Below the pieces are notes generated by a model that worked only from the letters and a program-made list of their open reading frames with translations, made no database searches and was not told the DNA's origin. The position numbers were made by a program, and so were the translations under genes. This document shows positions 1 to 64,000 of a DNA stretch of 64,000 nucleotides, piece by piece; position 1 is the stretch's first letter, and each line of letters begins with the position of its first letter. The stretch is from Brachybacterium fresconis (GTDB taxonomy: Bacteria; Actinomycetota; Actinomycetes; Actinomycetales; Dermabacteraceae). The DNA is taken from the NCBI RefSeq assembly GCF_017876515.1, contig NZ_JAGIOC010000001.1, positions 2,108,001-2,172,000 of the forward strand, read 5' to 3'.

Positions 1-319
1 GGTGCTTACGCTTCTTGACGTAGCCGCTGAGGCCGGCCTCTCGCATCACGCGAGCGACCCGCTTGTGGTTGACCCGGTCCTCGGGCGCGGCCGCGTCGTT
101 GAGCTCTGCCGTGATCCGCGGGGCACCCTGTGCATCGTCCTTCGCGTGGATGATGCGGATCCGCTCCAGCAGCTCGCCATCGGAAGCGGCCCGCGCGGAC
201 CGAGCCGGGGCGCCTGTCTGCCAGGCGTAGTAGGAGGAACGCTCGATCTCGACGAGCTCGCACAGTCGCTTCACCGGGTAGGTGGTGGAGTGGTCGGCGA
301 CGAACTGGAAGCGACTCAC
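1..319 (-). CDS. IS3-family transposase OrfB, N-terminal part
   Basis: This is the DDE catalytic subunit of an IS3 transposase; about 106 codons lie in the window and the rest runs off base 1. The frame begins SRFQFVADHSTTYPVKRLCE and continues with ERSSYYAWQTG, then LERIRIIHAKDDAQGAPRI. This is the conserved OrfB N-terminal helical region that precedes the integrase core. The GTG at 317-319 overlaps the orfA stop codon (TGA at 316-318). IS3 elements usually make the active OrfAB fusion by -1 frameshifting near such an overlap, so independent initiation at this GTG is only one possibility. The DDE residues are outside the window. Confidence 0.8.
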   Translation of the reverse strand, partial: MSRFQFVADHSTTYPVKRLCELVEIERSSYYAWQTGAPARSARAASDGELLERIRIIHAKDDAQGAPRITAELNDAAAPEDRVNHKRVARVMREAGLSGYVKKRKH

Positions 320-678
320 CAGCGCGTCTCCCCGGCGAAATACTTCGCGGCCTTCTGGAGGATCTCCCGCTCCGTGGTGAGCTTCGTCGTCTCCGCTCTC
401 AGCTGGGCGTTCTCCGCCTCCAGCCGGGCCACGCGCTGCTCGAGCGGCTCACTAGGATCCGACGTGGAAGCTGTCGGCGCGGACCGCAACGGGCTGTCGG
501 TCAGCGTGCCGTCAGCCGCGGTCTTCTTTCCGGTCCCGTGGGTCTCCAGCCACTGCCGCAGCGTGCCCCGGACGATCCCGAGGTCCTCCGCGATACCGCG
601 GACCGTCGCTCCCGGTGTCGATTCGTACAGGTCAACCGCCTGCTGGCGAAACTCTTCGGAGTAGTGCTTCCTGGCCAT
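316..678 (-). CDS. IS3-family transposase OrfA (DNA-binding subunit)
   Basis: A 120-residue protein of the usual OrfA size. Residues 1-50 form a transposase_8-type helix-turn-helix (KHYSEEFRQQAVDLYEST, then RGIAEDLGIVRGTLRQW). Residues 75-110 form a leucine-zipper coiled coil (EPLEQRVARLEAENAQLRAE), which in IS3 OrfA mediates multimerisation with OrfB. It binds the IS ends and brings the OrfAB transposase to them. The ATG start at 678 is about 40 bases inside the presumed IS end, as is normal. The reading frame is intact, so the element could be active if its missing part is also intact. Confidence 0.88.
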   Translation of the reverse strand: MARKHYSEEFRQQAVDLYESTPGATVRGIAEDLGIVRGTLRQWLETHGTGKKTAADGTLTDSPLRSAPTASTSDPSEPLEQRVARLEAENAQLRAETTKLTTEREILQKAAKYFAGETRW

Positions 679-719
679 GGTTCATGATCTCGCTTCCCCA
701 GCAAATGCTGGAATCAGCG

Positions 720-738
720 TGTCCACGAACAAGGGTCA
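720..738 (-). repeat. Putative terminal inverted repeat of the IS3 element
   Basis: On the minus strand this reads TGACCCTTGTTCGTGGACA. It lies 42 bases outside the orfA start, where the left end of an IS3 element is expected. The partner repeat is outside the window, so the exact boundary is inferred. Confidence 0.4.
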
Positions 739-784
739 GGCCCCGAGTGAGGTCCGAGTGCCGTATCGCCCGGGGGACTACTCG

Positions 785-1645
785 TCAGGCGATGCGTTCC
801 CAGCCGGCGGGATAGACCGCGGGCGAGTGGACGTTTGCATCGATGAGCGATCGGTACACCGCGCCATCGAAGGTGACTTCGTCGCCGATGTTGTAGGCGT
901 CGTGCGCGCCTTGAGGCTGAACCCATTCCGGTGCGGTGGGGGCGAATTGGTCGGCCGCGGCAAAGTGCGTGGTGGTCTGGGTGGTGGTGGTGAAGGCCGC
1001 GTAGGCGGGGATGGTGAGGCCGACCAGCAGTGCGCTGGCGATCACGGCGGTGGCCCTGGCGCTCGCGGCCGGTGCGGTAGCCGTGCGCGACGTCGCAGTG
1101 CCCGGGCGCGACGGCACCGTGGGATCGTCGTCGGTGTCGTCGCTGCTCCCAGTTGGTATGCGGGCCAGGCCCAGCAGCGCGAGCAGGCCGAGCAGAGCCA
1201 GGGTAAGCGGGAAGAATCGACCGTGGGTGACCCAGACGGCGAGCTGGCCGACCCAGGGGATCCGTAGGGTGCCCACTCCGCGGACATGCTCGGTGGCGAC
1301 CGGAGTGGAGTCGACGTCGTCATTGGCGTCTCCTCGCAGGATGAGGTCACCGGTATCGGTCGCGTGGTCGTAGCGGTGCAGGAGTGTGCGACCGTCCTGA
1401 ACGGGGTCGTCGACCAAGAGCACGTGGCCGACGCGCAGCTGGTCGGTCGGGACCTGGCGGGTGACCACGACGTCTCCGGTCATGATGGCCGGCTCCATCG
1501 ACCCGGTCATCACCACATTCGGCTGCCATCCCAGCGCCAGGGGCAGAACGCTCCAGGCGAGGAGGCAGACCAGGGTGATCAGCACCGTGCGTGCGCACCC
1601 CGCCAGCAGGTTGCGAACCACGACACGCACCGAGGTTGCGTTCAC
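785..1645 (-). CDS. sipW: SipW-type signal peptidase I with C-terminal carbohydrate-binding-like module
   Basis: A membrane signal peptidase of the ER/SipW class, which cleaves signal peptides of exported matrix proteins. Residues 13-40 are a hydrophobic anchor. The catalytic Ser49 lies in TGSMEPAI, and His90 in LLHRYDHA replaces the lysine of ordinary bacterial LepB enzymes, as in the Ser/His ER-type group. LILRGDANDDVD is the conserved third box. A second transmembrane segment lies near residues 150-170, and another hydrophobic stretch follows (ASALLVGLTIPAYAAF). The last 45 residues (YNIGDEVTFDGAVYRSLIDA) resemble a chitin/cellulose-binding CBM5/12 domain, which is unusual for this enzyme. 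The GTG start has AAGGAG six bases upstream. The only protein directly upstream, 41 bp away, is its likely substrate. Confidence 0.85.
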   Translation of the reverse strand: MNATSVRVVVRNLLAGCARTVLITLVCLLAWSVLPLALGWQPNVVMTGSMEPAIMTGDVVVTRQVPTDQLRVGHVLLVDDPVQDGRTLLHRYDHATDTGDLILRGDANDDVDSTPVATEHVRGVGTLRIPWVGQLAVWVTHGRFFPLTLALLGLLALLGLARIPTGSSDDTDDDPTVPSRPGTATSRTATAPAASARATAVIASALLVGLTIPAYAAFTTTTQTTTHFAAADQFAPTAPEWVQPQGAHDAYNIGDEVTFDGAVYRSLIDANVHSPAVYPAGWERIA

Positions 1646-1686
1646 GGCGGGCTCCTTGCTGACGGGGGCGGACGAACGGGACGGGG

Positions 1687-2253
1687 TCAGTTCGAGGCGC
1701 TCTGGGCTTCCCAGATGAAGTCGACCCCCGCGGTGCCGCCCTGCGCGGAGTCCGGGGCCTCTGAGCTCAGGGTGTAGGTGAACTCGTAGGTGACCGACTC
1801 ATCGCTGCCACCGGTGGCGGAGCCCAGATCGATGCCGCTGGCGTAGTCCGTGTGCGAGGACGAGAAGTCAGCCAGTGTGCCGGTGTAGACCGTGGAGGGC
1901 TCGGCGCCCGTTTCGGTCACTTCCAGCTGGATGTACTGGGCCAGATCGTTCGTCGTGGCGCTCTGGCTGCCGTAGAGCTTCGTGTTGGCATCAAGGGTGC
2001 CGCTGTAGGTCGTGGTGATGTCGTTCGTGCCGGTGTCGCCCGGGGCGAGAGCACTCGCGCTGAACATCGCCGCCCCGGCGTCGTCGTCGGTGATCTCGAC
2101 CTTGCCGGCCTCCCAGTTGCTTCCGGGGTTGTCGGTGGTGTCGCTGAAGGCCGCGTAGGAGGCCTGCCAGATCAGCAGCGAGCTGAGCGCCAGACCGGCA
2201 GGGATGCTGCCCCACTTTGCGATCTGTGCCGTGCGAGAAGACGTCGAAGCCAT
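1687..2253 (-). CDS. TasA/camelysin-like secreted protein, SipW substrate
   Basis: A 188-residue exported protein. The N-terminus is MASTSSRTAQIAKWGSIPAG followed by a hydrophobic core and SYAAFSDTTDN, which matches the SipW-dependent signal peptide pattern (A-x-F after a short membrane segment). The mature part is a Ser/Thr/Gly-rich beta-sandwich with VEITDDDAG and TYEFTYTLSS, like CalY/TasA fibre proteins. It is probably a surface or biofilm-matrix fibre subunit. I chose the ATG at 2253 because GGATGGGG precedes it by 6 bases; an ATG at 2265 would add four residues. It is the first gene of a two-gene operon with the SipW peptidase. A minus-strand TTGACT near 2355-2360 is a possible -35 element. 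Confidence 0.8.
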   Translation of the reverse strand: MASTSSRTAQIAKWGSIPAGLALSSLLIWQASYAAFSDTTDNPGSNWEAGKVEITDDDAGAAMFSASALAPGDTGTNDITTTYSGTLDANTKLYGSQSATTNDLAQYIQLEVTETGAEPSTVYTGTLADFSSSHTDYASGIDLGSATGGSDESVTYEFTYTLSSEAPDSAQGGTAGVDFIWEAQSASN

Positions 2254-2370
2254 GAAAAACCCCATCCAAGAAGTACCTGTTGGGCTCGGACCGCTCCGAG
2301 CCGGGCCCGTGTGCGTCCGTGGCCCTGGATGAAGCATCAACCATACCCGCTCGACAGTCAAGCTACTTGG

Positions 2371-2386
2371 CTACAAACTTTGGTAG
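2371..2386. promoter_or_regulatory. Palindrome between camelysin operon and marR (possible MarR operator)
   Basis: CTACAAACTTTGGTAG is an imperfect 16-bp inverted repeat with CTAC/GTAG ends and AAA/TTT inside. It lies in the only A+T-rich stretch between the divergent camelysin-sipW operon and marR. The position, just upstream of the TTGACT that could serve the minus-strand operon, fits a repressor site. Assignment to the MarR protein is inference from proximity. Confidence 0.35.
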
Positions 2387-2469
2387 AAGTCTGGAGACGT
2401 CGGACACACCGTCAGGTAACTCCATGTGAGACGCCTGCGAGGCGCGCGGGATGGTGCACAGCCCGGTAG

Positions 2470-2475
2470 TACAGT
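2470..2475 (+). promoter_or_regulatory. -10 element of marR, leaderless mRNA
   Basis: TACAGT fits the TAnnnT consensus and stands 6 bases before the ATG at 2482, so the transcript would begin at or next to the start codon. No Shine-Dalgarno sequence is present. The -35 region is poor. Confidence 0.5.
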
Positions 2476-2481
2476 TCTCAC

Positions 2482-2928
2482 ATGCTTACCAATCAAGCGT
2501 CCGTCCCGGCAGGTCGGCATCGGCACTCGCAGGCGGTGGTCGCCTTGTGCCGGGTGGTCGAGGTGCAACGGCGCCGTGCGGCGGAGCAGCTCGGCATCAG
2601 CGAGACCGGCCTGGCCGCACTGGTGTTGATCTGCGCCGGTGACGGGATCAGTCCCAGCGATATCGCGACCGAACTCGACCTCACCTCGGGCAGCGTGTCT
2701 CCGATGCTCGATCAGCTCGCCGGCTCCGGCTACATCGAGCGGTCCCCCCATCCCCGCGATCGCCGTCGCCTGCTGATCAACGCCAAGCCCGGCGGCCACC
2801 ACGCCCTGGCGTGGGCCACCGAGCAGATGGATCAGTACTTGCGCGACGTCACGGCAGGTATGTCCGAGCAGGACCATGACGCCATCGCACGATTCCTCAG
2901 CGCCGCCACCGAAGCACTCGACGGCTGA
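2482..2928 (+). CDS. MarR-family transcriptional regulator
   Basis: A 148-residue winged-helix regulator. VQRRRAAEQLGISETGLAAL and PSDIATELDLTSGSVSPMLD are the helix-turn-helix, followed by the MarR wing ERSPHPRDRRRLLI (consensus DxRD/R). The C-terminal helices with MSEQDHDAIARFL supply the dimer interface. The mRNA is probably leaderless (-10 element at 2470-2475). It is divergent from the camelysin-sipW operon, so control of surface-fibre expression is the simplest guess. The ligand cannot be told from sequence. Confidence 0.85.
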   Translation: MLTNQASVPAGRHRHSQAVVALCRVVEVQRRRAAEQLGISETGLAALVLICAGDGISPSDIATELDLTSGSVSPMLDQLAGSGYIERSPHPRDRRRLLINAKPGGHHALAWATEQMDQYLRDVTAGMSEQDHDAIARFLSAATEALDG

Positions 2929-3026
2929 GCCTCCAAGAATGACACCGATCACTCTCGCGCCGGCGTCTCTGGCTTGATCGCACGTCCGTCCCGGTCAGGA
3001 TGGGCGGCGGGGTCGCGCCCGTCCCC

Positions 3027-3032
3027 TACCCT
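3027..3032 (+). promoter_or_regulatory. -10 element of the patatin gene, leaderless mRNA
   Basis: TACCCT sits exactly 6 bases before the ATG at 3039. This decides the start in favour of 3039 over the in-frame ATG at 3000, which would lie upstream of the promoter. The -35 region shows no clear match. Confidence 0.45.
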
Positions 3033-3038
3033 GACGCC

Positions 3039-4091
3039 ATGCCCACTGCGCAGCCCTCAACTCGCCCCGGTGCCCCCGGCACCCAGCGCATCGATCTGGT
3101 GCTCGAGGGCGGCGGGGTCAAGGGCATCGCCCTGGCCGGGGCCATCGAAGTGCTCGAGGAGCGGGGTTACCGCATCAATCGGATCGCTGGCTCCTCCGCC
3201 GGGGCGATCGCGGGGGCGCTGAGCACCGCCGGGATCTCCGGGGAGACGATGGTGAAGATCCTGCGGGCCACCGACTACGAGCGCTTCCAGGACGGGCCGT
3301 GGTACACCCGCTTCCTGCTCGGCAAGGCGCTGAGCATCCTGCTGCACAACGGCATCTACCGCGGGGACCACCTCACGCAGTGGTTGCAGGAGCAGCTGAC
3401 CACCTACGGCCGTCCCGGCGGCACCGGCACGTTCGCCGATCTGCTGTACCGCGACCCGGATCCGGAGCTGGATCTGCAGGACGGCACGCAGTACCGGCTC
3501 GTGCTGACGGCGTCCGACCTCTCCGCCGGTCGGCTGCGTTTCCTGCCGGAGGATGCCTACGACTTCGGCACTCCCCCGGCGCAGCTGAGAGTGCTCGATG
3601 CCGTGCGCGCCTCGGTCTCGATCCCCGTGTTCTTCCGTCCCGTGAGGTGGAGGACGAAGAAGGGCAGACCGGCGTGGCTGGTCGATGGCGGGCTGCTGTC
3701 GAACTTCCCGGTCTCGGTGTTCGACCGCCCCGAGGGGCAGGTGCCGCGCTGGCCCACCGTCGGCATCAAGCTCTCCGCACGGCCGGAGAAGAACCTCGGC
3801 GTGGTCAACAAGATCACCGGTCCGCTGTCCTTCGCGAAGGCGGTGGTGGACACGGTCACCGGGTTCTACGACCGGATGCACATCGAGTCCTCGCATTCCC
3901 GGGCGCGCACGATCTTCGTCGACACCGAGGCGGTGCGGCCGACGGAGTTCGACCTCTCCGACGAGGACCAGGAGATGCTCTACCGCAAGGGCCGCGAGGC
4001 TGCGGCCGAGTTCCTCGACGGCGATGGGGATCGCCCGGGGTGGGACTTCCCGCGGTACGTCAGGGAGTACCGTTCGGCGTCACAGACCTGA
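3039..4091 (+). CDS. Patatin-like phospholipase
   Basis: A 350-residue serine lipid acyl hydrolase of the patatin family. The oxyanion loop EGGGVKGIALAGAI is at residues 23-36. The nucleophile elbow GSSAG has Ser53, and the catalytic Asp is in VDGGLLSNFPV near residue 230. The Ser-Asp dyad is therefore complete. There is no signal peptide or transmembrane segment, so it should act in the cytoplasm or on the inner face of the membrane, hydrolysing phospholipid or glycolipid acyl esters. The start is set by the -10 element at 3027-3032. It stands alone between marR and a convergent gene. The physiological substrate is unknown. Confidence 0.88.
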   Translation: MPTAQPSTRPGAPGTQRIDLVLEGGGVKGIALAGAIEVLEERGYRINRIAGSSAGAIAGALSTAGISGETMVKILRATDYERFQDGPWYTRFLLGKALSILLHNGIYRGDHLTQWLQEQLTTYGRPGGTGTFADLLYRDPDPELDLQDGTQYRLVLTASDLSAGRLRFLPEDAYDFGTPPAQLRVLDAVRASVSIPVFFRPVRWRTKKGRPAWLVDGGLLSNFPVSVFDRPEGQVPRWPTVGIKLSARPEKNLGVVNKITGPLSFAKAVVDTVTGFYDRMHIESSHSRARTIFVDTEAVRPTEFDLSDEDQEMLYRKGREAAAEFLDGDGDRPGWDFPRYVREYRSASQT

Positions 4092-4115
4092 CCTGTCCGT
4101 CGGCGAGCCGATACG

Positions 4116-4133
4116 GCCCCCGCGGGCAGGGGC
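4116..4133. terminator. Weak G+C hairpin between convergent genes
   Basis: GCCCC and GGGGC (4116-4120 and 4129-4133) can pair around an 8-base loop in the 51-bp gap between the convergent patatin and phosphotransferase genes. There is no T-run, as is common in actinobacterial terminators. Confidence 0.3.
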
Positions 4134-4142
4134 GGAGTGAGC

Positions 4143-6602
4143 TCACCCCTCCTCGAGCTCGACCGTCCCGGTGGAGCCGTCGATCGTGACGATCTGTCCG
4201 GTGCGCAGGCGCTCGGTGGCGCCGCGCAGGCAGATCACCGCAGGGATGCCGTATTCGCGAGCGACCGTGGGGCCGTGCGCGACGGGCGTGCCCGTCGAGG
4301 TGACGAGCCCGGCGGCGGTGAGGAACAGCGGGGTCCAGCCCGGGTCGGTGGTCGCCGCGACCAGGATCTCGCCGGGCTCGATGGCGGCGGTGCGCGGATC
4401 GGTGACGACGCGGACCGGTCCGGTGGCTCGGCCGCTCGCGGCGGGCTTCCCCACCAGCTGATGGGCGTCCTCCTCGAGGGGCGTGGCATGGGGATCGGGC
4501 GTGTCGGCGGGGATGGTGCCGTCCGACAGCAGCAGCGCCGGAACCTGGGTGCGGCGGCTCTCGCGCCGATGCTCGGCGCGGCGCTCACGAGCGCGGTCGC
4601 GCAGATCGAGGCCGGTCTCGGCGGCCTCCTGCGCCTCCTCGAGCGTCACGAAGACGATGTCCGCAGCGTCCTCGAGACTGCCCTCCTCCTGCAGCTGCTC
4701 GCCGAGCCGCAGGAGCTGACGGCGGCAGTCCAGCAGCGGGATGACCCACAGGAACTTGGGCATCTCCCGCAGCCCGGCGAGCGATCGCCAGCGCCGCAGG
4801 GTGAGGCCGGCAGCGAGCGCCCGCAGCGGGCGGGTGCGGGCGGCGCGGCCGACGACCCGGTCGAGCGTGCGCTCGGCCTCCTCGCGACCGTGGGCGAATC
4901 GCGCGTCGGGGGCGGCCTGAGGTTCGGACAGGCGCAGATAGCCGGCGAGCGCGGCGAACACGGGCGCGGGGTCCTCGCTCCAGCGCGGTCGACCGAGGTC
5001 GATCTCCTGTGCGCTGCGGTAGCCGAATCGGCTCAGGAACTCGCCGAGCCCGATCTCGGGCAGCGCACCGTCCAGGTACTGGCCGGCGAGCCGGTCGGGC
5101 GGAGTGTCGCGGAAGAGGTCCCCGTGCTCGCGGGCGCGGAGGGTGATGTCCCACAGCTCCAGATCCATGATCGTGGTGATGTTGTGGGGCATGCTGCGCC
5201 CGATCGCGTCGATCTCCTCCGTGGTCGCCGTGTCGCCCAGCAGTCGCTCGGCGATGCCCCGGGCGGAGAGCCCAAGAATGAGGGGGATGATCAGCGGCAT
5301 CATCGCCCGCCCGATACCGGGGCCGAGCAGCGTGCGGATCGCGGGGATGCGCTCGGCGGCGGGGAGGCTCTCCGGCAACGGCGGCCGGTCGTACATCGAC
5401 TGCAGGACCTCGAAGGCGCGTCGTGTGGTCCGTGTCGGGGCCAGCACCGCGGTGACGGCGTCCAGCACGAGTCCGGGCAGCAGGGGTCCGAGCTCGCGCA
5501 CGAGCGCGCCGGCGTCCACGAGCTTCTCCTCGCGCGGGGCGAAGGCCGGGTTCTCCAGCAGCTTCTCCACATCGCGGCGGATGTCGGCGCCGTAGATGTC
5601 CATGGCGGCCGCCGTCCGCTCGCGCAGGCGGGGGTGGCGCAGCACCGCGGTGAGGTCCATGAACAGCCGCCCGCCGATGGGGGTCATCGAGTCCATGTAG
5701 GGCTTCATGCCGCGACGGCGGCCCCACCATCCGGCCACGTCGAGCAGAGCGGACATCCCCAGCGGTGTGAACGGGGCGAGGAACCCCTGCATGTGGCCCA
5801 CCTCCATGTAGGCGCGCAGGTCCTCGCCCTCGTGCGGGGGCAGGGGGAAGAGGGTGGTGATCGAGCGGGACTGCAGCAGCCACAGTCCTTCCTCGTCCAG
5901 GGCGAACTCGACGTCCTGCGGCGTTCCGGCGCCGGCCTCGAGGCGGCGGCCGGCCGCGCGCAGGGCCGTCAGGTCCTGCACGGTCAGCACGCCCTGTGCG
6001 TTCGGGGGTTCCGCGTCCGTCAGCACGTAGTGGTCGCCCTCGACGGAGCCGTCGACGATGCCGTCCCCCAGGCCCGAGGTGGCGTCGATGACGAATTCGC
6101 CGCGGGTACCGGTGATCGGGTTCGCGGTGAACATCACCCCGGCGGCGCGCGGCGCGATCATCCGCTGGACGACCACGGCCATCTGCGCCTCGCCCTCCCA
6201 TTCCAGGTCGTCGCGATAGGCGGTGGCGCGGTCGCTGTGCAGGGAGGCCCAGCATCGTTCGATCGCCTCGAGGAGGGCCTCCTCGCCCTCTACGTCGAGG
6301 AAGGTGTCCTGCAGGCCGGCGAAGCTGGCCTCGGGGAGGTCCTCCGCCGTGGCGCTGGAGCGCACCGCGACCGGTCCCTCGCCGAGCTCTCGGTAGGCCG
6401 CCAGCACCTCCTCGCGCGGGACGCCCCCGGTGCGAGGGGCGCGGGTGGTCACGCAGAAGCCGGGCGGGACGCGCTCCCCCGCGGCCATCATGCGGGCGAG
6501 TCCGAGGGCCTTCCCGCCGACGAGATCGAGCATCTGTGCGTCGATCCGGCCCAGCGGGATCACGGTTGCGGCGTTCCCGTCCCGCGGTGCGGTGCTGCTC
6601 AC
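4143..6602 (-). CDS. Rifampicin-phosphotransferase-like, PEP-synthase-family enzyme
   Basis: An 819-residue dikinase-type enzyme. The N-terminal ATP-grasp region has LVGGKALGLARM, AVRSSATAEDLPEASFAG and MFTANPITG. A long helical middle domain follows. The swivelling phosphohistidine domain lies at the C-terminus, with the catalytic His in GTPVAHGPTVAREYGIPAV. The xHG-containing His loop resembles the rifampicin phosphotransferase group (THGAVIAREYG in known RPH) more than PEP synthase (TCHAAIIARE). These enzymes use ATP to phosphorylate rifampicin or an unknown natural substrate. The GTG at 6602 is chosen because AGGAGG lies 9 bases upstream. It is convergent with the patatin gene and downstream of a surface-polysaccharide gene, with no evident operon. 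Drug resistance is not shown by sequence alone. Confidence 0.75.
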   Translation of the reverse strand: MSSTAPRDGNAATVIPLGRIDAQMLDLVGGKALGLARMMAAGERVPPGFCVTTRAPRTGGVPREEVLAAYRELGEGPVAVRSSATAEDLPEASFAGLQDTFLDVEGEEALLEAIERCWASLHSDRATAYRDDLEWEGEAQMAVVVQRMIAPRAAGVMFTANPITGTRGEFVIDATSGLGDGIVDGSVEGDHYVLTDAEPPNAQGVLTVQDLTALRAAGRRLEAGAGTPQDVEFALDEEGLWLLQSRSITTLFPLPPHEGEDLRAYMEVGHMQGFLAPFTPLGMSALLDVAGWWGRRRGMKPYMDSMTPIGGRLFMDLTAVLRHPRLRERTAAAMDIYGADIRRDVEKLLENPAFAPREEKLVDAGALVRELGPLLPGLVLDAVTAVLAPTRTTRRAFEVLQSMYDRPPLPESLPAAERIPAIRTLLGPGIGRAMMPLIIPLILGLSARGIAERLLGDTATTEEIDAIGRSMPHNITTIMDLELWDITLRAREHGDLFRDTPPDRLAGQYLDGALPEIGLGEFLSRFGYRSAQEIDLGRPRWSEDPAPVFAALAGYLRLSEPQAAPDARFAHGREEAERTLDRVVGRAARTRPLRALAAGLTLRRWRSLAGLREMPKFLWVIPLLDCRRQLLRLGEQLQEEGSLEDAADIVFVTLEEAQEAAETGLDLRDRARERRAEHRRESRRTQVPALLLSDGTIPADTPDPHATPLEEDAHQLVGKPAASGRATGPVRVVTDPRTAAIEPGEILVAATTDPGWTPLFLTAAGLVTSTGTPVAHGPTVAREYGIPAVICLRGATERLRTGQIVTIDGSTGTVELEEG

Positions 6603-6740
6603 GTCACTCTGCCTCCTGATCGCGTGCGCGGATCCTCCCATACCGTCGCGGGCGTGTCAGGAGCGACGCCAGGCCCGATCAGGATCGCCCCGCGTCACCT
6701 TCCGTGCAGCCCCGCGGACGGCCGATACGGCGGGCCCGCA

Positions 6741-8642
6741 TCAGGCGGTGATCTCCTCGGCGCGGTGGTCGGTGACCATCACCTCGATGCCGTAGAGCTT
6801 CCGCACCGCGCGCAGCTGGGAATCCGGGATGTCCGGGTCCTCGATCACCACGCGGATCGCGTCGACCCGCGCGGTCAGCGCCGCGCGGCGGGCGAGCAGG
6901 TCCAGATCGCGCCAGCCGTCCCGGGCGGCCATCACGAAGCGGGCCCGCACCCCCTCCCCCGACCCCGCGGGCTCCTGCGGGAGTCGGTCCGACGGGACGA
7001 CGACGAGCTCGGCCGTCTCGGCCTGCGGGTCGATCTCGGTCGAGACGTACCGGACCTGCGTGGAGGGACGGTTGCTCGCCCCGAGCACCGCGTACTCGCG
7101 CGGCGCCTCGGCGTGGCAGGTCAGCTCCTCCGGCACCGGCACCGGGACCGGCTCCGCCCCGACCGGCGCCGGCGCACCGTCCGTCGTCGTCACCGCGGGC
7201 ACCTGACCGGACCACGTCCGGGCGGTCCCGTCGAAGGCCACCACGCGGGTCAGGGCGTCGACCGGGTGCAGCGCGGGGTCCAACCGCTGCTTCAGCGTCG
7301 TCGTGCGCACCGCGGGATCGTCCTCGCTCGTGGTCAGCAGCTGCCGGAACCGGGTGGCCCCGAGGGTCCCCTCGAGATAGACGTTCGCGGCATCCTTGAG
7401 CTCCGCGACGTCCTCGAGGCGGGCCGTGAACTGAACGCCGTCCTCATACGCGGTGGCCTCGAGCTCGCGGCACGGCATCGGGTGCGGTTCGGCGTCCTCG
7501 TCCTTCCCGGCGGCGAAGGCGCGCAGCAGCGAGAGCACGGTGGGCAGGGACTTCTTGGCGACCTTCGCATGGGGAGCGTCGATGCGATGCTTCGTCAGGC
7601 CCGGCACGTCACGGGCGTACTCGATGAGCGAATAGTTCGATCCCTGGTCCGCGTCGGAGTAGAACCAGTCGATCCGCCGGCCCTCGGCGAAGTAGCGGCG
7701 CAGCAGCGTGGAGGGCTGCTCGATGTCCCACACCCGCCGGTCGCGGTACAGGCCGTCGCGCAGCACGGGCTTGGAGAAGTAGTAGGGCAGATTCATCTGC
7801 GGCACCACCAGCACCTGCCGCGCGGCGGGCAGATCGCGGGCGATCATCGCCGCGATCGAAGCCCCCTTGGAGGCCCCGAACAGCAGCACGTCGCGCTGGT
7901 CGAGCCCATGCTTCTCGAGCAGGTCGGTGATCGCGGCGGTGACCCGGTCGTGCAGGGGTCGACCGGCGTTGTCGAAGAGCATGTAGGTCCCGTCGACCCC
8001 GTAGCGGTCCTGGAAGCAGACCATGAGGGTGTCGGTCAGGTCCGCGGCGGACAGCGCCTTGAGGTAGCTGACCGCGTAGGAGACCCGTGAGGTGGCCGGC
8101 GGGAACCCGGGGAAGGTGACCAGGATCCGCGAGGGATTCGCCGTGTTCCCCCGCATCGAGTACCGCACGTCGCCGTGCTGCTCGACCTGGTAGCGCCGGT
8201 CGTAGCTGTCCTGCTCCTCGGTGGTGAACGCTCCGCGGCCGACGTGGATCCGGTGCTTCACGGGCAGGTCCACGGTGAAGTCCGACGGGTCGTCCGAGGT
8301 GACGATGATGTTGCTGTACTCCAGGTGCTGCCCCGCAGGCGGCGCGGAGATCTGGTCGCCGTAGACGACGCGGTCGCCCTGGAACAGGCGGAACACCTGC
8401 CCGTCGAACGTCCGCCCGTTCGTGATCGTCAGGCGCAGGTAGAAGGTGTCGCGCGGCAGGGTCTCCGACGCCAGGCGCTGCAGCATCGGTCCGCGCTTGC
8501 TCCGTTCGACCGCCGCGCGCACGCGGCGGGCGCGGGGACCGTGAGCGACGGCGCGGGCGAGCGCGCGAGACGGCGGGCTGTACAGGGCGTCCCGGGCGGC
8601 GGCGCGGGCCCGGGCGCGCAGGGCGGCGGCACGAGGTGGCAT
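6741..8642 (-). CDS. CpsF/XcbB-type capsular polysaccharide protein (alpha/beta-hydrolase fold)
   Basis: A 633-residue protein with an Arg/Ala-rich N-terminal helix, a beta-rich segment (residues 65-165) and an alpha/beta-hydrolase core. ILVTFPGF starts the core, and the nucleophile elbow LLFGASKGASIA has Ser258. VPQMNLPYYFSK follows, as in XcbB/CpsF capsule proteins of meningococci and related Asp2-like proteins. Known members belong to capsule loci and are thought to act as glycosyltransferase partners or O-acyl esterases; the exact reaction is not settled. After residue 400 it continues into an uncharacterised beta-rich tail. The ATG at 8642 has GAGAGG nearby. No signal peptide is visible. 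Together with the glycan genes at 28.7 and 44-64 kb it suggests several surface-polymer loci. Confidence 0.6.
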   Translation of the reverse strand: MPPRAAALRARARAAARDALYSPPSRALARAVAHGPRARRVRAAVERSKRGPMLQRLASETLPRDTFYLRLTITNGRTFDGQVFRLFQGDRVVYGDQISAPPAGQHLEYSNIIVTSDDPSDFTVDLPVKHRIHVGRGAFTTEEQDSYDRRYQVEQHGDVRYSMRGNTANPSRILVTFPGFPPATSRVSYAVSYLKALSAADLTDTLMVCFQDRYGVDGTYMLFDNAGRPLHDRVTAAITDLLEKHGLDQRDVLLFGASKGASIAAMIARDLPAARQVLVVPQMNLPYYFSKPVLRDGLYRDRRVWDIEQPSTLLRRYFAEGRRIDWFYSDADQGSNYSLIEYARDVPGLTKHRIDAPHAKVAKKSLPTVLSLLRAFAAGKDEDAEPHPMPCRELEATAYEDGVQFTARLEDVAELKDAANVYLEGTLGATRFRQLLTTSEDDPAVRTTTLKQRLDPALHPVDALTRVVAFDGTARTWSGQVPAVTTTDGAPAPVGAEPVPVPVPEELTCHAEAPREYAVLGASNRPSTQVRYVSTEIDPQAETAELVVVPSDRLPQEPAGSGEGVRARFVMAARDGWRDLDLLARRAALTARVDAIRVVIEDPDIPDSQLRAVRKLYGIEVMVTDHRAEEITA

Positions 8643-8737
8643 GCGGATCGGTCCTCTCGACGACCGCTGCATCATAACGATTCGGCAACACTCACGGTGG
8701 AGACGCAGCAGAACGGCGCTCCGCCGCGGCGAGACAG

Positions 8738-8797
8738 GACCGAGCTCTGCGCTGTGGTTGCCATAGCACCGGGTAGCAACGAATGCGCAGAGTTCGG
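8738..8797. repeat. Long imperfect inverted repeat between divergent genes
   Basis: ACCGAGCTCTGCGC (8738-8751) and GCGCAGAGTTCGGT (8784-8797) pair at 13 of 14 positions. A nested GTTGC (8756-8760) and GCAAC (8775-8779) extends the structure inward to a short loop. It lies in the 345-bp gap between the capsule-type gene and the MFS operon, 80 bp upstream of the MFS promoter. It could be a terminator-like RNA hairpin, a large operator or a miniature repeat. No coding potential was seen here. Confidence 0.45.
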
Positions 8798-8879
8798 TGC
8801 GCCGAGGAGGTGCGCACCGCTGGGAGACCCCCGATGACGTCAAGAACCCACTGTTTTTCAGGCGATTTCTGTCGAAACA

Positions 8880-8908
8880 TTGACGGAAAAAATCGGCACT
8901 TCTAGCGT
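8880..8908 (+). promoter_or_regulatory. Sigma-70-type promoter of the MFS-alditol oxidase operon
   Basis: TTGACG (8880-8885) and TAGCGT (8903-8908) are separated by exactly 17 bp, a strong match to the housekeeping consensus. Transcription would start near 8915, leaving a leader of about 73 bases before the ATG at 8988. Confidence 0.65.
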
Positions 8909-8945
8909 CCTTGGGGTCGCTGTCGCCACGGTCGGCGCGACGGCC

Positions 8946-8960
8946 GTCACGCAGCGTGAC
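8946..8960. promoter_or_regulatory. Perfect palindrome in the MFS operon leader (operator candidate)
   Basis: GTCACGCAGCGTGAC is a perfect 7-1-7 inverted repeat about 30 bp downstream of the predicted transcription start. The position fits a roadblock repressor. No regulator gene is adjacent, so the protein is unknown. Confidence 0.4.
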
Positions 8961-8987
8961 GGCGCCCGAGACGAAAGCAGGTCGACG

Positions 8988-10355
8988 ATGACGTCCGCCC
9001 CTTCCCGCGCACCGGGGTCAGAATCCGCCGCGGCGACCTCCCGCCGCGCCACCTTCGCCGCCTTCACCGGTGCTTTCCTGGAGTGGTACGACTTCTGGAT
9101 CTACGGCACGGCCGCCGCACTGATCCTCCCGCAGGTCTTCTTCCCCGAGGCCTCCCCCACGGTCGCGCTGCTGCAATCCTTCGGGACCTTCGCCGTCGCA
9201 TTCCTGACCCGCCCGCTCGGGGCGATCATCTTCGGCCACTTCGGGGACAAGATCGGTCGCAAGCCGGTGCTGCTGATCACGGTGTTCCTCATCGGCGGCG
9301 GCACCTTCGCCATGGGCCTGCTGCCCTCGTACGCCGTCGCCGGCGGCCTCGGGGCGATCCTGCTGGTGCTGCTGCGCCTGATCCAGGGCATCGGGATCGG
9401 CGGCGAGTACGGCGGGGGCTCGCTGCTCGCGCTGGAGAACGCTCCGCGGGGCAAGCGCGGCCTGGCCGGCAGCTTCCACCAACTGGGCACGCCCGCGGCC
9501 CTGCTGGCCTCCAGCGGGATCTTCGCGCTGGTCGAGCAGCTGCCCCAGGACCAGCTGCTCAGCTGGGGGTGGCGCATCCCCTTCCTGCTCAGTGGTCCCT
9601 TCCTCGCGCTCGGGTTCTACATCCGTCGCCACCTGCCCGAGACCGCCGCCTTCGAGAAGGACGCCACCGAGGAGCGCTCCGCTCCCCTGCTGGCGCTGCT
9701 GCGCGAGCAGCCCCGCGCCGTGCTGCTGGGCATCGGCGCGCGCATGACCGACGCCGTCACCTTCAACATCATCAATGTCTTCGCGGTCTCCTGGGTGACG
9801 TCCACGCTGGGGATGGACAGCGCGATGATCCTGACGGGCTTCGTGATCTCCTCCGCGGTCCAGCTGTTCGTGCTGCCTCTGGCGGGGAGGGTCTCCGACC
9901 GGATCGGTCGGCGCCCCGTCTACCTCACCGGCATCGCGATCTGCGCGGTCGGCGGCGGTCTGCTGTACTTCCCGATCCTCTCGCTCGGCAATGCGCTGGC
10001 CACCTGGGCGATCATCATCGTGGTCCACGCCTTCGGCACCGGGTTGATGTTCAGCATCCAGAGCGCGCTGTTCGCCGAGCTGTTCGGCACTCGCGTGCGC
10101 TACACGGGCCTGGGCATCGTCTACCAGGGCTCGGCGCTGATCGGCGGCGGGCCCACGCCCGCCATCGCCGTCTTCCTCACGGCGCTCGCGGGCTCCTGGT
10201 GGCCGGCCGGTGCCTACCTCCTGCTCGCCTGCGCGATCAGCGCGCTGTGCATCTGGCGCGCCGGGGAGACCTTCCACCATGATCTCGCCGAGCCGGCGCC
10301 CGTCGGCGCGGGGCAGGATGTCGGGGTCGAACAGGGACAGGGCGCAGGCTCATGA
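8988..10355 (+). CDS. MFS transporter, metabolite:H+ symporter (MHS) family
   Basis: A 455-residue, 12-helix secondary transporter. TGAFLEWYDFWIYGTAAAL is the hallmark first-helix motif of the MHS group (ProP, ShiA, KgtP). GHFGDKIGRKPVLL between helices 2 and 3 is the general MFS loop motif, repeated in GRVSDRIGRRPVYL. MHS carriers import organic acids, betaines or similar small solutes with protons. The ATG at 8988 has AGCAGG 6 bases upstream; an earlier in-frame ATG at 8880 lies inside the promoter. The stop codon overlaps an ATG of the next frame, so it is coupled to the alditol oxidase gene. Uptake of a polyol or its acid product is the contextual guess. Confidence 0.85.
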   Translation: MTSAPSRAPGSESAAATSRRATFAAFTGAFLEWYDFWIYGTAAALILPQVFFPEASPTVALLQSFGTFAVAFLTRPLGAIIFGHFGDKIGRKPVLLITVFLIGGGTFAMGLLPSYAVAGGLGAILLVLLRLIQGIGIGGEYGGGSLLALENAPRGKRGLAGSFHQLGTPAALLASSGIFALVEQLPQDQLLSWGWRIPFLLSGPFLALGFYIRRHLPETAAFEKDATEERSAPLLALLREQPRAVLLGIGARMTDAVTFNIINVFAVSWVTSTLGMDSAMILTGFVISSAVQLFVLPLAGRVSDRIGRRPVYLTGIAICAVGGGLLYFPILSLGNALATWAIIIVVHAFGTGLMFSIQSALFAELFGTRVRYTGLGIVYQGSALIGGGPTPAIAVFLTALAGSWWPAGAYLLLACAISALCIWRAGETFHHDLAEPAPVGAGQDVGVEQGQGAGS

Positions 10356-10393
10356 GCGATGCCCCCGCCCCGCCGCACCAGGAGGAGGACGCG

Positions 10394-11671
10394 ATGCAGG
10401 ACATCGGGACGACGTGGTCGGGCAGCCACGCCTTCGTGGCACGGGAGCTGCGCTCCCCGCACAGCGTCGAGGAGTTGCAGGAGGTCGTCGCCGCCTCCCC
10501 GCGCCTGCGCGCGCTAGGCACCCGGCACTCCTTCAACGACATCGCCGACACCGAGGGCACGCTCGTGTCGGTCCAGGCGCTGCCCGAGCGCTTCGAGCTC
10601 GACGACGCCGCCGGCACGGTGACCGTCTCCGGCGGCAGCACCTATGGGCGCGTCGCCGCCCGGCTGGGCGAGACCCGCTGGGCCCTCGCGAACATGGGCT
10701 CGCTGCCGCACATCTCCGTCGCCGGGGCGTGTGCGACCGGCACCCACGGGTCCGGCGTGACCCACCGCAGCCTCTCCTCGGTCGTGTCGGGTCTCGAGGT
10801 GGTCACCGCCGACGGCGCAGTGCAGCGGTGGACACGAGAGGACTGCCCGGACTTCAGCGGCCGGGTGCTCGCCCTCGGAGCGCTCGGCATCGTCACCGCC
10901 GTGACGCTCGATCTGGTCCCGGACTTCGAGGTGCGCCAGGACGTCTGGTTCGACCTGCCCTGGTCGTCCCTGCTCGAGCATCTCGAGGAGATCCTGTCCT
11001 GCGCCTACAGCGTCTCGGTCATGCCCTCCTGGCACGATCCGGAGATCGCCGGGAAGGTCTGGCTGAAGTCCCGCACCGACGTCTGGGATCCGGCGCTGGA
11101 CCCGTCCCGCTGGGGCGCGCGGTGGGCCCGCACGGCTGACGGGGAGAGGGCCGAGGGGCAGAATCCGAACCAGACGGAGCAGGGCGGGGTGCCGGGTCCG
11201 TGGTGGCAGCGTCTGCCCCACTTCCGGCTCGATGCGAACCCGAGCCGCGGCGACGAGATCCAGACCGAGTACTTCGTCGAGCGCCATCGCGGCCCCGAGG
11301 CGCTGCGCGCCCTGCTCGCGGTCGCCGACCGGTTCGCGGACCTGGTGCTGGTCTCCGAGCTGCGCACGGTCGCGGCCGACGGGCTCTGGCTCAGCCCGGC
11401 GTACCGACAGGAGTCCCTGGGCATCCACCTGACCTGGCGGAACGATCCCGCTGCGGTACTCGACGTGCTCCCGGTCGTCGAGGAGGCGCTGGCCCCGTTC
11501 TCCCCGCGCCCGCACTGGGGGAAGTGGTTCACGCTCCGCGGGGACCAGATCCAGGAGCAGATTGCGCGTCTCGAGGATTTCCGACGGCTCGCCGAGAGGA
11601 CGGACCCGAACCGCGTCTTCCGCAATGGTTATCTGGAGCGCACCCTCGGATTGCCGACCGCACCGGCCTGA
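10394..11671 (+). CDS. FAD-dependent alditol (xylitol) oxidase
   Basis: A 425-residue VAO-family flavoprotein close in length and sequence style to actinobacterial AldO, which oxidises the C1 hydroxyl of alditols to an aldehyde and makes H2O2. His45 in LGTRHSFND is in the position of the covalent FAD-linking histidine of AldO. VTVSGGSTYGRVAARLG and GACATGTHGSG form the FAD-binding domain. The substrate domain ends in HWGKWFTL and DPNRVFRNGYLERTLG. I prefer the ATG at 10394, which has AGGAGG 8 bases upstream, over the ATG at 10352 that overlaps the transporter stop. It forms a two-gene operon with the MHS transporter. Confidence 0.85.
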   Translation: MQDIGTTWSGSHAFVARELRSPHSVEELQEVVAASPRLRALGTRHSFNDIADTEGTLVSVQALPERFELDDAAGTVTVSGGSTYGRVAARLGETRWALANMGSLPHISVAGACATGTHGSGVTHRSLSSVVSGLEVVTADGAVQRWTREDCPDFSGRVLALGALGIVTAVTLDLVPDFEVRQDVWFDLPWSSLLEHLEEILSCAYSVSVMPSWHDPEIAGKVWLKSRTDVWDPALDPSRWGARWARTADGERAEGQNPNQTEQGGVPGPWWQRLPHFRLDANPSRGDEIQTEYFVERHRGPEALRALLAVADRFADLVLVSELRTVAADGLWLSPAYRQESLGIHLTWRNDPAAVLDVLPVVEEALAPFSPRPHWGKWFTLRGDQIQEQIARLEDFRRLAERTDPNRVFRNGYLERTLGLPTAPA

Positions 11672-11692
11672 CGCCTCGGAGGTTCCGGGGCG
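11672..11692. terminator. Hairpin between convergent alditol oxidase and formaldehyde dehydrogenase genes
   Basis: CGCCTCGG (11672-11679) and CCGGGGCG (11685-11692) form an 8-bp stem, with one G-T pair, around a 5-base loop. It lies directly after the stop codon, in the 41-bp gap between two converging genes. It could stop transcription from both sides. There is no T-run. Confidence 0.45.
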
Positions 11693-11712
11693 TGAGGACG
11701 CGGACCGTCGTC

Positions 11713-12852
11713 TCAGTCCATGCCGGGGTGCAGCAGCACCTTGGAGTAGCCCTTCTCGCGCTTGTCGAAGCGGTCGTAGGCGTCGGGCGCCTGGGACAGC
11801 GGCAGGTTCTGGGACACGACGAAGCTGGGCGTCGCCCGGCCCTCGGTGATCATGTCGCGCAGCTGGTGGGCGTACCGCTTCGCGTCGGCCTGCCCGGTGC
11901 CCATGGTCTGGCCCTTCTCGAAGAAGCGGCCGATCCGGTACAGCAGCTCCCCCTTGGCGGCGTGCTCGTTGGGCGCGCCGGGGTCCGAGGGCAGGTACAG
12001 CCCGATCACGCCGATGCCGCCGGTGTGGCGGACGGTGTCGACCAGCTGGTTGAGCACGATCGCGGGCTGCTCCTCGCCGCCCTTGGCCGTCGCCTGGTAG
12101 CCGACGGCGTCGACACCGCGGTCGGTGCCCTCGCCGCCGAGGGCGTCGGTGATCTGCTCGGCCGGGTCGCCGTCATCGAAGTTGATCGGTTCGGCGCCGA
12201 TGTCCTTCGCGATGTCCAGGCGGTGGCCGATGTGGTCGACGACGAAGACGCGGCTGGCGCCGCGCAGCAGCGCGGAGTACGCGGCCATCTGGCCGACGGG
12301 CCCGGCGCCGTAGACGGCAACGGTGTCTCCGGGGCGCATGCCCGACAGCTCCACGCCGTGGTAGCCCGTGGGGAAGATGTCCGCCAGCAGCGCGAAGTCG
12401 GACTCGTGCTCCATGCCCTCCGGCAGGGGCACGCAGTTGTAGTCGGCGAAGGGCACGCGGAGGTACTCGGCCTGGCCGCCGCTGTAGGGGCCCATGCCGA
12501 CGTAGCCGTAGGCGCCGCCGGCTCCGGGCGGGTTCACGGTGAGGCAGAACGCGCTCTTGCCGGCGCGGCAGTTCTTGCAGAACCCGCAGGCGACGTTGAA
12601 GGGCAGCACCACACGGTCGCCCTTCTTCACTGTGGCGACGCCGGGGCCGACCTCCTCGACGATGCCCATGTTCTCGTGGCCGAAGGTGATGCCGGGCTCC
12701 GCGGCGGTGCGCCCTTCGTACATATGCAGGTCGGAGCCGCAGATGGCCGTGGTGGTGATGCGGACGATGACGTCGGTGGGATCCTGGATCGTCGGGTCCT
12801 CGACGTCCTTGACGGTGACCTCGTAGGGGCCTTCATAGACGACGGCTTTCAT
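11713..12852 (-). CDS. fdhA: Zinc-dependent, glutathione-independent formaldehyde dehydrogenase
   Basis: A 379-residue medium-chain alcohol dehydrogenase. The catalytic zinc site is in AICGSDLHMYEG (Cys38) and TFGHENMGIVEEVG. The structural zinc cluster is CGFCKNCRAGKSAFC, and the NAD-binding motif is YGAGPVGQMAA. ADIFPTGYHGVELSGM and the insertion near GAYGYVGMGPYSGGQ are characteristic of the glutathione-independent FdhA group, which converts formaldehyde to formate with tightly bound NAD. AAGGATCATC precedes the ATG. It is 58 bp downstream of the GlcG-like gene on the same strand, so the two probably form an operon for detoxification of aldehydes. Confidence 0.88.
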   Translation of the reverse strand: MKAVVYEGPYEVTVKDVEDPTIQDPTDVIVRITTTAICGSDLHMYEGRTAAEPGITFGHENMGIVEEVGPGVATVKKGDRVVLPFNVACGFCKNCRAGKSAFCLTVNPPGAGGAYGYVGMGPYSGGQAEYLRVPFADYNCVPLPEGMEHESDFALLADIFPTGYHGVELSGMRPGDTVAVYGAGPVGQMAAYSALLRGASRVFVVDHIGHRLDIAKDIGAEPINFDDGDPAEQITDALGGEGTDRGVDAVGYQATAKGGEEQPAIVLNQLVDTVRHTGGIGVIGLYLPSDPGAPNEHAAKGELLYRIGRFFEKGQTMGTGQADAKRYAHQLRDMITEGRATPSFVVSQNLPLSQAPDAYDRFDKREKGYSKVLLHPGMD

Positions 12853-12910
12853 GATGATCCTTCCTGTGCTGGGGCGGAGTCGGCTCCGCCGAGTTCTCCG
12901 GTGCCGGTGG

Positions 12911-13351
12911 TCAGGACGCGGTCGCCGTGCGGAACGCCTGCGCTCCGGCCTCGGCGACGGCCTGGTCCTGCTCGACGCTTCCGCCGCTGACTCCGATGGC
13001 GCCGACCACGGCGCCGTCCTCGAGCTGCAGCGGGATGCCGCCGGGGAAGGTGATCAGGCCGTCGTTGGAGAATTCGATGTGGTACAGCGGTGCGCCGGGC
13101 TGAGCCATGGGGCTGAGCTGCGCGGTCTCCATGTCGAAGTACCGGGCGGTGCGGGCCTTCGTGATGGCGATGTCGATGCTGCCGAGCCACGCGCCGTCCA
13201 TGCGGGCGAAGGTCGTCAGGTTGCTGCCGGCGTCGACGACGGCGATGTTCATCAGCAGATCCGAGTCCCTCGCGTGGCGCAGTCCCGCCTCGAGCACGGA
13301 CTGGGCGAGGTCGAGGGTGATGTCGGCCTTCTGGGCGATGCCCTTCCTCAT
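12911..13351 (-). CDS. GlcG/HbpS family protein
   Basis: A 146-residue single-domain protein of the GlcG/HbpS (DUF336) family. ADITLDLAQSVLEAGLRHA, NIAVVDAGSNLTTFARMDGA, ITKARTARYF, TFPGGIPLQ and GAIGVSGGSVEQDQAVA are the conserved blocks in the right order. Some relatives bind haem or cobalamin, and others are accessory to oxidation operons. No cofactor residue can be assigned here. The ATG at 13351 fits the family N-terminus, but its AAGGAGG lies unusually close (one base away), so start use could be inefficient. It is first in a probable operon with fdhA. Confidence 0.8.
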   Translation of the reverse strand: MRKGIAQKADITLDLAQSVLEAGLRHARDSDLLMNIAVVDAGSNLTTFARMDGAWLGSIDIAITKARTARYFDMETAQLSPMAQPGAPLYHIEFSNDGLITFPGGIPLQLEDGAVVGAIGVSGGSVEQDQAVAEAGAQAFRTATAS

Positions 13352-13515
13352 TCCTCCTTCCCGAGCGCTGCTGTCTGCGCGCTCGCGGTGCATCCCGACC
13401 GGGCGTCCGCTGGAGGTGCAACGGGCGGGCGCCAGGCGGGGCACCCTCTCGCTCCCCACCCTGCGCCTGCGGAGGACGGTTGTACAGAGCAGAGGCGGAG
13501 ATCTGCCGGACGGTA

Positions 13516-13620
13516 GGTCCGCGGGCGAGCGCGAGCTACGCCGCGGTCGATGCCCCTGGGATGGCGCAGGTCCGCGGGCGAGCGCGGGCTACGCCGCGGC
13601 CGATGCCCCTGGGGTGGGCA
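13516..13620. repeat. Two-copy direct tandem repeat, period 53 bp
   Basis: The unit starting GGTCCGCGGGCGAGCGCG at 13516 recurs at 13569 with only a few transitions, and each copy ends near GATGCCCCTGGG. It fills most of the 294-bp gap between the sulfatase end and the GlcG start (13352-13645). Each unit is rich in CCGCGG-type palindromes and can form hairpins. No gene is visible in this gap. Confidence 0.7.
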
Positions 13621-13645
13621 GTCGCGGCTGGTCAGCTGCGGGCTC

Positions 13646-15016
13646 TTACCGCCAGGTGGCGGCGCGCTCCTGGTGGGCCGACAGCTCCCGCTCCAGCGCG
13701 GCGAGGGTCTCCGGTGCCTCCGCGGCGAGGTCGACGGTCTCGGCCGGGTCCGCCTCCAGGTCGTACAGCGCCTTGCCCACGGTGGCGGGCGGGTCCATGC
13801 CCTCGCGGGCGTCGACGACGAGCTTGTGGCGGCCCCGGCGCACGGCCCACTGGCCCTGGTAGCTCCACACCAGGCTGCGCCGCGCGGCGTCCGACGGGCC
13901 GACGGCGTCGGCCGCGCCGATCCCGTCGTCGTCGGCCCCCGTGCTCGTTCCGTCCGCCGAGGCATCGCGCAGCACATCCAGCAGCGAGATCCCGTCGACG
14001 TCCGGCAGCTCGGGGGCGGCGCCGTCGGACGCGTCCAGCACGGTGGGCAGCACGTCCATCATCATTCCGGCCTGCTCGAACACAGTGCCCGCGGGCAGCT
14101 GCGCGGGCCAGGACAGGATGCCGGGTACGCGGATGCCGCCCTCGAAGACGGAGCCCTTGGAGCCGCGCAGGCCGCCGGAGGAGCCGCCGGTGTAGGAGAT
14201 CTCCTCGCCGTCCAGCCAGTTGCGGCTCTCTCGGGAGGGCCCGTTGTCCGAGGAGAACATCACCAGGGTGTCTTCGCGCGTCCCGCTGCGATCGAGCGCC
14301 GCCAGGATCTCGCCGATCGCGTCGTCCATCGCCGCGATCATCGCGGCCGTCTCTCGCCGACCCTCGGGCAGGTGCGCGACCCGAGCCATGTGTTCGGCGG
14401 GGGCGTGCATCGGGTAATGCGGGGCGTTGAACGGGACGTAGCAGAAGAACGGTCCGTCCTCGGCGCTGCGGGTGATGAAGTCCGCGGCGCGCCGCCCGAT
14501 CAGCGTGGTCAGGTACTCGCCGTTGCGCCAGACCTCGTCGCCGTCCTCCCACAGGTCATGGAGAGGATTGCCCTGGCCCCAGTAGAAGATGTGGGAGTAG
14601 TAGTCCACGCAGCCGGCGCGGAAGCCGAAGGTCTCATCGAACCCGTAGTGCTCCGGCGCGTAGGCCGCGTCCGCCCCGAGATGCCACTTGCCGAAGATCC
14701 CGGTGCGATAGCCGCGCTCCTTCAGCTGCGAGGCGAGGGTCGGCTGGGCGGGCAGGCCGGGGGTGTCGCGCCGGCCGCCCAGGATCGATTCCACCCCGGC
14801 GTGGCCGGGGTGCTTGCCGGTCAGCAGGGAGGCGCGCGAGGGCGAGCACACCGGGGAGTTGGAGTACCACTGCGGGAGCTTCACGCCGCCCCGGCACAGG
14901 CCATCCAGATGCGGGGTGGGGATGTCCTCGGCGCCGAAGCAGCCCAGGTCGCCCCAGCCGAGGTCGTCGGCGTAGAGGATCACGATGTTCGGGGCTCTGT
15001 GCGGGGTCGGGGCCAC
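13646..15016 (-). CDS. Type I sulfatase (Cys-type, formylglycine-dependent)
   Basis: A 456-residue arylsulfatase-superfamily enzyme. NIVILYADDLGWGDLGCFG carries the paired metal-binding aspartates. PVCSPSRASLLTGKHPGH holds Cys57 in the C-x-P-S-R motif, which a formylglycine-generating enzyme would oxidise. GIFGKWHLG and FSSDNGPSRES complete the active site. There is no signal peptide, so the enzyme acts in the cytoplasm on imported sulfated sugar. The GTG at 15016 is preferred because AAGGAG stands 5 bases before it. It is the last gene of the ABC operon below, which implies that the imported substrate is a sulfated saccharide. A broken copy of its 5' end lies at 21352-21480. Confidence 0.9.
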   Translation of the reverse strand: MAPTPHRAPNIVILYADDLGWGDLGCFGAEDIPTPHLDGLCRGGVKLPQWYSNSPVCSPSRASLLTGKHPGHAGVESILGGRRDTPGLPAQPTLASQLKERGYRTGIFGKWHLGADAAYAPEHYGFDETFGFRAGCVDYYSHIFYWGQGNPLHDLWEDGDEVWRNGEYLTTLIGRRAADFITRSAEDGPFFCYVPFNAPHYPMHAPAEHMARVAHLPEGRRETAAMIAAMDDAIGEILAALDRSGTREDTLVMFSSDNGPSRESRNWLDGEEISYTGGSSGGLRGSKGSVFEGGIRVPGILSWPAQLPAGTVFEQAGMMMDVLPTVLDASDGAAPELPDVDGISLLDVLRDASADGTSTGADDDGIGAADAVGPSDAARRSLVWSYQGQWAVRRGRHKLVVDAREGMDPPATVGKALYDLEADPAETVDLAAEAPETLAALERELSAHQERAATWR

Positions 15017-15018
15017 GG

Positions 15019-15912
15019 TCACTCCTTCACGGCTCCTGCGGTCATGCCGGCCACCAGCCGGCGCTGCAGGAGGGAGAACAGCACGATCGTCGGTAGGGCG
15101 GCAAGGACGGAGGCGGCCATGACGACGCCCCAGTCGGTGCCGTACTCGCCGAAGAGACCGGCGATGCCGACCTGCACGGTCTTCAGGGATTCGCTGGTGA
15201 GGAACACCTGGGCGAAGAGGAACTCGTCCCACATGGCGATGAACGCGGTCACGGCGACGGTCACGATGCCGGGCCACACCAACGGAGCGATCACGCGCGT
15301 GATGACGGTGAGGGTGGAAGCTCCGTCGATCCGGGCGGCCTCGTCCAGCGTCTTCGGCACGGAGTTCAGGAATCCGGTCATCAGCAGGGTGGCGAGTGGG
15401 GTCGTGATCGCCACGTACACGATGATCAGGCCCGCGAAGGAGTTCAGCAGTCTCAGCTCGGCGAAGAACAGGTAGACCGGGGTGATCAGCACGACGAACG
15501 GCAGCAGCTGGGTCGCGACCAGAATGATCATCACCAGGGGCTTGGCTCGGAACGAGAAGCGGGAGAGGGCGAAGCCGGCCAGCGTGGCGACGACGACGGT
15601 GATCACGGTGCCGATCCCGCAGACGATGATGCTGTTGGGCAGGTAACGCCCGAAGTTCGTCTCGTCGAACAATCGGGCGTACGAGTCCAGGCTGAGACCC
15701 GAGAACACGGTCTGCGCCGTGATGCCCTGCGAGATCTCCTGGGCGGGTCGCAAGGAGCTGTAGAACATCCACACGACGGGGAAGACGATCACGACCAGCA
15801 CGAGCCCGAAGGGGATCAGGAACAGCAGATCCTGGGGTCGGCGGCGCTCCGGCGAGCGGCGGCGCCGAGTCGTGATCGCCGGGCTCGTGCCGACCTGGTG
15901 GGTCATCGTCAT
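15019..15912 (-). CDS. ABC sugar transporter permease (MalG type)
   Basis: A 297-residue inner-membrane permease with six predicted helices. The EAA loop, DEAARIDGASTLTVITRVIAP, which docks to the ATPase, is intact. The start overlaps the stop of the preceding permease (TGATGA), with AAGGAGG 7 bases upstream. The sulfatase GTG start lies 2 bases beyond the stop. No ATPase gene is present in the operon, so a shared MsiK-like ATPase elsewhere is expected, as in other actinobacteria. Confidence 0.92.
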   Translation of the reverse strand: MTMTHQVGTSPAITTRRRRSPERRRPQDLLFLIPFGLVLVVIVFPVVWMFYSSLRPAQEISQGITAQTVFSGLSLDSYARLFDETNFGRYLPNSIIVCGIGTVITVVVATLAGFALSRFSFRAKPLVMIILVATQLLPFVVLITPVYLFFAELRLLNSFAGLIIVYVAITTPLATLLMTGFLNSVPKTLDEAARIDGASTLTVITRVIAPLVWPGIVTVAVTAFIAMWDEFLFAQVFLTSESLKTVQVGIAGLFGEYGTDWGVVMAASVLAALPTIVLFSLLQRRLVAGMTAGAVKE

Positions 15913-16814
15913 CACGCGTCCTCCTTGGTCGCGGTCACACGCAGGTAGAGCACGGCGAAGATCGCCATGATCACGGTCATGAGCAGGCCGATCGCCGCTC
16001 CGGTGCCGAGCTCGTTGTCGAAGAACGCCGCGGAGTACAGCTCGGTGGCCAGCACCGCCGTGTAGTTGCCCGGGCCTCCCCCGGTGGTGAGCCAGACGTA
16101 GACGAAGTTGTTGAACGTCTGGATGACCGTCACCAGGACCACGATGGTCAGCACCGGCCGGAGGTTCGGGAGAGTGACGCTGCGCAGAGAGGTCCATCGG
16201 CCGGCTCCGTCGACCGACGCCGCCTCGTACTGCTCCGACGGGATCGACTGCAGGCCGGCGACGAGGACCATGACCACGAACGGGAGCTCGCGCCAGACGA
16301 TGATCGCGATGATCGACCACCAGACCGTGCTGGTCTGTGCGAGGAACGGGATCGCGCCGTCGATGATCCCGAGGGCATTCAGCGCCTGATTCAGCACCCC
16401 GGAATTGCCGTCGAGGATCCATCGCCACGCCGCGATCGCCACCACCTGGGGAACCATCCAGGGGATGAGGATGAGCGTGCGGGAGAGCCCACGCAGCTTC
16501 CACCGCCGCAGGATCGGGGACTGCAGGGCGAGGGCGAGGCCGAGGCCGGCCAGGAGTCGCAGCACGACGCTCATCGCGGTGAGCCAGAAGACGGTGTTGA
16601 ACGCGGCGTTGGGCAGCTCGCCGCTGCTCCACAGGTCGCTGAAGTTCTCGAACCCTACCGATTCCGCGTCTCCGGGCGACTGGTAGGGCGACAGGCTCTG
16701 GAACGCCAGGATCACGTTGTAGATCGAGGGGACGAGGAACAGCAGCCCGATCACGAGCAGTGCTGGGGCGCTGAGCAGGTACGGCTGCAGCGAACGGAGT
16801 CGGATGGTGCCCAT
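15912..16814 (-). CDS. ABC sugar transporter permease (MalF type)
   Basis: A 300-residue membrane protein. The first helix begins at PYLLSAPALLVIGLLFLVPS. The EAA loop reads YEAASVDGAGRWTSLRSVTLP, and VWLTTGGGPGNYT near the C-terminus is typical of MalF-type partners. It pairs with the MalG-type permease encoded just downstream, with overlapping stop and start codons. The ATG at 16814 has GAGGAG 8 bases upstream and follows the binding-protein stop by 5 bases. It forms part of the channel for the sugar delivered by the lipoprotein. Confidence 0.92.
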   Translation of the reverse strand: MGTIRLRSLQPYLLSAPALLVIGLLFLVPSIYNVILAFQSLSPYQSPGDAESVGFENFSDLWSSGELPNAAFNTVFWLTAMSVVLRLLAGLGLALALQSPILRRWKLRGLSRTLILIPWMVPQVVAIAAWRWILDGNSGVLNQALNALGIIDGAIPFLAQTSTVWWSIIAIIVWRELPFVVMVLVAGLQSIPSEQYEAASVDGAGRWTSLRSVTLPNLRPVLTIVVLVTVIQTFNNFVYVWLTTGGGPGNYTAVLATELYSAAFFDNELGTGAAIGLLMTVIMAIFAVLYLRVTATKEDA

Positions 16815-16819
16815 GCCCC

Positions 16820-18070
16820 TCACTCCTCGAGTCCGGTGGTCATGGTGCTGATGATCTTCCGCGCTGCGTCCGGCGGCTCGGACTGGCCGGAGTAGACGGC
16901 GGAGAACTGCTGGTTCACCAGCGCCTGGAGCGAGGCGATGGTGATCGGTGCATCGGCGTAGCGCGCGAAGGATTCGGCGTGCGGGAGCTGGTCGACGTAT
17001 CCCTGCTCCGAGGGGTCGACGTCGACCTGGTCGAGGGTCGTGGCCGAGGCCGGGTACTGGGGGTAGTTCTCGAAGGTCTCCGGGCTCATCAGGAACTTCA
17101 CGAACTCCCACGCCGCCTCGGGCTCCTCGCAGTTCGCGTTGATGCCCAGCGCTCGCCCTCCGAGGTGCGTGGCACCGTCCTCGAGACCCCCGGGCATCGG
17201 GGCGGTCATCAGCTCGGCCCCGACGCTCTCGCGGGCGGTGCGGAAGGCTGCCGGGGGCATGAAGGTCATGGCGCAGGTGCCGTCGTCCAGGGAGCCGATG
17301 ATGCTGGGGTCCCCGTAGTCGGTGGTGGCCTGCATGGACACCGGGGTGATCCCCTCGGTGAAGTAGCTGTTGAAGTACTCCATCGTGTCCACGAGCTGCT
17401 GCTGGCTGACGCCGACGCTCCAGGTGTCCCCGTCGGCCCGGATCAGTTCGGAGTCGTGGGCCCAGAGGTAGTAGTTGATCGGGAACCACTGTGCGCTGGA
17501 GAACTGGGCACCCGCAGGAAAGACGAATCCGCTGACCTCGCCGCCGGAATCCTGGGTGATCTTCGCGGCGACCTCGGCGAGCTCCTCCCAGTCCTGCGGC
17601 GTCTCGGAGATGCCGGCCTGCTCGAGGACGTCCGGGCGGTAGACGAGGGCCATCGTGTCCGCGGTCCAGGGCACGGCCCACATCGACCCGTCGTAGGTGG
17701 TCATGTCCGTGGCGAGGAGATCGTCACCGCCCTCGGCGGGCGAGGACGCCATGAGGTCATCCAGCGGAGTGAGGATGCGTGGCTCGGCCATGAAGGAGAC
17801 ATCGGTGAAGGCCAGTTGCGCGATGTCGGGGCCCGAGCCGGCATTGGCCTCGCGGGCGAACTGCTGCGGGTTGTTCGGCGACAGAGTCTCCATCGCGATG
17901 CGGTAATCGGGATGCTCCGCATTCCAGGACTCGATCGTCTCGACGAGTCCGCCCACCTGATTCGCCGGGTCGAATTGCCGGAAGACGCGCTCGCCCTCTG
18001 CGCCTCGGTCGGCGCAGCCTGCCAGCGGCGCGGCCAGAAGCCCTGCTGCCAGCACCGTTCGTCGTCTCAT
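16820..18070 (-). CDS. ABC sugar-binding lipoprotein
   Basis: A 416-residue extracellular solute-binding protein of family 1. MRRRTVLAAGLLAAPLAGC is a lipoprotein signal with a lipobox (LAGC), so the mature protein is anchored by Cys19. RVFRQFDPANQVGGLVE and the ADTMALVYRPDVLEQAGI hinge are usual in this class. It is the first gene of a four-gene operon (binding protein, two permeases, sulfatase) whose promoter carries a perfect operator at 18121-18133. The downstream sulfatase points to a sulfated oligosaccharide as ligand; this is inference. Confidence 0.9.
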   Translation of the reverse strand: MRRRTVLAAGLLAAPLAGCADRGAEGERVFRQFDPANQVGGLVETIESWNAEHPDYRIAMETLSPNNPQQFAREANAGSGPDIAQLAFTDVSFMAEPRILTPLDDLMASSPAEGGDDLLATDMTTYDGSMWAVPWTADTMALVYRPDVLEQAGISETPQDWEELAEVAAKITQDSGGEVSGFVFPAGAQFSSAQWFPINYYLWAHDSELIRADGDTWSVGVSQQQLVDTMEYFNSYFTEGITPVSMQATTDYGDPSIIGSLDDGTCAMTFMPPAAFRTARESVGAELMTAPMPGGLEDGATHLGGRALGINANCEEPEAAWEFVKFLMSPETFENYPQYPASATTLDQVDVDPSEQGYVDQLPHAESFARYADAPITIASLQALVNQQFSAVYSGQSEPPDAARKIISTMTTGLEE

Positions 18071-18104
18071 GAGCAGGCCTCCTCGCCATTGTCATGCGAG
18101 CGTC

Positions 18105-18133
18105 AGTAGACATGATCAATTTGACAGTGTCAA
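18105..18133 (-). promoter_or_regulatory. Promoter of the sulfo-sugar ABC operon with overlapping operator
   Basis: Read on the minus strand, TTGACA (18128-18133) and TCTACT (18105-18110) are 17 bp apart. The -35 box is one arm of the perfect 13-bp palindrome TTGACAGTGTCAA at 18121-18133, so a protein bound there would block RNA polymerase. The neighbouring ROK repressor is the obvious candidate. Confidence 0.6.
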
Positions 18134-18155
18134 TGGGTTCCGGTGGTCGTAGCAT
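18127..18155 (+). promoter_or_regulatory. ROK gene promoter, leaderless
   Basis: GTGTCA (18127-18132), a 17-bp spacer and TAGCAT (18150-18155) precede the ATG at 18162 by 6 bases. The -35 box shares the palindrome at 18121-18133 with the divergent operon, so one operator could control both directions. Confidence 0.5.
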
Positions 18156-18161
18156 CGAGGC

Positions 18162-19442
18162 ATGGCATCGCGGACCACCGACCCGACGACGGAGAGATCC
18201 GCGCGGCGCGGCACGAACCTGCCGCGCGTGGCCGAGTACAACCAGGTCCTGGTGCTGGACCTGATCCGCCGGTCCCCCGGCACGAGTCGCAGCGAGCTGG
18301 TCCAGCGCACAGGGCTGACGATGCAGACGCTCTCGAACATCTGCCAGCGTCTCGTGACTGCCGGGCTGATCCGTGAATCCGGCCGGGTGCGGTCCGGAAT
18401 GGGGGCACCGCGCATCATCTACGAGGTCGAGCCGACGGGCCGTTACTCCCTCGGACTGCACATCGATCCGGCGCAGCTGAGCCTCGTTCTGCTCGACCTG
18501 GCCGGCGAGAGCGTGCACAGCCTCGTCGTCCCGACCCCGGAGGCCCCCGGCCCCTCACACGTCTTCGACCTGATCGAAGAGCAGGTGGACGTCCTGCTCA
18601 CCGAGGCCCACGTGACCCGCGAACTGGTCATCGGACTCGGGGTCGCGACGCCCGGCCCCCTCGACGTCGAGCACGGATCCGTGATCGGCCCTCCCCTGCT
18701 GCCGGGCTGGGGCCACGTGCACCTGCGGGTGGAGCTCGCCCAGCGCCTCGCGCTGACCGTCGTCGTCGAGAAGGACAGCACGGCGGCGGCGATCGGTGAG
18801 ATCTGGCGATCCCCGCGCGATGCCGAGAACCTCGCCTTCCTCTATCTCGGCACCGGGGTCTCGGCCGGCCTCGTCCTGGACGGGGAGACGCTGCGCGGCT
18901 CCGCGGGTGCCGCGAGCCGCCTGTCCCACCTGGGGAACATCGGCCATCTGACGGCGGACCCCGACGGCGAGCGCTGCGACTGCGGCGGGCGCGGCTGCGT
19001 CTCCGTCGCCTCGCTCCCTGCCGGCATCGTGGAGAAGGCCGTCGCCCGCGGCGCGCTGCCCTCGGAGACCAGTACGAGCAACGCGCGCGCTGTCGAAACG
19101 GCCCTGCTCGAGCTCTCGCGCCGGGCGGAGGTCGACGACGACCCCGGCGCGCGCGAGATCCTCGATCACGCCGCCCGCGGGCTCGCGCGGGTCGGCATGC
19201 AGCTGGCGAACCTGCTGGACCTGGATGCCATCGTGTTCGGTGGACCTCAGTGGCCAGCCTTCGCTCCGTCCTGCCTGCGCGTCGTCCCGGAACTCGTCAA
19301 CGAGCACTTCGTCGCCCGCGACGACCACCGGGTCGAGGTGCGCGGCACCGCCGTCGGAGGACACGTCGGCGCGATGGGGGCGGCCTCCCTGGCAATGTCG
19401 GTGACGATGTTCGATGCACCCGGGCACCTGTATCTGGGGTGA
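18162..19442 (+). CDS. ROK-family transcriptional regulator
   Basis: A 426-residue repressor. The N-terminal winged helix contains LIRRSPGTSRSELVQRTGLT. The C-terminal sugar-kinase-like domain has LGVATPGPLDV, the acidic loop VVEKDSTAAAIGE, YLGTGVSAGLVLDG and the zinc motif CDCGGRGCVS. It most likely senses the sugar taken up by the divergent ABC operon and binds TTGACAGTGTCAA. The presence of the DNA-binding domain marks it as an NagC/XylR-type regulator rather than a free glucokinase. The mRNA is probably leaderless. Confidence 0.88.
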   Translation: MASRTTDPTTERSARRGTNLPRVAEYNQVLVLDLIRRSPGTSRSELVQRTGLTMQTLSNICQRLVTAGLIRESGRVRSGMGAPRIIYEVEPTGRYSLGLHIDPAQLSLVLLDLAGESVHSLVVPTPEAPGPSHVFDLIEEQVDVLLTEAHVTRELVIGLGVATPGPLDVEHGSVIGPPLLPGWGHVHLRVELAQRLALTVVVEKDSTAAAIGEIWRSPRDAENLAFLYLGTGVSAGLVLDGETLRGSAGAASRLSHLGNIGHLTADPDGERCDCGGRGCVSVASLPAGIVEKAVARGALPSETSTSNARAVETALLELSRRAEVDDDPGAREILDHAARGLARVGMQLANLLDLDAIVFGGPQWPAFAPSCLRVVPELVNEHFVARDDHRVEVRGTAVGGHVGAMGAASLAMSVTMFDAPGHLYLG

Positions 19443-19469
19443 GCGCGGACGGACGCACGTCTGACCGAC

Positions 19470-19487
19470 GGCGGGCAGGCGCCCGCC
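19470..19487 (+). terminator. Terminator hairpin after the ROK gene
   Basis: GGCGGGC (19470-19476) and GCCCGCC (19481-19487) form a perfect 7-bp stem with a 4-base loop, 28 bp after the ROK stop. The rest of the gap (19488-19716) shows no gene that I can support. Confidence 0.5.
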
Positions 19488-19716
19488 GGAGCACCATGAT
19501 CGCCATGGGATAGTTCTGGGTGCTCGCCGACAGCGTGGAGACCGACGAGCTCGAACGGCAACACGCTGCGAAGGTCGGCCCGGCGACGTCGCGGCGATGC
19601 ATCGCCCCCTTTGCGTTGAGGCGGCAACGCCGAAGTCTCAGAATGACGGCCGGACCGCGCCAGGCGTCCCCATGGCTCACGTGACTGGGCGGAGTGCCTG
19701 ACCATCAACCCTGCGT

Positions 19717-20649
19717 TCAGAGCCCACCGTCGCGCTCGCACGACGCCGCGTCGATGGACGAGATCACCTGTTCGAACCACGCTCGCGCCGAGTCGAGGTC
19801 GTCCAGCACGAGCGAGCTGCCGCCGTTCTCCGTCTCCTCACGGGCGTCACGATAAGCAGGTTCCCAGCCGTCCATGTCACGCAGGGGCAACGGCGGCCAC
19901 GCTTGCCCGCGACGGAAGTCGAACGTGCGCACGCAGGCCTCCCGCAACGAGGCCACCTCCGGGCCGGCCTCCCAGAGGAGCTGCAGATCCACCAGGTCAT
20001 GGGCACGCACATCGCTGGGGTCCGTCACTGCGTAGATCTTCTGCGCGATTTGGTGCTCCAGGTCGATGAGCTCCACCGGCTGCAGCTCCCCGAATCCGAA
20101 GTGCTCCCCCAGCGCGACGAGCTCTCTGTCGACGACGCGGCGGGCATGGGCACGTGGCCCGATCTCAGGATCGGACACCTCGACGTCCAGTCCCGCCCAC
20201 TCGCGCCCGAGGAAGGAGATCGTGACCCTGTAGGGATGCATGACGTACTGGGGTCGAACGAGTCCAGGGTCATGCAACCGCCGCGGTCTCAGGGTCGCGG
20301 TGAATGCCACGCGCTCCGGAGCATCAGGATCTCGGCGCAGCGCGCCCTTGGTCGCGGACACCGCACCCCACCCCTGTGCCAGTCGTGTTCGGAACACGTC
20401 CTCGAAGACTGTGCCACGTTGCCGAGTGGAGACGTCCAGATCGGCTGTGGCCCGTGTCCCGCGCTCCCCGAGTCGGAGTTTGACACCCATACCTCCCTTG
20501 ACCGCGACAGCGTCCGGAAGCATCTGAGACACGATGAGCGTGCAGAGCATCCGGCGCACGCGGGCGATGGGAACCCCGAGCTCACGAGATGACTCTTCGA
20601 GCCGAGAGTTCAGCTGAGCAATGTTCAGCGGTGGGACCGCGGCGCTCAT
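19717..20649 (-). CDS. AbiEii-type nucleotidyltransferase toxin
   Basis: A 310-residue protein of the AbiEii/AbiGii family, the toxin of type IV abortive-infection systems. AVKGGMGVKLRLGERGTRAT followed by ADLDVSTRQ resembles the nucleotidyltransferase GG/GS...D-x-D motif of the family. FLGREWAGLDVEVSDPEIG and IAQKIYAVTDPSDVRAHDLVDL match the later conserved blocks, including the K-x-Y core. Related proteins act on tRNA 3' ends or other acceptors with NTPs and stop growth during phage infection. Its ATG overlaps the antitoxin stop by 4 bases (ATGA). Phage defence is a family inference. Confidence 0.8.
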   Translation of the reverse strand: MSAAVPPLNIAQLNSRLEESSRELGVPIARVRRMLCTLIVSQMLPDAVAVKGGMGVKLRLGERGTRATADLDVSTRQRGTVFEDVFRTRLAQGWGAVSATKGALRRDPDAPERVAFTATLRPRRLHDPGLVRPQYVMHPYRVTISFLGREWAGLDVEVSDPEIGPRAHARRVVDRELVALGEHFGFGELQPVELIDLEHQIAQKIYAVTDPSDVRAHDLVDLQLLWEAGPEVASLREACVRTFDFRRGQAWPPLPLRDMDGWEPAYRDAREETENGGSSLVLDDLDSARAWFEQVISSIDAASCERDGGL

Positions 20650-21188
20650 ACGGTGCGCTGCTTCCCGTGACCGAGTTCGGCAGCGTCGCGTTCATCGATC
20701 ATCTCGCGCTGGAGCGCCTGGTCGGCCAGCGCCTTCCAGCGCCTCGGCGGCATCCTGTCGTACAGGTCCTCCAGCGCGCGACGGACAGTGGTCGCCGGGA
20801 TGCCCTCGTAGCACGTCACGTCCTCATCGGGCACGTCGTTGCGCGTCTCGAGGTCAACCCACTCGGGAAGACTCCTGCGCACCCGTCGACGGCACGCGAC
20901 CCGGATGCGGCGCGGATTGACCTGCCCCAGTCCCAAGAGATCGAGCACGGCCTCGCGGTGCAGAAAGGCCCCGTCGCCGACCAGCGCAGCAGCGGCCGCG
21001 GACTGGGTCAGCTCGGTCGCAGGGACGTCTCGGTGCTGATACACGCCGTTGCCGTAGGCCAGCAGTGCTCCACGGTGCGCGAGCTTGCGCACCTCCACGG
21101 CGGGAACTCCTGCCTCCTCGGCCTCGCGGACAGTGACGATGCCGTTCTGCTCTGCAGCGATTTCCCACAGATCGCGTCGGTAGCCCAT
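20646..21188 (-). CDS. AbiEi-type antitoxin / autorepressor
   Basis: A 180-residue protein. The N-terminal winged helix (YRRDLWEIAAEQNGIVTVRE, AGVPAVEVRKLAHRGAL) and the Y-G-x-G-V-Y-Q turn are typical of AbiEi antitoxins. The C-terminal part contains VTCYEGIPATTVRRALEDLYD, the antitoxin-1 signature. In characterised systems it neutralises AbiEii without stable binding and represses its own promoter. GGAGGGG lies 4 bases before the ATG at 21188. An inverted repeat over the presumed -10 box at 21212-21231 fits autoregulation. Confidence 0.82.
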   Translation of the reverse strand: MGYRRDLWEIAAEQNGIVTVREAEEAGVPAVEVRKLAHRGALLAYGNGVYQHRDVPATELTQSAAAAALVGDGAFLHREAVLDLLGLGQVNPRRIRVACRRRVRRSLPEWVDLETRNDVPDEDVTCYEGIPATTVRRALEDLYDRMPPRRWKALADQALQREMIDERDAAELGHGKQRTV

Positions 21189-21211
21189 GATCCCCCTCCG
21201 ATGTGTCAAAA

Positions 21212-21231
21212 GCGTACCATTTCCAGTACGC
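21212..21231. promoter_or_regulatory. Inverted repeat over the AbiE promoter
   Basis: GCGTAC (21212-21217) and GTACGC (21226-21231) face each other across 8 bases, with AAA/TTT flanks extending the symmetry. On the minus strand TACGCT (21211-21216) is a TAnnnT -10 element inside one arm. The arrangement matches the paired repeats bound by AbiEi autorepressors. Confidence 0.5.
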
Positions 21232-21351
21232 ATTTGCCGTCCCCAGGGAGAAAGACGGACATCGAAGACCGGTCATGACGACTGGATCGCGACGAGGAAG
21301 CGGGTCCGCGTATGACGAGACAGGTGCGCGGGATCGGCTTCCGTGGCGTCG

Positions 21352-21480
21352 TCACGCCCTGTGGCCCAACGAATCCATCTGCGGGGTGAGCACATCCTCG
21401 GCGCCGAAGCACCCCAGGTCGCCCCAGCCGAGGTCGTCGGCGTAGAGGATCACGACGTTCGGGGGTCGGTGCCGGGTCAC
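21352..21480 (-). pseudogene. Sulfatase 5'-end stub
   Basis: From the GTG at 21480 the frame reads HRPPNVVILYADDLGWGDLG and CFGAED, nearly identical to residues 6-31 of the sulfatase at 13646-15016. It then diverges and stops after 42 codons. The similarity also runs upstream through the GTCAC..CC.TCA.GGCTCC stretch that in the intact operon holds the permease stop. It is therefore a remnant of a second copy of the permease-sulfatase junction, cut at both ends. The catalytic CSPSR segment is missing, so it cannot be an enzyme. Confidence 0.75.
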
Positions 21481-21484
21481 GCCG

Positions 21485-21913
21485 TCATGGCTCCCGCGAG
21501 TCGTCGGCCTGCGCGTCCTCGTCCAGTTCGAGGAGGTACGCGCTGAAGATCTCCGAGCGCAGCGACCTGACCTTCGTCGTCAGCGCCGACCGCTCCGCCC
21601 TGGTCGAGCCGGGGGCCTTCAGGAGCTGGGCGGCGTGCTCGCATCGGTCCACCTGAATCCTCCAGCCTCGTGCCCGCTCGGCCTCCTCCTCGTCGTCCGC
21701 GGACTCCTCCAGGTAGGTGACCTCGTCGCGCAGGATGCCGATGGTCTCGATCAGATCATCGGTGCTGCCGCCCCGACGCCTGACCAGGTGAGACGCCTGT
21801 TCCCGCGCGGTCTTTCGCGCCTCGGGGTTCTTCCACAGCCGCGCGGCCGCCTCAGCCGCCAGCGGGCCGACCCACTTGGCCGCGCGAACGGCGATGTCCT
21901 TCTTCGCTGGCAC
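21485..21913 (-). CDS. Hypothetical protein, helical and charged
   Basis: A 142-residue cytoplasmic protein that I do not recognise. The GTG at 21913 has AAGGGGG upstream. It starts AKKDIAVRAAKWVGPLAAEA, continues with a Lys/Arg-rich part, and then an acidic coiled coil (IGILRDEVTYLEESADDEEE). It ends in an acidic tail. The helical build and the place between the AbiE pair and another unknown protein resemble small accessory proteins of defence islands, but that is only context. Its stop codon lies 5 bp from the sulfatase stub. Confidence 0.6.
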   Translation of the reverse strand: MPAKKDIAVRAAKWVGPLAAEAAARLWKNPEARKTAREQASHLVRRRGGSTDDLIETIGILRDEVTYLEESADDEEEAERARGWRIQVDRCEHAAQLLKAPGSTRAERSALTTKVRSLRSEIFSAYLLELDEDAQADDSREP

Positions 21914-22048
21914 ATTTCCCCCTTGGAATCGGTGAGCCGAGCGTACAGGGAGTGGGCGGATTGACGGGCTGTGGGAGTCATGCGGATCAGCGAGCACGAG
22001 CACGGCCCGTGGGCTCGCCCATATCGCTGGTGATCTGCCCAGACGTCC

Positions 22049-23617
22049 TTACGCGCCCTCCAGCTCCCGCGTCGCGCGCTCGCTGAGCAAGGGGTCGGTG
22101 CGCTTCTCGCTGTCGGGCAGGTTCATCGCAGTGGCCAGCACATCGCTCAGGCGTCGCGCAGATTCCAGCTCCGGTCCCGTCCTGGCCCAATCGTCGAAGG
22201 TGAGCCGCAGGTTCTCCTCCGCCGTGATGATGTCCAGAGCAGGACCGCTCTTGCCGCGCTCGACGAATCGCACGTAGCGGATGTCATCGAGGAGGAACTC
22301 GTCGTCGATCAGCCCCTGCTTGCGCACCGAACTCTGCCGGGAGACGAAGAAGCGGGTGGGCGTCACGCCGAGGTAGGCGTTGTCGCCGACGAAGCGGTCG
22401 AGGTTCACGTCGGCGAGCGCCAGCAGCGGCTCGTCGCCGGGGACCGCCCATCGCAGGATCCGCAGGAGGTTCTCCGGAGCGCTCTTGTGGAAGACGCGGA
22501 GGGTCGGATCCAGCTCCGCGGGCTTCGAGCAGTGCCGTTCGCGCAGCTCCGCGACGCGTTCCGCCAGGGCCCCGGCCATCGCGGCCGTGTCCTGCACGCT
22601 CCGACGCTTGGACGAGAACGGCAGGCTGAACTCACCGGGCAGCTCGACCATCAGGTTGCAGTGACGCTCGAGCGTCGCAAGCAGCCGTTCGATCTCGTCC
22701 ATCGCCTGTTCGTGCTCACGCTTGGACGAGGTGACGAGCTCGGTCAGCAGGTTCTCGTTCTCGGCGGCGTTGGCTTCGTCCCGGCTGATGTGCGCGGCGC
22801 GAAGGACCTGTGCGCGGTACCAGGACCCCTCGGCCATGAGCATGCCGTGCACGTCGGCGAAGATGCGCTCGATGCTCTTCTCGATGTATGCCCGACGGTT
22901 CTGGGCGTCGGTGTCGAGGGCGGCGACATGTTCGCGGACGAAGGAGGAGAAGAGCCTCTTCTGCTTGCGCAGGTCCGCGTCCCTCGTCGCAAGGGGCGTG
23001 AAGATGTGATCGTTGACGACGCCGGTGGCCTTCGCCTCCCGCACGGCACGCATGGTGGTCTCGTACAGGCCGAGCAGCGTCGCCCACTGGTCCTGATGGA
23101 TCGCCTGCAGGACGTCGCGCGTGAGCTCGATGTTCTCGTCCACGCGTCGCGAGATCGAAGCGAGCTGCACCTGCAGGGCGAGCAGCGCCCCAGCAGGGCC
23201 GAGGCTGGAGAGCACCTGCGCGCTCTGTGCTCCTGCCGCGGGTGCCCATCGGATCTGGGCCGAGATCTTGCCGTTCTCCCCGACGAGCGCGCCGAGATTC
23301 CAGCCCTCCGACATCATCGGCTTGGCCGCCTTGAGTGCTTCCAGCGTCTGCGGCGCGAGCTTCACGAGTCCTTGCGCGGCAACTGCCCCCTGCGCGCCTT
23401 GAGCGGCGACGTTCCCGAGTCCTGCAGCGAGGGCGACCTTGTCGGCGAGCGCCTTGCCGGTCTGCGCATTCATGATCCCGAAGGGGACCACGTCGAGGTC
23501 CTCCGGAATCTCATCGGCGAAGAGGACCGCCAGCCCTTCCTCGACCTCTACCAGGCTCATCGCCGGTTCGGAGGACACGGCCACGTCGCCGCCCGACATC
23601 TCAACAGAGGACTGCAT
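22049..23617 (-). CDS. Unknown protein with helical core and C-terminal bacterial PH-like domain
   Basis: A 522-residue protein without signal peptide. An Ala/Gly/Gln-rich segment (GLGNVAAQGAQGAVAAQG, residues 68-88) is followed by a hydrophobic LGPAGALLALQVQLASI stretch. A long alpha-helical coiled-coil region covers about residues 150-350. The C-terminal 120 residues contain VGDNAYLGVTPTRFF and LLDDIRYVRFVERGKSG, the strand pattern of YokE-like bacterial PH domains, which can mediate membrane or protein contact. ATG 23617 has GAGAAGAG upstream. It is alone between AbiE-side genes and a LysR gene. I cannot name a function; a membrane-linked sensor in the defence-like island is possible. Confidence 0.6.
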   Translation of the reverse strand: MQSSVEMSGGDVAVSSEPAMSLVEVEEGLAVLFADEIPEDLDVVPFGIMNAQTGKALADKVALAAGLGNVAAQGAQGAVAAQGLVKLAPQTLEALKAAKPMMSEGWNLGALVGENGKISAQIRWAPAAGAQSAQVLSSLGPAGALLALQVQLASISRRVDENIELTRDVLQAIHQDQWATLLGLYETTMRAVREAKATGVVNDHIFTPLATRDADLRKQKRLFSSFVREHVAALDTDAQNRRAYIEKSIERIFADVHGMLMAEGSWYRAQVLRAAHISRDEANAAENENLLTELVTSSKREHEQAMDEIERLLATLERHCNLMVELPGEFSLPFSSKRRSVQDTAAMAGALAERVAELRERHCSKPAELDPTLRVFHKSAPENLLRILRWAVPGDEPLLALADVNLDRFVGDNAYLGVTPTRFFVSRQSSVRKQGLIDDEFLLDDIRYVRFVERGKSGPALDIITAEENLRLTFDDWARTGPELESARRLSDVLATAMNLPDSEKRTDPLLSERATRELEGA

Positions 23618-23819
23618 GAACACTCTTCTCGCTCATCTCGAGCCGTCATCGGCATCGAGCACCCGATGGAGACTCCGTCTCCGAAAGCACAAGGACGACA
23701 GCCCATCCGGGCCACCATCAGAAAGCTAGCGGCTGCGGCCGACATTCGGAGCAGATCGCAGCACGTTGTCAGAATCGATGCGAAGCCGACACACAACCGG
23801 CGAGCCTCATCGGCGTCGA

Positions 23820-24755
23820 CTACCTCTTCGCGCCGGACGTGCTGGTCGAGGCCACGGCGCTGCGCGTCTGAGCCGCCGGGGCAGGCTGGGCGTCGAGCTC
23901 GTCCAGCGGGAGCGCTGCAGCGGCCTCACGCAGCGCCTCGACGGCTGGGGAGCGCACGTGCGGCGGCCAGGCCAGGACGGTCGTGATCGCCGTCGCGTCG
24001 GTGACGGGGATCGCGGCATGCTGCGGCCATTGCCAGGCTCGGCTGGAGGCGGGGATGACCAGCAGTGTCAGGCCCAGCGCCACCAGCTGCGCGAGCTGGG
24101 ACTGGGTGCGCACCTCCGGACCCGGCCCGTCGGGGTAGGTGCCGTCCAGCTGCGGCCAGCGTGCCATCGGCAGGTCGGGGAGGTGCGCGACCTCGGCGAG
24201 CGTCACCTGGTCGCGGGAGGCCAGGGGATGGCCGGCCGGCACGATCATCACCTGTCCTTCGGTCAGGATCTCCTGTGTCTCGAAGCCGGCGAGGTCGTCG
24301 ACCGGGCGGTGCATCACCGCTGCGTCGGCCGCACCGGTGCGGAGCAGGCCCGCCTGCTCGCCCACCTCGCACAGCACCACCTCGATCGCCGGGGCGCCCG
24401 GGGCGCCGGCGGTCGCCTCGAGCAGCATCCGCAGCAGCTCGTGGGAGGCTCCGGCCTTCGTCGCGAGCCGCAGCGGCCGGGAGGGGGTCGCGGCGTGCCG
24501 GGTGCGCCGCACCGCCGCCTCGACCGCGGTGAGCGCGAGGCCGGCCTCCTCCTGCAGCACCCTCCCCGCCTCGGTGAGCGCCACTCCGCTGCGATCCCGG
24601 TCGAACAATCGCACGCCGAGGCGTCGCTCCAGCTGCTGGATCGCCCGCGACAGCGGCGGCTGGGCGATGCCCAGTCGTTCTGCCGCGCGCCCGAAGTGCA
24701 GCTCCTCGGCGACCGCCGTGAAGTACCGCAGCTCCCGCGTCTCGAGAGTCTCCAC
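23820..24755 (-). CDS. LysR-family transcriptional regulator
   Basis: A 311-residue LTTR. The N-terminal helix-turn-helix is ELRYFTAVAEELHFGRAAER, LGIAQPPLSRAIQQLERRLG. The periplasmic-binding-protein-like effector domain contains HELLRMLLEATAG and VMIVPAGHPLASRDQVTLAE. It is divergent from the SDR gene, with a T-N11-A type palindrome between them, so it probably controls the SDR in response to an unknown small molecule. The start is the GTG at 24755, preceded by TAGGGT 6 bases upstream, which suggests a leaderless mRNA. Confidence 0.87.
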   Translation of the reverse strand: METLETRELRYFTAVAEELHFGRAAERLGIAQPPLSRAIQQLERRLGVRLFDRDRSGVALTEAGRVLQEEAGLALTAVEAAVRRTRHAATPSRPLRLATKAGASHELLRMLLEATAGAPGAPAIEVVLCEVGEQAGLLRTGAADAAVMHRPVDDLAGFETQEILTEGQVMIVPAGHPLASRDQVTLAEVAHLPDLPMARWPQLDGTYPDGPGPEVRTQSQLAQLVALGLTLLVIPASSRAWQWPQHAAIPVTDATAITTVLAWPPHVRSPAVEALREAAAALPLDELDAQPAPAAQTRSAVASTSTSGAKR

Positions 24756-24761
24756 AGCGCG

Positions 24762-24790
24762 ACCCTACGCTCTGATATCCGCGAGGTATC
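24762..24790. promoter_or_regulatory. LysR-type box and leaderless lysR promoter
   Basis: GATATC-N5-GGTATC (24774-24790) is an imperfect palindrome of the LysR T-N11-A type. On the minus strand TAGGGT (24762-24767) lies 6 bases before the lysR GTG. The palindrome is centred 66 bases before the SDR ATG, the classic -65 distance if the SDR mRNA is leaderless. Confidence 0.5.
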
Positions 24791-24810
24791 GACAGGCACC
24801 GGATCGGTCT

Positions 24811-24840
24811 TGGACAGGCCGCACCCTCGGGGCGGAGCAT
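24811..24840 (+). promoter_or_regulatory. Possible SDR promoter
   Basis: TGGACA (24811-24816), an 18-bp spacer and GAGCAT (24835-24840) end 7 bases before the SDR ATG. The -35 box matches the consensus at five of six positions; the -10 box is weak, as expected of an activator-dependent LysR target. Confidence 0.35.
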
Positions 24841-24847
24841 CGATCTC

Positions 24848-25564
24848 ATGACAGAGAACAAGATCGCGCTGGTCACCGGCGCCAACAAGGGAATCGGCTT
24901 CGCCATCGCACGCGGGCTCGGCGCGGAAGGCTTCCGGGTCGCGGTCGGTGCGCGCGATGCCGCACGAGGGGAGACCGCGGTGCAGCAGCTGCGGAAGGAG
25001 GGGACCGACGCCTTCGGGGTCGCGCTCGACGTCACCTCCGATCAGAGCGTCATCGCCGCGACGGCCGCGCTCGAGGCAGAGGTGGGGCGGCTCGACGTCC
25101 TGGTCAACAACGCCGGGATCGCGGGCCGGGTGGAGGGCGGGGCGCAGGATCCGTCGACCCTCGACCTCGAGGTGCTGCGCACCGTGCTGGAGACGAACGT
25201 GTACGGCGCGGTGCGGGTCACCAATGCCGTGCTGCCGCTGCTGGAGAGGTCCGCCGCGCCCCGGATCGTGAACATGTCCAGCGACATGGGATCGCTCCAG
25301 CTGCACACCGGCCCGCTGATGGCGGCCTACGCTTCCTCGAAGACGATGCTCAATGCGCTCACGGTCCAGTACGCGCGCCGCTTCGAGGAGACGCCGGTCA
25401 TCGTGAACTCCGCCTGCCCCGGCTACGTCGCCACCGACTTCACCGGCCATGCCGCCCCTCGCGGCCCGGGGCAGGGTGCCGCGATCGCGCTCCGGCTGGC
25501 CCTCCTGCCCGACGACGGTCCGCGGGGCGGGTTCTTCAACGAGGACGGCCCTATCCCGTGGTGA
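24848..25564 (+). CDS. Short-chain dehydrogenase/reductase
   Basis: A 238-residue classical SDR. The Rossmann motif is TGANKGIG (residues 10-17) and NNAG follows at the fourth strand. The catalytic residues are Ser in IVNMSSDMG and the YASSK pair. The sequence resembles plant-type carbonyl reductases (TGANKGIGFAIA), which usually use NADPH. The substrate is unknown. It is divergent from the LysR gene, which is its likely regulator. The stop codon is only 5 bp before the toxin-gene stub that marks the left edge of the duplicated block. Confidence 0.88.
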   Translation: MTENKIALVTGANKGIGFAIARGLGAEGFRVAVGARDAARGETAVQQLRKEGTDAFGVALDVTSDQSVIAATAALEAEVGRLDVLVNNAGIAGRVEGGAQDPSTLDLEVLRTVLETNVYGAVRVTNAVLPLLERSAAPRIVNMSSDMGSLQLHTGPLMAAYASSKTMLNALTVQYARRFEETPVIVNSACPGYVATDFTGHAAPRGPGQGAAIALRLALLPDDGPRGGFFNEDGPIPW

Positions 25565-25568
25565 CACC

Positions 25569-26008
25569 CATGCAGCGGGCCTACGAGAGCGGGCTCCTGC
25601 CGTGACCGGTCTGCGATGACCGCTCGCTGCTGATCAGCCCCGGTCGCCGTCGCGCCCCGCCAGCACCCGCTGAACGACCTCCTCGTACACGTCCTGCGTG
25701 TAGTGGAACGGCGCCAGGCCCCAGCGATGCTCTGGATCGGCCAGCACGCCCAGCGGCTGCAGCTCCAGGATCGGGAACCCGAGCGTGCGCAGGTGCTCGT
25801 AGTAGCGCAGGTATGCCTCGTTGGCCTCCGCCGCGGAGGTGCCCATGCTGCGCGGGGTGTGGCGGCCGTCGACGGTGACCAGTGCCCAGGGCACCTGCAG
25901 CACCAGGGTCTTCTCGAACAGGCCCAGGCTCACGAGGGTCTCGCGCAGCTGCTCGGCCCGGGGTGCCCAGAGCTCGAAGTGCTCATCGGTGCCGAACTCG
26001 ATGTGGCG
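25569..26008. repeat. Direct repeat, left copy (about 440 bp)
   Basis: This stretch is nearly identical to 27695-28134 at a constant offset of 2126 bp; scattered single-base differences are the only changes I see. It carries the toxin 3' end and the 3' end of the DUF6270-like gene. Together the copies flank the XRE-ImmA/PIN module. Confidence 0.85.
25570..25605 (+). pseudogene. 3' stub of a PIN-toxin gene
   Basis: The frame reads MQRAYESGLLP followed by a stop. The intact toxin at 27183-27731 ends MQWAYENGLLP followed by a stop, exactly 2126 bp away, in the same relation to the repeat that follows. Only the last 11 codons remain here. Confidence 0.7.
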
Positions 26009-26089
26009 AGCGCCCTCGACGACACTGCTCAGCAGATCCGCGCGCACCTGCCGTGGCTCGACGAACCCGACGCGGTGTGCGAAAATCAC
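25634..26089 (-). pseudogene. 3' fragment of a DUF6270-like gene
   Basis: The last about 130 codons match the intact gene at 27760-28527 almost perfectly (ARHIEFGTDEHFELWAPRAE onwards). The codons just upstream (VRADLLSSVVEGARHIEFG) are homologous but clearly different from the intact gene (VRVPEVLSAVDDARHIEFG). The fragment therefore comes from another allele or paralogue, not from a simple copy of the neighbour. The conserved N-terminal GSCVARDS region is absent. The XRE promoter lies on the opposite strand over its 5' end. Confidence 0.75.
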
Positions 26090-26091
26090 AC
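26058..26091 (+). promoter_or_regulatory. Leaderless promoter and autoregulatory palindrome of the XRE-ImmA gene
   Basis: TCGACG (26058-26063), a 17-bp spacer and GAAAAT (26081-26086) stand 6 bases before the ATG at 26093. GTGTG (26075-26079) and CACAC (26087-26091) form an inverted repeat that brackets the -10 box, as expected for self-repression by the XRE domain. Confidence 0.5.
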
Positions 26092-26092
26092 G

Positions 26093-27193
26093 ATGGACAA
26101 GCAGACCTTGGGCCGACGGATCGTCAGGGCGCGCGAAGCCTCAGGGCACACCCAGACAGAGCTGGCCGGCATGCTGGGCGTCGATCGATCGGCGATCAGT
26201 CGACTCGAGAGCGGCGAGCGCAAGCTGGACGTCGCTGAGCTGATGCGCCTCTGTGAAGCTCTCGACGTCCCCCTCGCCCATCTCGTCGGCGATGAGCCGC
26301 AGACCGTCGCGAGCCGCCGACGGGATTCTGGAGCCGATGGCGGCTCCAGCTGGTCGATGGACGTCGCCCTGCAATTGATGTCGCAGGATGCTGTGACCCT
26401 GCAACGCATGAGCCTGCTCGAGACCCCGACCGGACGCCCCGAGCTGCGGGCTCCGCAATCGCATGAGGAAGCCGAGCAGGCGGCGCGCGCCGTCCGCGAG
26501 GCGCTGGGGCTCGAGGACGGGCCCGTCCACGATCTCGGCTCCGTGGCCGAATCGCTAGGGCTGTCTTGCTACGTCAGCGATGAAGGCGTGGGCGACGGAG
26601 CCTTCACGATCGTCGACTCCTCCTCCCCCGAACTGGGGGTCGCCGTGATCAGTGGCGACGCCCCGACCGGACGACGGCGCATGACGCTGGCGCACGAGAT
26701 CGGGCACTGGGTGTTCGGAGACGCGTACGACAGCGGTGCCGCCTGGGATGAGCGCATGATCTTCTCCTTCGCCATTCACTTCCTGATGCCCCGAAATGCA
26801 GCCATCATCGAGTGGAACAGGCATGGCTCCTGGGACATCCGTGACCGAGCACTGCGGCTCGCAGCGGAATTTCGCCTGAGCTGGTCCGCAACTCTCAATC
26901 AGTTGATGACCATCGGCCTCATCGATGGTCCGCAGCGTGATTCCCTGGGCCGGGCGGTTCCGAAACATGGTGACTACGTTCGTCTGCGACTGCAGATCGT
27001 CGACGAGCTGGAGCCTCCGTACCTGCCACCGAACTGGCGGGCGGCCGCCGTGGAAGCGTTCGTCGACGAGCGCCTCACCCTGGACAGGACACTACGCATC
27101 CTGCGTGGAACGGTCACTGCGGACGAGCTCCCCGAGCCGCGGCCGCGCACCAGGGATGATCTGCGCGAGTCCCTCGCGGGCCATGGCGACTGA
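26093..27193 (+). CDS. XRE-family regulator fused to ImmA/IrrE zinc protease domain (antitoxin-like)
   Basis: A 366-residue protein. Residues 8-64 are an XRE helix-turn-helix (TQTELAGMLGVDRSAISRLE). Residues 125-300 are an ImmA/IrrE-like metallopeptidase with the zinc motif HEIGH at 201-205, inside MTLAHEIGHWVFGD. Such fusions act as antitoxins or stress-triggered repressors that can cleave themselves or a partner. It overlaps the PIN-toxin gene by 11 bases, which marks a translationally coupled toxin-antitoxin pair. It has a probable leaderless promoter with a palindrome over the -10 box. The active site looks intact. Confidence 0.85.
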   Translation: MDKQTLGRRIVRAREASGHTQTELAGMLGVDRSAISRLESGERKLDVAELMRLCEALDVPLAHLVGDEPQTVASRRRDSGADGGSSWSMDVALQLMSQDAVTLQRMSLLETPTGRPELRAPQSHEEAEQAARAVREALGLEDGPVHDLGSVAESLGLSCYVSDEGVGDGAFTIVDSSSPELGVAVISGDAPTGRRRMTLAHEIGHWVFGDAYDSGAAWDERMIFSFAIHFLMPRNAAIIEWNRHGSWDIRDRALRLAAEFRLSWSATLNQLMTIGLIDGPQRDSLGRAVPKHGDYVRLRLQIVDELEPPYLPPNWRAAAVEAFVDERLTLDRTLRILRGTVTADELPEPRPRTRDDLRESLAGHGD

Positions 27194-27731
27194 GCCCGCC
27201 CGGTGGGTGATGGACACCAGCACCTTCACGCATTTCTGGAGAGCAGGACATAGCCACGTCCTGAACGAATTGGCGCCCGATGGCATCATCCTGATTCCCT
27301 CAGAGGTGAACGTCGAGATCGAGCAGGGCCGCGCCCTGCATCCCGAGATCCCTCCGGTCAGGAAAGTCGATTGGGCAGAACTTGTCGTCTGTGACGACGA
27401 CGAGCAGCTCACGATGCTCGGAGTGAAGGCCGACATGGGCGGATCTCCGACCGAGCACCTCGGGGAGTGCGCGGTGATCGCGTGCGCGTTCGGGCGTGGC
27501 GGTATCGCGATCCTGGACGAGCGGAAGGCCATCGAACAAGCGGGACTCCGCGACGTGAGCACCCACGACAGCATGTGGATCGTCGTGCACGCCTACGCTC
27601 TGCTCTTCGATCGTGACCGCGACCGCGCCGCCACCGTCATCGACGATCTCCTGGCAACAGGGATGAAGCTCCCGATCGCGTCCGGCACGAGTTTCATGCA
27701 ATGGGCCTACGAGAACGGGCTCCTGCCGTGA
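27183..27731 (+). CDS. PIN-like ribonuclease toxin
   Basis: A 182-residue protein. VMDTSTFTHFWRAGH starts like a PIN domain, with Asp11 as the first metal ligand. Glu41 or Glu45 (PSEVNVEIEQG), Glu95 in HLGECAVIACAF and Asp112 in AILDERKAIE supply the other acidic ligands of the nuclease site. It is likely a toxin that cleaves RNA, held in check by the XRE-ImmA protein encoded 11 bases into its start. The C-terminal MQWAYENGLLP is also found as a stub at 25570-25605. The exact family (DUF4411-like or another PIN group) is not certain. Confidence 0.72.
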   Translation: MATEPARWVMDTSTFTHFWRAGHSHVLNELAPDGIILIPSEVNVEIEQGRALHPEIPPVRKVDWAELVVCDDDEQLTMLGVKADMGGSPTEHLGECAVIACAFGRGGIAILDERKAIEQAGLRDVSTHDSMWIVVHAYALLFDRDRDRAATVIDDLLATGMKLPIASGTSFMQWAYENGLLP

Positions 27732-28134
27732 CCGGTCTGCGATGACCGCTCGCTGCTGATCAGCCCCGGTCGCCGTCGCGCCCCGCCAGCACCCGCTGGA
27801 CGACCTCCTCGTACACGTCCTGCGTGTAGTGGAACGGCGCCAGGCCCCAGCGATGCTCGGGATCGGCCAGCACGCCCAGCGGCTGCAGCTCCAGGATCGG
27901 GAACCCGAGCGTGCGCAGGTGCTCGTAGTAGCGCAGGTAGGCCTCGTTGGCCTCCGCCGCGGAGGTGCCCATGCTGCGCGGGGTGTGGCGACCGTCGACG
28001 GTGACCAGCGCCCACGGCACCTGCAGCACCAGGGTCTTCTCGAACAGGCCCAGGCTCACGAGGGTCTCGCGCAGCTGCTCGGCCCGGGGTGCCCAGAGCT
28101 CGAAGTGCTCATCGGTGCCGAACTCGATGTGGCG
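27695..28134. repeat. Direct repeat, right copy (about 440 bp)
   Basis: Partner of the repeat at 25569-26008, at offset 2126 bp. Here it includes the intact toxin end and the 3' half of the intact DUF6270-like gene. Identity ends abruptly in the codons for ARHIEF (near 28134). Confidence 0.85.
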
Positions 28135-28527
28135 GGCATCGTCGACGGCGGAGAGCACTTCGGGAACGCGCACCAGGTCGATGCTGCGGGTGACCACGCC
28201 GCCGTCCTCGAAGACGTGCACGCCGTGGCGCTCGTCGACGAGGTCCCACAGCAGGATGTCGGTGCGGTCCGCGACCTCGGTGAGGCGCTCGATGAGGTTG
28301 CCGGCGAAGTCTCCGGTCATCATGCGGTGCTGGAAGTCGGAGTCGATCGACGTCTCCGCGGGGAACCGTGCGGAGGCGTCGTGGTCCGGGGACAGCAGGG
28401 ACTGGCGGGCGATGTAGGCGACGACGTCGAAGCGGTCGCCGCCGGCCAGGTCGACGCTGTCCCGGGCGACGCAGCTGCCATAGATGACGACGCGGGTGGG
28501 CGTCTTCTCGGCAGGCTGATCAGTCAC
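27760..28527 (-). CDS. DUF6270-like protein, probable surface-polysaccharide accessory enzyme
   Basis: A 255-residue protein starting RVVIYGSCVARDSVDL, where the GSC...D block resembles the N-terminus of SGNH-hydrolase-like DUF6270 proteins. Later conserved parts are DILLWDLVDERHGVHVF and HIEFGTDEHFELWAPRAEQL, and WGLAPFHYTQDVYEEV near the end contains a His that could serve catalysis. Such proteins often stand next to glycosyltransferases and may acylate or deacylate glycans. The GTG at 28527 has GAGGAG 4 bases upstream. It is divergent from the large glycosyltransferase gene; the 232-bp gap between them (28528-28759) shows no recognisable operator. No signal peptide is seen. Confidence 0.6.
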   Translation of the reverse strand: MTDQPAEKTPTRVVIYGSCVARDSVDLAGGDRFDVVAYIARQSLLSPDHDASARFPAETSIDSDFQHRMMTGDFAGNLIERLTEVADRTDILLWDLVDERHGVHVFEDGGVVTRSIDLVRVPEVLSAVDDARHIEFGTDEHFELWAPRAEQLRETLVSLGLFEKTLVLQVPWALVTVDGRHTPRSMGTSAAEANEAYLRYYEHLRTLGFPILELQPLGVLADPEHRWGLAPFHYTQDVYEEVVQRVLAGRDGDRG

Positions 28528-28759
28528 GGTGCTCCTCGTCGCAGGGTGGTTCGAAAGCTCGAGCGGATCGGGCTGGGCGACAGAATACCCACCACCGGGC
28601 CATCGTCCCTGGTGTTCGCCGCGGGCTGTGGCGCTCCCGACAGCGCCGGAGCTCCGAGATCTCCCCGACGGACGGCACAGGGCGGGGCACGTCACCGTGG
28701 GATCATGAGGCGTCCGTCGGCTGGTTCTCCTGCCACGCTCCCCCGACCGAGAGGTGCCC

Positions 28760-30682
28760 ATGCCCGCGCAGTCCTCGTCCCGCCTGCAGACCCTCCGCAC
28801 CGGTCTGTGGCACCTGCGCAAGGGCGGGCCTGCCCAGCTGCGCACCTGGCGACGTCGCCGCCGCACCGTCACCTACGGGGTCGGCGACGGCCTGGGCAGC
28901 AAGGACGCCGAGGGGCATATCTCCTTCCCGCCCGCGAGGCTGCGCGAGCGAGCCCCGCACCTGGAAGGTCTGCGGGTGGCGGTGATCCTCGATGATTTCT
29001 CGATGCTGGCCTGGAGCTACGAGTTCGAGACGGTCGCGGTCACCCCGCACCGGTGGCGCGAGCAGCTCGCCGAGAGCCCCGTGGATCTGCTGCTGGTGGA
29101 GTCGGCCTGGCACGGCAACTCCGACGCCTGGCAGTACCAGCTGACCGGTTCCAAGGCTCCGACGCAGCCGCTGCGCGAGCTGGTGGCCCACTGCCGCGAG
29201 CAGGGGATCCCCACGGTGTTCTGGAACAAGGAGGATCCGCCGCACTTCGAGGACTTCCTGGACACGGCGAAGCTGTTCGACCAGGTCTTCACCACGGACG
29301 TGACGCTCCTGCCCCGCTACCGCGAGGAGCTGGGGCATGAGCGGGTGGCGGTGCTGCCGTTCGCGGCGCAGTCCGCGGTGCACAACCCGATCCGCCCGAA
29401 GCACGGACACCAGGCGCGGGACGTGGCCTTCGCCGGGATGTACTTCGCGCACAAGTTCCCGGAGCGCCGCGAGCAGATGGACATGCTGCTGGGCGGAGCT
29501 CTCGATGCCTCCGGGCGGATGGACACGGGCCTGGAGATCTTCTCCCGCTTCCTCGGCGACGACGAGCGATACCAGTTCCCCGGCGCCCTGGCCGATCGCG
29601 TCGTCGGCTCGCTGAGCTACGACCGGATGCTCACGGCGTACAAGGCGTACAAGGTGTTCCTCAACGTGAACTCCGTGGTCACCAGCCCGTCGATGTGCGC
29701 GCGGCGCATCTTCGAGATCACCGCGTCGGGCACCCCCGTGGTCACGGCCCCCTCCCCCGCCGTCGGGGAGTTCTTCACAGAGGAGGAGGTGCCGGTGGTC
29801 GCCGAGCGGGAGGACGCCGCCCACGTGGTGCGCGCGCTGACCCGCTCCCCCGAGCTGCGCGACCGCACCGTCCACCTCGCGCAGCGCCGCATCTGGCACG
29901 AGCACACCTACACCCACCGCGCCCGCCAGGTCCTGGATGCCGTCGGGCTCGGTGAGCGGGCCGGGACGGCGGGTCTGCCCGGCGGGGCGGGCCTGCCCAG
30001 CGTCAGCATCATGGCCGCGACCAACCGCCCCGAACAGCTCGATCACCTGGTCTCCCAGGTGGCCCGTCAGTCCGGCGTGGAGCGCCAGCTGCTGCTGATC
30101 ACCCACGGCTTCACCTCCCCCACCGCAACGGCCGAGCGGGCCCGCGAGCTCGGCGTGGAGAACGTGGTGGTGCTCGAGGCGCCCGGCACCTGGAGCCTCG
30201 GGACCTGCCTGAACGCCGCGGTCGACCGTGCCGACGGGCAGGTGCTGTCGAAAATGGACGACGACGACCTCTACGGCGCTTTCTATCTGCACGACCTGCT
30301 GCGGGCGCGCGAGTTCGCCGCGGCCGACGTGGTGGGCAAGCACGCTCACTACATGCACGTCGCCGGGCCGGACGCGACCCTGCTGCGCTTCCCGTGGATG
30401 GAGCACCGCTTCACCGACCGCGTGATGGGGCCGACGATCACGGCCGGCCGCGAGGTGTTCACCGCGCACCCCTTCGCCGACGTCTCCCGCGGGGAGGACA
30501 CCGGCTTCCTCGACGCCGTCGCCGAGGCCGGCGGGCGGATCTACTCCGCCGACCGCTTCAACTTCACCCAGATGCGTCGCGGCGAGACGGGCGGGCACGC
30601 CTGGTCCGCGAGCGACCGGGAGATCCTGGCGACCGGGGACGTGGCCTGGTTCGGGCTGAACGAGCAGCACGTGATGATCTGA
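28760..30682 (+). CDS. Two-domain glycosyltransferase (CgeB-like plus GT2-like)
   Basis: A 640-residue cytoplasmic enzyme. Residues 70-400 resemble CgeB/DUF3880-type glycosyltransferases: VAVILDDFSMLAWSYE, VFWNKEDPPHFEDFL, VAFAGMYFAHKFPERR and SVVTSPSMCARRIFEITASG. Residues 415-640 form a GT-A domain with SIMAATNRPEQLDHL and SKMDDDDLYGAFYL, where the Asp cluster is the nucleotide-sugar metal site. SRGEDTGFLDAVAEAGG is a typical GT2 end motif. The two domains suggest a bifunctional polymerase for a teichoic-acid-like or capsular chain. The ATG at 28760 is chosen because GAGAGG lies 5 bases upstream. The acceptor is unknown. Confidence 0.78.
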   Translation: MPAQSSSRLQTLRTGLWHLRKGGPAQLRTWRRRRRTVTYGVGDGLGSKDAEGHISFPPARLRERAPHLEGLRVAVILDDFSMLAWSYEFETVAVTPHRWREQLAESPVDLLLVESAWHGNSDAWQYQLTGSKAPTQPLRELVAHCREQGIPTVFWNKEDPPHFEDFLDTAKLFDQVFTTDVTLLPRYREELGHERVAVLPFAAQSAVHNPIRPKHGHQARDVAFAGMYFAHKFPERREQMDMLLGGALDASGRMDTGLEIFSRFLGDDERYQFPGALADRVVGSLSYDRMLTAYKAYKVFLNVNSVVTSPSMCARRIFEITASGTPVVTAPSPAVGEFFTEEEVPVVAEREDAAHVVRALTRSPELRDRTVHLAQRRIWHEHTYTHRARQVLDAVGLGERAGTAGLPGGAGLPSVSIMAATNRPEQLDHLVSQVARQSGVERQLLLITHGFTSPTATAERARELGVENVVVLEAPGTWSLGTCLNAAVDRADGQVLSKMDDDDLYGAFYLHDLLRAREFAAADVVGKHAHYMHVAGPDATLLRFPWMEHRFTDRVMGPTITAGREVFTAHPFADVSRGEDTGFLDAVAEAGGRIYSADRFNFTQMRRGETGGHAWSASDREILATGDVAWFGLNEQHVMI

Positions 30683-30697
30683 GGCCGCTCTCCGAGA

Positions 30698-31762
30698 TCA
30701 CTGCATCGCGCGTGCCGGACCGATGGAGCCGCGACGCACGAGGTGCGCGGACAGCGCGGGCACCTCCGCCCGTGAGCGCCCCGCCATCACGCCGAGCAGC
30801 AGTCGAGCCGCGGCGGTCCCGGTCTCGAGCACGGGCTGAGAGACGACCGTCAGAGGCGGCGAGACCAGCCCCGCCCAGGGCGGATCGTCGAACACGGCAA
30901 CGGACACGTCACCGGGCACGGCGACGTCGAGGGATCGCAGCTCCTCGAGCGCGGAGACGGCAATGACCGCGTCCGAGGCGAGCAGAGTGGTCACCGGGTC
31001 CTCTCCCGAGACGAGCTCGCGGACGTGACGCCGGATGTCGTCCGCACCGCGGGCTCCGACGCGCACGTCCTTCGCATGCAGGTCGAGGTCATACGCCCGC
31101 AAAGCATCGGCGACAGCGCGAAGGCGGCGCCCCACCGGGGTGTGAGCGATCTGGGGATCCTCGTTCCAGCTCGCGGCGGGACTGGAGAGGGTCGAGACGA
31201 AGCCGATCCGGTGGTGCCCGGCCTCCACCACGTCGTCGATGAGCTCGCGGGCTGCGACCTCGACGTCGACCACCACCGACGGGGCGACCAGGCCGGGCGC
31301 TTCACGGTCGAACAGCACCAGGGGGCGTCCGGAGACGACCAGTGCCTGCAGGTGCGGGTAGCTCGGTGCGAGCGCGGGGGCGATGAGGAAGCCGTCAACC
31401 CGCTTGCCATCCAGCGCCCTCACGGCGTCGACCTCCAGGTCAGGGGACTCGCCCGTGTTCATCAGGACGACGTCGTAGCCAGCCTTCCGCAGGGTGTCGG
31501 AGATTCCGCGGACGCTGAGCGCGAAGAAGGGATTCTCGATGTCTCCGACGACCACGCCAACGGATTGCGAGCGCCCGGTGGAGACGCTCCGGGCCAGACT
31601 ATTGGCGCGGTAACCCAGCTGCTCCGCGGCCGCCAGCACCCGGGAGTGCACCGCCTCGGAGACCGAGCCGTACCCGCCCAGCGCCCGTGCGGTCTGTGCC
31701 CGTGAGACCCCGGCCTGGGAGGCGACATCGCCGATGGTGACATCACGGTTCACTGGGGGCAT
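30698..31762 (-). CDS. LacI-family transcriptional regulator
   Basis: A 354-residue repressor. The helix-turn-helix and hinge read TIGDVASQAGVSRAQTARAL and EQLGYRANSLARSVSTGRSQ. The sugar-binding domain has VGVVVGDIENPFFALSVRG and later SVAVFDDPPWAGLVSPPLT. It is divergent from the ABC sugar operon that starts at 31993. Two perfect GAGACCGGTCTC palindromes in between are its likely operators. It should release them when the imported sugar or a derivative is bound. Confidence 0.9.
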   Translation of the reverse strand: MPPVNRDVTIGDVASQAGVSRAQTARALGGYGSVSEAVHSRVLAAAEQLGYRANSLARSVSTGRSQSVGVVVGDIENPFFALSVRGISDTLRKAGYDVVLMNTGESPDLEVDAVRALDGKRVDGFLIAPALAPSYPHLQALVVSGRPLVLFDREAPGLVAPSVVVDVEVAARELIDDVVEAGHHRIGFVSTLSSPAASWNEDPQIAHTPVGRRLRAVADALRAYDLDLHAKDVRVGARGADDIRRHVRELVSGEDPVTTLLASDAVIAVSALEELRSLDVAVPGDVSVAVFDDPPWAGLVSPPLTVVSQPVLETGTAAARLLLGVMAGRSRAEVPALSAHLVRRGSIGPARAMQ

Positions 31763-31782
31763 CTTTGGTTCCGATCCTTCCC

Positions 31783-31811
31783 TTGACGGTCTTCGTCGCT
31801 GGGCCTACAGT
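31783..31811 (+). promoter_or_regulatory. Strong promoter of the LacI-controlled ABC operon
   Basis: TTGACG (31783-31788), a 17-bp spacer and TACAGT (31806-31811). Transcription would start near 31818, just before the first operator. Confidence 0.68.
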
Positions 31812-31829
31812 ACCGGACACACCCAGAAA

Positions 31830-31841
31830 GAGACCGGTCTC
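31830..31841. promoter_or_regulatory. LacI operator copy 1
   Basis: GAGACCGGTCTC is a perfect 12-bp palindrome with the central CG usual for LacI-family sites. It lies just downstream of the predicted transcription start. Confidence 0.65.
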
Positions 31842-31854
31842 ATCCCGACCGTTT

Positions 31855-31866
31855 GAGACCGGTCTC
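31855..31866. promoter_or_regulatory. LacI operator copy 2
   Basis: A second perfect GAGACCGGTCTC, centred 25 bp from the first. A half-site CGGTCTC follows at about 31905. Spacing of about two to two and a half helical turns would allow two dimers to bind together. The remaining leader up to 31992 shows no other element. Confidence 0.65.
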
Positions 31867-31992
31867 CGAGCAGGGGCTCACCGTGCACCGACCGTGCGCG
31901 AACGGTCTCTCCGTGGCGCGGGTCCAACTCCAGGCAATGTGGCCCGGGCCCCGCCAGCCTTCCGATCTCCCCGATGAAAGGCCGATCCCCTC

Positions 31993-33276
31993 ATGGCGAC
32001 ACGACGCGATGTCCTCGCCGCCTTCGCCACCGGCGCCGCAGCGCTCACCCTCCCCTCCTGCGCCTCCGGCGCGGCCGACGACTCCACGCTCACCATCTTG
32101 CACAAGTGGCCCGAGGGTGAGCACAAGAAGTATTTCGACTACGTGCGCAGAACATTCCAGGAGAGCCATCCCGGCGTGACCGTCGAAATGACCGCAATCC
32201 AGGATGATCCGTATAAACAGCGGATCCAGGTGCTGACCGCTGCGCGAACTCTGCCGGACGTCTACTTCCTGTGGCCGGGCAGCTACGGCGAGCAGTTCGC
32301 CAAGGCGGACCTCACCTATGACCTCACCGAGGTCATGTCCGACGGATGGGCCGATTCGCTCTCCTCAATAGCGGTGAATGCGTACTCCTACGAGGACCGC
32401 AACTACGCGATTCCGATCAGCATGTCCGGCAAGTACATGGTCTACAACCAGGCAATGTTCGCCGAGCACGACGTTGAGGTCCCCGAGACCTTCGAGGACC
32501 TGCTGGCCCTGTGTGACGCGCTGCGCGAGGCCGGCGTGACGACTCCGATCGCCATGGGCAATCAGGCGATGTGGCCCGGCGTGCACTACCTGACCTCGCT
32601 GGTGGCCAAGCTCGTCCCCCAGGAGGAGTTCGAGCGAGACCTGGAGCCTGCCACGGCTACGTTCTCGCACGCGGGCTATGCCCAGTCTTTCGCGAACCTG
32701 CATGAGCTCGCCGTGCGCGGCTTCACCCCGTCAGCCAACGGCATCAGCAACGACAGCGCGAAGGCAGCCTTCCTCAACAGCCAAGCGCCGATGATGTACA
32801 GCGAGTCCAATCAGTTCTCGTCCTTCCGCGAGAAGAACGGCGCTCCTCCCGAACTCGCCCAGAACTGGGATTTCTTCCCCTTCCCGTCGATCCCCGACGG
32901 GGCCGGGAACGATGAGTCCCTCACGGGTGCCCCGGACGGTTTCGCCATCAACCCCGACAGCACCAAGGTCGATCTCGCCATCGACTTCCTGCGCATGATC
33001 ACCTCCCCCGAGATGGCGGCGGCGATGCTCGAGATGCGCGACCGCCCTTCGGTGGTGCTCGGCGCCGAGACGCTCGTCGACGACGTCCAGCCGCAGCTCT
33101 CCCAGGCGCTCGAGCATCTCGACAGCATCGAGCAGTTCAACGTCTGGCTGGACATGGAGGCCAAACCCCAGGTCGCTCAAGCGTGGCTCACCGCAGGACA
33201 GACGGCGATCTCCGGGGCCCGCAGTCCCGAGCAGATCGTCCAGGACCTGAAGGAGGTCTCCGATGCACTCCGTTGA
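31993..33276 (+). CDS. ABC sugar-binding lipoprotein
   Basis: A 427-residue family 1 solute-binding protein. The signal contains a twin Arg (MATRRDVLAAFATGAAAL) and the lipobox LPSC, so it may be exported by Tat and anchored by Cys. LTILHKWPEGEHKKYFDYVR, PDVYFLWPGSYGEQFA and SGKYMVYNQAMFAEHDVEVP are typical of oligosaccharide binders. It is first in a five-gene operon with two permeases and two oxidoreductases. The ligand may be a sugar acid, amino sugar or inositol-like compound, judging by the enzymes; this is inference. Confidence 0.9.
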   Translation: MATRRDVLAAFATGAAALTLPSCASGAADDSTLTILHKWPEGEHKKYFDYVRRTFQESHPGVTVEMTAIQDDPYKQRIQVLTAARTLPDVYFLWPGSYGEQFAKADLTYDLTEVMSDGWADSLSSIAVNAYSYEDRNYAIPISMSGKYMVYNQAMFAEHDVEVPETFEDLLALCDALREAGVTTPIAMGNQAMWPGVHYLTSLVAKLVPQEEFERDLEPATATFSHAGYAQSFANLHELAVRGFTPSANGISNDSAKAAFLNSQAPMMYSESNQFSSFREKNGAPPELAQNWDFFPFPSIPDGAGNDESLTGAPDGFAINPDSTKVDLAIDFLRMITSPEMAAAMLEMRDRPSVVLGAETLVDDVQPQLSQALEHLDSIEQFNVWLDMEAKPQVAQAWLTAGQTAISGARSPEQIVQDLKEVSDALR

Positions 33277-33312
33277 CCCCACAGGACTCGGCACCGGATG
33301 GAGGCACCGACG

Positions 33313-34197
33313 ATGACGACCACTTCAAGAGTCCGCTCCCTGCTGTGGATCGCCCCGACCCTGATCCTCGTGATCGGACTGATGTACGTGCCGCTGCTGC
33401 AGAACATCCGGCTGAGCTTCTTCAACTGGTCGATCTTCGACCAGGAGATGAACTTCGTCGGCTGGGAGAACTACCGCCAGGCGCTCGTGGACCCGTTCCT
33501 GGGGACGGCGCTGCGCAACAACATCGCCTACGCCGCCGTTTCCGTCGTGGTCCAGGTCGGTTTCGGCCTGGTGCTGGCAAGCCTGCTGGACCGCTTCGCG
33601 ACCGGACGCCTCCAGGGCTTCCTGCGCAGCGTCTACTTCCTGCCCGCCACGATCTCGATGACGGTCACCGGTGTGCTGTTCACCTTCGTCTACGACCCCA
33701 ACGTCGGCATCCTCAACGCCGCGCTGGAGGCCGTCGGGCTGGACTTCCTGACACGGGCGTGGCTGGCTGAGCCCAGCACCGCCATGGGCGCGATCATCGC
33801 GATGAGTCAGTGGCAGTGGACCGGCTACATCACGGCGCTGCTATTGGTGGCCATCCAGCGCATCCCCGCCGACCTGTACGAGGCGGCGTCCCTGGATGGA
33901 GCGGGCCCCGTGCGTCAGTTCTTCGCGGTTACCGTGCCGCTGACACGAGAGATGGTCGCGATCCTCTCGCTGGTGACCGTATCCAACGCGCTGCTTCTGT
34001 TCAACGAGGTCGTCGTCATGACGGGCGGCGGCCCGAACAACTCCACCCAGGTTCTCGGCACGATCGTCTACCAGAACGCCTTCGTCAACGACCGCATGGG
34101 CTATGCGGCCACAATGTCGACTCTGGTGCTCGCACTGACCATGACCCTGGGGATCGTCCAGATGATCTGGACCCGTCGAAAGAGGGTGACCCTGTGA
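33313..34197 (+). CDS. ABC sugar transporter permease (MalF type)
   Basis: A 294-residue membrane protein with six helices. The EAA loop is YEAASLDGAGPVRQFFAVTVP and VVVMTGGGPNNSTQVLG precedes the last helices. The ATG at 33313 is chosen because GGAGG lies 8 bases upstream. It follows the binding-protein gene by 36 bp and overlaps the next permease start by 4 bases. Confidence 0.92.
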   Translation: MTTTSRVRSLLWIAPTLILVIGLMYVPLLQNIRLSFFNWSIFDQEMNFVGWENYRQALVDPFLGTALRNNIAYAAVSVVVQVGFGLVLASLLDRFATGRLQGFLRSVYFLPATISMTVTGVLFTFVYDPNVGILNAALEAVGLDFLTRAWLAEPSTAMGAIIAMSQWQWTGYITALLLVAIQRIPADLYEAASLDGAGPVRQFFAVTVPLTREMVAILSLVTVSNALLLFNEVVVMTGGGPNNSTQVLGTIVYQNAFVNDRMGYAATMSTLVLALTMTLGIVQMIWTRRKRVTL

Positions 34198-35105
34198 GCA
34201 CCACAGCCTCCACGTCCGCCGTCCGCCCCCCGCTCCGCGACGGGGGCCACCGCAGGCCCCCTCGCGCGGCCGGCCGCGGCGCCTCCGTCTCGGGCCGTCT
34301 CGTGCGAATCGCCGTCTGGGTCCTGCTCACGCTGATGGCGATCGGCGTGCTGTACCCGCTGTTCTGGATGGTCTCCTCCTCGTTCAAGACGAGCACGGAG
34401 ATCTTCTCCAGTCCGTGGGCGTTGCCGACCTCGCTGTCCCCGGAGAGCTTCGTGACCGCCTGGGAACGCGGCGTGTTCCAGTACTTCGTGAACTCAGTGA
34501 TCATCACTGTCGGCTCCCTGGTGCTGGTTCTCGGTCTGGGGACGGCAGCGTCCTTCGCCCTGACCAAGTTGCGTCTGCCCTTCGCCGCGCCGATCACCCT
34601 GCTGGTCCTCGGTGGTCTGATGATCTCGCCGACGATGATCCTGGTGCCGGTGTTCCAGCTGATGATCGCGCTGCATCTTCACGACACTCTGTTCGGGATG
34701 GTGCTGGTGTACACGGCGTATCGGCTGCCATTCACGATCTTCCTGATCCGCGCCTACATGATCACGCTGCCGGACGAGGTCCTCGAGGCCTCCATGATCG
34801 ACGGCGCCTCACTGCTGCAGACCTTCTGGCGGATCGTCGTCCCGTTGTGCCGGCCCGTGCTGGTCAGCGCCGGGCTGGTGTATGTGCTGTTCGCCTGGAA
34901 CGAGTTCCCCTTCGCCCTGGTCCTGCTGAATGATCCCGAGCTGAAGACGCTCCCGGTCGGCCTGCTCGACTTCAAGAGCGCCCTGCAGACGAACTGGTCG
35001 GTGCTTTTTGCCGGGCTGACCTTCGCCGCCCTGCCCATGATCGCCCTGTTCGTCGCCGCGCAGCGCACCTTCGTCCGCGGCCTGGCCGATGGGATGGGCA
35101 AGTGA
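34194..35105 (+). CDS. ABC sugar transporter permease (MalG type)
   Basis: A 303-residue partner permease. A basic, disordered N-terminus of about 35 residues precedes the first helix (IAVWVLLTLMAIGVLYPLFW). The EAA loop is LEASMIDGASLLQTFWRIVVP. The GTG start overlaps the previous stop (GTGA). As in the first ABC operon there is no ATPase gene nearby, so both transporters probably share one encoded elsewhere. Confidence 0.92.
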   Translation: MSTTASTSAVRPPLRDGGHRRPPRAAGRGASVSGRLVRIAVWVLLTLMAIGVLYPLFWMVSSSFKTSTEIFSSPWALPTSLSPESFVTAWERGVFQYFVNSVIITVGSLVLVLGLGTAASFALTKLRLPFAAPITLLVLGGLMISPTMILVPVFQLMIALHLHDTLFGMVLVYTAYRLPFTIFLIRAYMITLPDEVLEASMIDGASLLQTFWRIVVPLCRPVLVSAGLVYVLFAWNEFPFALVLLNDPELKTLPVGLLDFKSALQTNWSVLFAGLTFAALPMIALFVAAQRTFVRGLADGMGK

Positions 35106-35151
35106 TCCTCCTCAACAACGCATCGTCCCTCTCGAAGATACGGAGCACTCC

Positions 35152-36249
35152 ATGACCCCCGCCACTACCCCCGCACCCACGGACACGAGACCGCTGCGCG
35201 CCGCGATCCTCGGCTACGGCGTCTCCGGTCGTTATTTCCACGGGGCGTTCCTCGGCGTGGATCCGTCCTATGTCGTCGCCCTGATCTCGACCTCGAACGC
35301 GGATCGTGCCGAGCAGGCGCGAGCGGACCATCCAGGAGTGGTCGTGGTCGAGGATCCCCGATCGGTCGCCGAACATGCGTCCGACCTCGACCTCGCCATC
35401 GTGTGCACTCCTCCCACGAGCCATGTGGAGCTCGCACAGCTCGCGTTGCGCGCAGGGCTGGACGTCGTGGTCGACAAACCCTTCGCCCCCAGCAGCGCCG
35501 AGGGCGCCGAGCTGATCGCCGAAGCCGAGTCACTTGGTCGGCGCGTGACGGTCTTCCAGAACCGCCGGTACGACGCCGACTTCCTCACCCTCCGCGGCCT
35601 GATCAACAACGGCGCTCTGGGAAATGTGCACACTCTCGAATCCCGCTTCGAGTGGTGGAAACCCTCCGGCGAGCGCAGCTGGAAGGCGAGCACGACGGTC
35701 GGCCAGGGCGGCGGGATCCTGTTCGACCTCGGCCCGCACCTCATCGACCAGGCCGTCCAGCTGTTCGGGCCGGTCACCGGGCTCTCGGCGTCCCTGCGCT
35801 CCGTTCGGACCGACGGGGCACCCCCGAGCGCCGGGGCGGAGGCTCCGGAGAACGTGGCGCATCTGATGCTCACTCACTCCGACGGCGTCGAGTCCCACCT
35901 GAGCATGTCCAGCCTCGCCGCCTTCGCAGGGCCGCGCTTCCAGGTCGCGGGAACCGCGGGTGCCTGGCGCACCTTCGGGAAGGACCCACAGGAAGCGGCC
36001 CTGCGCGCCGGGAAACTGCCGGATGCCCCCGGGTTCGGCGGCGAGAGCCCGGAACAAGCTGGCGAGCTGAGCCACGGCGTGGAGCCCGCCCGCACTGCTC
36101 CCGGCATCGGTGACTACGGCCGCTTCTACCGCGAGCTTGCCTGGGCGCTGCACTCCGGCGGGCCGGTCCCCGTGGACCCGTGGGACGCGGTCGACGTCCT
36201 GAGACTCATCGAGGCCGCTCACCGCACCGCCCACCCCACCCACGACTGA
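35152..36249 (+). CDS. Gfo/Idh/MocA-family oxidoreductase
   Basis: A 365-residue NAD(P)-dependent sugar dehydrogenase type. The Rossmann segment is RAAILGYGVSGRYFHGAFLG, and VVDKPFAPSSAEG holds the conserved catalytic lysine (DKP in place of the common EKP). LFDLGPHLIDQAVQLFG is the substrate-side motif with the catalytic His. The protein resembles the scyllo-inositol/YdgJ-like subgroup. GGAG lies 6 bases before the ATG at 35152. In the operon it would oxidise or epimerise the imported sugar. Confidence 0.87.
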   Translation: MTPATTPAPTDTRPLRAAILGYGVSGRYFHGAFLGVDPSYVVALISTSNADRAEQARADHPGVVVVEDPRSVAEHASDLDLAIVCTPPTSHVELAQLALRAGLDVVVDKPFAPSSAEGAELIAEAESLGRRVTVFQNRRYDADFLTLRGLINNGALGNVHTLESRFEWWKPSGERSWKASTTVGQGGGILFDLGPHLIDQAVQLFGPVTGLSASLRSVRTDGAPPSAGAEAPENVAHLMLTHSDGVESHLSMSSLAAFAGPRFQVAGTAGAWRTFGKDPQEAALRAGKLPDAPGFGGESPEQAGELSHGVEPARTAPGIGDYGRFYRELAWALHSGGPVPVDPWDAVDVLRLIEAAHRTAHPTHD

Positions 36250-36280
36250 ACTCCCTACGCTTCCGAACAGATTGGACATC

Positions 36281-37426
36281 ATGACCACCCACACCCTGGC
36301 CCCCCGCACCGACCCCACCACCCCGTCCACCGCCCTGGTGCTCGGCGGCGGCGCCTTGGGCACCTCGATCGCCACCCACCTCGCCCGGTCCGGCACGCAG
36401 GTCACTCTCGCCACCTCCGGCGCGCTGTGCGACGGCGCCTCGGGACGCTCCCTGTCCTGGCTGAACTCCGCCGGTGATCGCAGCCCCGCCTACCACGCTC
36501 TGCGGGTGCTCGGCATCGACCGCTACCGGACCCTGTTCGCCGCGGACCCCTCGCGCGACTGGTTGCGCTTCCCCGGAGGCCTGTGGTGGGACGGCGAGGA
36601 GACGGCGGAGACGACCCACGCCCGGCACAATGCCGAGATCGCCCGCGGCTACGACTCCCACCTGCTCACCCCGGAGGGCGTAGCACGCGAGCTCCCGGGG
36701 GTGAACGCCGCGGCCGCGGCCGAGGAGTCGATCCGCAATCCCGGGGAGGGCTGGGTCTCCCTCCCCCACCTCGTCGAGCATCTGACCGGCGAGCTGCGAG
36801 AGCTCGGCGGGGTGGTCGAGACCGGTCTGGGGACCTGCGCGCTCCTGGTGGAGGACGGCCGGGCGGCCGGAATCCGCGATGCCTCCGGCGCCGAGCACCG
36901 GGCCGACGCGGTGGTCGTCGCCTGCGGCGCGGGCACCTCTGCCGTCATGGCCGGGGCGGGTGTGGACATCCCCGACGGGTCACCGCTGGCGATGCTGGTC
37001 ACCACGGAGCCGGCCGAGGTGGAGGTGCCGGTGCTGAACACGCCGCGCGCCGCGATGCGCCCCAACCCGGGCGGCACCTTCTGCGTCGACCACGACTGGT
37101 ACGTCGATCAGATCCTCGAGCACGACGACGGCACCTGCACGATCGACGAGTCGGTGGTCACGGAGCTGCTCGCCGAGGCCTCCCACCTGCTCGCAAGGGA
37201 CACCACCCTGACGGCGGCGACGTGGGCGAGCGGGCGCAAACCCATCCCCGCCGACGGGGAGCCGGTGCTCGGGACCGTGGGCGATCTCCCGGGCTGCTCC
37301 GTGGCCTTCACGCATTCGGGGGCGACCCTGGCGCTGATCGCCGGCGAGACCGTGGCCCACGAGGTCATGACCGGCACGCGGCATCCGCTGCTGGCGGAGT
37401 TCTCCCCGGATCGCTTCGGGGCCTGA
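36281..37426 (+). CDS. FAD-dependent oxidoreductase (DAO family)
   Basis: A 381-residue flavoprotein of the D-amino-acid oxidase/glycine oxidase fold. TALVLGGGALGTSIATHLAR is the FAD-binding motif (GGGALG variant), and a second FAD contact is VVVACGAGTSAVMAGAG. RKPIPADGEPVLGTVGDLPG near the C-terminus is the signature of this family. The likely substrates are amino or imino acids or an amino sugar, which could fit with the operon transporter. The ATG at 36281 has only weak ribosome-site complementarity. It is the last gene of the LacI-controlled operon and converges on the next LysR gene. Confidence 0.82.
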   Translation: MTTHTLAPRTDPTTPSTALVLGGGALGTSIATHLARSGTQVTLATSGALCDGASGRSLSWLNSAGDRSPAYHALRVLGIDRYRTLFAADPSRDWLRFPGGLWWDGEETAETTHARHNAEIARGYDSHLLTPEGVARELPGVNAAAAAEESIRNPGEGWVSLPHLVEHLTGELRELGGVVETGLGTCALLVEDGRAAGIRDASGAEHRADAVVVACGAGTSAVMAGAGVDIPDGSPLAMLVTTEPAEVEVPVLNTPRAAMRPNPGGTFCVDHDWYVDQILEHDDGTCTIDESVVTELLAEASHLLARDTTLTAATWASGRKPIPADGEPVLGTVGDLPGCSVAFTHSGATLALIAGETVAHEVMTGTRHPLLAEFSPDRFGA

Positions 37427-37436
37427 CCACCGCCCC

Positions 37437-38327
37437 TCAGGCCCTCGGCGAGGGTTGCTTCGCGCGCAGCCGGCGGATCCCTTTCACCAGGTCCGTGATG
37501 CCGGAGCCGGCGGGTGTGCGGTACAGGATCTGCAGCGGCAGGACCGCCGGTGGATCCAGCGGTGCGTGGGACAGGCTCGCCGGCGCCTCCCGGGCGTAGT
37601 CTGCCGGGACCAGGGCGAAGGACTCTCCCGTGCGCAGGCGGTAGGAACGGGCCCCGGAGAGCTCCGAGGACGCCCCGACGAGCTCGGGATCCAGGCCGTG
37701 GTCGTGGCACACAGCCAGGAGCGCATCGAAGTAGACCGGGTTCTGCTCCCGCGGCCACAGCTGCAGGCTCCGCCCCGCGAGGTCATCCAGGGCCACGGGT
37801 CGATCGGGAGTGAGGACCCCGTGGGCGGAGAGGGCGTGCAGCGGGTCCTCGCCGAGGGTGGCCCGTCGGGCACCGCGGGTCGCCCGCAGATAGTGGCCGA
37901 GGCCGGCATCGGCCTCGCCCTGCGCGACGCACTCCTCGACCCCGCCGGTGGCGACCGTGAGCACCTCGATCTCCAGCGTGCCCGGCTCCCGCTCGAACTG
38001 CTCGAGGAGCTCCGGCACGAGCCGGTTGACCATGCTCGGCGTCACCGCGAGGCGGATCGTCTCCGGCGCCCCGCTCGCGGCGGTCTCGAGCCGCGCCCCG
38101 ACCTCGAGCAGCTGTCGGGCGTGCGGCAGCACCGCGCGTCCCGCCTCCGTGAGCCGACTGCCGCCGCGCGAACGCGCCACCAGGGTCACGCCCAGGGCAC
38201 GCTCGAACCCGCGCAGGTCGGCGCTGATCGTCGGCTGCGAGATCTTCAGGTCCTCGGCCGCCCGCCCGAAATGCTCGTGCCGGGCGATGGCGAGGAACGC
38301 CTCGACCTGCCGAATCGTGCATCGCAT
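37437..38327 (-). CDS. LysR-family regulator of the pseudouridine operon
   Basis: A 296-residue LTTR with the helix-turn-helix RQVEAFLAIARHEHFGRAAE, LKISQPTISADLRGFERALG. The effector domain begins at ETIRLAVTPSMVNRLVPELL. It is divergent from psuG. A perfect ATAGAG-ACA-CTCTAT palindrome covers its own start codon and the TAGAGT that would be its -10 element, so autorepression is very likely. The same palindrome is about 64 bp upstream of the predicted psuG transcription start, the normal activator distance for this family. Confidence 0.88.
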   Translation of the reverse strand: MRCTIRQVEAFLAIARHEHFGRAAEDLKISQPTISADLRGFERALGVTLVARSRGGSRLTEAGRAVLPHARQLLEVGARLETAASGAPETIRLAVTPSMVNRLVPELLEQFEREPGTLEIEVLTVATGGVEECVAQGEADAGLGHYLRATRGARRATLGEDPLHALSAHGVLTPDRPVALDDLAGRSLQLWPREQNPVYFDALLAVCHDHGLDPELVGASSELSGARSYRLRTGESFALVPADYAREAPASLSHAPLDPPAVLPLQILYRTPAGSGITDLVKGIRRLRAKQPSPRA

Positions 38328-38340
38328 AGAGACACTCTAT
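38326..38340. promoter_or_regulatory. LysR recognition palindrome over the lysR start
   Basis: ATAGAGACACTCTAT is a perfect 15-bp T-N11-A type palindrome. On the minus strand TAGAGT (38334-38339) lies 6 bases before the lysR ATG and would serve as the -10 element of a leaderless mRNA. Binding should repress lysR and activate psuG. Confidence 0.65.
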
Positions 38341-38384
38341 GCCTCGATCGGGTTCCGGCTGTGGTTCTCCTCACAACCCGTTCC

Positions 38385-38390
38385 TAGTGT
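38385..38390 (+). promoter_or_regulatory. -10 element of the psuG operon
   Basis: TAGTGT matches TAnnnT and has no good -35 box, as expected of an activator-dependent promoter. The leader ends in the perfect palindrome GGAGATCTCC (38416-38425), which contains the psuG Shine-Dalgarno sequence and could partly mask it. Confidence 0.4.
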
Positions 38391-38426
38391 CGAAGCACAG
38401 TCAGAACCGATCGAAGGAGATCTCCC

Positions 38427-39365
38427 ATGACCCCGTTCCTCGACGTGTCCCCCGAGGTCCGCGACGCCGTCCACGACGGTCGTCCCGTCGTCGCCCTCGA
38501 GTCTACGATCTTCACCCACGGCCTGCCGCGGCCCCGCAACGTGGAGGTCGCCGAGGAGGCCGAGCAGATCGTCCGCTCCGGCGGCGCTGTCCCGGCGACC
38601 ATCGGCGTCGTCCGCGGCCGGCCCACCGTCGGCCTCACCACCGAGCAGATCCTGGCGTTGAGCCACGACGACGACGTCCTCAAGGCCGGCATCCGGGAGC
38701 TGCCCATCGGCGCGGTCAACGGACGCAATGCCGGCACCACGATCGCCGCCACCTCGCAGCTGGCCCACGCCGCCGGCATCACGGTGTTCGCCACCGGAGG
38801 CCTCGGCGGGGTCCACCACGGCGCCGAGACCTCCTTCGACGAGTCGGCGGATCTGGTGGCGCTGGCCCGCAATCCGGTGGTGATGATCAGCTCAGGCGCC
38901 AAAGCGGTGCTGAACGTGCACGCCACGCTCGAACGCTTCGAGACCCTGAGCGTCCCCGTCGTCGGCTACGGCACGGATTCCTATCCCGGCTTCTACGTGC
39001 GCGAATCGGGGTTCCGTGTCGCCCATCGGCTCGATGCTCCCGAGGAGGTGGCCGGCGTGTACCGTGCCCAGCGAGCCCTCGGTCTGCCCTCGGCGCTGCT
39101 GGTCGCGAACCCGGTGCCGCAGGAGGAGCAGCTGGATCCCTCACTGCTCCAGGGCGTGATCGAGAGGGCGTGGGCCGCCGTCGACGAGGAGAAGGTGGAG
39201 GGGCAGCAGGTGACACCGTTCCTCCTGGACTTCATCCGCCGTGCTACCGGCGGCGCCAGCCTCGACGCGAACGTGGCGCTGTATCGCAGCAATGTCCGTC
39301 TCGCCACCGAGGTCGCCGGGGCGATCGCGGCCGGCGTGCCGACGAGCCTGGTCGAGGCCGCGTGA
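38427..39365 (+). CDS. psuG: Pseudouridine-5'-phosphate glycosidase
   Basis: A 312-residue enzyme of the normal PsuG size. It cleaves the C-glycosidic bond of pseudouridine 5'-phosphate to uracil and ribose 5-phosphate. Diagnostic motifs are VALESTIFTHGLPRPRN, GGAVPATIGVV, AGTTIAATSQLAHAAGI, FATGGLGGVHHGAETSFDES and VMISSGAKAVL, with the catalytic lysine in GAKAVL. YGTDSYPGFYVRESGF completes the family pattern. It acts with the PfkB kinase encoded by the next gene, with overlapping stop and start. Confidence 0.93.
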   Translation: MTPFLDVSPEVRDAVHDGRPVVALESTIFTHGLPRPRNVEVAEEAEQIVRSGGAVPATIGVVRGRPTVGLTTEQILALSHDDDVLKAGIRELPIGAVNGRNAGTTIAATSQLAHAAGITVFATGGLGGVHHGAETSFDESADLVALARNPVVMISSGAKAVLNVHATLERFETLSVPVVGYGTDSYPGFYVRESGFRVAHRLDAPEEVAGVYRAQRALGLPSALLVANPVPQEEQLDPSLLQGVIERAWAAVDEEKVEGQQVTPFLLDFIRRATGGASLDANVALYRSNVRLATEVAGAIAAGVPTSLVEAA

Positions 39366-40261
39366 TGATCGCGGTCATCGGCGACGTCGTCCAGGACGTG
39401 GTGGTCTGGCAGCAGGAACCCATGCGAGCGGCGACCGACACACAATCGGAGATCACCTACACCCGCGGGGGCTCCGCCGCGAACGTGGCTGCGTTCGCTG
39501 CGCCGCGCCACCCCACGAGGTTCATCGGCTGCGTGGGTGATGATCTGGGCGGTCACGTCGTGAGCGAGGAGCTCGCCTCCCACGGGGTCGATGTGCGCGT
39601 GCAGATCCGGGGCAGCACCGGGACGATCATCGTCCTCATCGATGCCCAGGGCGAGCGCATGATGTTCCCTTCCCGCGGGGCGTCGGGCATGCTCGAGCGG
39701 ATCGCGCCCAAGGACCTGGCGGACGTGGACCTCGTGCATCTGACCGGGTACTCCCTCCAGAGCGAGCCCACCGCGACCTCGGTGCTCGATGCCGCGAAGC
39801 GGGTGAAGCGGCGCGGTGGAAAGGTCTCCTTCGACATCTCCTCGGTGGGGATGATCGACCTCTACGGTCTCGAGGCGTTCCAGCGGATGGTGCTCGACCT
39901 CGCCCCGGACGTCATCACCGCGAACGAGGACGAGGCGGCCCTGGTCGACCTGGCCGGGCCCGACGGGGCCGGGGGTTTCCTGCGCCGCCTGCCCGCCTCG
40001 ACGGTGCTGCTGGCTCGCGCCGGCAGCCGCCCCACGCGGGTGTTCCGCGGCGGTGAGCTGGTCCATGTGGTTCCGGTGGAGCCCGTCCAGGACGTCCGCG
40101 ACCTGACCGGGGCCGGCGACGCGTTCAACGCCGGTTTCCTCGTGTCCTGGTCGGAGCAGGGCGATCTCGTCCGTGCCGTCGACCAGGCTCACGCCCTCGC
40201 GCGGCGCGTACTGCGCTGCCCCGGGGCTTCCGAGCCCTCGCGCGGTGCCGCGGCGGCCTGA
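39365..40261 (+). CDS. PfkB-family kinase, probable pseudouridine kinase
   Basis: A 298-residue ribokinase-fold kinase. TYTRGGSAANVAAFAA is the first PfkB signature, and DLTGAGDAFNAGFLVSW is the second, with the catalytic Asp of GAGD. In known PsuK/PsuG pairs the kinase phosphorylates pseudouridine at O5' before glycosidase cleavage. The gene position, overlapping the psuG stop (TGATGA), supports this role. The ATG at 39365 is used, though a GTG 3 bases earlier is possible. Confidence 0.85.
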   Translation: MIAVIGDVVQDVVVWQQEPMRAATDTQSEITYTRGGSAANVAAFAAPRHPTRFIGCVGDDLGGHVVSEELASHGVDVRVQIRGSTGTIIVLIDAQGERMMFPSRGASGMLERIAPKDLADVDLVHLTGYSLQSEPTATSVLDAAKRVKRRGGKVSFDISSVGMIDLYGLEAFQRMVLDLAPDVITANEDEAALVDLAGPDGAGGFLRRLPASTVLLARAGSRPTRVFRGGELVHVVPVEPVQDVRDLTGAGDAFNAGFLVSWSEQGDLVRAVDQAHALARRVLRCPGASEPSRGAAAA

Positions 40262-40377
40262 CGCCGCCGGCCGACCACCCCGACTCTTCCGGGACCGCGA
40301 CATCGCGGCCCTGCCCTTCCCCGGCGCCGTCGCGTCGGGTCCGTCCCACCATCATCGTCGATGGAGAGGTGACCTCC

Positions 40378-41850
40378 ATGTCCCGTGTCCAGTCCTCCGC
40401 CCCAGCCCGGCGCACCGCCGTCATCGTCCTGATGACCGCCCTGATGAGCGCCGTGTTCGCCTTCCAGCTCAACGCCTCGATGCTCTCCCCCGCCCTGGTG
40501 ACGATGGAGCACGAGCTGTCCTCGACCGCCGCGCAGATCGGCCTCACGCAGACGGCGTTCTTCGCCTCCGCGGCGCTGTTCTCGCTGTTCCTGCCTCGCT
40601 GGGGAGACCTCGTGGGTCGCCGACGGGTCATGCTCGGCATGCTGGCCGTCACGGCCGCGGGGTGCGTGCTGGCGGCCCTGGCCCCGACCGTCGGCGTGCT
40701 GGGGATCGCGCGCGTCATCCAGGGTGTCTCCGGGCCGATCATCCCGTTGGCTCTGATCATGCTGCACGCCGAGATCCCCGATCCGCGGCGCTATGCCGCC
40801 CTGATGGCCGTGCTCACCGCGGTCAACGGCGGGATCGCCGGGCTCGATGCGCTGCTGGGAGGGTGGCTCGCCGGAACCTTCGGCTTCCGCTCGGTGTTCT
40901 GGGTGATGACGGGCATGGCGATCATCGCGATGATCGCCATCGCCTTCGGCACGGCGGAGTCCCGGTCCTCGCGCAGCGTGCCGATGGACTGGCGCGGCGT
41001 GGCCGCTCTCGTCGCCGTGCTGGCCGGCCTCTACTTCGCGATCGACGAGGCGGGCCGGCTCGGGGAGGCGAACTGGGCCATCGTCGGAGGTCTCCTCGTG
41101 CTCGGAGGCGCCGCGTTCTGGATCTTCTGGCGGCTCGAGGCGCACTCGAGCCACCCGCTGGTCCCCACCGCGTACCTGCGCCAGCGCCGCACCTGGGCGC
41201 TGCTGCTGACGACGCTGCTGACGATGACCGGCGTGTTCGCCGTGATGAACGGGATCATCCCGGCGCTCGCCCAGGACCCCGCGACGGGGCCCGGGATCGG
41301 CGCCGCGAGCGTGTCCTGGTGGACGCTGACGCCGTATGCGATCGCCGGTCTGGTGATGGGGCCCATCGCCGGACAGCTCGCGGCCCGGTTCGGGTTCCGC
41401 ACCGTTCTCCGCGCCGGGCTCGTGCTCTCCGTGCTCGGGCTGGGAGGTGGGACGTTCCTCGCCCAGGACGCGCTGCCGCTGCAGCTGCTCGTCCTCTCGG
41501 CCGCGCTCGGCATCACGTACGCGGGGATGTGCAACATCATGTTGAACGGGCTCGGCGTCGTGCTCAGCCCGGACGACAACCAGGGATACCTGCCGGGCCT
41601 GAACTCCGGGGCGTTCAACCTCGGGGCCGGGCTCAGCTTCGCACTGCTGGTCGGCGTGCAGTCCGCGATCGGCGGGATGAGCGGGCCCGCGGCCGGATAC
41701 CAGGCGGGCATCGCGGCCGGCGGTGTGCTCCTGCTGCTGGCGCTGGCGACGTCCTTCCTGATCCCCCGCCCCGAGGAGACCGGCGATCAGCCGGGCGCTC
41801 GGTCCGACCGCACGGAGCGGCCCGACCAGAGGGTGATCACGGCCGGGTGA
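40378..41850 (+). CDS. MFS transporter (DHA2-like), possible nucleoside carrier
   Basis: A 490-residue membrane protein with about 14 predicted helices. The loop motif is LPRWGDLVGRRRVMLG, and GIARVIQGVSGPIIPLALIM is the following conserved helix. This architecture is commonest in drug:H+ antiporters. However, the gene is only 116 bp after the pseudouridine kinase gene on the same strand, so uptake of pseudouridine or a related nucleoside is a reasonable alternative. The ATG at 40378 has GGAGAGG 8 bases upstream. A strong hairpin follows the gene. Confidence 0.8.
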   Translation: MSRVQSSAPARRTAVIVLMTALMSAVFAFQLNASMLSPALVTMEHELSSTAAQIGLTQTAFFASAALFSLFLPRWGDLVGRRRVMLGMLAVTAAGCVLAALAPTVGVLGIARVIQGVSGPIIPLALIMLHAEIPDPRRYAALMAVLTAVNGGIAGLDALLGGWLAGTFGFRSVFWVMTGMAIIAMIAIAFGTAESRSSRSVPMDWRGVAALVAVLAGLYFAIDEAGRLGEANWAIVGGLLVLGGAAFWIFWRLEAHSSHPLVPTAYLRQRRTWALLLTTLLTMTGVFAVMNGIIPALAQDPATGPGIGAASVSWWTLTPYAIAGLVMGPIAGQLAARFGFRTVLRAGLVLSVLGLGGGTFLAQDALPLQLLVLSAALGITYAGMCNIMLNGLGVVLSPDDNQGYLPGLNSGAFNLGAGLSFALLVGVQSAIGGMSGPAAGYQAGIAAGGVLLLLALATSFLIPRPEETGDQPGARSDRTERPDQRVITAG

Positions 41851-41876
41851 CCCGCCGCCGTCCGGTCCGGCAACGC

Positions 41877-41937
41877 CGTCGCCCGCCCCGTGAGTCCCGG
41901 GTCACGATTGAGCCCCTGATCGCGGGGCGGGCCGACG
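41877..41937 (+). terminator. Strong hairpin ending the pseudouridine operon
   Basis: GCCCGCCCCG (41881-41890) and CGGGGCGGGC (41923-41932) are perfectly complementary. CGTC/GACG outside them adds four more pairs past one bulged C. The loop has 32 bases. It stands 27 bp after the MFS stop and before the next gene's ribosome site. A terminator is likely; the long loop leaves other roles open. Confidence 0.55.
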
Positions 41938-41995
41938 CCCTCAGCCACTCTGTGGGATCCTCACTCGGGCAGCACGACGAGGGAGGACGACGCCG

Positions 41996-43663
41996 GTGAC
42001 GCGACGCCGATGGCTGATGGTGGGGGCTGCGGCCCTGGCCGTCGTTCTCCTGCTCGTGGTCGGCACGTTGGCGCTGCGGCCGCTGCTCTCGGGGCCCGAG
42101 AGCGGTCCGGACGGCACCGCCGCCCCCACGCAGCCGCCGGACTCCGAGCGCCTGTTCCTCCCGGGATACGACAGCTCCCCCGGCGGCTTCACGATGACCG
42201 ATCCGGCGGACGCTCCCGGGAAGACCACCACGGTGCGTCTCGCGCTCGAGGGCGACGCCCAGAGCACCGACCACCAGTTGGGCCTCAGCTTCGATGCCCG
42301 CGAGCTCGCGAACCCGATGTGGGATTCCGAGGCCTCGAACCTCGCCCTCACCCTCGGTGAGCTGGAGGAGCCGGCGCTGCGCTTCGGGGGCAACGGCATC
42401 GACCGCCACGTGTGGTGGACCTCGTCCGACGAGCCGGCCCCCGAATGGGCCAAGGCGACCGTCACCCCGGAGGATCTCGAGCGCGTCGCCGCGGTCGCCG
42501 AGGAGGTCGACGCGAGCGTGACGATCGATCTCGACCTCGGCCACGACGACCCGGCGCGCGCCGCCGACATGGCCGCGCACGCGAAGCAGGCCTTCGGGGA
42601 CCGGCTGCTGGCGGTCGCGATCGGCAACGAGCCCAACGGCTTCTTCCACGCGAACCAGCCCCAGCTGGCGGTGCGCGACGCGACCTGGGACACCGCGGCG
42701 TACCAGCAGGCCTTGAAGGAGTACTCGGCAGCGTTGGAGAAGGCATCACCCGGCCTGCCCGTCTCCGGGCCCGGCGCCTACGACGCCACCTGGTGGCGCG
42801 CCTTCGCGGAGTCCGACATCCCGAACCAGCGGGCGCTGAGCCTGCACTGGTACCCGCTGTGGGACTGCGAGGGCCCCGCCTCCTCGATCGCGAATCCCTC
42901 CGTCGAGGACCTCACCGATCCGGCTCTGCGGGAGCGCGCCCGCACCATCGTCGGGATGGGCGCCGACGTCGCCGAGGAGCACGACCTGCCGCTGTGGATG
43001 GAGGAGACCGGCCCGACGTCCTGCCCCGGCACCAACGACACCTCCCGCACGCACGCGCAGGCGCTGTGGACCGTGGACTATGCGATGACCCTCGCCGAGC
43101 TCGGCGTGGAGCGCACGGCGTTCCACTCGACGCTGCAGGCCTGCGACGGCGGAGCCCCGATGAGTCCGATCTGTGCCCGGGGCCCCTATGAGGAGCCCGG
43201 CCAGATCGTCGAGGGCCGCACGAGCTACCTCGCCATGATGATGCTGGGCGACCTGCCGGACGGGAGGGTGCTCACGCCGACGGTGAGCGGCGACGGAAAG
43301 GTCTCCGTTCACGCGGTGCTGGGCGATGGCGGCGAGCTGACCCTGGTGATGGTCGACCTGCGCGACCCCTCGAACGAGCTGTACAAGGACCGACCGGTCG
43401 AGATCAGCGCACCGGAGGGCGCGACGTCGGTCGCCCCCGACGGCTGGGAGCTGACCCACGGGTCGCGGCTCGCCGGATCCTCGCTGGATGCCTCCGAGAG
43501 CAGTTTCGACGACCTCGTTCCCCTATCGGGCCAGTTCGCCGGGGCTCGGCTGGACCGAGCGGAGCCGCTGAGCGTCACCACCGAGCCGGGGACCGTGACG
43601 ATGCTGCGCTTCTCCGTGGCCTCGGGCGCAGGTACGTCCGACGACGGCGGAGAGACACCGTGA
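41996..43663 (+). CDS. Exported membrane-anchored glycoside hydrolase (GH79-like, clan A)
   Basis: A 555-residue protein. Residues 6-28 are a signal anchor (LMVGAAALAVVLLLVVGTLA). The TIM-barrel region has EPALRFGGNGIDRHVWW, then AVAIGNEPNGFFHAN with the acid/base Glu, and LPLWMEETGPTSC with the nucleophile Glu, in the order and spacing of clan-A hydrolases such as GH79 beta-glucuronidases and heparanase. A C-terminal beta domain follows (residues 430-540). It would act outside the cell on uronic-acid or other glycans. The GTG at 41996 has GGAGG 9 bases upstream. It lies at the edge of the glycan locus. Confidence 0.72.
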   Translation: MTRRRWLMVGAAALAVVLLLVVGTLALRPLLSGPESGPDGTAAPTQPPDSERLFLPGYDSSPGGFTMTDPADAPGKTTTVRLALEGDAQSTDHQLGLSFDARELANPMWDSEASNLALTLGELEEPALRFGGNGIDRHVWWTSSDEPAPEWAKATVTPEDLERVAAVAEEVDASVTIDLDLGHDDPARAADMAAHAKQAFGDRLLAVAIGNEPNGFFHANQPQLAVRDATWDTAAYQQALKEYSAALEKASPGLPVSGPGAYDATWWRAFAESDIPNQRALSLHWYPLWDCEGPASSIANPSVEDLTDPALRERARTIVGMGADVAEEHDLPLWMEETGPTSCPGTNDTSRTHAQALWTVDYAMTLAELGVERTAFHSTLQACDGGAPMSPICARGPYEEPGQIVEGRTSYLAMMMLGDLPDGRVLTPTVSGDGKVSVHAVLGDGGELTLVMVDLRDPSNELYKDRPVEISAPEGATSVAPDGWELTHGSRLAGSSLDASESSFDDLVPLSGQFAGARLDRAEPLSVTTEPGTVTMLRFSVASGAGTSDDGGETP

Positions 43664-43688
43664 TGAGAGGGAGCCCTCCTGAAGGAGC

Positions 43689-43710
43689 TGCCGCCAACAG
43701 CGAAGCGGCA
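43689..43710 (+). terminator. Hairpin after the glycoside hydrolase gene
   Basis: TGCCGC (43689-43694) and GCGGCA (43705-43710) pair around a 10-base loop 26 bp after the stop. The rest of the 275-bp gap to wecC (43711-43938) contains no gene that I support. A TACCGT near 43885 and the CAGGAG before 43939 are the only regulatory hints. Confidence 0.35.
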
Positions 43711-43938
43711 CCCGGGACAGCGGGCCCATGGCGCATCAAGCCGATGAATCGCCGGCGAACTCCAGGAGTCCTGCGAGTGATCATTGTTCCTACTCAGCGG
43801 TCACTTCGGCGACACATGGCCAATTCATGTTGTCTGCGTGACAACCGGTGACGCCGCAGTATCCCACGGGCCAGTGAGGCGATACCGTGTCGGGCAGACT
43901 TCCGTCCTCCTCACCCCCGACCCCGCCAGGAGTGCTCG

Positions 43939-45192
43939 ATGAGCCCGAACGTTCCCCTCGATACCGTCAGCGTGATCGGTCTCGGCTACATCGGACTGCC
44001 GACCGCCGCGGTCCTCGCGCAGGCGGGCAAGACCGTGATCGGCGTCGACGTCAAGCAGTCCAATGTCGATGCGATCAATGCCGGCACGGTGCCGTTCGTC
44101 GAGGAGGGGCTCGAAGCCGTCGTCGCCGGCTGCGTCGCCCAGGGCAAGCTCTCCGCGCAGCTGGATACCCCCGAGGCCGATGCCTACATCGTCTCGGTCC
44201 CGACGCCCTTCATGGGTGACCACGATGCGGACCTCTCCTACATCGAGGCCGCTGCTCGCGGGATCGCCCCGCAGCTCTCCGGCGGCGAGCTGATCGTGCT
44301 GGAGTCCACCGCCCCTCCCGGAGCGACCGAGCGCATGGCGGAGGTCATCCTCGAGGCACGGCCCGAGTTCACGGGCGAGGCGAACCTCCCCAACTCCCTG
44401 TACTTCTCCCACGCACCCGAGCGCGTGCTGCCCGGCCGCATCATGATCGAGATGGTCGACAACGACCGCATCATCGGCGGCATGACCCCCGAGGCGGCGG
44501 AGCTGAACCGCGAGCTGTACGCGAGCTTCTGCAAGGGTGAGCTGCTGCTGACCACGGCCCGGACCGCCGAGATGGCGAAGCTGACCGAGAACGCCTTCCG
44601 CGACGTGAACATCGCCTTCGCCAACGAGCTCTCGATCATCGCCGACCGCCAGGGCATCGACGTGTGGGAGCTCATCGAGCTGGCCAACCACCACCCTCGC
44701 GTGAACATCCTCCAGCCCGGCCCGGGTGTGGGCGGGCACTGCATCGCCGTGGACCCGTGGTTCATCGTCTCCGCCGACCGCCAGCACTCCAACCTGATCC
44801 GCACTGCGCGCGAGGTCAACGATTCCAAGCCCGAGCTCGTGATCGAGAAGGTCATGGAGAAGGCGGAGCGCTTCAAGGATCCGACGGTTGCGGCCCTCGG
44901 CATCGCCTTCAAGGCGAACATCGATGACCTGCGCGAGTCCCCCAGCCGCAATATCGCAGGCTCCCTCGCCGAGAAGCTCACCGAGGGAAAGGTGCTCGTC
45001 GTGGAGCCCAACGTCGACGAGCTCCCCCCGGAGCTCGCCGAGCGCGACAACGTCGAGCTCGCCGAGCTGGACTCGGCACTCGAGCGAGCCGACATCGTGC
45101 TGCTGATGGTGGATCACGATCCCTTCAAGGCGCTCGACCGCGACCAGCTGCAGGAGAAGATCGTCATCGACACCAAGGGGCTCTGGCGGTGA
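43939..45192 (+). CDS. wecC: UDP-N-acetyl-D-mannosaminuronate dehydrogenase (WecC-like)
   Basis: A 417-residue nucleotide-sugar dehydrogenase that should oxidise UDP-ManNAc (or a related UDP-HexNAc) at C6 to the uronic acid in two NAD-dependent steps. The NAD motif is SVIGLGYIGLPTAAVLAQAG. SVPTPFMGDHDADLSYIEAA, ESTAPPGATERM and KLTENAFRDVNIAFANEL mark the WecC group, and the catalytic Cys is in GPGVGGHCIAVDPWF. It provides the acidic sugar of the surface polymer. CAGGAG lies 6 bases before the ATG. It overlaps the following glycosyltransferase gene by 4 bases. Confidence 0.9.
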   Translation: MSPNVPLDTVSVIGLGYIGLPTAAVLAQAGKTVIGVDVKQSNVDAINAGTVPFVEEGLEAVVAGCVAQGKLSAQLDTPEADAYIVSVPTPFMGDHDADLSYIEAAARGIAPQLSGGELIVLESTAPPGATERMAEVILEARPEFTGEANLPNSLYFSHAPERVLPGRIMIEMVDNDRIIGGMTPEAAELNRELYASFCKGELLLTTARTAEMAKLTENAFRDVNIAFANELSIIADRQGIDVWELIELANHHPRVNILQPGPGVGGHCIAVDPWFIVSADRQHSNLIRTAREVNDSKPELVIEKVMEKAERFKDPTVAALGIAFKANIDDLRESPSRNIAGSLAEKLTEGKVLVVEPNVDELPPELAERDNVELAELDSALERADIVLLMVDHDPFKALDRDQLQEKIVIDTKGLWR

Positions 45193-47315
45193 GCGAATCT
45201 CGCAACGGGCGGACCTGGTGGTCCCGCGGACAGGCTCCCTCGTCGACGGACAGTGCCGCCAGGGTCACCCGCTCCGCGGCCGCCGAGGAGCTCCTGGAGC
45301 GGGCCCGTGCCCTCGCGAAGGATCCCTCGTCGTTCGAGCAAGCTCTCGGCACCTACCGTGACGCCGTAGAAGCCTACGACTTCGACGCCACGGTGATGCT
45401 CGACTACGCCCGATTCCTGATCCGGAACTCGCGCGGCAGCACGGCCGAGGAGGTGCTCGCCCTCGCTCTCGCACGCAACGGCGCCCTCATCGATGCCCTG
45501 GAGATGTACCTCGAACTCGTCCGGGAGCTCGACCTGCCCGCCCACCGCGCGACCTGGGCCCTGAACCAGCTCCGTGCCGATATCGCCGCGAACCCCGCAT
45601 CGCATCGGGCCGCGCTCGATTATGCGGTCCCGCACCGGATGGTTGACGTGCTCGACACGGTCGGCGCCGGCCCCGACCGCGTCAATCGAGCGATCGTGCA
45701 GATCAATCAGGCGTACATGGACGGATCCTTCTCCGAGGCCACCCTCGCTGCAGCGGGCGAGGGCCTGGGCGCGAATGACGTCGTCCGTGCGCATCTGACC
45801 GTTGCTCTCGCCCGCGGCAATCGCACCGTCGCGACGGAGCTGCTCAAGAACGCGGATCCCCGCGCCATCCCGCAGAACGCTCTGCGCCGCGCGATCCGTC
45901 GCGCACGGGGAGCCGGCAAGGACAAGCAGGTCATCCAGTACGTCGAGGAGTACCGGAAGCTGCTGCCGAACGACGGCTGGGCGAAGCGACTCCAGGACGA
46001 GTACCAGCGCAATGCCGTCAGCAACTACCAGCTGGGGCGGACCGGGTTCCCGTTCCCGACAATGCGTTCCAAGCCGTTGTACGAGGCGCAGAAGGACCAC
46101 GTCTTCTACCTGCTGCACAACTCCCTTCCGCACAACTCCGCCGGCTACGCGACCCGTACCCACGGGCTGCTCTCGGAGCTGAACCGCATCGGCTGGAACG
46201 TGGACGGGGTGACGCGGCTGGGCTACCCCTACGACATGCCCGGCAAGGCCGAACTGCCCGACGTCCCCCTGCACGACGTGGTGGGGAACGTGGACTATCG
46301 TCGCTTGCTCACCGGGCGTCAGGTCGAGAAGAAGAATCCGCTGTTCTACTACACCGAGCGCTACTCGAAGGCGCTGCTCGAGCTCGCCAAGCAGGAGCGG
46401 CCGGCGATCATCCACGCCGCCTCGAATCACTGGAACGGCCTGACGGCGGTCAAGACCGCTCGCCAGCTCGGGATCCCGTCGATCTACGAAGTGCGCGGGC
46501 TCTGGGAGGTCACGCGCGGGTCGCGCAATCCCGAGTGGGCCCAGAGCAACATGTTCAAGTACATCGCGCGGATGGAGGCCGACGCCGCCAAGGGCGCGAC
46601 CCGTGTCTTCGCGATCACCGAGGCGCTGCGCGACGAGATGATCAGCCGCGGCGTGGACGGCGACAAGATCAACATCGTCCCCAACGGTGTCGACACCTCG
46701 CGCTTCACGCCGATCCCGAAGGACGAGGAGCTCGCCTCGCAGCTGGGCGTCGCCGGCAAGACCGTGATCGGGTACGTCGGCTCGGTCCTGGACTACGAGG
46801 GCATCGAGCTGATGCTCGAGGCGGCCGAGGTCATGAACCGCACACGCGAGGACTTCCACGTCCTCATCGTCGGGGACGGCGCCGAGCTGGAACGCTTCCA
46901 GAACTACGTCGAGGAGCACGAGCTCGAGCACGTCGTCACCTTCACCGGTCGCGTGCCTCATGAGGACGTGGAACGCTACTATTCGCTCATCGACATCACC
47001 CCGTTCCCCCGGCTCTCGCTGCCGGTGTGCGAGATGGTCTCCCCGCTCAAGCCGTTCGAGGCCATGGCGATGGGCAAGGCCGTGGTCTCCTCCGACGTCG
47101 CCGCCCTGAAGGAGATCGTCACCCCCGGCGTGAACGGCTATCTTCATGAGAAGGGCAGCACTGAGTCGCTCATCGAGCAGCTCACGCGGCTGCTCGACGA
47201 CCCGGAGCACACCCGACTGATCGGTGCACAGGCTCGCGACTGGGTCGTGGAGAACCGCGACTGGAAACTCCTGGCACAAGTAATCGCCAACGAATACTCG
47301 CGCGTTGCAAGATAG
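45189..47315 (+). CDS. GT4-family glycosyltransferase with N-terminal helical repeat region
   Basis: A 708-residue cytoplasmic enzyme. Residues 30-280 are alpha-helical, probably TPR-like (RARALAKDPSSFEQALGTYR). Residues 300-708 are a GT-B glycosyltransferase: LPHNSAGYATRTHGLLSEL, IYEVRGLWEVTRGSRNPEWA, INIVPNGVDTSRFTPIPKDE and VIGYVGSVLDYEGIELMLEA, with the C-terminal E-x7-E motif at CEMVSPLKPFEAMAMGKAVV. The GTG start overlaps the wecC stop, so the two proteins are made together. It is expected to add the wecC product or the next sugar. Confidence 0.88.
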   Translation: MSESRNGRTWWSRGQAPSSTDSAARVTRSAAAEELLERARALAKDPSSFEQALGTYRDAVEAYDFDATVMLDYARFLIRNSRGSTAEEVLALALARNGALIDALEMYLELVRELDLPAHRATWALNQLRADIAANPASHRAALDYAVPHRMVDVLDTVGAGPDRVNRAIVQINQAYMDGSFSEATLAAAGEGLGANDVVRAHLTVALARGNRTVATELLKNADPRAIPQNALRRAIRRARGAGKDKQVIQYVEEYRKLLPNDGWAKRLQDEYQRNAVSNYQLGRTGFPFPTMRSKPLYEAQKDHVFYLLHNSLPHNSAGYATRTHGLLSELNRIGWNVDGVTRLGYPYDMPGKAELPDVPLHDVVGNVDYRRLLTGRQVEKKNPLFYYTERYSKALLELAKQERPAIIHAASNHWNGLTAVKTARQLGIPSIYEVRGLWEVTRGSRNPEWAQSNMFKYIARMEADAAKGATRVFAITEALRDEMISRGVDGDKINIVPNGVDTSRFTPIPKDEELASQLGVAGKTVIGYVGSVLDYEGIELMLEAAEVMNRTREDFHVLIVGDGAELERFQNYVEEHELEHVVTFTGRVPHEDVERYYSLIDITPFPRLSLPVCEMVSPLKPFEAMAMGKAVVSSDVAALKEIVTPGVNGYLHEKGSTESLIEQLTRLLDDPEHTRLIGAQARDWVVENRDWKLLAQVIANEYSRVAR

Positions 47316-47400
47316 CCTTTGGTAGGCACATTAATCTGGGGCCGCGAACCAGAAGGCTGACACTGCGTTTCCGCCAGCGACAGGAAGGCTACATTTACTC

Positions 47401-48978
47401 GTGAGTGGACACGATGGCCAGATCACATCGCCCCCAGCACCAACAGGGACTGACGGGCGGTTCACCTCAGACCTCGCAAAGACAATCTTCACGGAATCAA
47501 ATCGCCATCGGGCGGATCGTATCGCATTTAATACTGGAACCACGGTCGTATTCTCGAGTATTAACGCCGATTTGATAGCCGAGACGCTTCGCAACACTCC
47601 TGCCTTATACTATAAACCTCAGCAGAGAGTTGGCATGCGCTGGCGCGATGTATCGCAATACAAGTTGATCGGAAACCCTCGCAACGCGTTGGAAACAATG
47701 AGTGACGGAACCCTCCGGAACCTGACTGCGCAAACATTGTGGCGAACAGCCCACCAAAAGCCTGAACAATTTTCCGTCGCCCTAATCAAATATTTGCGGC
47801 ACGCGAGTCGGCGATTCGGCAGGAATCTAGACCCGAAACAACTCAAAACAGACCTCACTACGCTACAATCGATTCACATTGACACCCTCAGCGAAGACTT
47901 AAGGTATGTGTGCGCCTCTCTAGCCTTGTACATAGAGGCGGCTGATCTAGGGCTCTCCGAAGCTGTTTCCACAGAGACCGGCGAGGAGCTACTCACGTCA
48001 CTCAAGCGCACTATCATCCCAAGTGACGACCCTTCCATGGTACCGGAATCAGTAGCTAGCAATATTATTTTTGGGAAGCTATACAGTTACACCAATCGCG
48101 TGCTCGCGGCCGAACATTTCCAGCGAGCGCGCAACCTGGATTCGGGCAATTTTTTGGCTCGCTTCTATGTCGACCTGGGGGCGAGGACCTACTTTACCGA
48201 ATCTGACGTTCGCGGCAACGAAGCCAATGCGCGGACCGCCGACATCCTAAAGTCCATAGAGCCCGTAAGCTCCCGGCAACCCACCAACGACACGAGTATC
48301 GTCATCTCGGTCGATGCAACCTTTTTTAGAATTTATGCGCCAACATTTTTGTATTATGCGCAACAGCTTCCAGATATTGACCACTCAATCGTCCTGTGCG
48401 CCAGCGAAGAGGAAGCTTGGGAACTTTCCGAGGACGGCAATAAACTCCTTCACGCACTAGATGCAGTAAACAACGGCGGAGTGGCTCCCAACGTGCACTA
48501 TTATCGCGCACCTGTTCCAGAGTTTGCGATCGAACCAAAAACTTTCTATGCTAGCGCCCGTTTCTACGCAGCAACCCTCCTCCTCCAGCGGTACTCTTCG
48601 GTCACCCTGCTGGATGCGGATCTAACGGCGGACATTGACCCTCGCCCACACATCCGCAAAACTAAGCGTCACTCGATTGCGGCAGTTAAGAGTGGCGGTT
48701 ACACTGCGCTATCCCCTTGGCGCAGATACATGGCGGGAAATGTTGTTGTTTCCTCCGGAGATAAATCACATAATGCGCTCTCCGACATGCAACGATATCT
48801 CAGTCTTGGGCTTGGCCTTACGGATAATTGGATGCTCGACCAGAACGCGCTAGCATTCACCGTTGAACGAAATCTATCCAGCTTCTATAATCTCGGTGGC
48901 GCCCCCCGGCCATACACCCAGAAACCCTTCAGGGAGACTTGGGAGAAGAATTATCGCCGCTCCATTCCCGCCGTCTAA
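47401..48978 (+). CDS. Probable glycosyltransferase-like protein in a low-G+C segment
   Basis: A 525-residue protein. The N-terminal 280 residues are helical and unrecognised. The C-terminal part has SIVISVDATFFRIYAPTFLY and then VTLLDADLTADID, where the D-A-D resembles the metal site of GT-A or GT8-like transferases. Codon use is clearly richer in A and T than in the neighbours, which suggests recent transfer. The TAA stop is the last three bases before the end of an IS1634-like copy (CCTGAGTTG from 48979), so the true 3' end could have been lost. The GTG start at 47401 is 85 bp after the GT4 gene. Confidence 0.6.
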   Translation: MSGHDGQITSPPAPTGTDGRFTSDLAKTIFTESNRHRADRIAFNTGTTVVFSSINADLIAETLRNTPALYYKPQQRVGMRWRDVSQYKLIGNPRNALETMSDGTLRNLTAQTLWRTAHQKPEQFSVALIKYLRHASRRFGRNLDPKQLKTDLTTLQSIHIDTLSEDLRYVCASLALYIEAADLGLSEAVSTETGEELLTSLKRTIIPSDDPSMVPESVASNIIFGKLYSYTNRVLAAEHFQRARNLDSGNFLARFYVDLGARTYFTESDVRGNEANARTADILKSIEPVSSRQPTNDTSIVISVDATFFRIYAPTFLYYAQQLPDIDHSIVLCASEEEAWELSEDGNKLLHALDAVNNGGVAPNVHYYRAPVPEFAIEPKTFYASARFYAATLLLQRYSSVTLLDADLTADIDPRPHIRKTKRHSIAAVKSGGYTALSPWRRYMAGNVVVSSGDKSHNALSDMQRYLSLGLGLTDNWMLDQNALAFTVERNLSSFYNLGGAPRPYTQKPFRETWEKNYRRSIPAV

Positions 48979-48994
48979 CCTGAGTTGGACATCT

Positions 48995-49764
48995 TTAGTG
49001 ACCCACGCTCTGGCCGATGCCGAGGACGTTGGTGATCGCTCGGGCGTAGTCGGTGAGCTGGGGTTTAGCAGTGATCTGCTGGCCGGCGACGGTGATCGTG
49101 ACGTCCTGGAGGGGACGCAGCGTGCGGATGATCTTGCGGATGCTGAACCCGGTCTTGTTCTGTAGGAACCGCGCTATCGCTAGCGCGGTGAATACGATGG
49201 TCAGGTGTGCTTCGATGGCGTCGCGTTGGCGATGGAACATGGACCTGGCCTGGAGGTCTGTCTTGCTCATCCGGAATGACTGCTCCACGTGCCACAGCTC
49301 GTGATAGCTCGAGAGCGCCTCTGCCGGCGGCATGAACGTGGCGGGGACGTTGGTGACGTAGCCCTTCAGCCCGACGAGTCGACGCGCCCGCTCCAGAGAG
49401 GCAGTATCCAGGGTCCGTCCCGCGGCGGTGGTCTTGACGAATCGAGTCGACTTCACAGCTGCGTCACCGTCGATGATCGCGCGGGCTCGGTTCTCCTGCG
49501 CAGTGAGGGTGTGTCCGTCTCGCGTCGCACGCTTCTTGGAGTAGGCCCATACCGCTCACCAGTGCCCCGGATACGTCTTCGGCCCCAGACCGGCTCCTTG
49601 CGGCCCCGCTTGGTCTCGGTCTTGGTGTTGCCATGACGCGGGGTGATGGTGTCGATCAGCTGGCCGTCCTCGAATGCGTCACCGTTCCAGTGGAAGTGAT
49701 TGGCCAAGTCATCAGGCGCTTTGGCCTGGCTAGAGCCGACGATGAACCGCAGGCCCGCTTCAGC
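48995..49764 (-). pseudogene. IS1634-like transposase copy 1, C-terminal part
   Basis: Homologous to the C-terminal half of the transposase at 51681-53395. The last part (FVKTTAAGRTLDTASLERAR to the stop) is a clean frame. Upstream of it one base is missing within the codons for VWGPKTYPGHW, and a TGA follows the W codon. AGLRFIVGSSQAKAPDDLAN is then cut at 49764 by the ISL3 element. It is not functional. Confidence 0.78.
49757..49764. repeat. Target-site duplication of ISL3, left
   Basis: GCTTCAGC lies directly outside the left terminal repeat and recurs at 51210-51217, directly outside the right one. Eight bases is the usual ISL3 duplication length. Confidence 0.88.
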
Positions 49765-49815
49765 GGCTCTTCCCGGTTCGTGGTGATGGGGAGCGTCGCG
49801 TCGTTGGCGTAGAAC

Positions 49816-49877
49816 GGCTCGTGGTCCTGCTGTGATGGGTGTTGTCAAGACATCCACATTCCAGAGGACCACGAGCC
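49816..49877 (+). promoter_or_regulatory. Hairpin in front of the ISL3 transposase start
   Basis: GGCTCGTGGTCCT (49816-49828) and AGGACCACGAGCC (49865-49877) form a perfect 13-bp stem with a 36-base loop, ending one base before the GTG at 49879. In a transcript entering from outside it would hide the start codon region. This is the way several IS elements avoid activation by read-through. Confidence 0.55.
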
Positions 49878-49878
49878 T

Positions 49879-51165
49879 GTGCACGAGAATACTGGTTCGC
49901 AGCGGGATGCTGCGAGCACGATCTTCAACCTGCCCAACTACCGCGTCATCGATGCCGTCGACCTGCCCGATGGCAGCCGGCGGGTGGTGATCGCCTCGAC
50001 CGTCCCGCCGGGCTGTCCGTCCTGCGGGGCGCTCGCGACGCAGGTCCACTCCCGCCGGATGCAGCAAGTCAGGGACGTTCCCGTCGCCGGGGCGACGGTG
50101 GTGGTGTGGGCCAAGCGGCGCTGGTTCTGTCTCGAGCCGGCCTGCGCCCGGGGCACGTTCGCTGAGGCCACCGAGCAGATCCCCCGATACGCCCGCTCGA
50201 CCACCAGGCTGCGCGATCAAGTCGTCTCGGCCGTGATCACCTCCGGCCGGGCAGCTTCCGAGGTCGCCCGGGCCCACGGCGTCTCGTGGTGGCTGGTCCA
50301 GGCCGCCCTCAGCGCCGCTGCCGTGGTCCTGACCGACGTCGAGAAGACGTGCGTGACCCGGCTGGGCATCGATGAGCACCGCTACCGGTCAGTGCGCTGG
50401 TTCCGCACCGATCAGGGCTCCTGGAGGCGGTTCGAGCCGTGGATGACGACACTGGTCGACCTGGCCACCGGGCAGGTCCTGGGCATCGTCGACGGCCGCG
50501 ACAGCGCCACCGTCGGGGACTGGCTCGCCCAGCGCTCCGAGGCCTGGCGGGAGCGGATCGAGATCGTCGCGATCGACCCCTCGGCCGCGTTCCGCAAAGC
50601 ACTACGGACCTACCTGCCCCGCGCCGCGGTCTCGGTCGACAAGTTCCACCTCGTAAAGCTCGGCAACGACATGGTCACCACCATCAGGCAGCGCCTGGCC
50701 CGCACCCACCGCGGTCGCCGGGGCCGCAAGGACGACCCGGCCTGGGCCCACCGGATGCTGCTGCTACGCGGCGGCGACACCCTCACCCCGCGAGCCTGGG
50801 AGCGGCTCGAGGACGTGTTCCGCACCGATGACCCCACCGACGAGCTCTCCGCCGCCTGGGGCATCAAGGAGCAACTCCGCCGCCTGCTGGCCACCGACAC
50901 CCTCGCCCAGGCCTGGGACGAACGGATGCGGATGGGCTACTTCGCCCAGATCGCGAACATGCCCGAGGCGACAAAGCTCTACGACACCGTCGTGGCCTGG
51001 TGGGACGCGATCGAGGTCCTCATCGTCACCGGCGCGACCACCGCCCGCGTCGAGGCCGCGAACACCGGCATCAAGAACATCAAACGCACCGGCCGCGGAT
51101 TCCGCAACGCGGAGAACTACCGGATGCGTATCCTGCTGACCAGCGCCGCGAGAACCGTAGCGTGA
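49879..51165 (+). CDS. ISL3-family transposase
   Basis: A 428-residue DDE transposase. The N-terminal zinc finger has CPSCGALATQVHSRR and CLEPAC. HGVSWWLVQAAL is the helix-turn-helix. The catalytic core begins at LGIDEHRYRSV (first Asp) and continues through VAIDPSAAFRKALR (second Asp) and VSVDKFHLVKLGNDMV. The Glu is expected within ATTARVEAANTGIKNIKRTG. The length and order match ISL3 transposases. The start is the GTG just behind the hairpin at 49816-49877. The frame is intact. Confidence 0.93.
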   Translation: MHENTGSQRDAASTIFNLPNYRVIDAVDLPDGSRRVVIASTVPPGCPSCGALATQVHSRRMQQVRDVPVAGATVVVWAKRRWFCLEPACARGTFAEATEQIPRYARSTTRLRDQVVSAVITSGRAASEVARAHGVSWWLVQAALSAAAVVLTDVEKTCVTRLGIDEHRYRSVRWFRTDQGSWRRFEPWMTTLVDLATGQVLGIVDGRDSATVGDWLAQRSEAWRERIEIVAIDPSAAFRKALRTYLPRAAVSVDKFHLVKLGNDMVTTIRQRLARTHRGRRGRKDDPAWAHRMLLLRGGDTLTPRAWERLEDVFRTDDPTDELSAAWGIKEQLRRLLATDTLAQAWDERMRMGYFAQIANMPEATKLYDTVVAWWDAIEVLIVTGATTARVEAANTGIKNIKRTGRGFRNAENYRMRILLTSAARTVA

Positions 51166-51209
51166 ACACCCTCCACAGCAGGGTCATTCACCACGAACCG
51201 CGAAGAGCC

Positions 51210-51217
51210 GCTTCAGC
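51210..51217. repeat. Target-site duplication of ISL3, right
   Basis: GCTTCAGC, identical to 49757-49764. Confidence 0.88.
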
Positions 51218-51554
51218 GAAGTCGTTCAGGTTCCCAGCGGAGAGCATCCCGGCGTCGGCGACCACGACCATGTCCGCACGGTTGTGGCGGGCTTGGAACT
51301 GCTTGATGATCGGGATGATCGTGCGGGTCTCGGCCTTGTTCCCCTCGTAGCAGCCGAACTCCAAGGGGAACCCTTGTCGGTCCACCAGCAGCCCGACCAC
51401 AATCTGCGGATCCACGCGGCGTTCCTTGCTGAAGCCGACCTTGCGCAGCTCGACCTCGTACTTGGCCTCGAAGTAGAGCGTAGTGACGTCGTAGAGCACC
51501 AGGGAGACATCGCCCGTGGTTGAGGCGTGGGTGAAGCAGCGCGTCGCGATCTGG
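51218..51554 (-). pseudogene. IS1634-like transposase copy 1, middle part
   Basis: The frame reads QIATRCFTHASTTGDVSLVL, YDVTTLYFEAKYEVELRK and ADMVVVADAGMLSAGNLND, corresponding to the middle of the copy 2 transposase. It is the other half of the gene split by ISL3. Its upstream end stops at 51554, where an IS1634-like terminal sequence begins, so the N-terminal part is lost. Confidence 0.75.
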
Positions 51555-51661
51555 CCTGAGTTGATGCATTTGCTTAGCCCCCCGGTTTCCCGGTGATTCG
51601 CTCGATAATCGTGGCGGCGTTCTCGGGGATCTGAGGCGGGATCAGCTGGGTGTGGTCCCCG
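51555..51661. mobile_element. 107-bp remnant of a third IS1634-like copy
   Basis: It begins CCTGAGTTGATGCATTTGCT at 51555, as does copy 2 at 51662. On the minus strand it encodes only the last residues of a transposase (IPENAATIIERITGKPGG). It ends exactly where copy 2 begins, so it is a stub left by insertion of copy 2 or by recombination between copies. Confidence 0.7.
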
Positions 51662-53411
51662 CCTGAGTTGATGCATTTGCTTAGTGCCCCGATCTCCCGG
51701 TGATCTGCTCGATGATCGTGGCGGCGTTCTCGGGGATCTGGGGCGGGATCAGTTGTTTGTGATCGCCGGCTTGAAGGAGCGCGGACTGGATCGGGCGCAG
51801 CGTGGTGATGATCCGTTTCAGGCTCAGCCCGGTCTCGTTCTGCATGAACCGCGCGATGGCCAGCGCAGTGAACACGATGGTCAGGTGGGCTTCGATCGCC
51901 TCGCGTTGCCGATGGAACATGGGCCTGGCCTGGAGATCGCTCTTGCTCATCCGGAACGATTGCTCGACCTGCCAGAGGTCGTGATAGCTCGAGAGCACCT
52001 CCGCAGGCGGCATGACGTCGGCGGGGATGTTGGTGACGTAGCCCTTGAGCCCGACCAGGCCTCGTGCTCGTTCGAGGGACGCCTCATCGAGGGAGCGGCC
52101 AGCAGCGGTGGTCTTGACGAACCTGGTCGACTTCACCGCGGCGTCCCCGTCGATCACCGCGCGGGCGCGGTTCTCTTGCGCGGTCAGTGTGTGCCCGTCC
52201 CGGGTGGCACGCTTCTTCGAGAAGGCCCAGACCGCGCGCCAATGCCCGGGATGCTCCTCCGGGCCCCAGACCGGCTCCCGCCGGCGCCGCTTCCGCTCCG
52301 TCTTGGTGTTGCCGTGGCGGGGCGTGATCGTGTCGATCAGCTGCCCGTCCTCGAAAGCATCCCCGTTCCAGTGGAAGTGATTCGCGAGGTCACCGGGGGC
52401 TTTGACCTGCCTCGAGCCGACGATGAACTTCAAACCTGCTTCGTCCAGAGCGGTCAGGTTGGCGGTGGAGAGCATCCCCGCATCAGCGACGACGACCGTG
52501 TCCGCGAGATTGTGGCGGGCCTGGAACTGCTTAATGATCGGCACGATCGTCCGCGTCTCCGCATGATTCCCCTCGAAGCAGCCGATATCCAGCGGAAACC
52601 GTTCCGGTCCACCAGCAGCCCGACCACGATCCGCGGATCCACCCGGCGCTCCTTGGAGTAGCCAACCTTCCGCAGTCGGTCCTCGTACTCCGCCTCGAAG
52701 TAGAGGGTCGTGACGTCGTAGAGGACCAGCGAGACGTCACCGCTGTTGGCGGCGCGTTCAAAGCACTTCGTGGCGATCTGGTCGCGGTAGTACCGGTCCT
52801 GGGCCCGGCGGACGTGGCGATAGATCGTCGTGTGATGCGGTGGATCCACACCCAACCCCTCGAGAACGCGGATCGTATCGAGCTTCGACGTCGGCTCCAC
52901 CAGCCGAGCGAGCACGACTTGCTCGAACACCTCGTCGTCGACGCTCCCGAAGCCCAGGCGCGCATACGCAGCTCTCAGCGTGGACCAGAGCACGTCGCTG
53001 GTGGTCCCCACGACGCGAACACCGCTGGGACCTGCTGCGCCGGACGGGCTCGCTGGAGGCGGAGCATCCGGGACGAGCGCGCGCTGCCGCTGCGTGGGTC
53101 GGGCAAGCGCGGTATCGGCCCCGGGCCCAACGCCGAGCTCGAGGGCTTCTTGCTCGCCCTGGAGAATCTCGCGGCCACGCTGGACCAGCAATGCGACCTC
53201 GACCGGGCTATGGCCAGAGCCGACGTGCTTGATGATCTCCAGCTTCCCGTGTCGCTTCTGGACGACCTGGACCGCAGTCGCTCCCGACCCGGTCCTCACC
53301 TTCCGCACGAACGCCACTCCGTTGGTATCCCGAATCCGCCACCTCGACCCACAAACTTCCAGGTCACAGAGTTTCGGATACTCCGATGGCATCACCGTGC
53401 ATCAAGTCAGG
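51662..53411 (-). mobile_element. IS1634-like element copy 2, full length
   Basis: A 1750-bp unit bounded by CCTGAGTTGATGCA (51662-51675) and its inverted partner TGCATCAAGTCAGG (53398-53411), 13 of 14 matching. The flanks show no target duplication, because the left side is another IS remnant. It encodes one transposase with a single frameshift. Confidence 0.75.
51681..53395 (-). pseudogene. IS1634-like transposase copy 2, frameshifted
   Basis: The N-terminal frame (from 53395) runs through RVVGTTSDVLWSTLRAAYAR and YDVTTLYFEAEYEDRL to RIVVGLLVDRNGF. One C is then missing near 52594-52598 (GGTTTCCGCTGG for the expected GGTTTCCCGCTGG). The next frame continues DIGCFEGNHAETRTIVPIIK to the C-terminus at 51681, with SSYHDLWQVEQSFRMSKSDL, the conserved block of this DDE family. 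Apart from this deletion the gene looks complete. It could be a true mutation or a base-calling error. Confidence 0.72.
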
Positions 53412-53514
53412 ACTGACACACTAAACTTGCGCAACCCAGAACAGAGTCACGCTCACCGGTGACAAGGCCCTTCACTCATAAAAGTCATCGATCGGTCCGA
53501 CGGGAGCCTCAGTA

Positions 53515-54954
53515 CTACATCGCAGCAAAAGTAGGGTCATAATACGCAATTATTCGCTCAATCAGTCCCGATTCCAATCGCTCATCATCTGGAAGGCCCC
53601 AAGCGGCCGCAAAGAGCTTTCGGCTATTCATTGCAGAGTGGGACGCCAGAACCACCGAGAATTCTGCATGCTGCACCGCTGTCCAAGTTCCCATTCGCTG
53701 CTCCCAATATACGAGGTCACCAAAATCGGCGTCGAACAGATTTGTGTCATAGTTCCCCCGAGCGAGGTAACTCCGTATAGCAGAACGTGTCGCAACTTCG
53801 TATGCCTTACTTGCGGTCTTTCGGACCTCGCCCGCATACAAAGCATAGGCTAGACTCTCTGGTTCTTGCGGCAAATGAGCCTTAACCCGCGAGTTGAAGG
53901 GCCCGCGCATTACCTCACCCCCAAGCCCCTTAACAAAGAGACTTCGCTTCTCGAGCAATGGGGCGATTTGCGCGGGAAGCAACGGGGTTCCCCGAGTCAA
54001 ACCGGTAGCGTTTCGGGCGGCTTCCCTAATTTCATTCGCTTCCGGCGTACTGGGCCTCATGCTCATGTGGACCCACTCGTGTTCGCCACCGAGATAGTCA
54101 GCAAGTACCGGGATTCTTGCAGCCTCCTCAGCGGGCATCTTATCCCAGGTAATATATTTCGCCCTTACGCCCAGGCTGTGTAACGTGGCAATGATTGCTC
54201 TGGAATCGACTCCGCCCGTCAGCCCTATAACCGGGTTGTATCGTCCGGATAGAAACTTTGCATAGGCTGCAAAGTATTCATCCCACACCTCAATGAGATC
54301 CTCAAATGAGCTTGCACGAATCGCTTCGCGCGGCCAGTACCGAGAGGTTGCGCCCGATCGAAGGTCCAACTCATTATTCGGGATCAGATGCACAATTTCG
54401 CTGTATGCAGATAAGTCGCCTGGCAGGAAGCGGGTAACCTTCGATCGGTATTCGTCGCTCGCCATGAACCGTTTAATGTCTGGTGACGGGGAAAGAGAAT
54501 CACAATCAGCTATAAGACTAGAATGTGAAGCGACAATCGGACTCGGTCCAAGCCGATAGAACACGGCTTGGGAGCCAAGCGGGTCGTGCACCACCGCTCC
54601 GTCCCTGCCACGCAGGATAAAAATGGCGAATCGTCCAGCCAGACTGTCAAGTGGAGCGCGTTCACCGCTAGCTAGCCGTGCAAGAAGAGTATCAAGTGTT
54701 TCACCGCCGTGAGCGACAAAGATATCACCGATAGCCACAATCGTGTGCCCATCAGTCCCTTCGACACGATGAATGGATGATTCGGGGTGAACGAACAATT
54801 TGAATCCAGGCGTAAGCAGCCGATTCCAACGGTGAAGAAACGACTGGTTATCCAGTTGGTGGCGGCGGGACGTTAGAATAAACCCGAGGCGGTATTCCAG
54901 CATATTCATAAGTTTTGCCTCATTGAATCGTCGATTCGTGCTCTTAGCATCCAC
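53515..54954 (-). CDS. Asparagine-synthase-like amidotransferase without glutaminase cysteine
   Basis: A 479-residue protein. Residues 20-150 resemble the Ntn glutaminase fold of AsnB but lack the N-terminal catalytic Cys. The ATP-pyrophosphatase loop GLTGGVDSR is intact at residues 244-252, so it can still activate a carboxylate with ATP, using free ammonia or another amine. VHMSMRPSTPEANEI and KGLGGEVMRG are further family motifs. In O-antigen and capsule loci such enzymes amidate uronic acids. The context (WecC and a heparinase-like gene directly upstream on the same strand) supports this. Codon use is A+T-richer than in the rest of the window. The start at 54954 is not certain. Confidence 0.75.
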   Translation of the reverse strand: MDAKSTNRRFNEAKLMNMLEYRLGFILTSRRHQLDNQSFLHRWNRLLTPGFKLFVHPESSIHRVEGTDGHTIVAIGDIFVAHGGETLDTLLARLASGERAPLDSLAGRFAIFILRGRDGAVVHDPLGSQAVFYRLGPSPIVASHSSLIADCDSLSPSPDIKRFMASDEYRSKVTRFLPGDLSAYSEIVHLIPNNELDLRSGATSRYWPREAIRASSFEDLIEVWDEYFAAYAKFLSGRYNPVIGLTGGVDSRAIIATLHSLGVRAKYITWDKMPAEEAARIPVLADYLGGEHEWVHMSMRPSTPEANEIREAARNATGLTRGTPLLPAQIAPLLEKRSLFVKGLGGEVMRGPFNSRVKAHLPQEPESLAYALYAGEVRKTASKAYEVATRSAIRSYLARGNYDTNLFDADFGDLVYWEQRMGTWTAVQHAEFSVVLASHSAMNSRKLFAAAWGLPDDERLESGLIERIIAYYDPTFAAM

Positions 54955-55139
54955 TTTTCATACGCCTTGCTCCTTAGATGTGCGACGTCACTTCCCCCGC
55001 AATTCTGACCGAAAAATAAAGTCCGACCCCACAGAGAGCGAAATCCATTATGAAACTGGGATGCTCTGGAAGCGAATAACGTCCAGTCCGCCCCGAATAA
55101 GCAAGTGGAGTCAGAACCCTCCGAGATGCGAAGAGCAGA

Positions 55140-56855
55140 CTACGCCCCGTCAACTGATACGCCGTCTCGAGTGGATCGGATCTTCCACACCGACTCGCCA
55201 CGAGACAAATCCAGTGCTAAGTCACCCGTCATAGTGACTCTAGAATCAATTATCCCTAACGGTTGTGGCGCATTCGGGGCGATAAGCGTGGTAAGTCGGG
55301 ACGCGCTCGAGTTTGATTCCGCGGTTAAACGGACGCCAGGCTTTAGCGTTTTCCACTTTACGCCTACCCACGCGTCCACTCGTTCATCGGCTGCCTCAAT
55401 TGCGCGTAGTTTAGCACCACTACCCAGCCAGGTCATCGTCAAACTCGTTTTCGGGCCAAAGAGCCGGAATGCTCGATCTCGGAAGCGCACCTTGATCCCA
55501 GGCTCCACCTGCCAGTGCTGCACTATCGGCATCTTACTGTTTGACTCGGCAGAGTCAGACACGATCCAGCAGTCTGGCCCGGGTAAATACACTACTCGTC
55601 GCCGAACATTCGCCTCAGGATAACCGTGGTCAAGTAAGGTGAAGTCGTGCGCCGAGCTAGTCACGCTTCGCGAGACAAGCTCCACCGGTAGACGAGCGTC
55701 ATGATGAGTGTTTTTAAGTAGCGCAACGTTGTGCGCTTCCCGGGAGGCAAGATAGGTCCTAGTCGCATCCTTCTTCTGATAACTATGGAATCCCGAGTCC
55801 GTCAACCACCGTGTGCCGGCTGCATAGATGTGGAGGCTCCCGCGATCTTGATGAGCGTGCGCATTAACGTGCACCCCATGCCGTATCAACATGTGCGATT
55901 CTTGATCAAGCGGACGTGACTCTCCCCAGCCACTCCGGGACATTACGTAGCCACCATCCAATACAAGCGTCGTTGCTGATGGTTTGCAACCTCGGATGCC
56001 ACCTGAACTCAGAAACTCTGTCTCGCCGCTAATATCGGAGGAAACCCGGGATCGTGAGGAATCACCGATCTGAGGAATCTGACCATTTGGTAATGTCATA
56101 TGAGCCAGCGCGAGAGCTCCGGAAGCAAGTCGCTTCTGAATATCTTCCGGTGGTTCGTGACCTTCTAGCTCGGCCCGCTTCCACGCCTGGGTCCACCAAA
56201 GAAGATTGAGCTGGTGATAGACGGTTGAGCCCTCGTCGTTACATCCTTGGTCGTCGAACGTCGTCATGAACTGCCTGCGCATCCTCGTGACGGCGGTTTC
56301 CAGGGCACCGGTGTCACGCAGTGTCGCGCTCACGACCAGCAATCCTACATGCTGATGCAATCCATGGTTCTTGCCAACGATGTGTGATTCATCGAGTAGC
56401 CAGTCTCTGTGGTACTTCAACAAGTCCACAAACCAATTGTCCGAGGATCCTACAAGTTGAGCGCCCAAGCTAAGTTGAATGGCACGGTTTCCGTCTGCCA
56501 TGTCCTTCCACGAGAATATTGAACTTGCGCGGGAGGCGGGAACGTTTCGCTCCGCCCAATGTTGGACCACTTTGATCCACTCGTTGCGCGCGTTTTCGTC
56601 GCCCTCACATGCCGCCCACCTAAGTGGATTGAGCCATCTAAGCGTTTGATGTTGAAATTGCCAGTTTCGGTCTCCGAAGGGGTCTGCTGCCCAGTCAGTT
56701 CGATCGCCGTGCCAGACTGGATGGGGCGGCAATCTTAGTCCGCCACCCTTGTAGATTTCCAGTTGATCAACCTGATTGTCGGGCTTTGCGTATGATATTC
56801 CGAATGCCTGCCGGTCGGCTACGCCGTGGTCAAGATCGGAAGGCTGAACGACCAT
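55140..56855 (-). CDS. Heparinase II/III-like protein
   Basis: A 571-residue protein. The N-terminal alpha-toroid covers residues 1-280 (WLNPLRWAACEGDENARNEW, GKNHGLHQHVGLLVVSATLR, GCNDEGSTVYHQLNLLWWTQ). The heparinase II/III beta-domain follows (LIRHGVHVNAHAHQDRGSLH, LTDSGFHSYQKKDATRTYLA), with the conserved His and Tyr residues expected of a lyase. No signal peptide is present. The family cleaves uronic-acid polysaccharides by beta-elimination, and related proteins occur in capsule loci. The ATG at 56855 has AAGGA 6 bases upstream. It is 185 bp upstream of the asparagine-synthase-like gene. The gene has relatively low G+C. Confidence 0.75.
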   Translation of the reverse strand: MVVQPSDLDHGVADRQAFGISYAKPDNQVDQLEIYKGGGLRLPPHPVWHGDRTDWAADPFGDRNWQFQHQTLRWLNPLRWAACEGDENARNEWIKVVQHWAERNVPASRASSIFSWKDMADGNRAIQLSLGAQLVGSSDNWFVDLLKYHRDWLLDESHIVGKNHGLHQHVGLLVVSATLRDTGALETAVTRMRRQFMTTFDDQGCNDEGSTVYHQLNLLWWTQAWKRAELEGHEPPEDIQKRLASGALALAHMTLPNGQIPQIGDSSRSRVSSDISGETEFLSSGGIRGCKPSATTLVLDGGYVMSRSGWGESRPLDQESHMLIRHGVHVNAHAHQDRGSLHIYAAGTRWLTDSGFHSYQKKDATRTYLASREAHNVALLKNTHHDARLPVELVSRSVTSSAHDFTLLDHGYPEANVRRRVVYLPGPDCWIVSDSAESNSKMPIVQHWQVEPGIKVRFRDRAFRLFGPKTSLTMTWLGSGAKLRAIEAADERVDAWVGVKWKTLKPGVRLTAESNSSASRLTTLIAPNAPQPLGIIDSRVTMTGDLALDLSRGESVWKIRSTRDGVSVDGA

Positions 56856-57018
56856 CAATTGTCCTTGCCTATTGTCGAAACTAAAGAACTTTTACTAGAT
56901 TTCAAGGCACCGCCGAAACCAAGCTTGCTTGTCGCTGAGCTTACCAGTTCCGTGCTTACCCTGCGGATGCTGACGCCTTGGATCGCGGTCGAGCTTGACC
57001 GCGGGAGAGTTATCGTCG

Positions 57019-57840
57019 TGAGCAAGCGGAAGAAGTACACGTCAGAGTACCGGCGGGAGGTTGCGGCACTGGTGCTGGCTGCGGACCGACTGATCCCGCA
57101 TACAGTCGGGGAGGTCGACGTGGGCGCGCTGCCGCTGAGACGCTGGGCCCAGCAAGATCGTGAGCGCCGGGGTCCGCCACTCGCACCGAATGCACCGTTG
57201 TTAGCTGAGGAATGGGAAGAGCTCAAGGATCTGCGGCGTCAGTCCACCAGCTGGAGGCGAGCAACGAGACCCCGGGAAGACAGTCACCTTCTTGGCTTCG
57301 AAGCCACCCGGGCGGGATGTTTTGAGCTGACGGACGCAGCGTAGGTGAGCGTCCAGGTCGGCCGAATGGCACGGTTGTTGAGCGTGGCCCGCCAAGGCCA
57401 CGACGCCTGGCAGCGACGCCGCCAGAAGAGTCCCCGGCCCAGAGCTCAGCGGCGAGAAGCACTCGACCAGGCCGTCTGCGTGGCGTTTTATTCCTCCGAT
57501 GACGTATTTGGCGCATCACGGATCACGTGCGAGCTTGCCGCCGAGGGCGTGGCACAGGCATGTCGATGCCGGCGACGACTCTCCATGATCCTGCCGCGAA
57601 GCGCGTCGCGGGTTGTACCTAGCGGCGGTAGGACGAGAGACGGCTCGGTGCGGTCGGAATCCCCTGAAAGTGTTCGTGGTGGCCGGACCGGACCGACGGC
57701 CGCCACGCGGTCGTTCGTTGGATCGAGAACGTCTACACACGTCGCTGGTTATACTCCAGCATCGACTGCACCAGCCCGGTCGCGTGCGAGAGGGCCGTCG
57801 TCCCCGACCGAGCCAAGACCGAAGAACACGCAGATTATGC
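57019..57840 (+). pseudogene. Degraded IS3-family element
   Basis: The frame from the GTG at 57019 (SKRKKYTSEYRREVAALVLA) is an OrfA start. It shifts frame near 57235 (HQLEASNETPGKTVTFLASK in the next frame). OrfB remains appear as MARLLSVARQGHDAWQRRR and FGASRITCELAAEGV. The final WIENVYTRRWLYSSIDCTSP, near 57715-57770, is the usual OrfB C-terminus. Several frameshifts and stops make it inactive. It separates the low-G+C block from the next G+C-rich genes. No clean terminal repeats were found. Confidence 0.7.
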
Positions 57841-58010
57841 TCAAGCAGATTGATCAGCCGTCAACGGCTTGCGGGCGAGTCCAAGGCTCGGGAGAACTGC
57901 ACTGGCGGCCAGTGCAGCCAGAGCGTGGAACCGCGACGATCCCCATTACAACTTCATCTCGACTCCGACGGTCACCTGCTCCCCAGATTTCAGAACACTA
58001 CCGTGGATGC

Positions 58011-58178
58011 ATGATGAGTTGCGACCTCGGTCCGATGACGAGCGGGGCTGACGGCGGCAATGCCCCCGTCAGCCCGGGCACCAGTGAGGCCCTGGAGGAC
58101 GAGACGGGCCCGACGCCCCCGCTGGATCCTTTCGACGGTGGAGTCGACCTGCATGTGGTCGACGAGGAGTACGTCTGA
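58011..58178 (+). CDS. Small acidic ORF, uncertain
   Basis: A possible 55-residue peptide starting MMSCDLGPMTSGADGGNAPV and ending GVDLHVVDEEYV. It is very acidic and rich in Gly and Pro, with no ribosome-binding site. It follows IS debris and lies 140 bp before the next glycosyltransferase gene. It may be the truncated end of a lost gene rather than a real one. The gap 58179-58318 shows nothing else. Confidence 0.25.
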   Translation: MMSCDLGPMTSGADGGNAPVSPGTSEALEDETGPTPPLDPFDGGVDLHVVDEEYV

Positions 58179-58318
58179 AGCGCTCTCGCCGGGTACTGTC
58201 GGAGGCCCGCCTTGCCCTCGGCCGGAAGACCCCCTCGCGCATGTTGCACGCCGTGCTCCGGGACCACGATGCTCGGCCAGCATCCACTGCCACTCTCCGA
58301 CCTTGAAGGGCGCACCGC

Positions 58319-59443
58319 ATGAAGATCCTTCTCGCGCCGAGCAATGTGGCCGACCAGTCGACGTCGATCGCGACGGGCCTGCGGAAGCTCGGACACGACG
58401 CGCAGATCTGGAACTACGGGCCGAGCCCGAACGGCTTCCGCGTCGATCGCGAGTTCAATCCCGAGACGGCTGAGGACTACTTCCGCGTGCTGGAAACCAG
58501 CATCGAGGAGCACTTCGACGTCTACCACTTCCATACGGCGCGCTCCCTGCTCCCCGCGCGAGGTAGCCTCCCCCAGATGTGGGACCTTCCTCTGCTCCGG
58601 GCCCTGGGCAAGCGGATCATCGTCTCCTTCCACGGGTCCGACGTCCGCAAGGCGAGCCACCATGTCGATGACGATCCCTGGAGCTTCTACCGCTTCGCCG
58701 ACATCCCCTGCGACGAGGAGAAGATCGATACCCGGCTCGCGATCATCCGCACCTACGCCCAAGCGATGACGGTGTCCTCCGTCCTCGACCAGGTCTACGT
58801 CCCCGAGGCCGCCTATCTGCCCAAGAGCCTCGACCTCACGGCCTATCCGATGACAGCCCCGCCGAACGGACGGCGCCCCGTCGTCCTCCATGCGACGCGA
58901 CGGCGCGCCACCAAGGGCACCGACATCATCGAGCAGGAGCTGGAGCGCCTGAGCCGTCGGTTCGATGTGGAGGTGCGGATCATCGAAGGGGCCGGGCACG
59001 ACGAGCTGCTGCGGGAAATGGCCCAGGCGGACATCGTCGTGGAGAAGCTCCTCGGCGGCGACGCCGGTGTCCTCTCCCTGGAAGCGATGGCCCTGGGGAA
59101 AGTTGCTGTCGCCCGGATCCGGGGCGAGGTCCTCGAGCGCCATCCATCGATGCCGGTCGCGAACGCCGACCCCGAGACCTTCGGCGAGGTCATGGCTGAC
59201 CTCCTGGCCTCGCCCGGACGTCGCGCCGTGCTCGGGGAAGCAGGGCGCGCGTACGTGGAAGCCGAGCATTCCGCCGAGTCCACCGGCCGGCTCCTGGAAG
59301 AGATCTACTCCTCTGCATCACCTCGGCCTGCGCGGCCCCATCCGGAGTGGGCGAGCGATCCGTCGCCGCGGCGCCTGGAGAAGGCTTACGCCCGCATCGA
59401 TGCCTTGGAGACCACGGTCGCGAGGCTCCGACAGCGCCATTGA
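58319..59443 (+). CDS. Glycosyltransferase (GT4-like, GT-B fold)
   Basis: A 374-residue protein. The N-terminal half begins MKILLAPSNVADQSTSIATG, with HFDVYHFHTARSLLP and IIVSFHGSDVRKASHH. The C-terminal half has VVLHATRRRATKGTDIIEQE, ADIVVEKLLGGDAGVLSLEA and MALGKVAVARI, which form the donor-binding half of GT4 enzymes. A C-terminal coiled coil of about 20 residues (YARIDALETTVARLRQRH) may contact other proteins. It has normal high G+C and stands between the IS remnant and the minus-strand modification genes. The donor and acceptor sugars are unknown. Confidence 0.8.
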   Translation: MKILLAPSNVADQSTSIATGLRKLGHDAQIWNYGPSPNGFRVDREFNPETAEDYFRVLETSIEEHFDVYHFHTARSLLPARGSLPQMWDLPLLRALGKRIIVSFHGSDVRKASHHVDDDPWSFYRFADIPCDEEKIDTRLAIIRTYAQAMTVSSVLDQVYVPEAAYLPKSLDLTAYPMTAPPNGRRPVVLHATRRRATKGTDIIEQELERLSRRFDVEVRIIEGAGHDELLREMAQADIVVEKLLGGDAGVLSLEAMALGKVAVARIRGEVLERHPSMPVANADPETFGEVMADLLASPGRRAVLGEAGRAYVEAEHSAESTGRLLEEIYSSASPRPARPHPEWASDPSPRRLEKAYARIDALETTVARLRQRH

Positions 59444-59467
59444 TTCGCATGCGCTCCTGAGTCTGCG

Positions 59468-59489
59468 GCCGGGCTCCCCGTGGACCGGC
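59468..59489. terminator. Hairpin between convergent glycan genes
   Basis: GCCGG (59468-59472) and CCGGC (59485-59489) pair around a 12-base loop in the 65-bp gap between the plus-strand glycosyltransferase and the minus-strand deacetylase. Confidence 0.3.
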
Positions 59490-59508
59490 GCGATTCCGGC
59501 AACGGCGG

Positions 59509-60357
59509 TCAGGGTCGCACGGGGTGTGCATCACCGCGAGAATCAGCCAGGAGCAGCTGATACGGCGACAGGGTCACCAACGAACCCTGATTCCGGAGCT
59601 CGACGATGTGGTCCAGGACGGCGGTCAGTTCCTCGACGCTCATCTTCCCGTCCCGGCCCAATCGCGAGGGATGCAGCATCAGCTGCAACCCGCGGCGCTT
59701 GCGCACCACGGCGTCGATCCTCCGGACGATCTCCTCGACCGGCCGTGCATCGAGGGTCACGTGGGCGAGACCATCCCGAACACGTCCGTCGAGCAGCCGC
59801 TGAGTCGTCCCGGAGACGTGTCCGGACGCCACCGCGTGGTGTGCGAGGATCGCGAGCCCCGGTGGCGTGGTCCAGTCCGCAGGTGTGGTCCCCTTTCCGA
59901 AGCCGCCGTAGTCCTCCCCCGGGATGCCCGGGGGATTGAAGCCCCAGACCCTGCCGGCGGCCGCCGGAAGCTGCTCTTCGATCTCACCGATCGACGCGAC
60001 GATCTCGTCGTGGACATCCTCCGGGGTAGAGATCCCCTGGTGCGAGGCCGAGTGGTTCCACACCTCGACATGGCCCGCTCGGATCCAGTCATTCATCTCC
60101 TCGACCGTGACGCCCTCGTTCTCCCGGAGCTCCCAGTTCCTCGGGTTGTGGGCCTGGGAGACGGTGAGGCCTCGCTCGATGACGAGTGGGAGCACGTGCT
60201 GTGCGAAGTTCGCGAGTCCATGGTCGAAGCGGAGCGCGACGGCCGCGCGACCGCCGGTGTCGATCGGTCCACCGAAGGCGTGCTCGAACGAGGTCCGTCG
60301 GATCTCATGCTGGATCCATGCCTCGCCCGCGGAGAGCGTTCCGGCATCCGTCGTCAT
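59509..60357 (-). CDS. Polysaccharide deacetylase-like protein (NodB fold), altered first motif
   Basis: A 282-residue protein with no signal peptide. AVALRFDHGLANF (residues 39-51) is the first NodB motif, normally TFDDG; here the second Asp, usually a metal ligand, is His46. EVWNHSASHQG has the two metal-binding histidines, His102 and His106. VWGFNPPGIPG and QLMLHPSRLG fit motifs 3 and 5. It may remove N-acetyl groups from the nascent polymer or be catalytically changed. It follows the fusion protein gene by 29 bp on the same strand, so the two probably form an operon. Confidence 0.72.
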   Translation of the reverse strand: MTTDAGTLSAGEAWIQHEIRRTSFEHAFGGPIDTGGRAAVALRFDHGLANFAQHVLPLVIERGLTVSQAHNPRNWELRENEGVTVEEMNDWIRAGHVEVWNHSASHQGISTPEDVHDEIVASIGEIEEQLPAAAGRVWGFNPPGIPGEDYGGFGKGTTPADWTTPPGLAILAHHAVASGHVSGTTQRLLDGRVRDGLAHVTLDARPVEEIVRRIDAVVRKRRGLQLMLHPSRLGRDGKMSVEELTAVLDHIVELRNQGSLVTLSPYQLLLADSRGDAHPVRP

Positions 60358-60386
60358 CAGTCCTTCTCGGGTCGGATCGGGAGTGT

Positions 60387-63194
60387 TCAGAGGAGGTCGC
60401 TGCGCAGCCCTCGCAGCGCCCAGTCCGGAGTCGGGTCCTGTGCGGCCTCGCGCACGTAGTCGAGATACTCGTGCGGCGGCGGGACGCGATGGCCTGGCCC
60501 CAAGTAAGGCGTGTGGGACGTCAGCCTGTCCGCGTTCTCAGAGGCGTGGAATGCCTCCTGGAACGGCAGGAAGTGGTTGGTGTAGTGCATGTCGTCGCCC
60601 GGGTTCTGGATCATCACCACGTCCTGGTCGAAGCCGATCCGTCGATACCGCTCGATGAGATCCATGCGCGGGGCCTGCACCGGGTCGTCGGAGACGGTGT
60701 CCCGCCCGAACAGGGCCCAGTGGGCCGTCGTCGCGATGCGCGGAACATACCGGTCGATCTGGATCTGCGGGTTGAACGACACCACCCGCGTTCCCTCGAG
60801 ATACGCCGCCAGCTGCAAGGCGGCGAACCCGCCGCCGGAGTTCCCGACCAGAAGAACCTTCTCGATCCCCTTCTGGTGGGCATAGGACTCGACCATCCTG
60901 GCGAGCGTCCTGTGCAGATCCAGCTCCTCGTTGCCGACATACCAGGAGAGCATCATCCGGGAGTCCAGGTCGAGGCAGGGATCGGACAGGAACATGACCG
61001 GGCCGAGACCGAGCGTCGGCATCGTCCGCAGGCGCTCGTAGCGCGGCATGCTGAAGCGGGCCCGGTCCGTCGCCCCGTGGAAGTACACGGTCAGGACGTC
61101 CCCGGGAGCGTCGACGAAGTAGGCCGACGGGACGAGTTGTCCGCAGTCGACGCTCCAGACCGCGGGTTCCTCGAGCTCCTCAGGGAACTCTCCGGCGTCC
61201 AAGGTGGTATGGACAGGGACCGAATAACCCGGCTGCACCAGCTCCTCGTCGGCCCACCGGATGAGCGCGGACCTCCGGACGTTGCCCACCGCAGGATTCT
61301 CGGCGATCCGATCGGCGAGCTCGACGCCCGCGATATCAATCAGGGCGGAGGCGAAGGCATGATCCCGCAGTCCGGTGATGCGCAGATCCTCGCCGGCAGC
61401 AGTGAGGTCGTCGAGGCCCTTCTCGCGCGCGTCGAGCCCTCCGCCGGCGGAACGGATCTGCTCCTTGACACGTTCGATGGCACGCCTGGTCTCCAAACGC
61501 TGCTCCAGCGCCTCGGCCTCGGTGAGTTCGCCGGTGGCGGCGAGAGCGATGGTCCGAGCGATCGCCTCGTCCGGGTCGAGACCGGAGGGGACGATCGCCG
61601 ACAGCTCAGGCGTGACCACCAAGGTCTCGTCGAGCTGCTTGTCCGCCATATCGACCGTGAACTCCTTGCCCGCGTGGGGCACCCTCCGTGCGCTGAACCG
61701 CTCGGGGTCCACCACATCGGAGATGACCGTCACGACCCGCGCACTGGTCCCGCTGAGAGGCACGCGAAGACGCCAGGCGATGCGCACCCCCTCGGAATCG
61801 GTGAGCTCCTCGACCGTTGATTCGTGGACCGAGCCGGTCGAGGCGAGCAGCGAGATCGTCTTGCCCTCGGCATGCAGGCGGAATCCGCCCGCGACCTCCT
61901 CGACGTGGACGTCCGGGGCGGCGATCCACTGCTGATGGGCCCGGAACTCCTGGGATGCGCGGACCATGTCGTCGACGACCAAGTAGTTGCCGGTCCGGGC
62001 GAAGATCGCGTGGCGCTGCCACTGCACGCCTCGGTGCAGAGTGTTCTTCACGACGAACCCGTCGAGCCGATCATCGGCGTAGTGCCGCACCAGCTCGGCC
62101 CCTCCGATCGCCCGATAGCGCACGCCCTCGACGTGGATGATCGAGTGGGCGTCCTCGCCGGCTGCTTCGGCGGACGGCGGATCGATGAGCCAGTCGCGGC
62201 CCTGGGAGTGGTACGTGATCCGCGAGGGGTCCCGGTGCGCCTCCCGGCTGCGCACCGGGCCGAGGATCATGCTGACGTGCGTCTCGTCGCGGGCGTCGCG
62301 CTCGGTCTCGCCCCACCCGCTGCGCAGCGACACGAGACCCTCCGGGTCGATGTGGCGGATCGAGACCGGCGGAGTACCCTCCTCTCCCCCGGTGACGACG
62401 TAGCGCGTCTGCGAGCTCTGCGCCCCGGGGACCGGGTCCGGGGACGCGTCACCCATGGGGACCAGAGCCCCGTCCGGGCTCATGGCCTGGATCCAGAAGT
62501 CCTCGCTGCGCAGGCGGTCGAAGATCGGGTGATCCGTCGGGATCTCGAGCGAGAGCAGTTCCTGCTCCCACTCCCGGGCCGTGTCCACGATGCCCGCGAG
62601 GTCCTTCGCGATCGCGTAGCCGTCCTCCTGGAACGTGTGCATCGCCGCGCGCACGGCGGTCTCCCGCAGCTGATCGTCGGAATCCCCGCGGCGATGCTGC
62701 AGCGCGAGGCGCACCTGCAGGACGCGCAGCCGACGCGCTGCCGGAGCCGCCTCCTGCTCCGACTTCTCGAGCATCTCCAGATGGCGTGGGATCGCCCCGA
62801 TGGCCGAGCTCCCCGCGGGAGCGCCGAGAGCGATCACCACCGACCGCTGCTCGAGAGGGTTGCTCCCCCAGGCCGCGGATTCCGGGTTCGCCGCCGCGCT
62901 CGAGCGTGCCCAGGCCTCGAAGAGCGTCGACCAGGTGTCCTCCGCGCCGGGGACCTCGCCCCGTACACGGCGCAGGACATCGAGCCAGCGCAGCGACTGC
63001 AGCATGAGGACGTGGTTGCGCGCCAGGTCACCGGTGTCATCGAAGGTGCCGGGGTCGGTGATGGTGACGACGTCGTCGCCGAGCTTCAGCCGGCCCTTGC
63101 GCAGCGCCTCGGCCCGGGCGGCGTCCGTCGAGCGTGGGGCGAAGAAGCTCGTCTCCAGCCGCGAGGTGAGGTGCGTCCGGTCGATCGGGCTCAT
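60387..63194 (-). CDS. Heparinase II/III-like protein fused to an alpha/beta hydrolase
   Basis: A 935-residue two-part protein. Residues 1-240 are an alpha-helical toroid-like region (DDTGDLARNHVLMLQSLRWL). Residues 240-545 are a heparinase II/III-type beta-sandwich (LVSLRSGWGETERDARDETH, ITYHSQGRDWLIDPPSAEA, GNYLVVDDMVRAS). After a helical linker, residues 600-935 are an alpha/beta hydrolase with VYFHGATDRARF, the nucleophile elbow GNSGGG (Ser786) and a possible acid/base pair in NPGDDMHYTNHF. This combination suggests a lyase or binding module joined to an esterase for one acylated acidic glycan. It begins at an ATG overlapping the upstream asparagine-synthase-like stop (ATGA), with AGGAGG 10 bases before. 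Confidence 0.72.
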   Translation of the reverse strand: MSPIDRTHLTSRLETSFFAPRSTDAARAEALRKGRLKLGDDVVTITDPGTFDDTGDLARNHVLMLQSLRWLDVLRRVRGEVPGAEDTWSTLFEAWARSSAAANPESAAWGSNPLEQRSVVIALGAPAGSSAIGAIPRHLEMLEKSEQEAAPAARRLRVLQVRLALQHRRGDSDDQLRETAVRAAMHTFQEDGYAIAKDLAGIVDTAREWEQELLSLEIPTDHPIFDRLRSEDFWIQAMSPDGALVPMGDASPDPVPGAQSSQTRYVVTGGEEGTPPVSIRHIDPEGLVSLRSGWGETERDARDETHVSMILGPVRSREAHRDPSRITYHSQGRDWLIDPPSAEAAGEDAHSIIHVEGVRYRAIGGAELVRHYADDRLDGFVVKNTLHRGVQWQRHAIFARTGNYLVVDDMVRASQEFRAHQQWIAAPDVHVEEVAGGFRLHAEGKTISLLASTGSVHESTVEELTDSEGVRIAWRLRVPLSGTSARVVTVISDVVDPERFSARRVPHAGKEFTVDMADKQLDETLVVTPELSAIVPSGLDPDEAIARTIALAATGELTEAEALEQRLETRRAIERVKEQIRSAGGGLDAREKGLDDLTAAGEDLRITGLRDHAFASALIDIAGVELADRIAENPAVGNVRRSALIRWADEELVQPGYSVPVHTTLDAGEFPEELEEPAVWSVDCGQLVPSAYFVDAPGDVLTVYFHGATDRARFSMPRYERLRTMPTLGLGPVMFLSDPCLDLDSRMMLSWYVGNEELDLHRTLARMVESYAHQKGIEKVLLVGNSGGGFAALQLAAYLEGTRVVSFNPQIQIDRYVPRIATTAHWALFGRDTVSDDPVQAPRMDLIERYRRIGFDQDVVMIQNPGDDMHYTNHFLPFQEAFHASENADRLTSHTPYLGPGHRVPPPHEYLDYVREAAQDPTPDWALRGLRSDLL

Positions 63195-64000
63195 CGCGCG
63201 CGGACCTCCTGGGCTCGCCGGTTGAGGTCGTCGACGTGGGAGTCGATGCGGTCGATCCACAGGGCCCGGTTCAGCCAGGATTCGTGCACGGGCAGCGCCT
63301 CATCGGTTTCGATGATCGCCAGGAACTCCTCGATCTGGTCCTGCTTCAGGAACTCGGGCCACAGCCGCGGGGAGCGGAACACCTCGTGGAAGTACTCGGG
63401 GTCCGTGTCGTAGGTCGCGAGCTTGCGCTTCACGCTCCGCTTGGAGTCGGCGACCTCCGCCTTGTAGTAGCGGATATCGGACCACTGCGGCATCGCCCGC
63501 CGGACGATCTCGTCCGGGAAGACCTTGTTCACCTTGTCGTCGGGCTCGAGGTCGAAGCAGGCCCGGACGTAGGCCGGTCCCGACAGCATGATCGCGGCCA
63601 TGGAGCCGAGCGCCTGATTGCCCCAGCGACGGAACTTCTCGGTCAGGTAGAGGTAGTCCAGCGAAGCGATGTCGGGACGCCCATGGGCCTTCGCTCGCTC
63701 GTAGTACTGGTCGAAGACGCCCTCGAGGGCACCGTGCGAGGTCTCGGTGGCCAGCTTTCCGCGGAAGGCTCTCGACGCGTAGGCGACCGGGTGCGGGAGC
63801 TTGGCGAGGCGCTCGTAGTCACCCGGGCGGTGGTAGTAGTACCCGTGCATGATCTCGCCGCCGACGCCGCCGATGCTCAGGGCCGCGGATCGGCCCGGGA
63901 TCCGCGTGTTCGACTTGATGTTGGTGGGGGCGGCGTCGCCGTCCCACATGGCGAAGGCGTTGGCGAAGCGCTCCTCGAGGGACATGGTGATCCCGCCGGG
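63191..64000 (-). CDS. Asparagine-synthase-like protein, C-terminal part (runs off window)
   Basis: About 269 codons lie in the window, and the frame is open to base 64000, so the N-terminus and the ATP-binding loop are outside. IGGVGGEIMHGYYYHRPGDY matches the GLGGEVMRG block of the protein at 53515-54954, and ALGSMAAIMLSGPAYVRACF and FPDEIVRRAMPQW fit the C-terminal helices of the AsnB synthase domain. Although an ATG occurs at 63985, the motifs show that more protein must precede it. It is translationally coupled to the heparinase-hydrolase fusion, repeating the pairing seen at 53.5-56.9 kb. Confidence 0.75.
   Translation of the reverse strand, partial: PGGITMSLEERFANAFAMWDGDAAPTNIKSNTRIPGRSAALSIGGVGGEIMHGYYYHRPGDYERLAKLPHPVAYASRAFRGKLATETSHGALEGVFDQYYERAKAHGRPDIASLDYLYLTEKFRRWGNQALGSMAAIMLSGPAYVRACFDLEPDDKVNKVFPDEIVRRAMPQWSDIRYYKAEVADSKRSVKRKLATYDTDPEYFHEVFRSPRLWPEFLKQDQIEEFLAIIETDEALPVHESWLNRALWIDRIDSHVDDLNRRAQEVRAR

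Follow-up and report, generated by a model that had tools for sequence, protein, structure and literature searches.

The locus raises the question of what is done by a single protein that carries a heparinase II/III-like fold in front of an alpha/beta hydrolase: whether it cuts a glycan and strips acyl groups from the same chain, as a sequence-only reading had suggested, or whether one of the halves has changed its trade. The answer preferred here, to which we assign a probability of roughly 0.6, is a cytosolic glycan O-acetyltransferase with a lyase-derived chain-holding module, with a ManNAc/ManNAcA glycan as its putative target.

In the window (the whole 64,000-nt stretch of Brachybacterium fresconis DNA analysed), the fusion gene reads on the minus strand from an ATG at 63194 to a stop at 60387 with zero internal stops, an alternative longer start being a GTG at 63260. 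Both the window and five of eight orthologues have a GGAGG-type motif just 5' of the ATG. Since the fusion runs end to end in a single open frame in eight further genomes (46-93% identity), it is no assembly or frameshift artefact, and the single protein originally proposed at this place is confirmed. The full-length fusion has nine distinct orthologues, eight from Brachybacterium and one from another family. Among 72,556 plasmid records there were zero matches covering 80% of the query and six partial ones. When the PDB was searched with the full-length protein by phmmer, a single spurious match came up. Among the open-licence papers listed for Brachybacterium wall polymers, heparinase/O-acetyltransferase pairs, lyase pseudoenzymes and heparinase II/III in exopolysaccharide clusters, none dealt with this fusion. 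The gene and its parts are as follows.

60387..63194, minus strand: fusion gene, predicted pseudo-lyase (heparinase-III-like) plus CsaC-type O-acetyltransferase, 935 aa
62385..63194, minus strand: residues 1-270, predicted helical (alpha/alpha) toroid half (model; HMM and hhalign alignments)
61575..62384, minus strand: residues 271-540, beta-sandwich (model and alignments)
61215..61574, minus strand: residues 541-660, linker, modelled as helix to about residue 637
60390..61214, minus strand: residues 661-935, alpha/beta-hydrolase module (alignments, structure model)

Of the four parts, the linker is the one with least identity in two of three pairs. Confidence of the structure model was moderate (mean pLDDT 67.6 and 70.6), with a pTM of 0.40 at which domain placement is unreliable, and pLDDT fell below 50 at residues 313-321, around Glu318 and His320, and at 818-843.

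The N-half has the predicted fold of a lyase. Profile-profile comparison with intact relatives (hhalign) gave an E-value of 8.7e-44, and the best Foldseek match of the model was heparinase III (4mmh, E 6e-16), albeit as a loose superposition with an rmsd of 14.6 A; the VIA fit to the same structure was also loose (Z 23.3, rmsd 12.4 A over 478). The Pfam Hepar_II_III_C match of the fusion protein is weak, 18.4 bits under a cut-off of 24, and the orthologue L041 clears the same model (PF07940) with 29.1 bits. Structure prediction thus returned the lyase topology, toroid plus beta-sandwich, that had been read from the sequence. This architecture is common to heparinase III of family PL12 (PDB 4mmh, 4fnv/5jmd), to which homology is detectable via the paralogues. 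In contrast to heparinase III, the protein has no visible signal peptide, is fused to a predicted acetyltransferase and is encoded in a biosynthetic locus.

The catalytic equipment is a different matter. A check of the His and Tyr lyase residues found the PL12 Asn240, Tyr294 and His424 (4mmh numbering) all replaced in nine of nine orthologues, so the proposed cleavage of the chain by this half is unsupported. The same trio is present in 38 of 39 other related rows spanning the three positions, and its loss was reproduced in a second, separately made alignment (hhalign). The positions of Asn240 and Tyr294 lie changed within the toroid, that of the catalytic His is occupied by Glu318 (62241-62243), and a nine-column loop carrying the second Tyr near the former active site is deleted in all nine orthologues. 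Metal-ligand positions, as in heparinase III, are kept: His320, Asp322, Asp338 and His350 are invariant in 16/16 fusions of alignment A3. For GAGase II (PL35), the metal ligands are given as His403, Asp405, Asp421 and His457, and His320, Asp322 and Asp338 stand at +2, +4 and +20 from the former catalytic His, matching the GAGase II spacing (PMC12088678). The ligand positions of a putative metal site are retained in the N-half.

In three pairs, dN/dS was 0.24-0.40 for the toroid, 0.13-0.29 for the sandwich and 0.07-0.20 for the C-half. Values under 1 in both halves argue that the lyase half is retained, and by these sequence criteria the N-half is a pseudo-lyase kept by selection with its catalytic residues gone. 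That it is a functionless, decaying leftover carried along with the acetyltransferase is highly improbable: in each of the three pairs the toroid's dN/dS does exceed that of the other folded parts, but the values are well under 1, the nine orthologues contain zero internal stops, and the metal-ligand positions do not vary. It is somewhat easier to imagine, though still very unlikely, that the N-half is still catalytic, its active site having been rebuilt so that it acts as a lyase or C5-epimerase through other residues. Human dermatan sulfate epimerase has the same fold, dermatan sulfate epimerase 1 is within the top ten structural matches by both Foldseek and VIA, and, besides the low dN/dS, 98 polar or aromatic N-half positions are invariant among the eight orthologues aligned; such an enzyme would nevertheless have to work with all three catalytic residues replaced and the second-Tyr loop deleted in every orthologue.

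The C-half was correctly recognised as an alpha/beta hydrolase with a GNSGGG elbow. The elbow contains Ser786 (60837-60839), and the other residues of the predicted active site, on the minus strand, are:

60765-60767, minus strand: Gln810
60594-60596, minus strand: Asp867
60585-60587, minus strand: His870
60489-60491, minus strand: His902

For CsaC (PDB 6yuo/6yuq/6yus/6yuv), which O-acetylates the capsule of Neisseria meningitidis serogroup A, the published catalytic residues are S114, Q138, D198, H201 and H228; they correspond to S786, Q810, D867, H870 and H902, with identical spacings for the Gln (Ser+24) and the second His (Asp+3) (PMC7501274). All five are kept in 17 of 17 fusions (9/9 orthologues and 8/8 of the sister fusions described below); the catalytic Ser-His pairing is thus preserved in the homologues. 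The Gln at Ser+24 also occurs in 18 of 21 other members. The alignment with CsaC spans GSSKGG...APQ...DY (CsaC S114-Y144), and Tyr816 stands at the spacing of CsaC Tyr144 (Ser+30) in 17/17 fusions. Beyond the fold, the triad with Gln, second His and Tyr, the likeness extends to the setting, as the CsaC locus also has a UDP-GlcNAc 2-epimerase and capsule export. As opposed to the free-standing CsaC of about 250 aa, the module here is the C-terminal third of an actinobacterial lyase-fold fusion, and the CsaC acceptor residue Arg148 is matched by Arg819 only with a one-residue shift (Arg in 15/17 fusions). Modules of the C-half type occur elsewhere in a single frame with a D-glucuronyl C5-epimerase domain, TupA-like ATP-grasp and others.

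Among the structures matching the C-half, VIA ranked CsaC first both with the whole model (230 aligned at rmsd 3.8 A, Z 18.3) and with the C-module by itself (227 aligned at rmsd 3.8 A, Z 17.9). The C-half also fits generic hydrolases (best Z 17.0 for the C-module, within 1 of CsaC). By Foldseek E-value, S9 peptidases and Ag85C come first for the C-module. On the predicted model, the fold by itself is insufficient to tell a CsaC-type enzyme from an ordinary hydrolase. Following CsaC in structural rank are Asp2/Gap2, the accessory Sec glycoprotein O-acetyltransferases (PDB 6oyc, 6lnw), which have the same fold and triad (Z 17.9 with the whole model, 17.6 with the C-module; profile match to 6lnw with E 0.004) and which act together with accessory Sec on serine-rich repeat proteins (PMC5578698). 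Membership in the accessory-Sec Asp2 family was rejected: Pfam Asp2 (PF16929) has no match in the fusion protein at E<=1, none in the window's genome, and exceeds its cut-off in 0/38 genomes, with weak matches below it elsewhere. Asp2 is therefore a structural relative only.

An acetylesterase that trims acetyl groups, with the pseudo-lyase as its targeting module, is unlikely. The Ser-Asp-His triad is common to esterases, generic hydrolases come as near to CsaC as stated, and a polysaccharide deacetylase-like gene adjoins the fusion gene. However, the Gln and second His are invariant in 17 fusions, and of the Gln the CsaC authors write that it seems peculiar to their enzyme, with conservation in some proteins yet to be characterised (PMC7501274); a cytosolic location before export also favours addition of the group. 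Because CsaC is the closest signature and the locus is one for a cytosolic, ABC-exported polysaccharide, acyl addition is likelier than the acyl removal originally envisaged. The surroundings of the fusion gene comprise the following genes.

63191..64000, minus strand: AsnB-like gene, 577 aa, running past the window end; SGGRDS PP-loop, weak TIGR01536 match (21 bits, cut-off 267)
59509..60357, minus strand: polysaccharide deacetylase-like gene directly downstream of the fusion gene; PF01522 24.1 bits (cut-off 23.1) and synteny
58319..59443, plus strand: GT4-type glycosyltransferase, convergent; Pfam matches under cut-off
55140..56858, minus strand: separate heparinase III-like lyase with intact Asn/Tyr/His, without acetyltransferase module
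53515..54954, minus strand: second AsnB-like gene; LTGGVDS PP-loop, weak TIGR01536 match
45189..47315, plus strand: glycosyltransferase whose homologue often adjoins an intact-lyase fusion in relatives
43939..45192, plus strand: UDP-N-acetyl-D-mannosamine dehydrogenase (WecC-type), predicted ManNAcA source; NF008286 567.3 bits (cut-off 459)

The AsnB-like and fusion genes overlap by 4 nt (63191-63194). WecB (UDP-ManNAc epimerase) and WecC both exceed curated cut-offs, and the models that the locus ABC ATPase fits best are those for export of teichoic acid and galactan, with scores under their cut-offs. Judged by gene content, the fusion gene sits in a locus for an ABC-exported polysaccharide with a predicted supply of UDP-ManNAc and UDP-ManNAcA. 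Upstream of the AsnB-like and fusion genes, each of the nine loci encodes a glycosyltransferase-lyase fusion, or the lyase portion of one, with intact Asn/Tyr/His motifs. This arrangement would suit a pseudoenzyme paired with an active paralogue, in which the N-half regulates the upstream lyase instead of clamping a glycan and the C-half may equally be an acetyltransferase; the contact between the two proteins is putative, and we regard such regulation as quite unlikely.

For the preferred chain-holding acetyltransferase, the steps would be as follows. The C-half would load acetyl from acetyl-CoA onto Ser786 and pass it to a hydroxyl of ManNAc or ManNAcA in the growing chain, with Gln810 and His870 forming a second catalytic arm, after CsaC. 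The pseudo-lyase half may grip the uronate-bearing chain in the groove that once took its substrate and feed it to the acetyltransferase, or tether it nearby, ahead of export. The protein has no hydrophobic stretch of the kind seen in signal or transmembrane helices. The cutting residues of the lyase half are lost, its partner half looks like a working acetyltransferase and the cluster is one for a surface polymer, so the former cutter is probably a chain holder. The fallback of the sequence-only reading, that the lyase part merely binds glycan, thus describes this half better than cleavage, with the binding itself presumed. Charge gives no support to binding of a polyanion, as neither half is net basic and both have an acidic excess (60 K+R versus 83 D+E in the N-half, 23 versus 39 in the C-half).

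Eight distinct sister fusions from Brachybacterium and a relative (among them L033:14982-17879, L044:12708-15569 and L058) have the halves in the same order and, in the seven present in alignment A3, 25-29% identity; another candidate, G007:C28, falls outside the eight. They keep the lyase Asn/Tyr/His in 8/8, as well as the C-half triad and Gln; for L058, as for any further locus absent from the named alignments, the residues were checked by profile only. Hepar_II_III N and C exceeded the Pfam cut-offs in three of three sisters scanned, and the genes mostly adjoin another glycosyltransferase or the dehydrogenase. The idea of cleaving and modifying the same chain could therefore apply to these sisters. 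The N-half tree sets dead and intact fusions apart (about 0.88-0.91 at the deciding nodes) and the C-half tree has support of 0.0-0.07 at its deciding nodes, so one fusion event is indistinguishable from two; a single evolutionary origin was accordingly not adopted.

A wider scheme, tentative and on balance doubtful, is that in these actinobacteria the heparinase fold was moved into the cell for glycan assembly. Intact copies, joined to a glycosyltransferase or to a CsaC-type acetyltransferase, would edit the ManNAcA chain as it grows, either by cutting it to length or by C5 epimerisation of the kind that dermatan sulfate epimerase carries out on this fold, and the dead copy would be a clamp setting where and when the chain is acetylated. 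If so, the pseudo-lyase would be a built-in ruler for polysaccharide O-acetylation.

Overall, this is a clear case of a lyase fold that has kept its metal-ligand positions, lost its catalytic residues, stayed under selection and become joined to a likely glycan O-acetyltransferase. The CsaC authors mention uncharacterised proteins that have the CsaC glutamine (PMC7501274), and the fusions may belong to these; if the proposed function is true, CsaC-type catalysis (Ser-Gln-Asp-His-His) occurs in Actinomycetota. With dead and intact versions of one architecture in one genus, the roles of the lyase fold in polysaccharide biosynthesis become directly testable.

The sequence-only reading had proposed one protein joining two halves, and the open reading frame was indeed found unbroken, end to end in nine genomes:
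60387-63194, minus strand: fusion gene, 935 residues, single unbroken open reading frame
A GGAGG-type motif lies close 5' of the ATG at 63194, likewise in five of eight orthologues, and this ATG overlaps the stop of the AsnB-like gene by 4 bases (63191-63194). An alternative GTG start (957 aa, 70-base overlap with the AsnB-like gene) is less likely. A search of 148 related genomes gave the full-length fusion in one open frame in 9, including the window's own; eight belong to the window's genus (four named Brachybacterium records) and one, G070, to another family of the same order (46-47% identity). A more diverged sister set, in which the halves follow each other in the same way (25-29% identity for the seven in A3, the alignment of 16 fusions; eight distinct ones analysed), was found in the window's genus, plus one in a further family (G388, locus L058). 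At E<=1e-10, 60 of 396 genomes sampled from the order matched the protein, most to one half; of 396 sampled from the phylum, 13 had a match. Among the matches listed for the phylum sample there was no full-length fusion outside the window's own genome, and no match covered 80% of the protein in 72,556 plasmid records.

The resemblance of the N-half to polysaccharide lyases, suspected from the sequence, held in profile comparison: it is a homologue of heparinase III-like proteins, hhalign matching the profile of nine orthologues to that of fifteen intact relatives at E 8.7e-44. Heparinase III 4mmh was the top Foldseek match of the fusion model (mean pLDDT 67.6, pTM 0.40) with E 6e-16, the superposition being loose (rmsd 14.6 A); by VIA, Alg17c alginate lyase, heparinase III and dermatan sulfate epimerase all matched the N-half at Z ~23-24 with rmsd >10 A. 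The 4mmh catalytic residues Tyr294, His424 and Asn240, as listed in PMC12088678, were transferred via alignment with the window's intact heparinase (55140-56858) and correspond in this family to the Tyr of YH, the first His of HxHxD and the Asn of NH. All three are substituted in 9/9 fusion orthologues, which speaks against the lyase action that had been considered for the window's protein; hhalign built from dead and intact groups separately likewise placed 0/3 trio residues in the orthologues. A nine-column loop carrying another conserved Tyr is also absent from all nine. The trio is complete in 38 of the 39 other rows spanning all three positions, a count leaving out four pieces that cover only part; the sole exception is a glycosyltransferase-linked copy (L043, Tyr to His). 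In the related locus L079, whose protein was seen in two pieces, Glu stands at the catalytic Tyr position.

The former catalytic His position holds Glu, Asp or Lys across the orthologues (Glu318 in the window's protein), and a rebuilt active site is one of the main rival readings. His320, Asp322, Asp338 and His350 are invariant in the fusions of A3. In GAGase II the Mn2+ neighbours are His403, Asp405 and Asp421, also His457, according to PMC12088678; the spacing of +2, +4 and +20 from the catalytic His is shared by His320, Asp322 and Asp338, and His457 corresponds to His350 across a shortened loop. A metal would be held at these kept ligand positions. Residues 313-321 of the model form a low-confidence stretch. 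Pairwise dN/dS of the window's gene against three orthologues (toroid 0.24-0.40, sandwich 0.13-0.29, C-half 0.07-0.20) argues that the N-half is kept by selection, as a probable pseudo-lyase and no ruin.

The predicted nucleophile elbow GNSGGG of the C-half proved to be Ser786, kept in all 38 distinct members aligned (nine orthologues, eight sister fusions and 21 further proteins). All 17 fusions keep Gln810, Asp867, His870 and His902; of the 21 further proteins 18, 18, 16 and 13 keep them, in that order, while 0, 2, 2 and 8 rows end short of the residue concerned and 3, 1, 3 and 0 carry a different one. In CsaC, which O-acetylates the capsule of serogroup A meningococci, the triad S114, H228 and D198 is extended by Q138 and H201 (PMC7501274), so that all five residues have counterparts in the C-half. 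The Ser-to-Gln spacing is 24 and the Asp-to-His spacing 3 in both proteins; CsaC Tyr144 and Tyr816 occupy the same place, whereas Arg148 and Arg819 are one residue off. The CsaC authors state that the Gln contact appears to occur in CsaC alone, and they mention that some uncharacterised proteins have the Gln too (PMC7501274).

The main rival for the C-half is an esterase. The best PDB match of the module profile is a carboxylesterase (E 0.003), its alignment confined to the elbow region; the four best include Asp2 (6lnw, E 0.004) and CsaC (6yuo, E 0.02). By VIA-align CsaC leads the C-half matches, at Z 18.3 for the whole model (230 aligned, 3.8 A) and at Z 17.9 for the isolated C-module (227 aligned, 3.8 A), Gap2/Asp2 6oyc being just below (Z 17.9 and 17.6). 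Since generic hydrolases (Z 16.4 with the whole model) reach Z 17.0 with the C-module, a tie with CsaC, and Foldseek E-values do not distinguish CsaC from S9 peptidases or Ag85C, the probable CsaC-type assignment depends mainly on the residue signature.

The CsaC-like module is also present without the lyase half. In loci of related genomes it shares a single open frame, taken from stop to stop, with DUF6270 (L016:613-2292 and L031:1-3582), with a TupA-like ATP-grasp (L044:7001-8920) and, lacking the Gln, with a putative rhamnosyl transferase (L029:1231-3153); a 747-aa frame (L067:121-2361, minus strand) joins it (~48-287) to a D-glucuronyl C5-epimerase C-terminal domain (414-576). The acetyltransferase module thus looks repeatedly united with glycan-tailoring partners, and may hint at such a role for DUF6270. 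Module-only matches at 24.8-26.9% identity occur on the proteobacterial plasmids NZ_CP025584.1, NZ_CP067127.1, NZ_CP076366.1 and NZ_CP054296.1, in genes annotated as hypothetical proteins.

The same AsnB-like gene, labelled by PP-loop motifs and weak TIGR01536 scores, lies directly upstream of the fusion gene in 9/9 loci, and 5' of it, also in all nine, stands a gene fusing a glycosyltransferase to a lyase, or the lyase portion of that gene. A polysaccharide deacetylase-like gene is directly downstream in seven and one gene further in an eighth. That the N-half regulates the neighbouring intact lyase is another main rival; the esterase, regulator and rebuilt-site readings are not all mutually exclusive. 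In the window's genome (locus L036), this second unusual fusion, conserved upstream of the orthologues, lies just outside the window (L036:2999-7024, minus strand, 1341 aa); it combines a hydrophobic N-terminal stretch with a GT4 glycosyltransferase and a full heparinase II/III domain in which Asn, Tyr and His are intact. Three AsnB-like proteins of the polysaccharide locus (window 53515-54954 and 63191-64000; L036:12211-13962) have PP-loop motifs, lack Cys2 and are possibly amide-forming ligases on uronate carboxyls. Further genes bear on the polymer:
L036, further upstream: WecB, 452 bits (cut-off 210)
L036, further upstream: ABC transporter, its ATPase matched best, at scores under the cut-offs, by export models for teichoic acid and galactan
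43939-45192: UDP-ManNAc dehydrogenase, 567 bits (cut-off 459)
With WecB and the dehydrogenase encoded here, the polymer should contain ManNAc and/or ManNAcA. Micrococcus luteus has a ManNAcA-containing teichuronic acid. The natural acceptor of CsaC is ManNAc (PMC7501274), which would fit the expected polymer.

Six of the seven intact-lyase fusions with examined neighbours adjoin a homologue of the 45189-47315 glycosyltransferase or the dehydrogenase; the seventh (L035) is at the end of its locus. The corresponding side of the window's locus holds a heparinase without the acetyltransferase module, amid insertion sequences:
49879-51165: ISL3 family
51681-52544: IS1634 family piece
56826-57344: weak transposase helix-turn-helix match
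These surround the low-GC stretch (0.54-0.59) with the canonical heparinase, which suggests recent remodelling of the locus. In other Actinomycetota (L068, L071, L072), heparinase-like domains of the same family occur in proteins that also carry S-layer homology domains, suggesting surface-bound lyases.

The highest 19-residue hydrophobicity mean of the fusion protein is 1.47, and no segment reaches the hydrophobicity expected of a signal or membrane helix, so the protein is taken to be cytosolic. Starting from the observed residues, homologies and gene order, we infer substrate, donor, binding and sequence of events: a uronate-containing chain would grow in the cytosol and be bound by the groove of the dead lyase half, the C-half would O-acetylate it, and the ABC transporter would export the modified chain. 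The net charge, neither half being basic, and the moderate model confidence count against this proposal. The sequence-only reading knew of no characterised enzyme with this order; among the papers listed from the open-licence literature none was found to describe this fusion. Both halves come from already known superfamilies; what appears new is the way they are ordered, the coupling of a CsaC-type enzyme to a dead lyase, and the coexistence of dead and intact versions.
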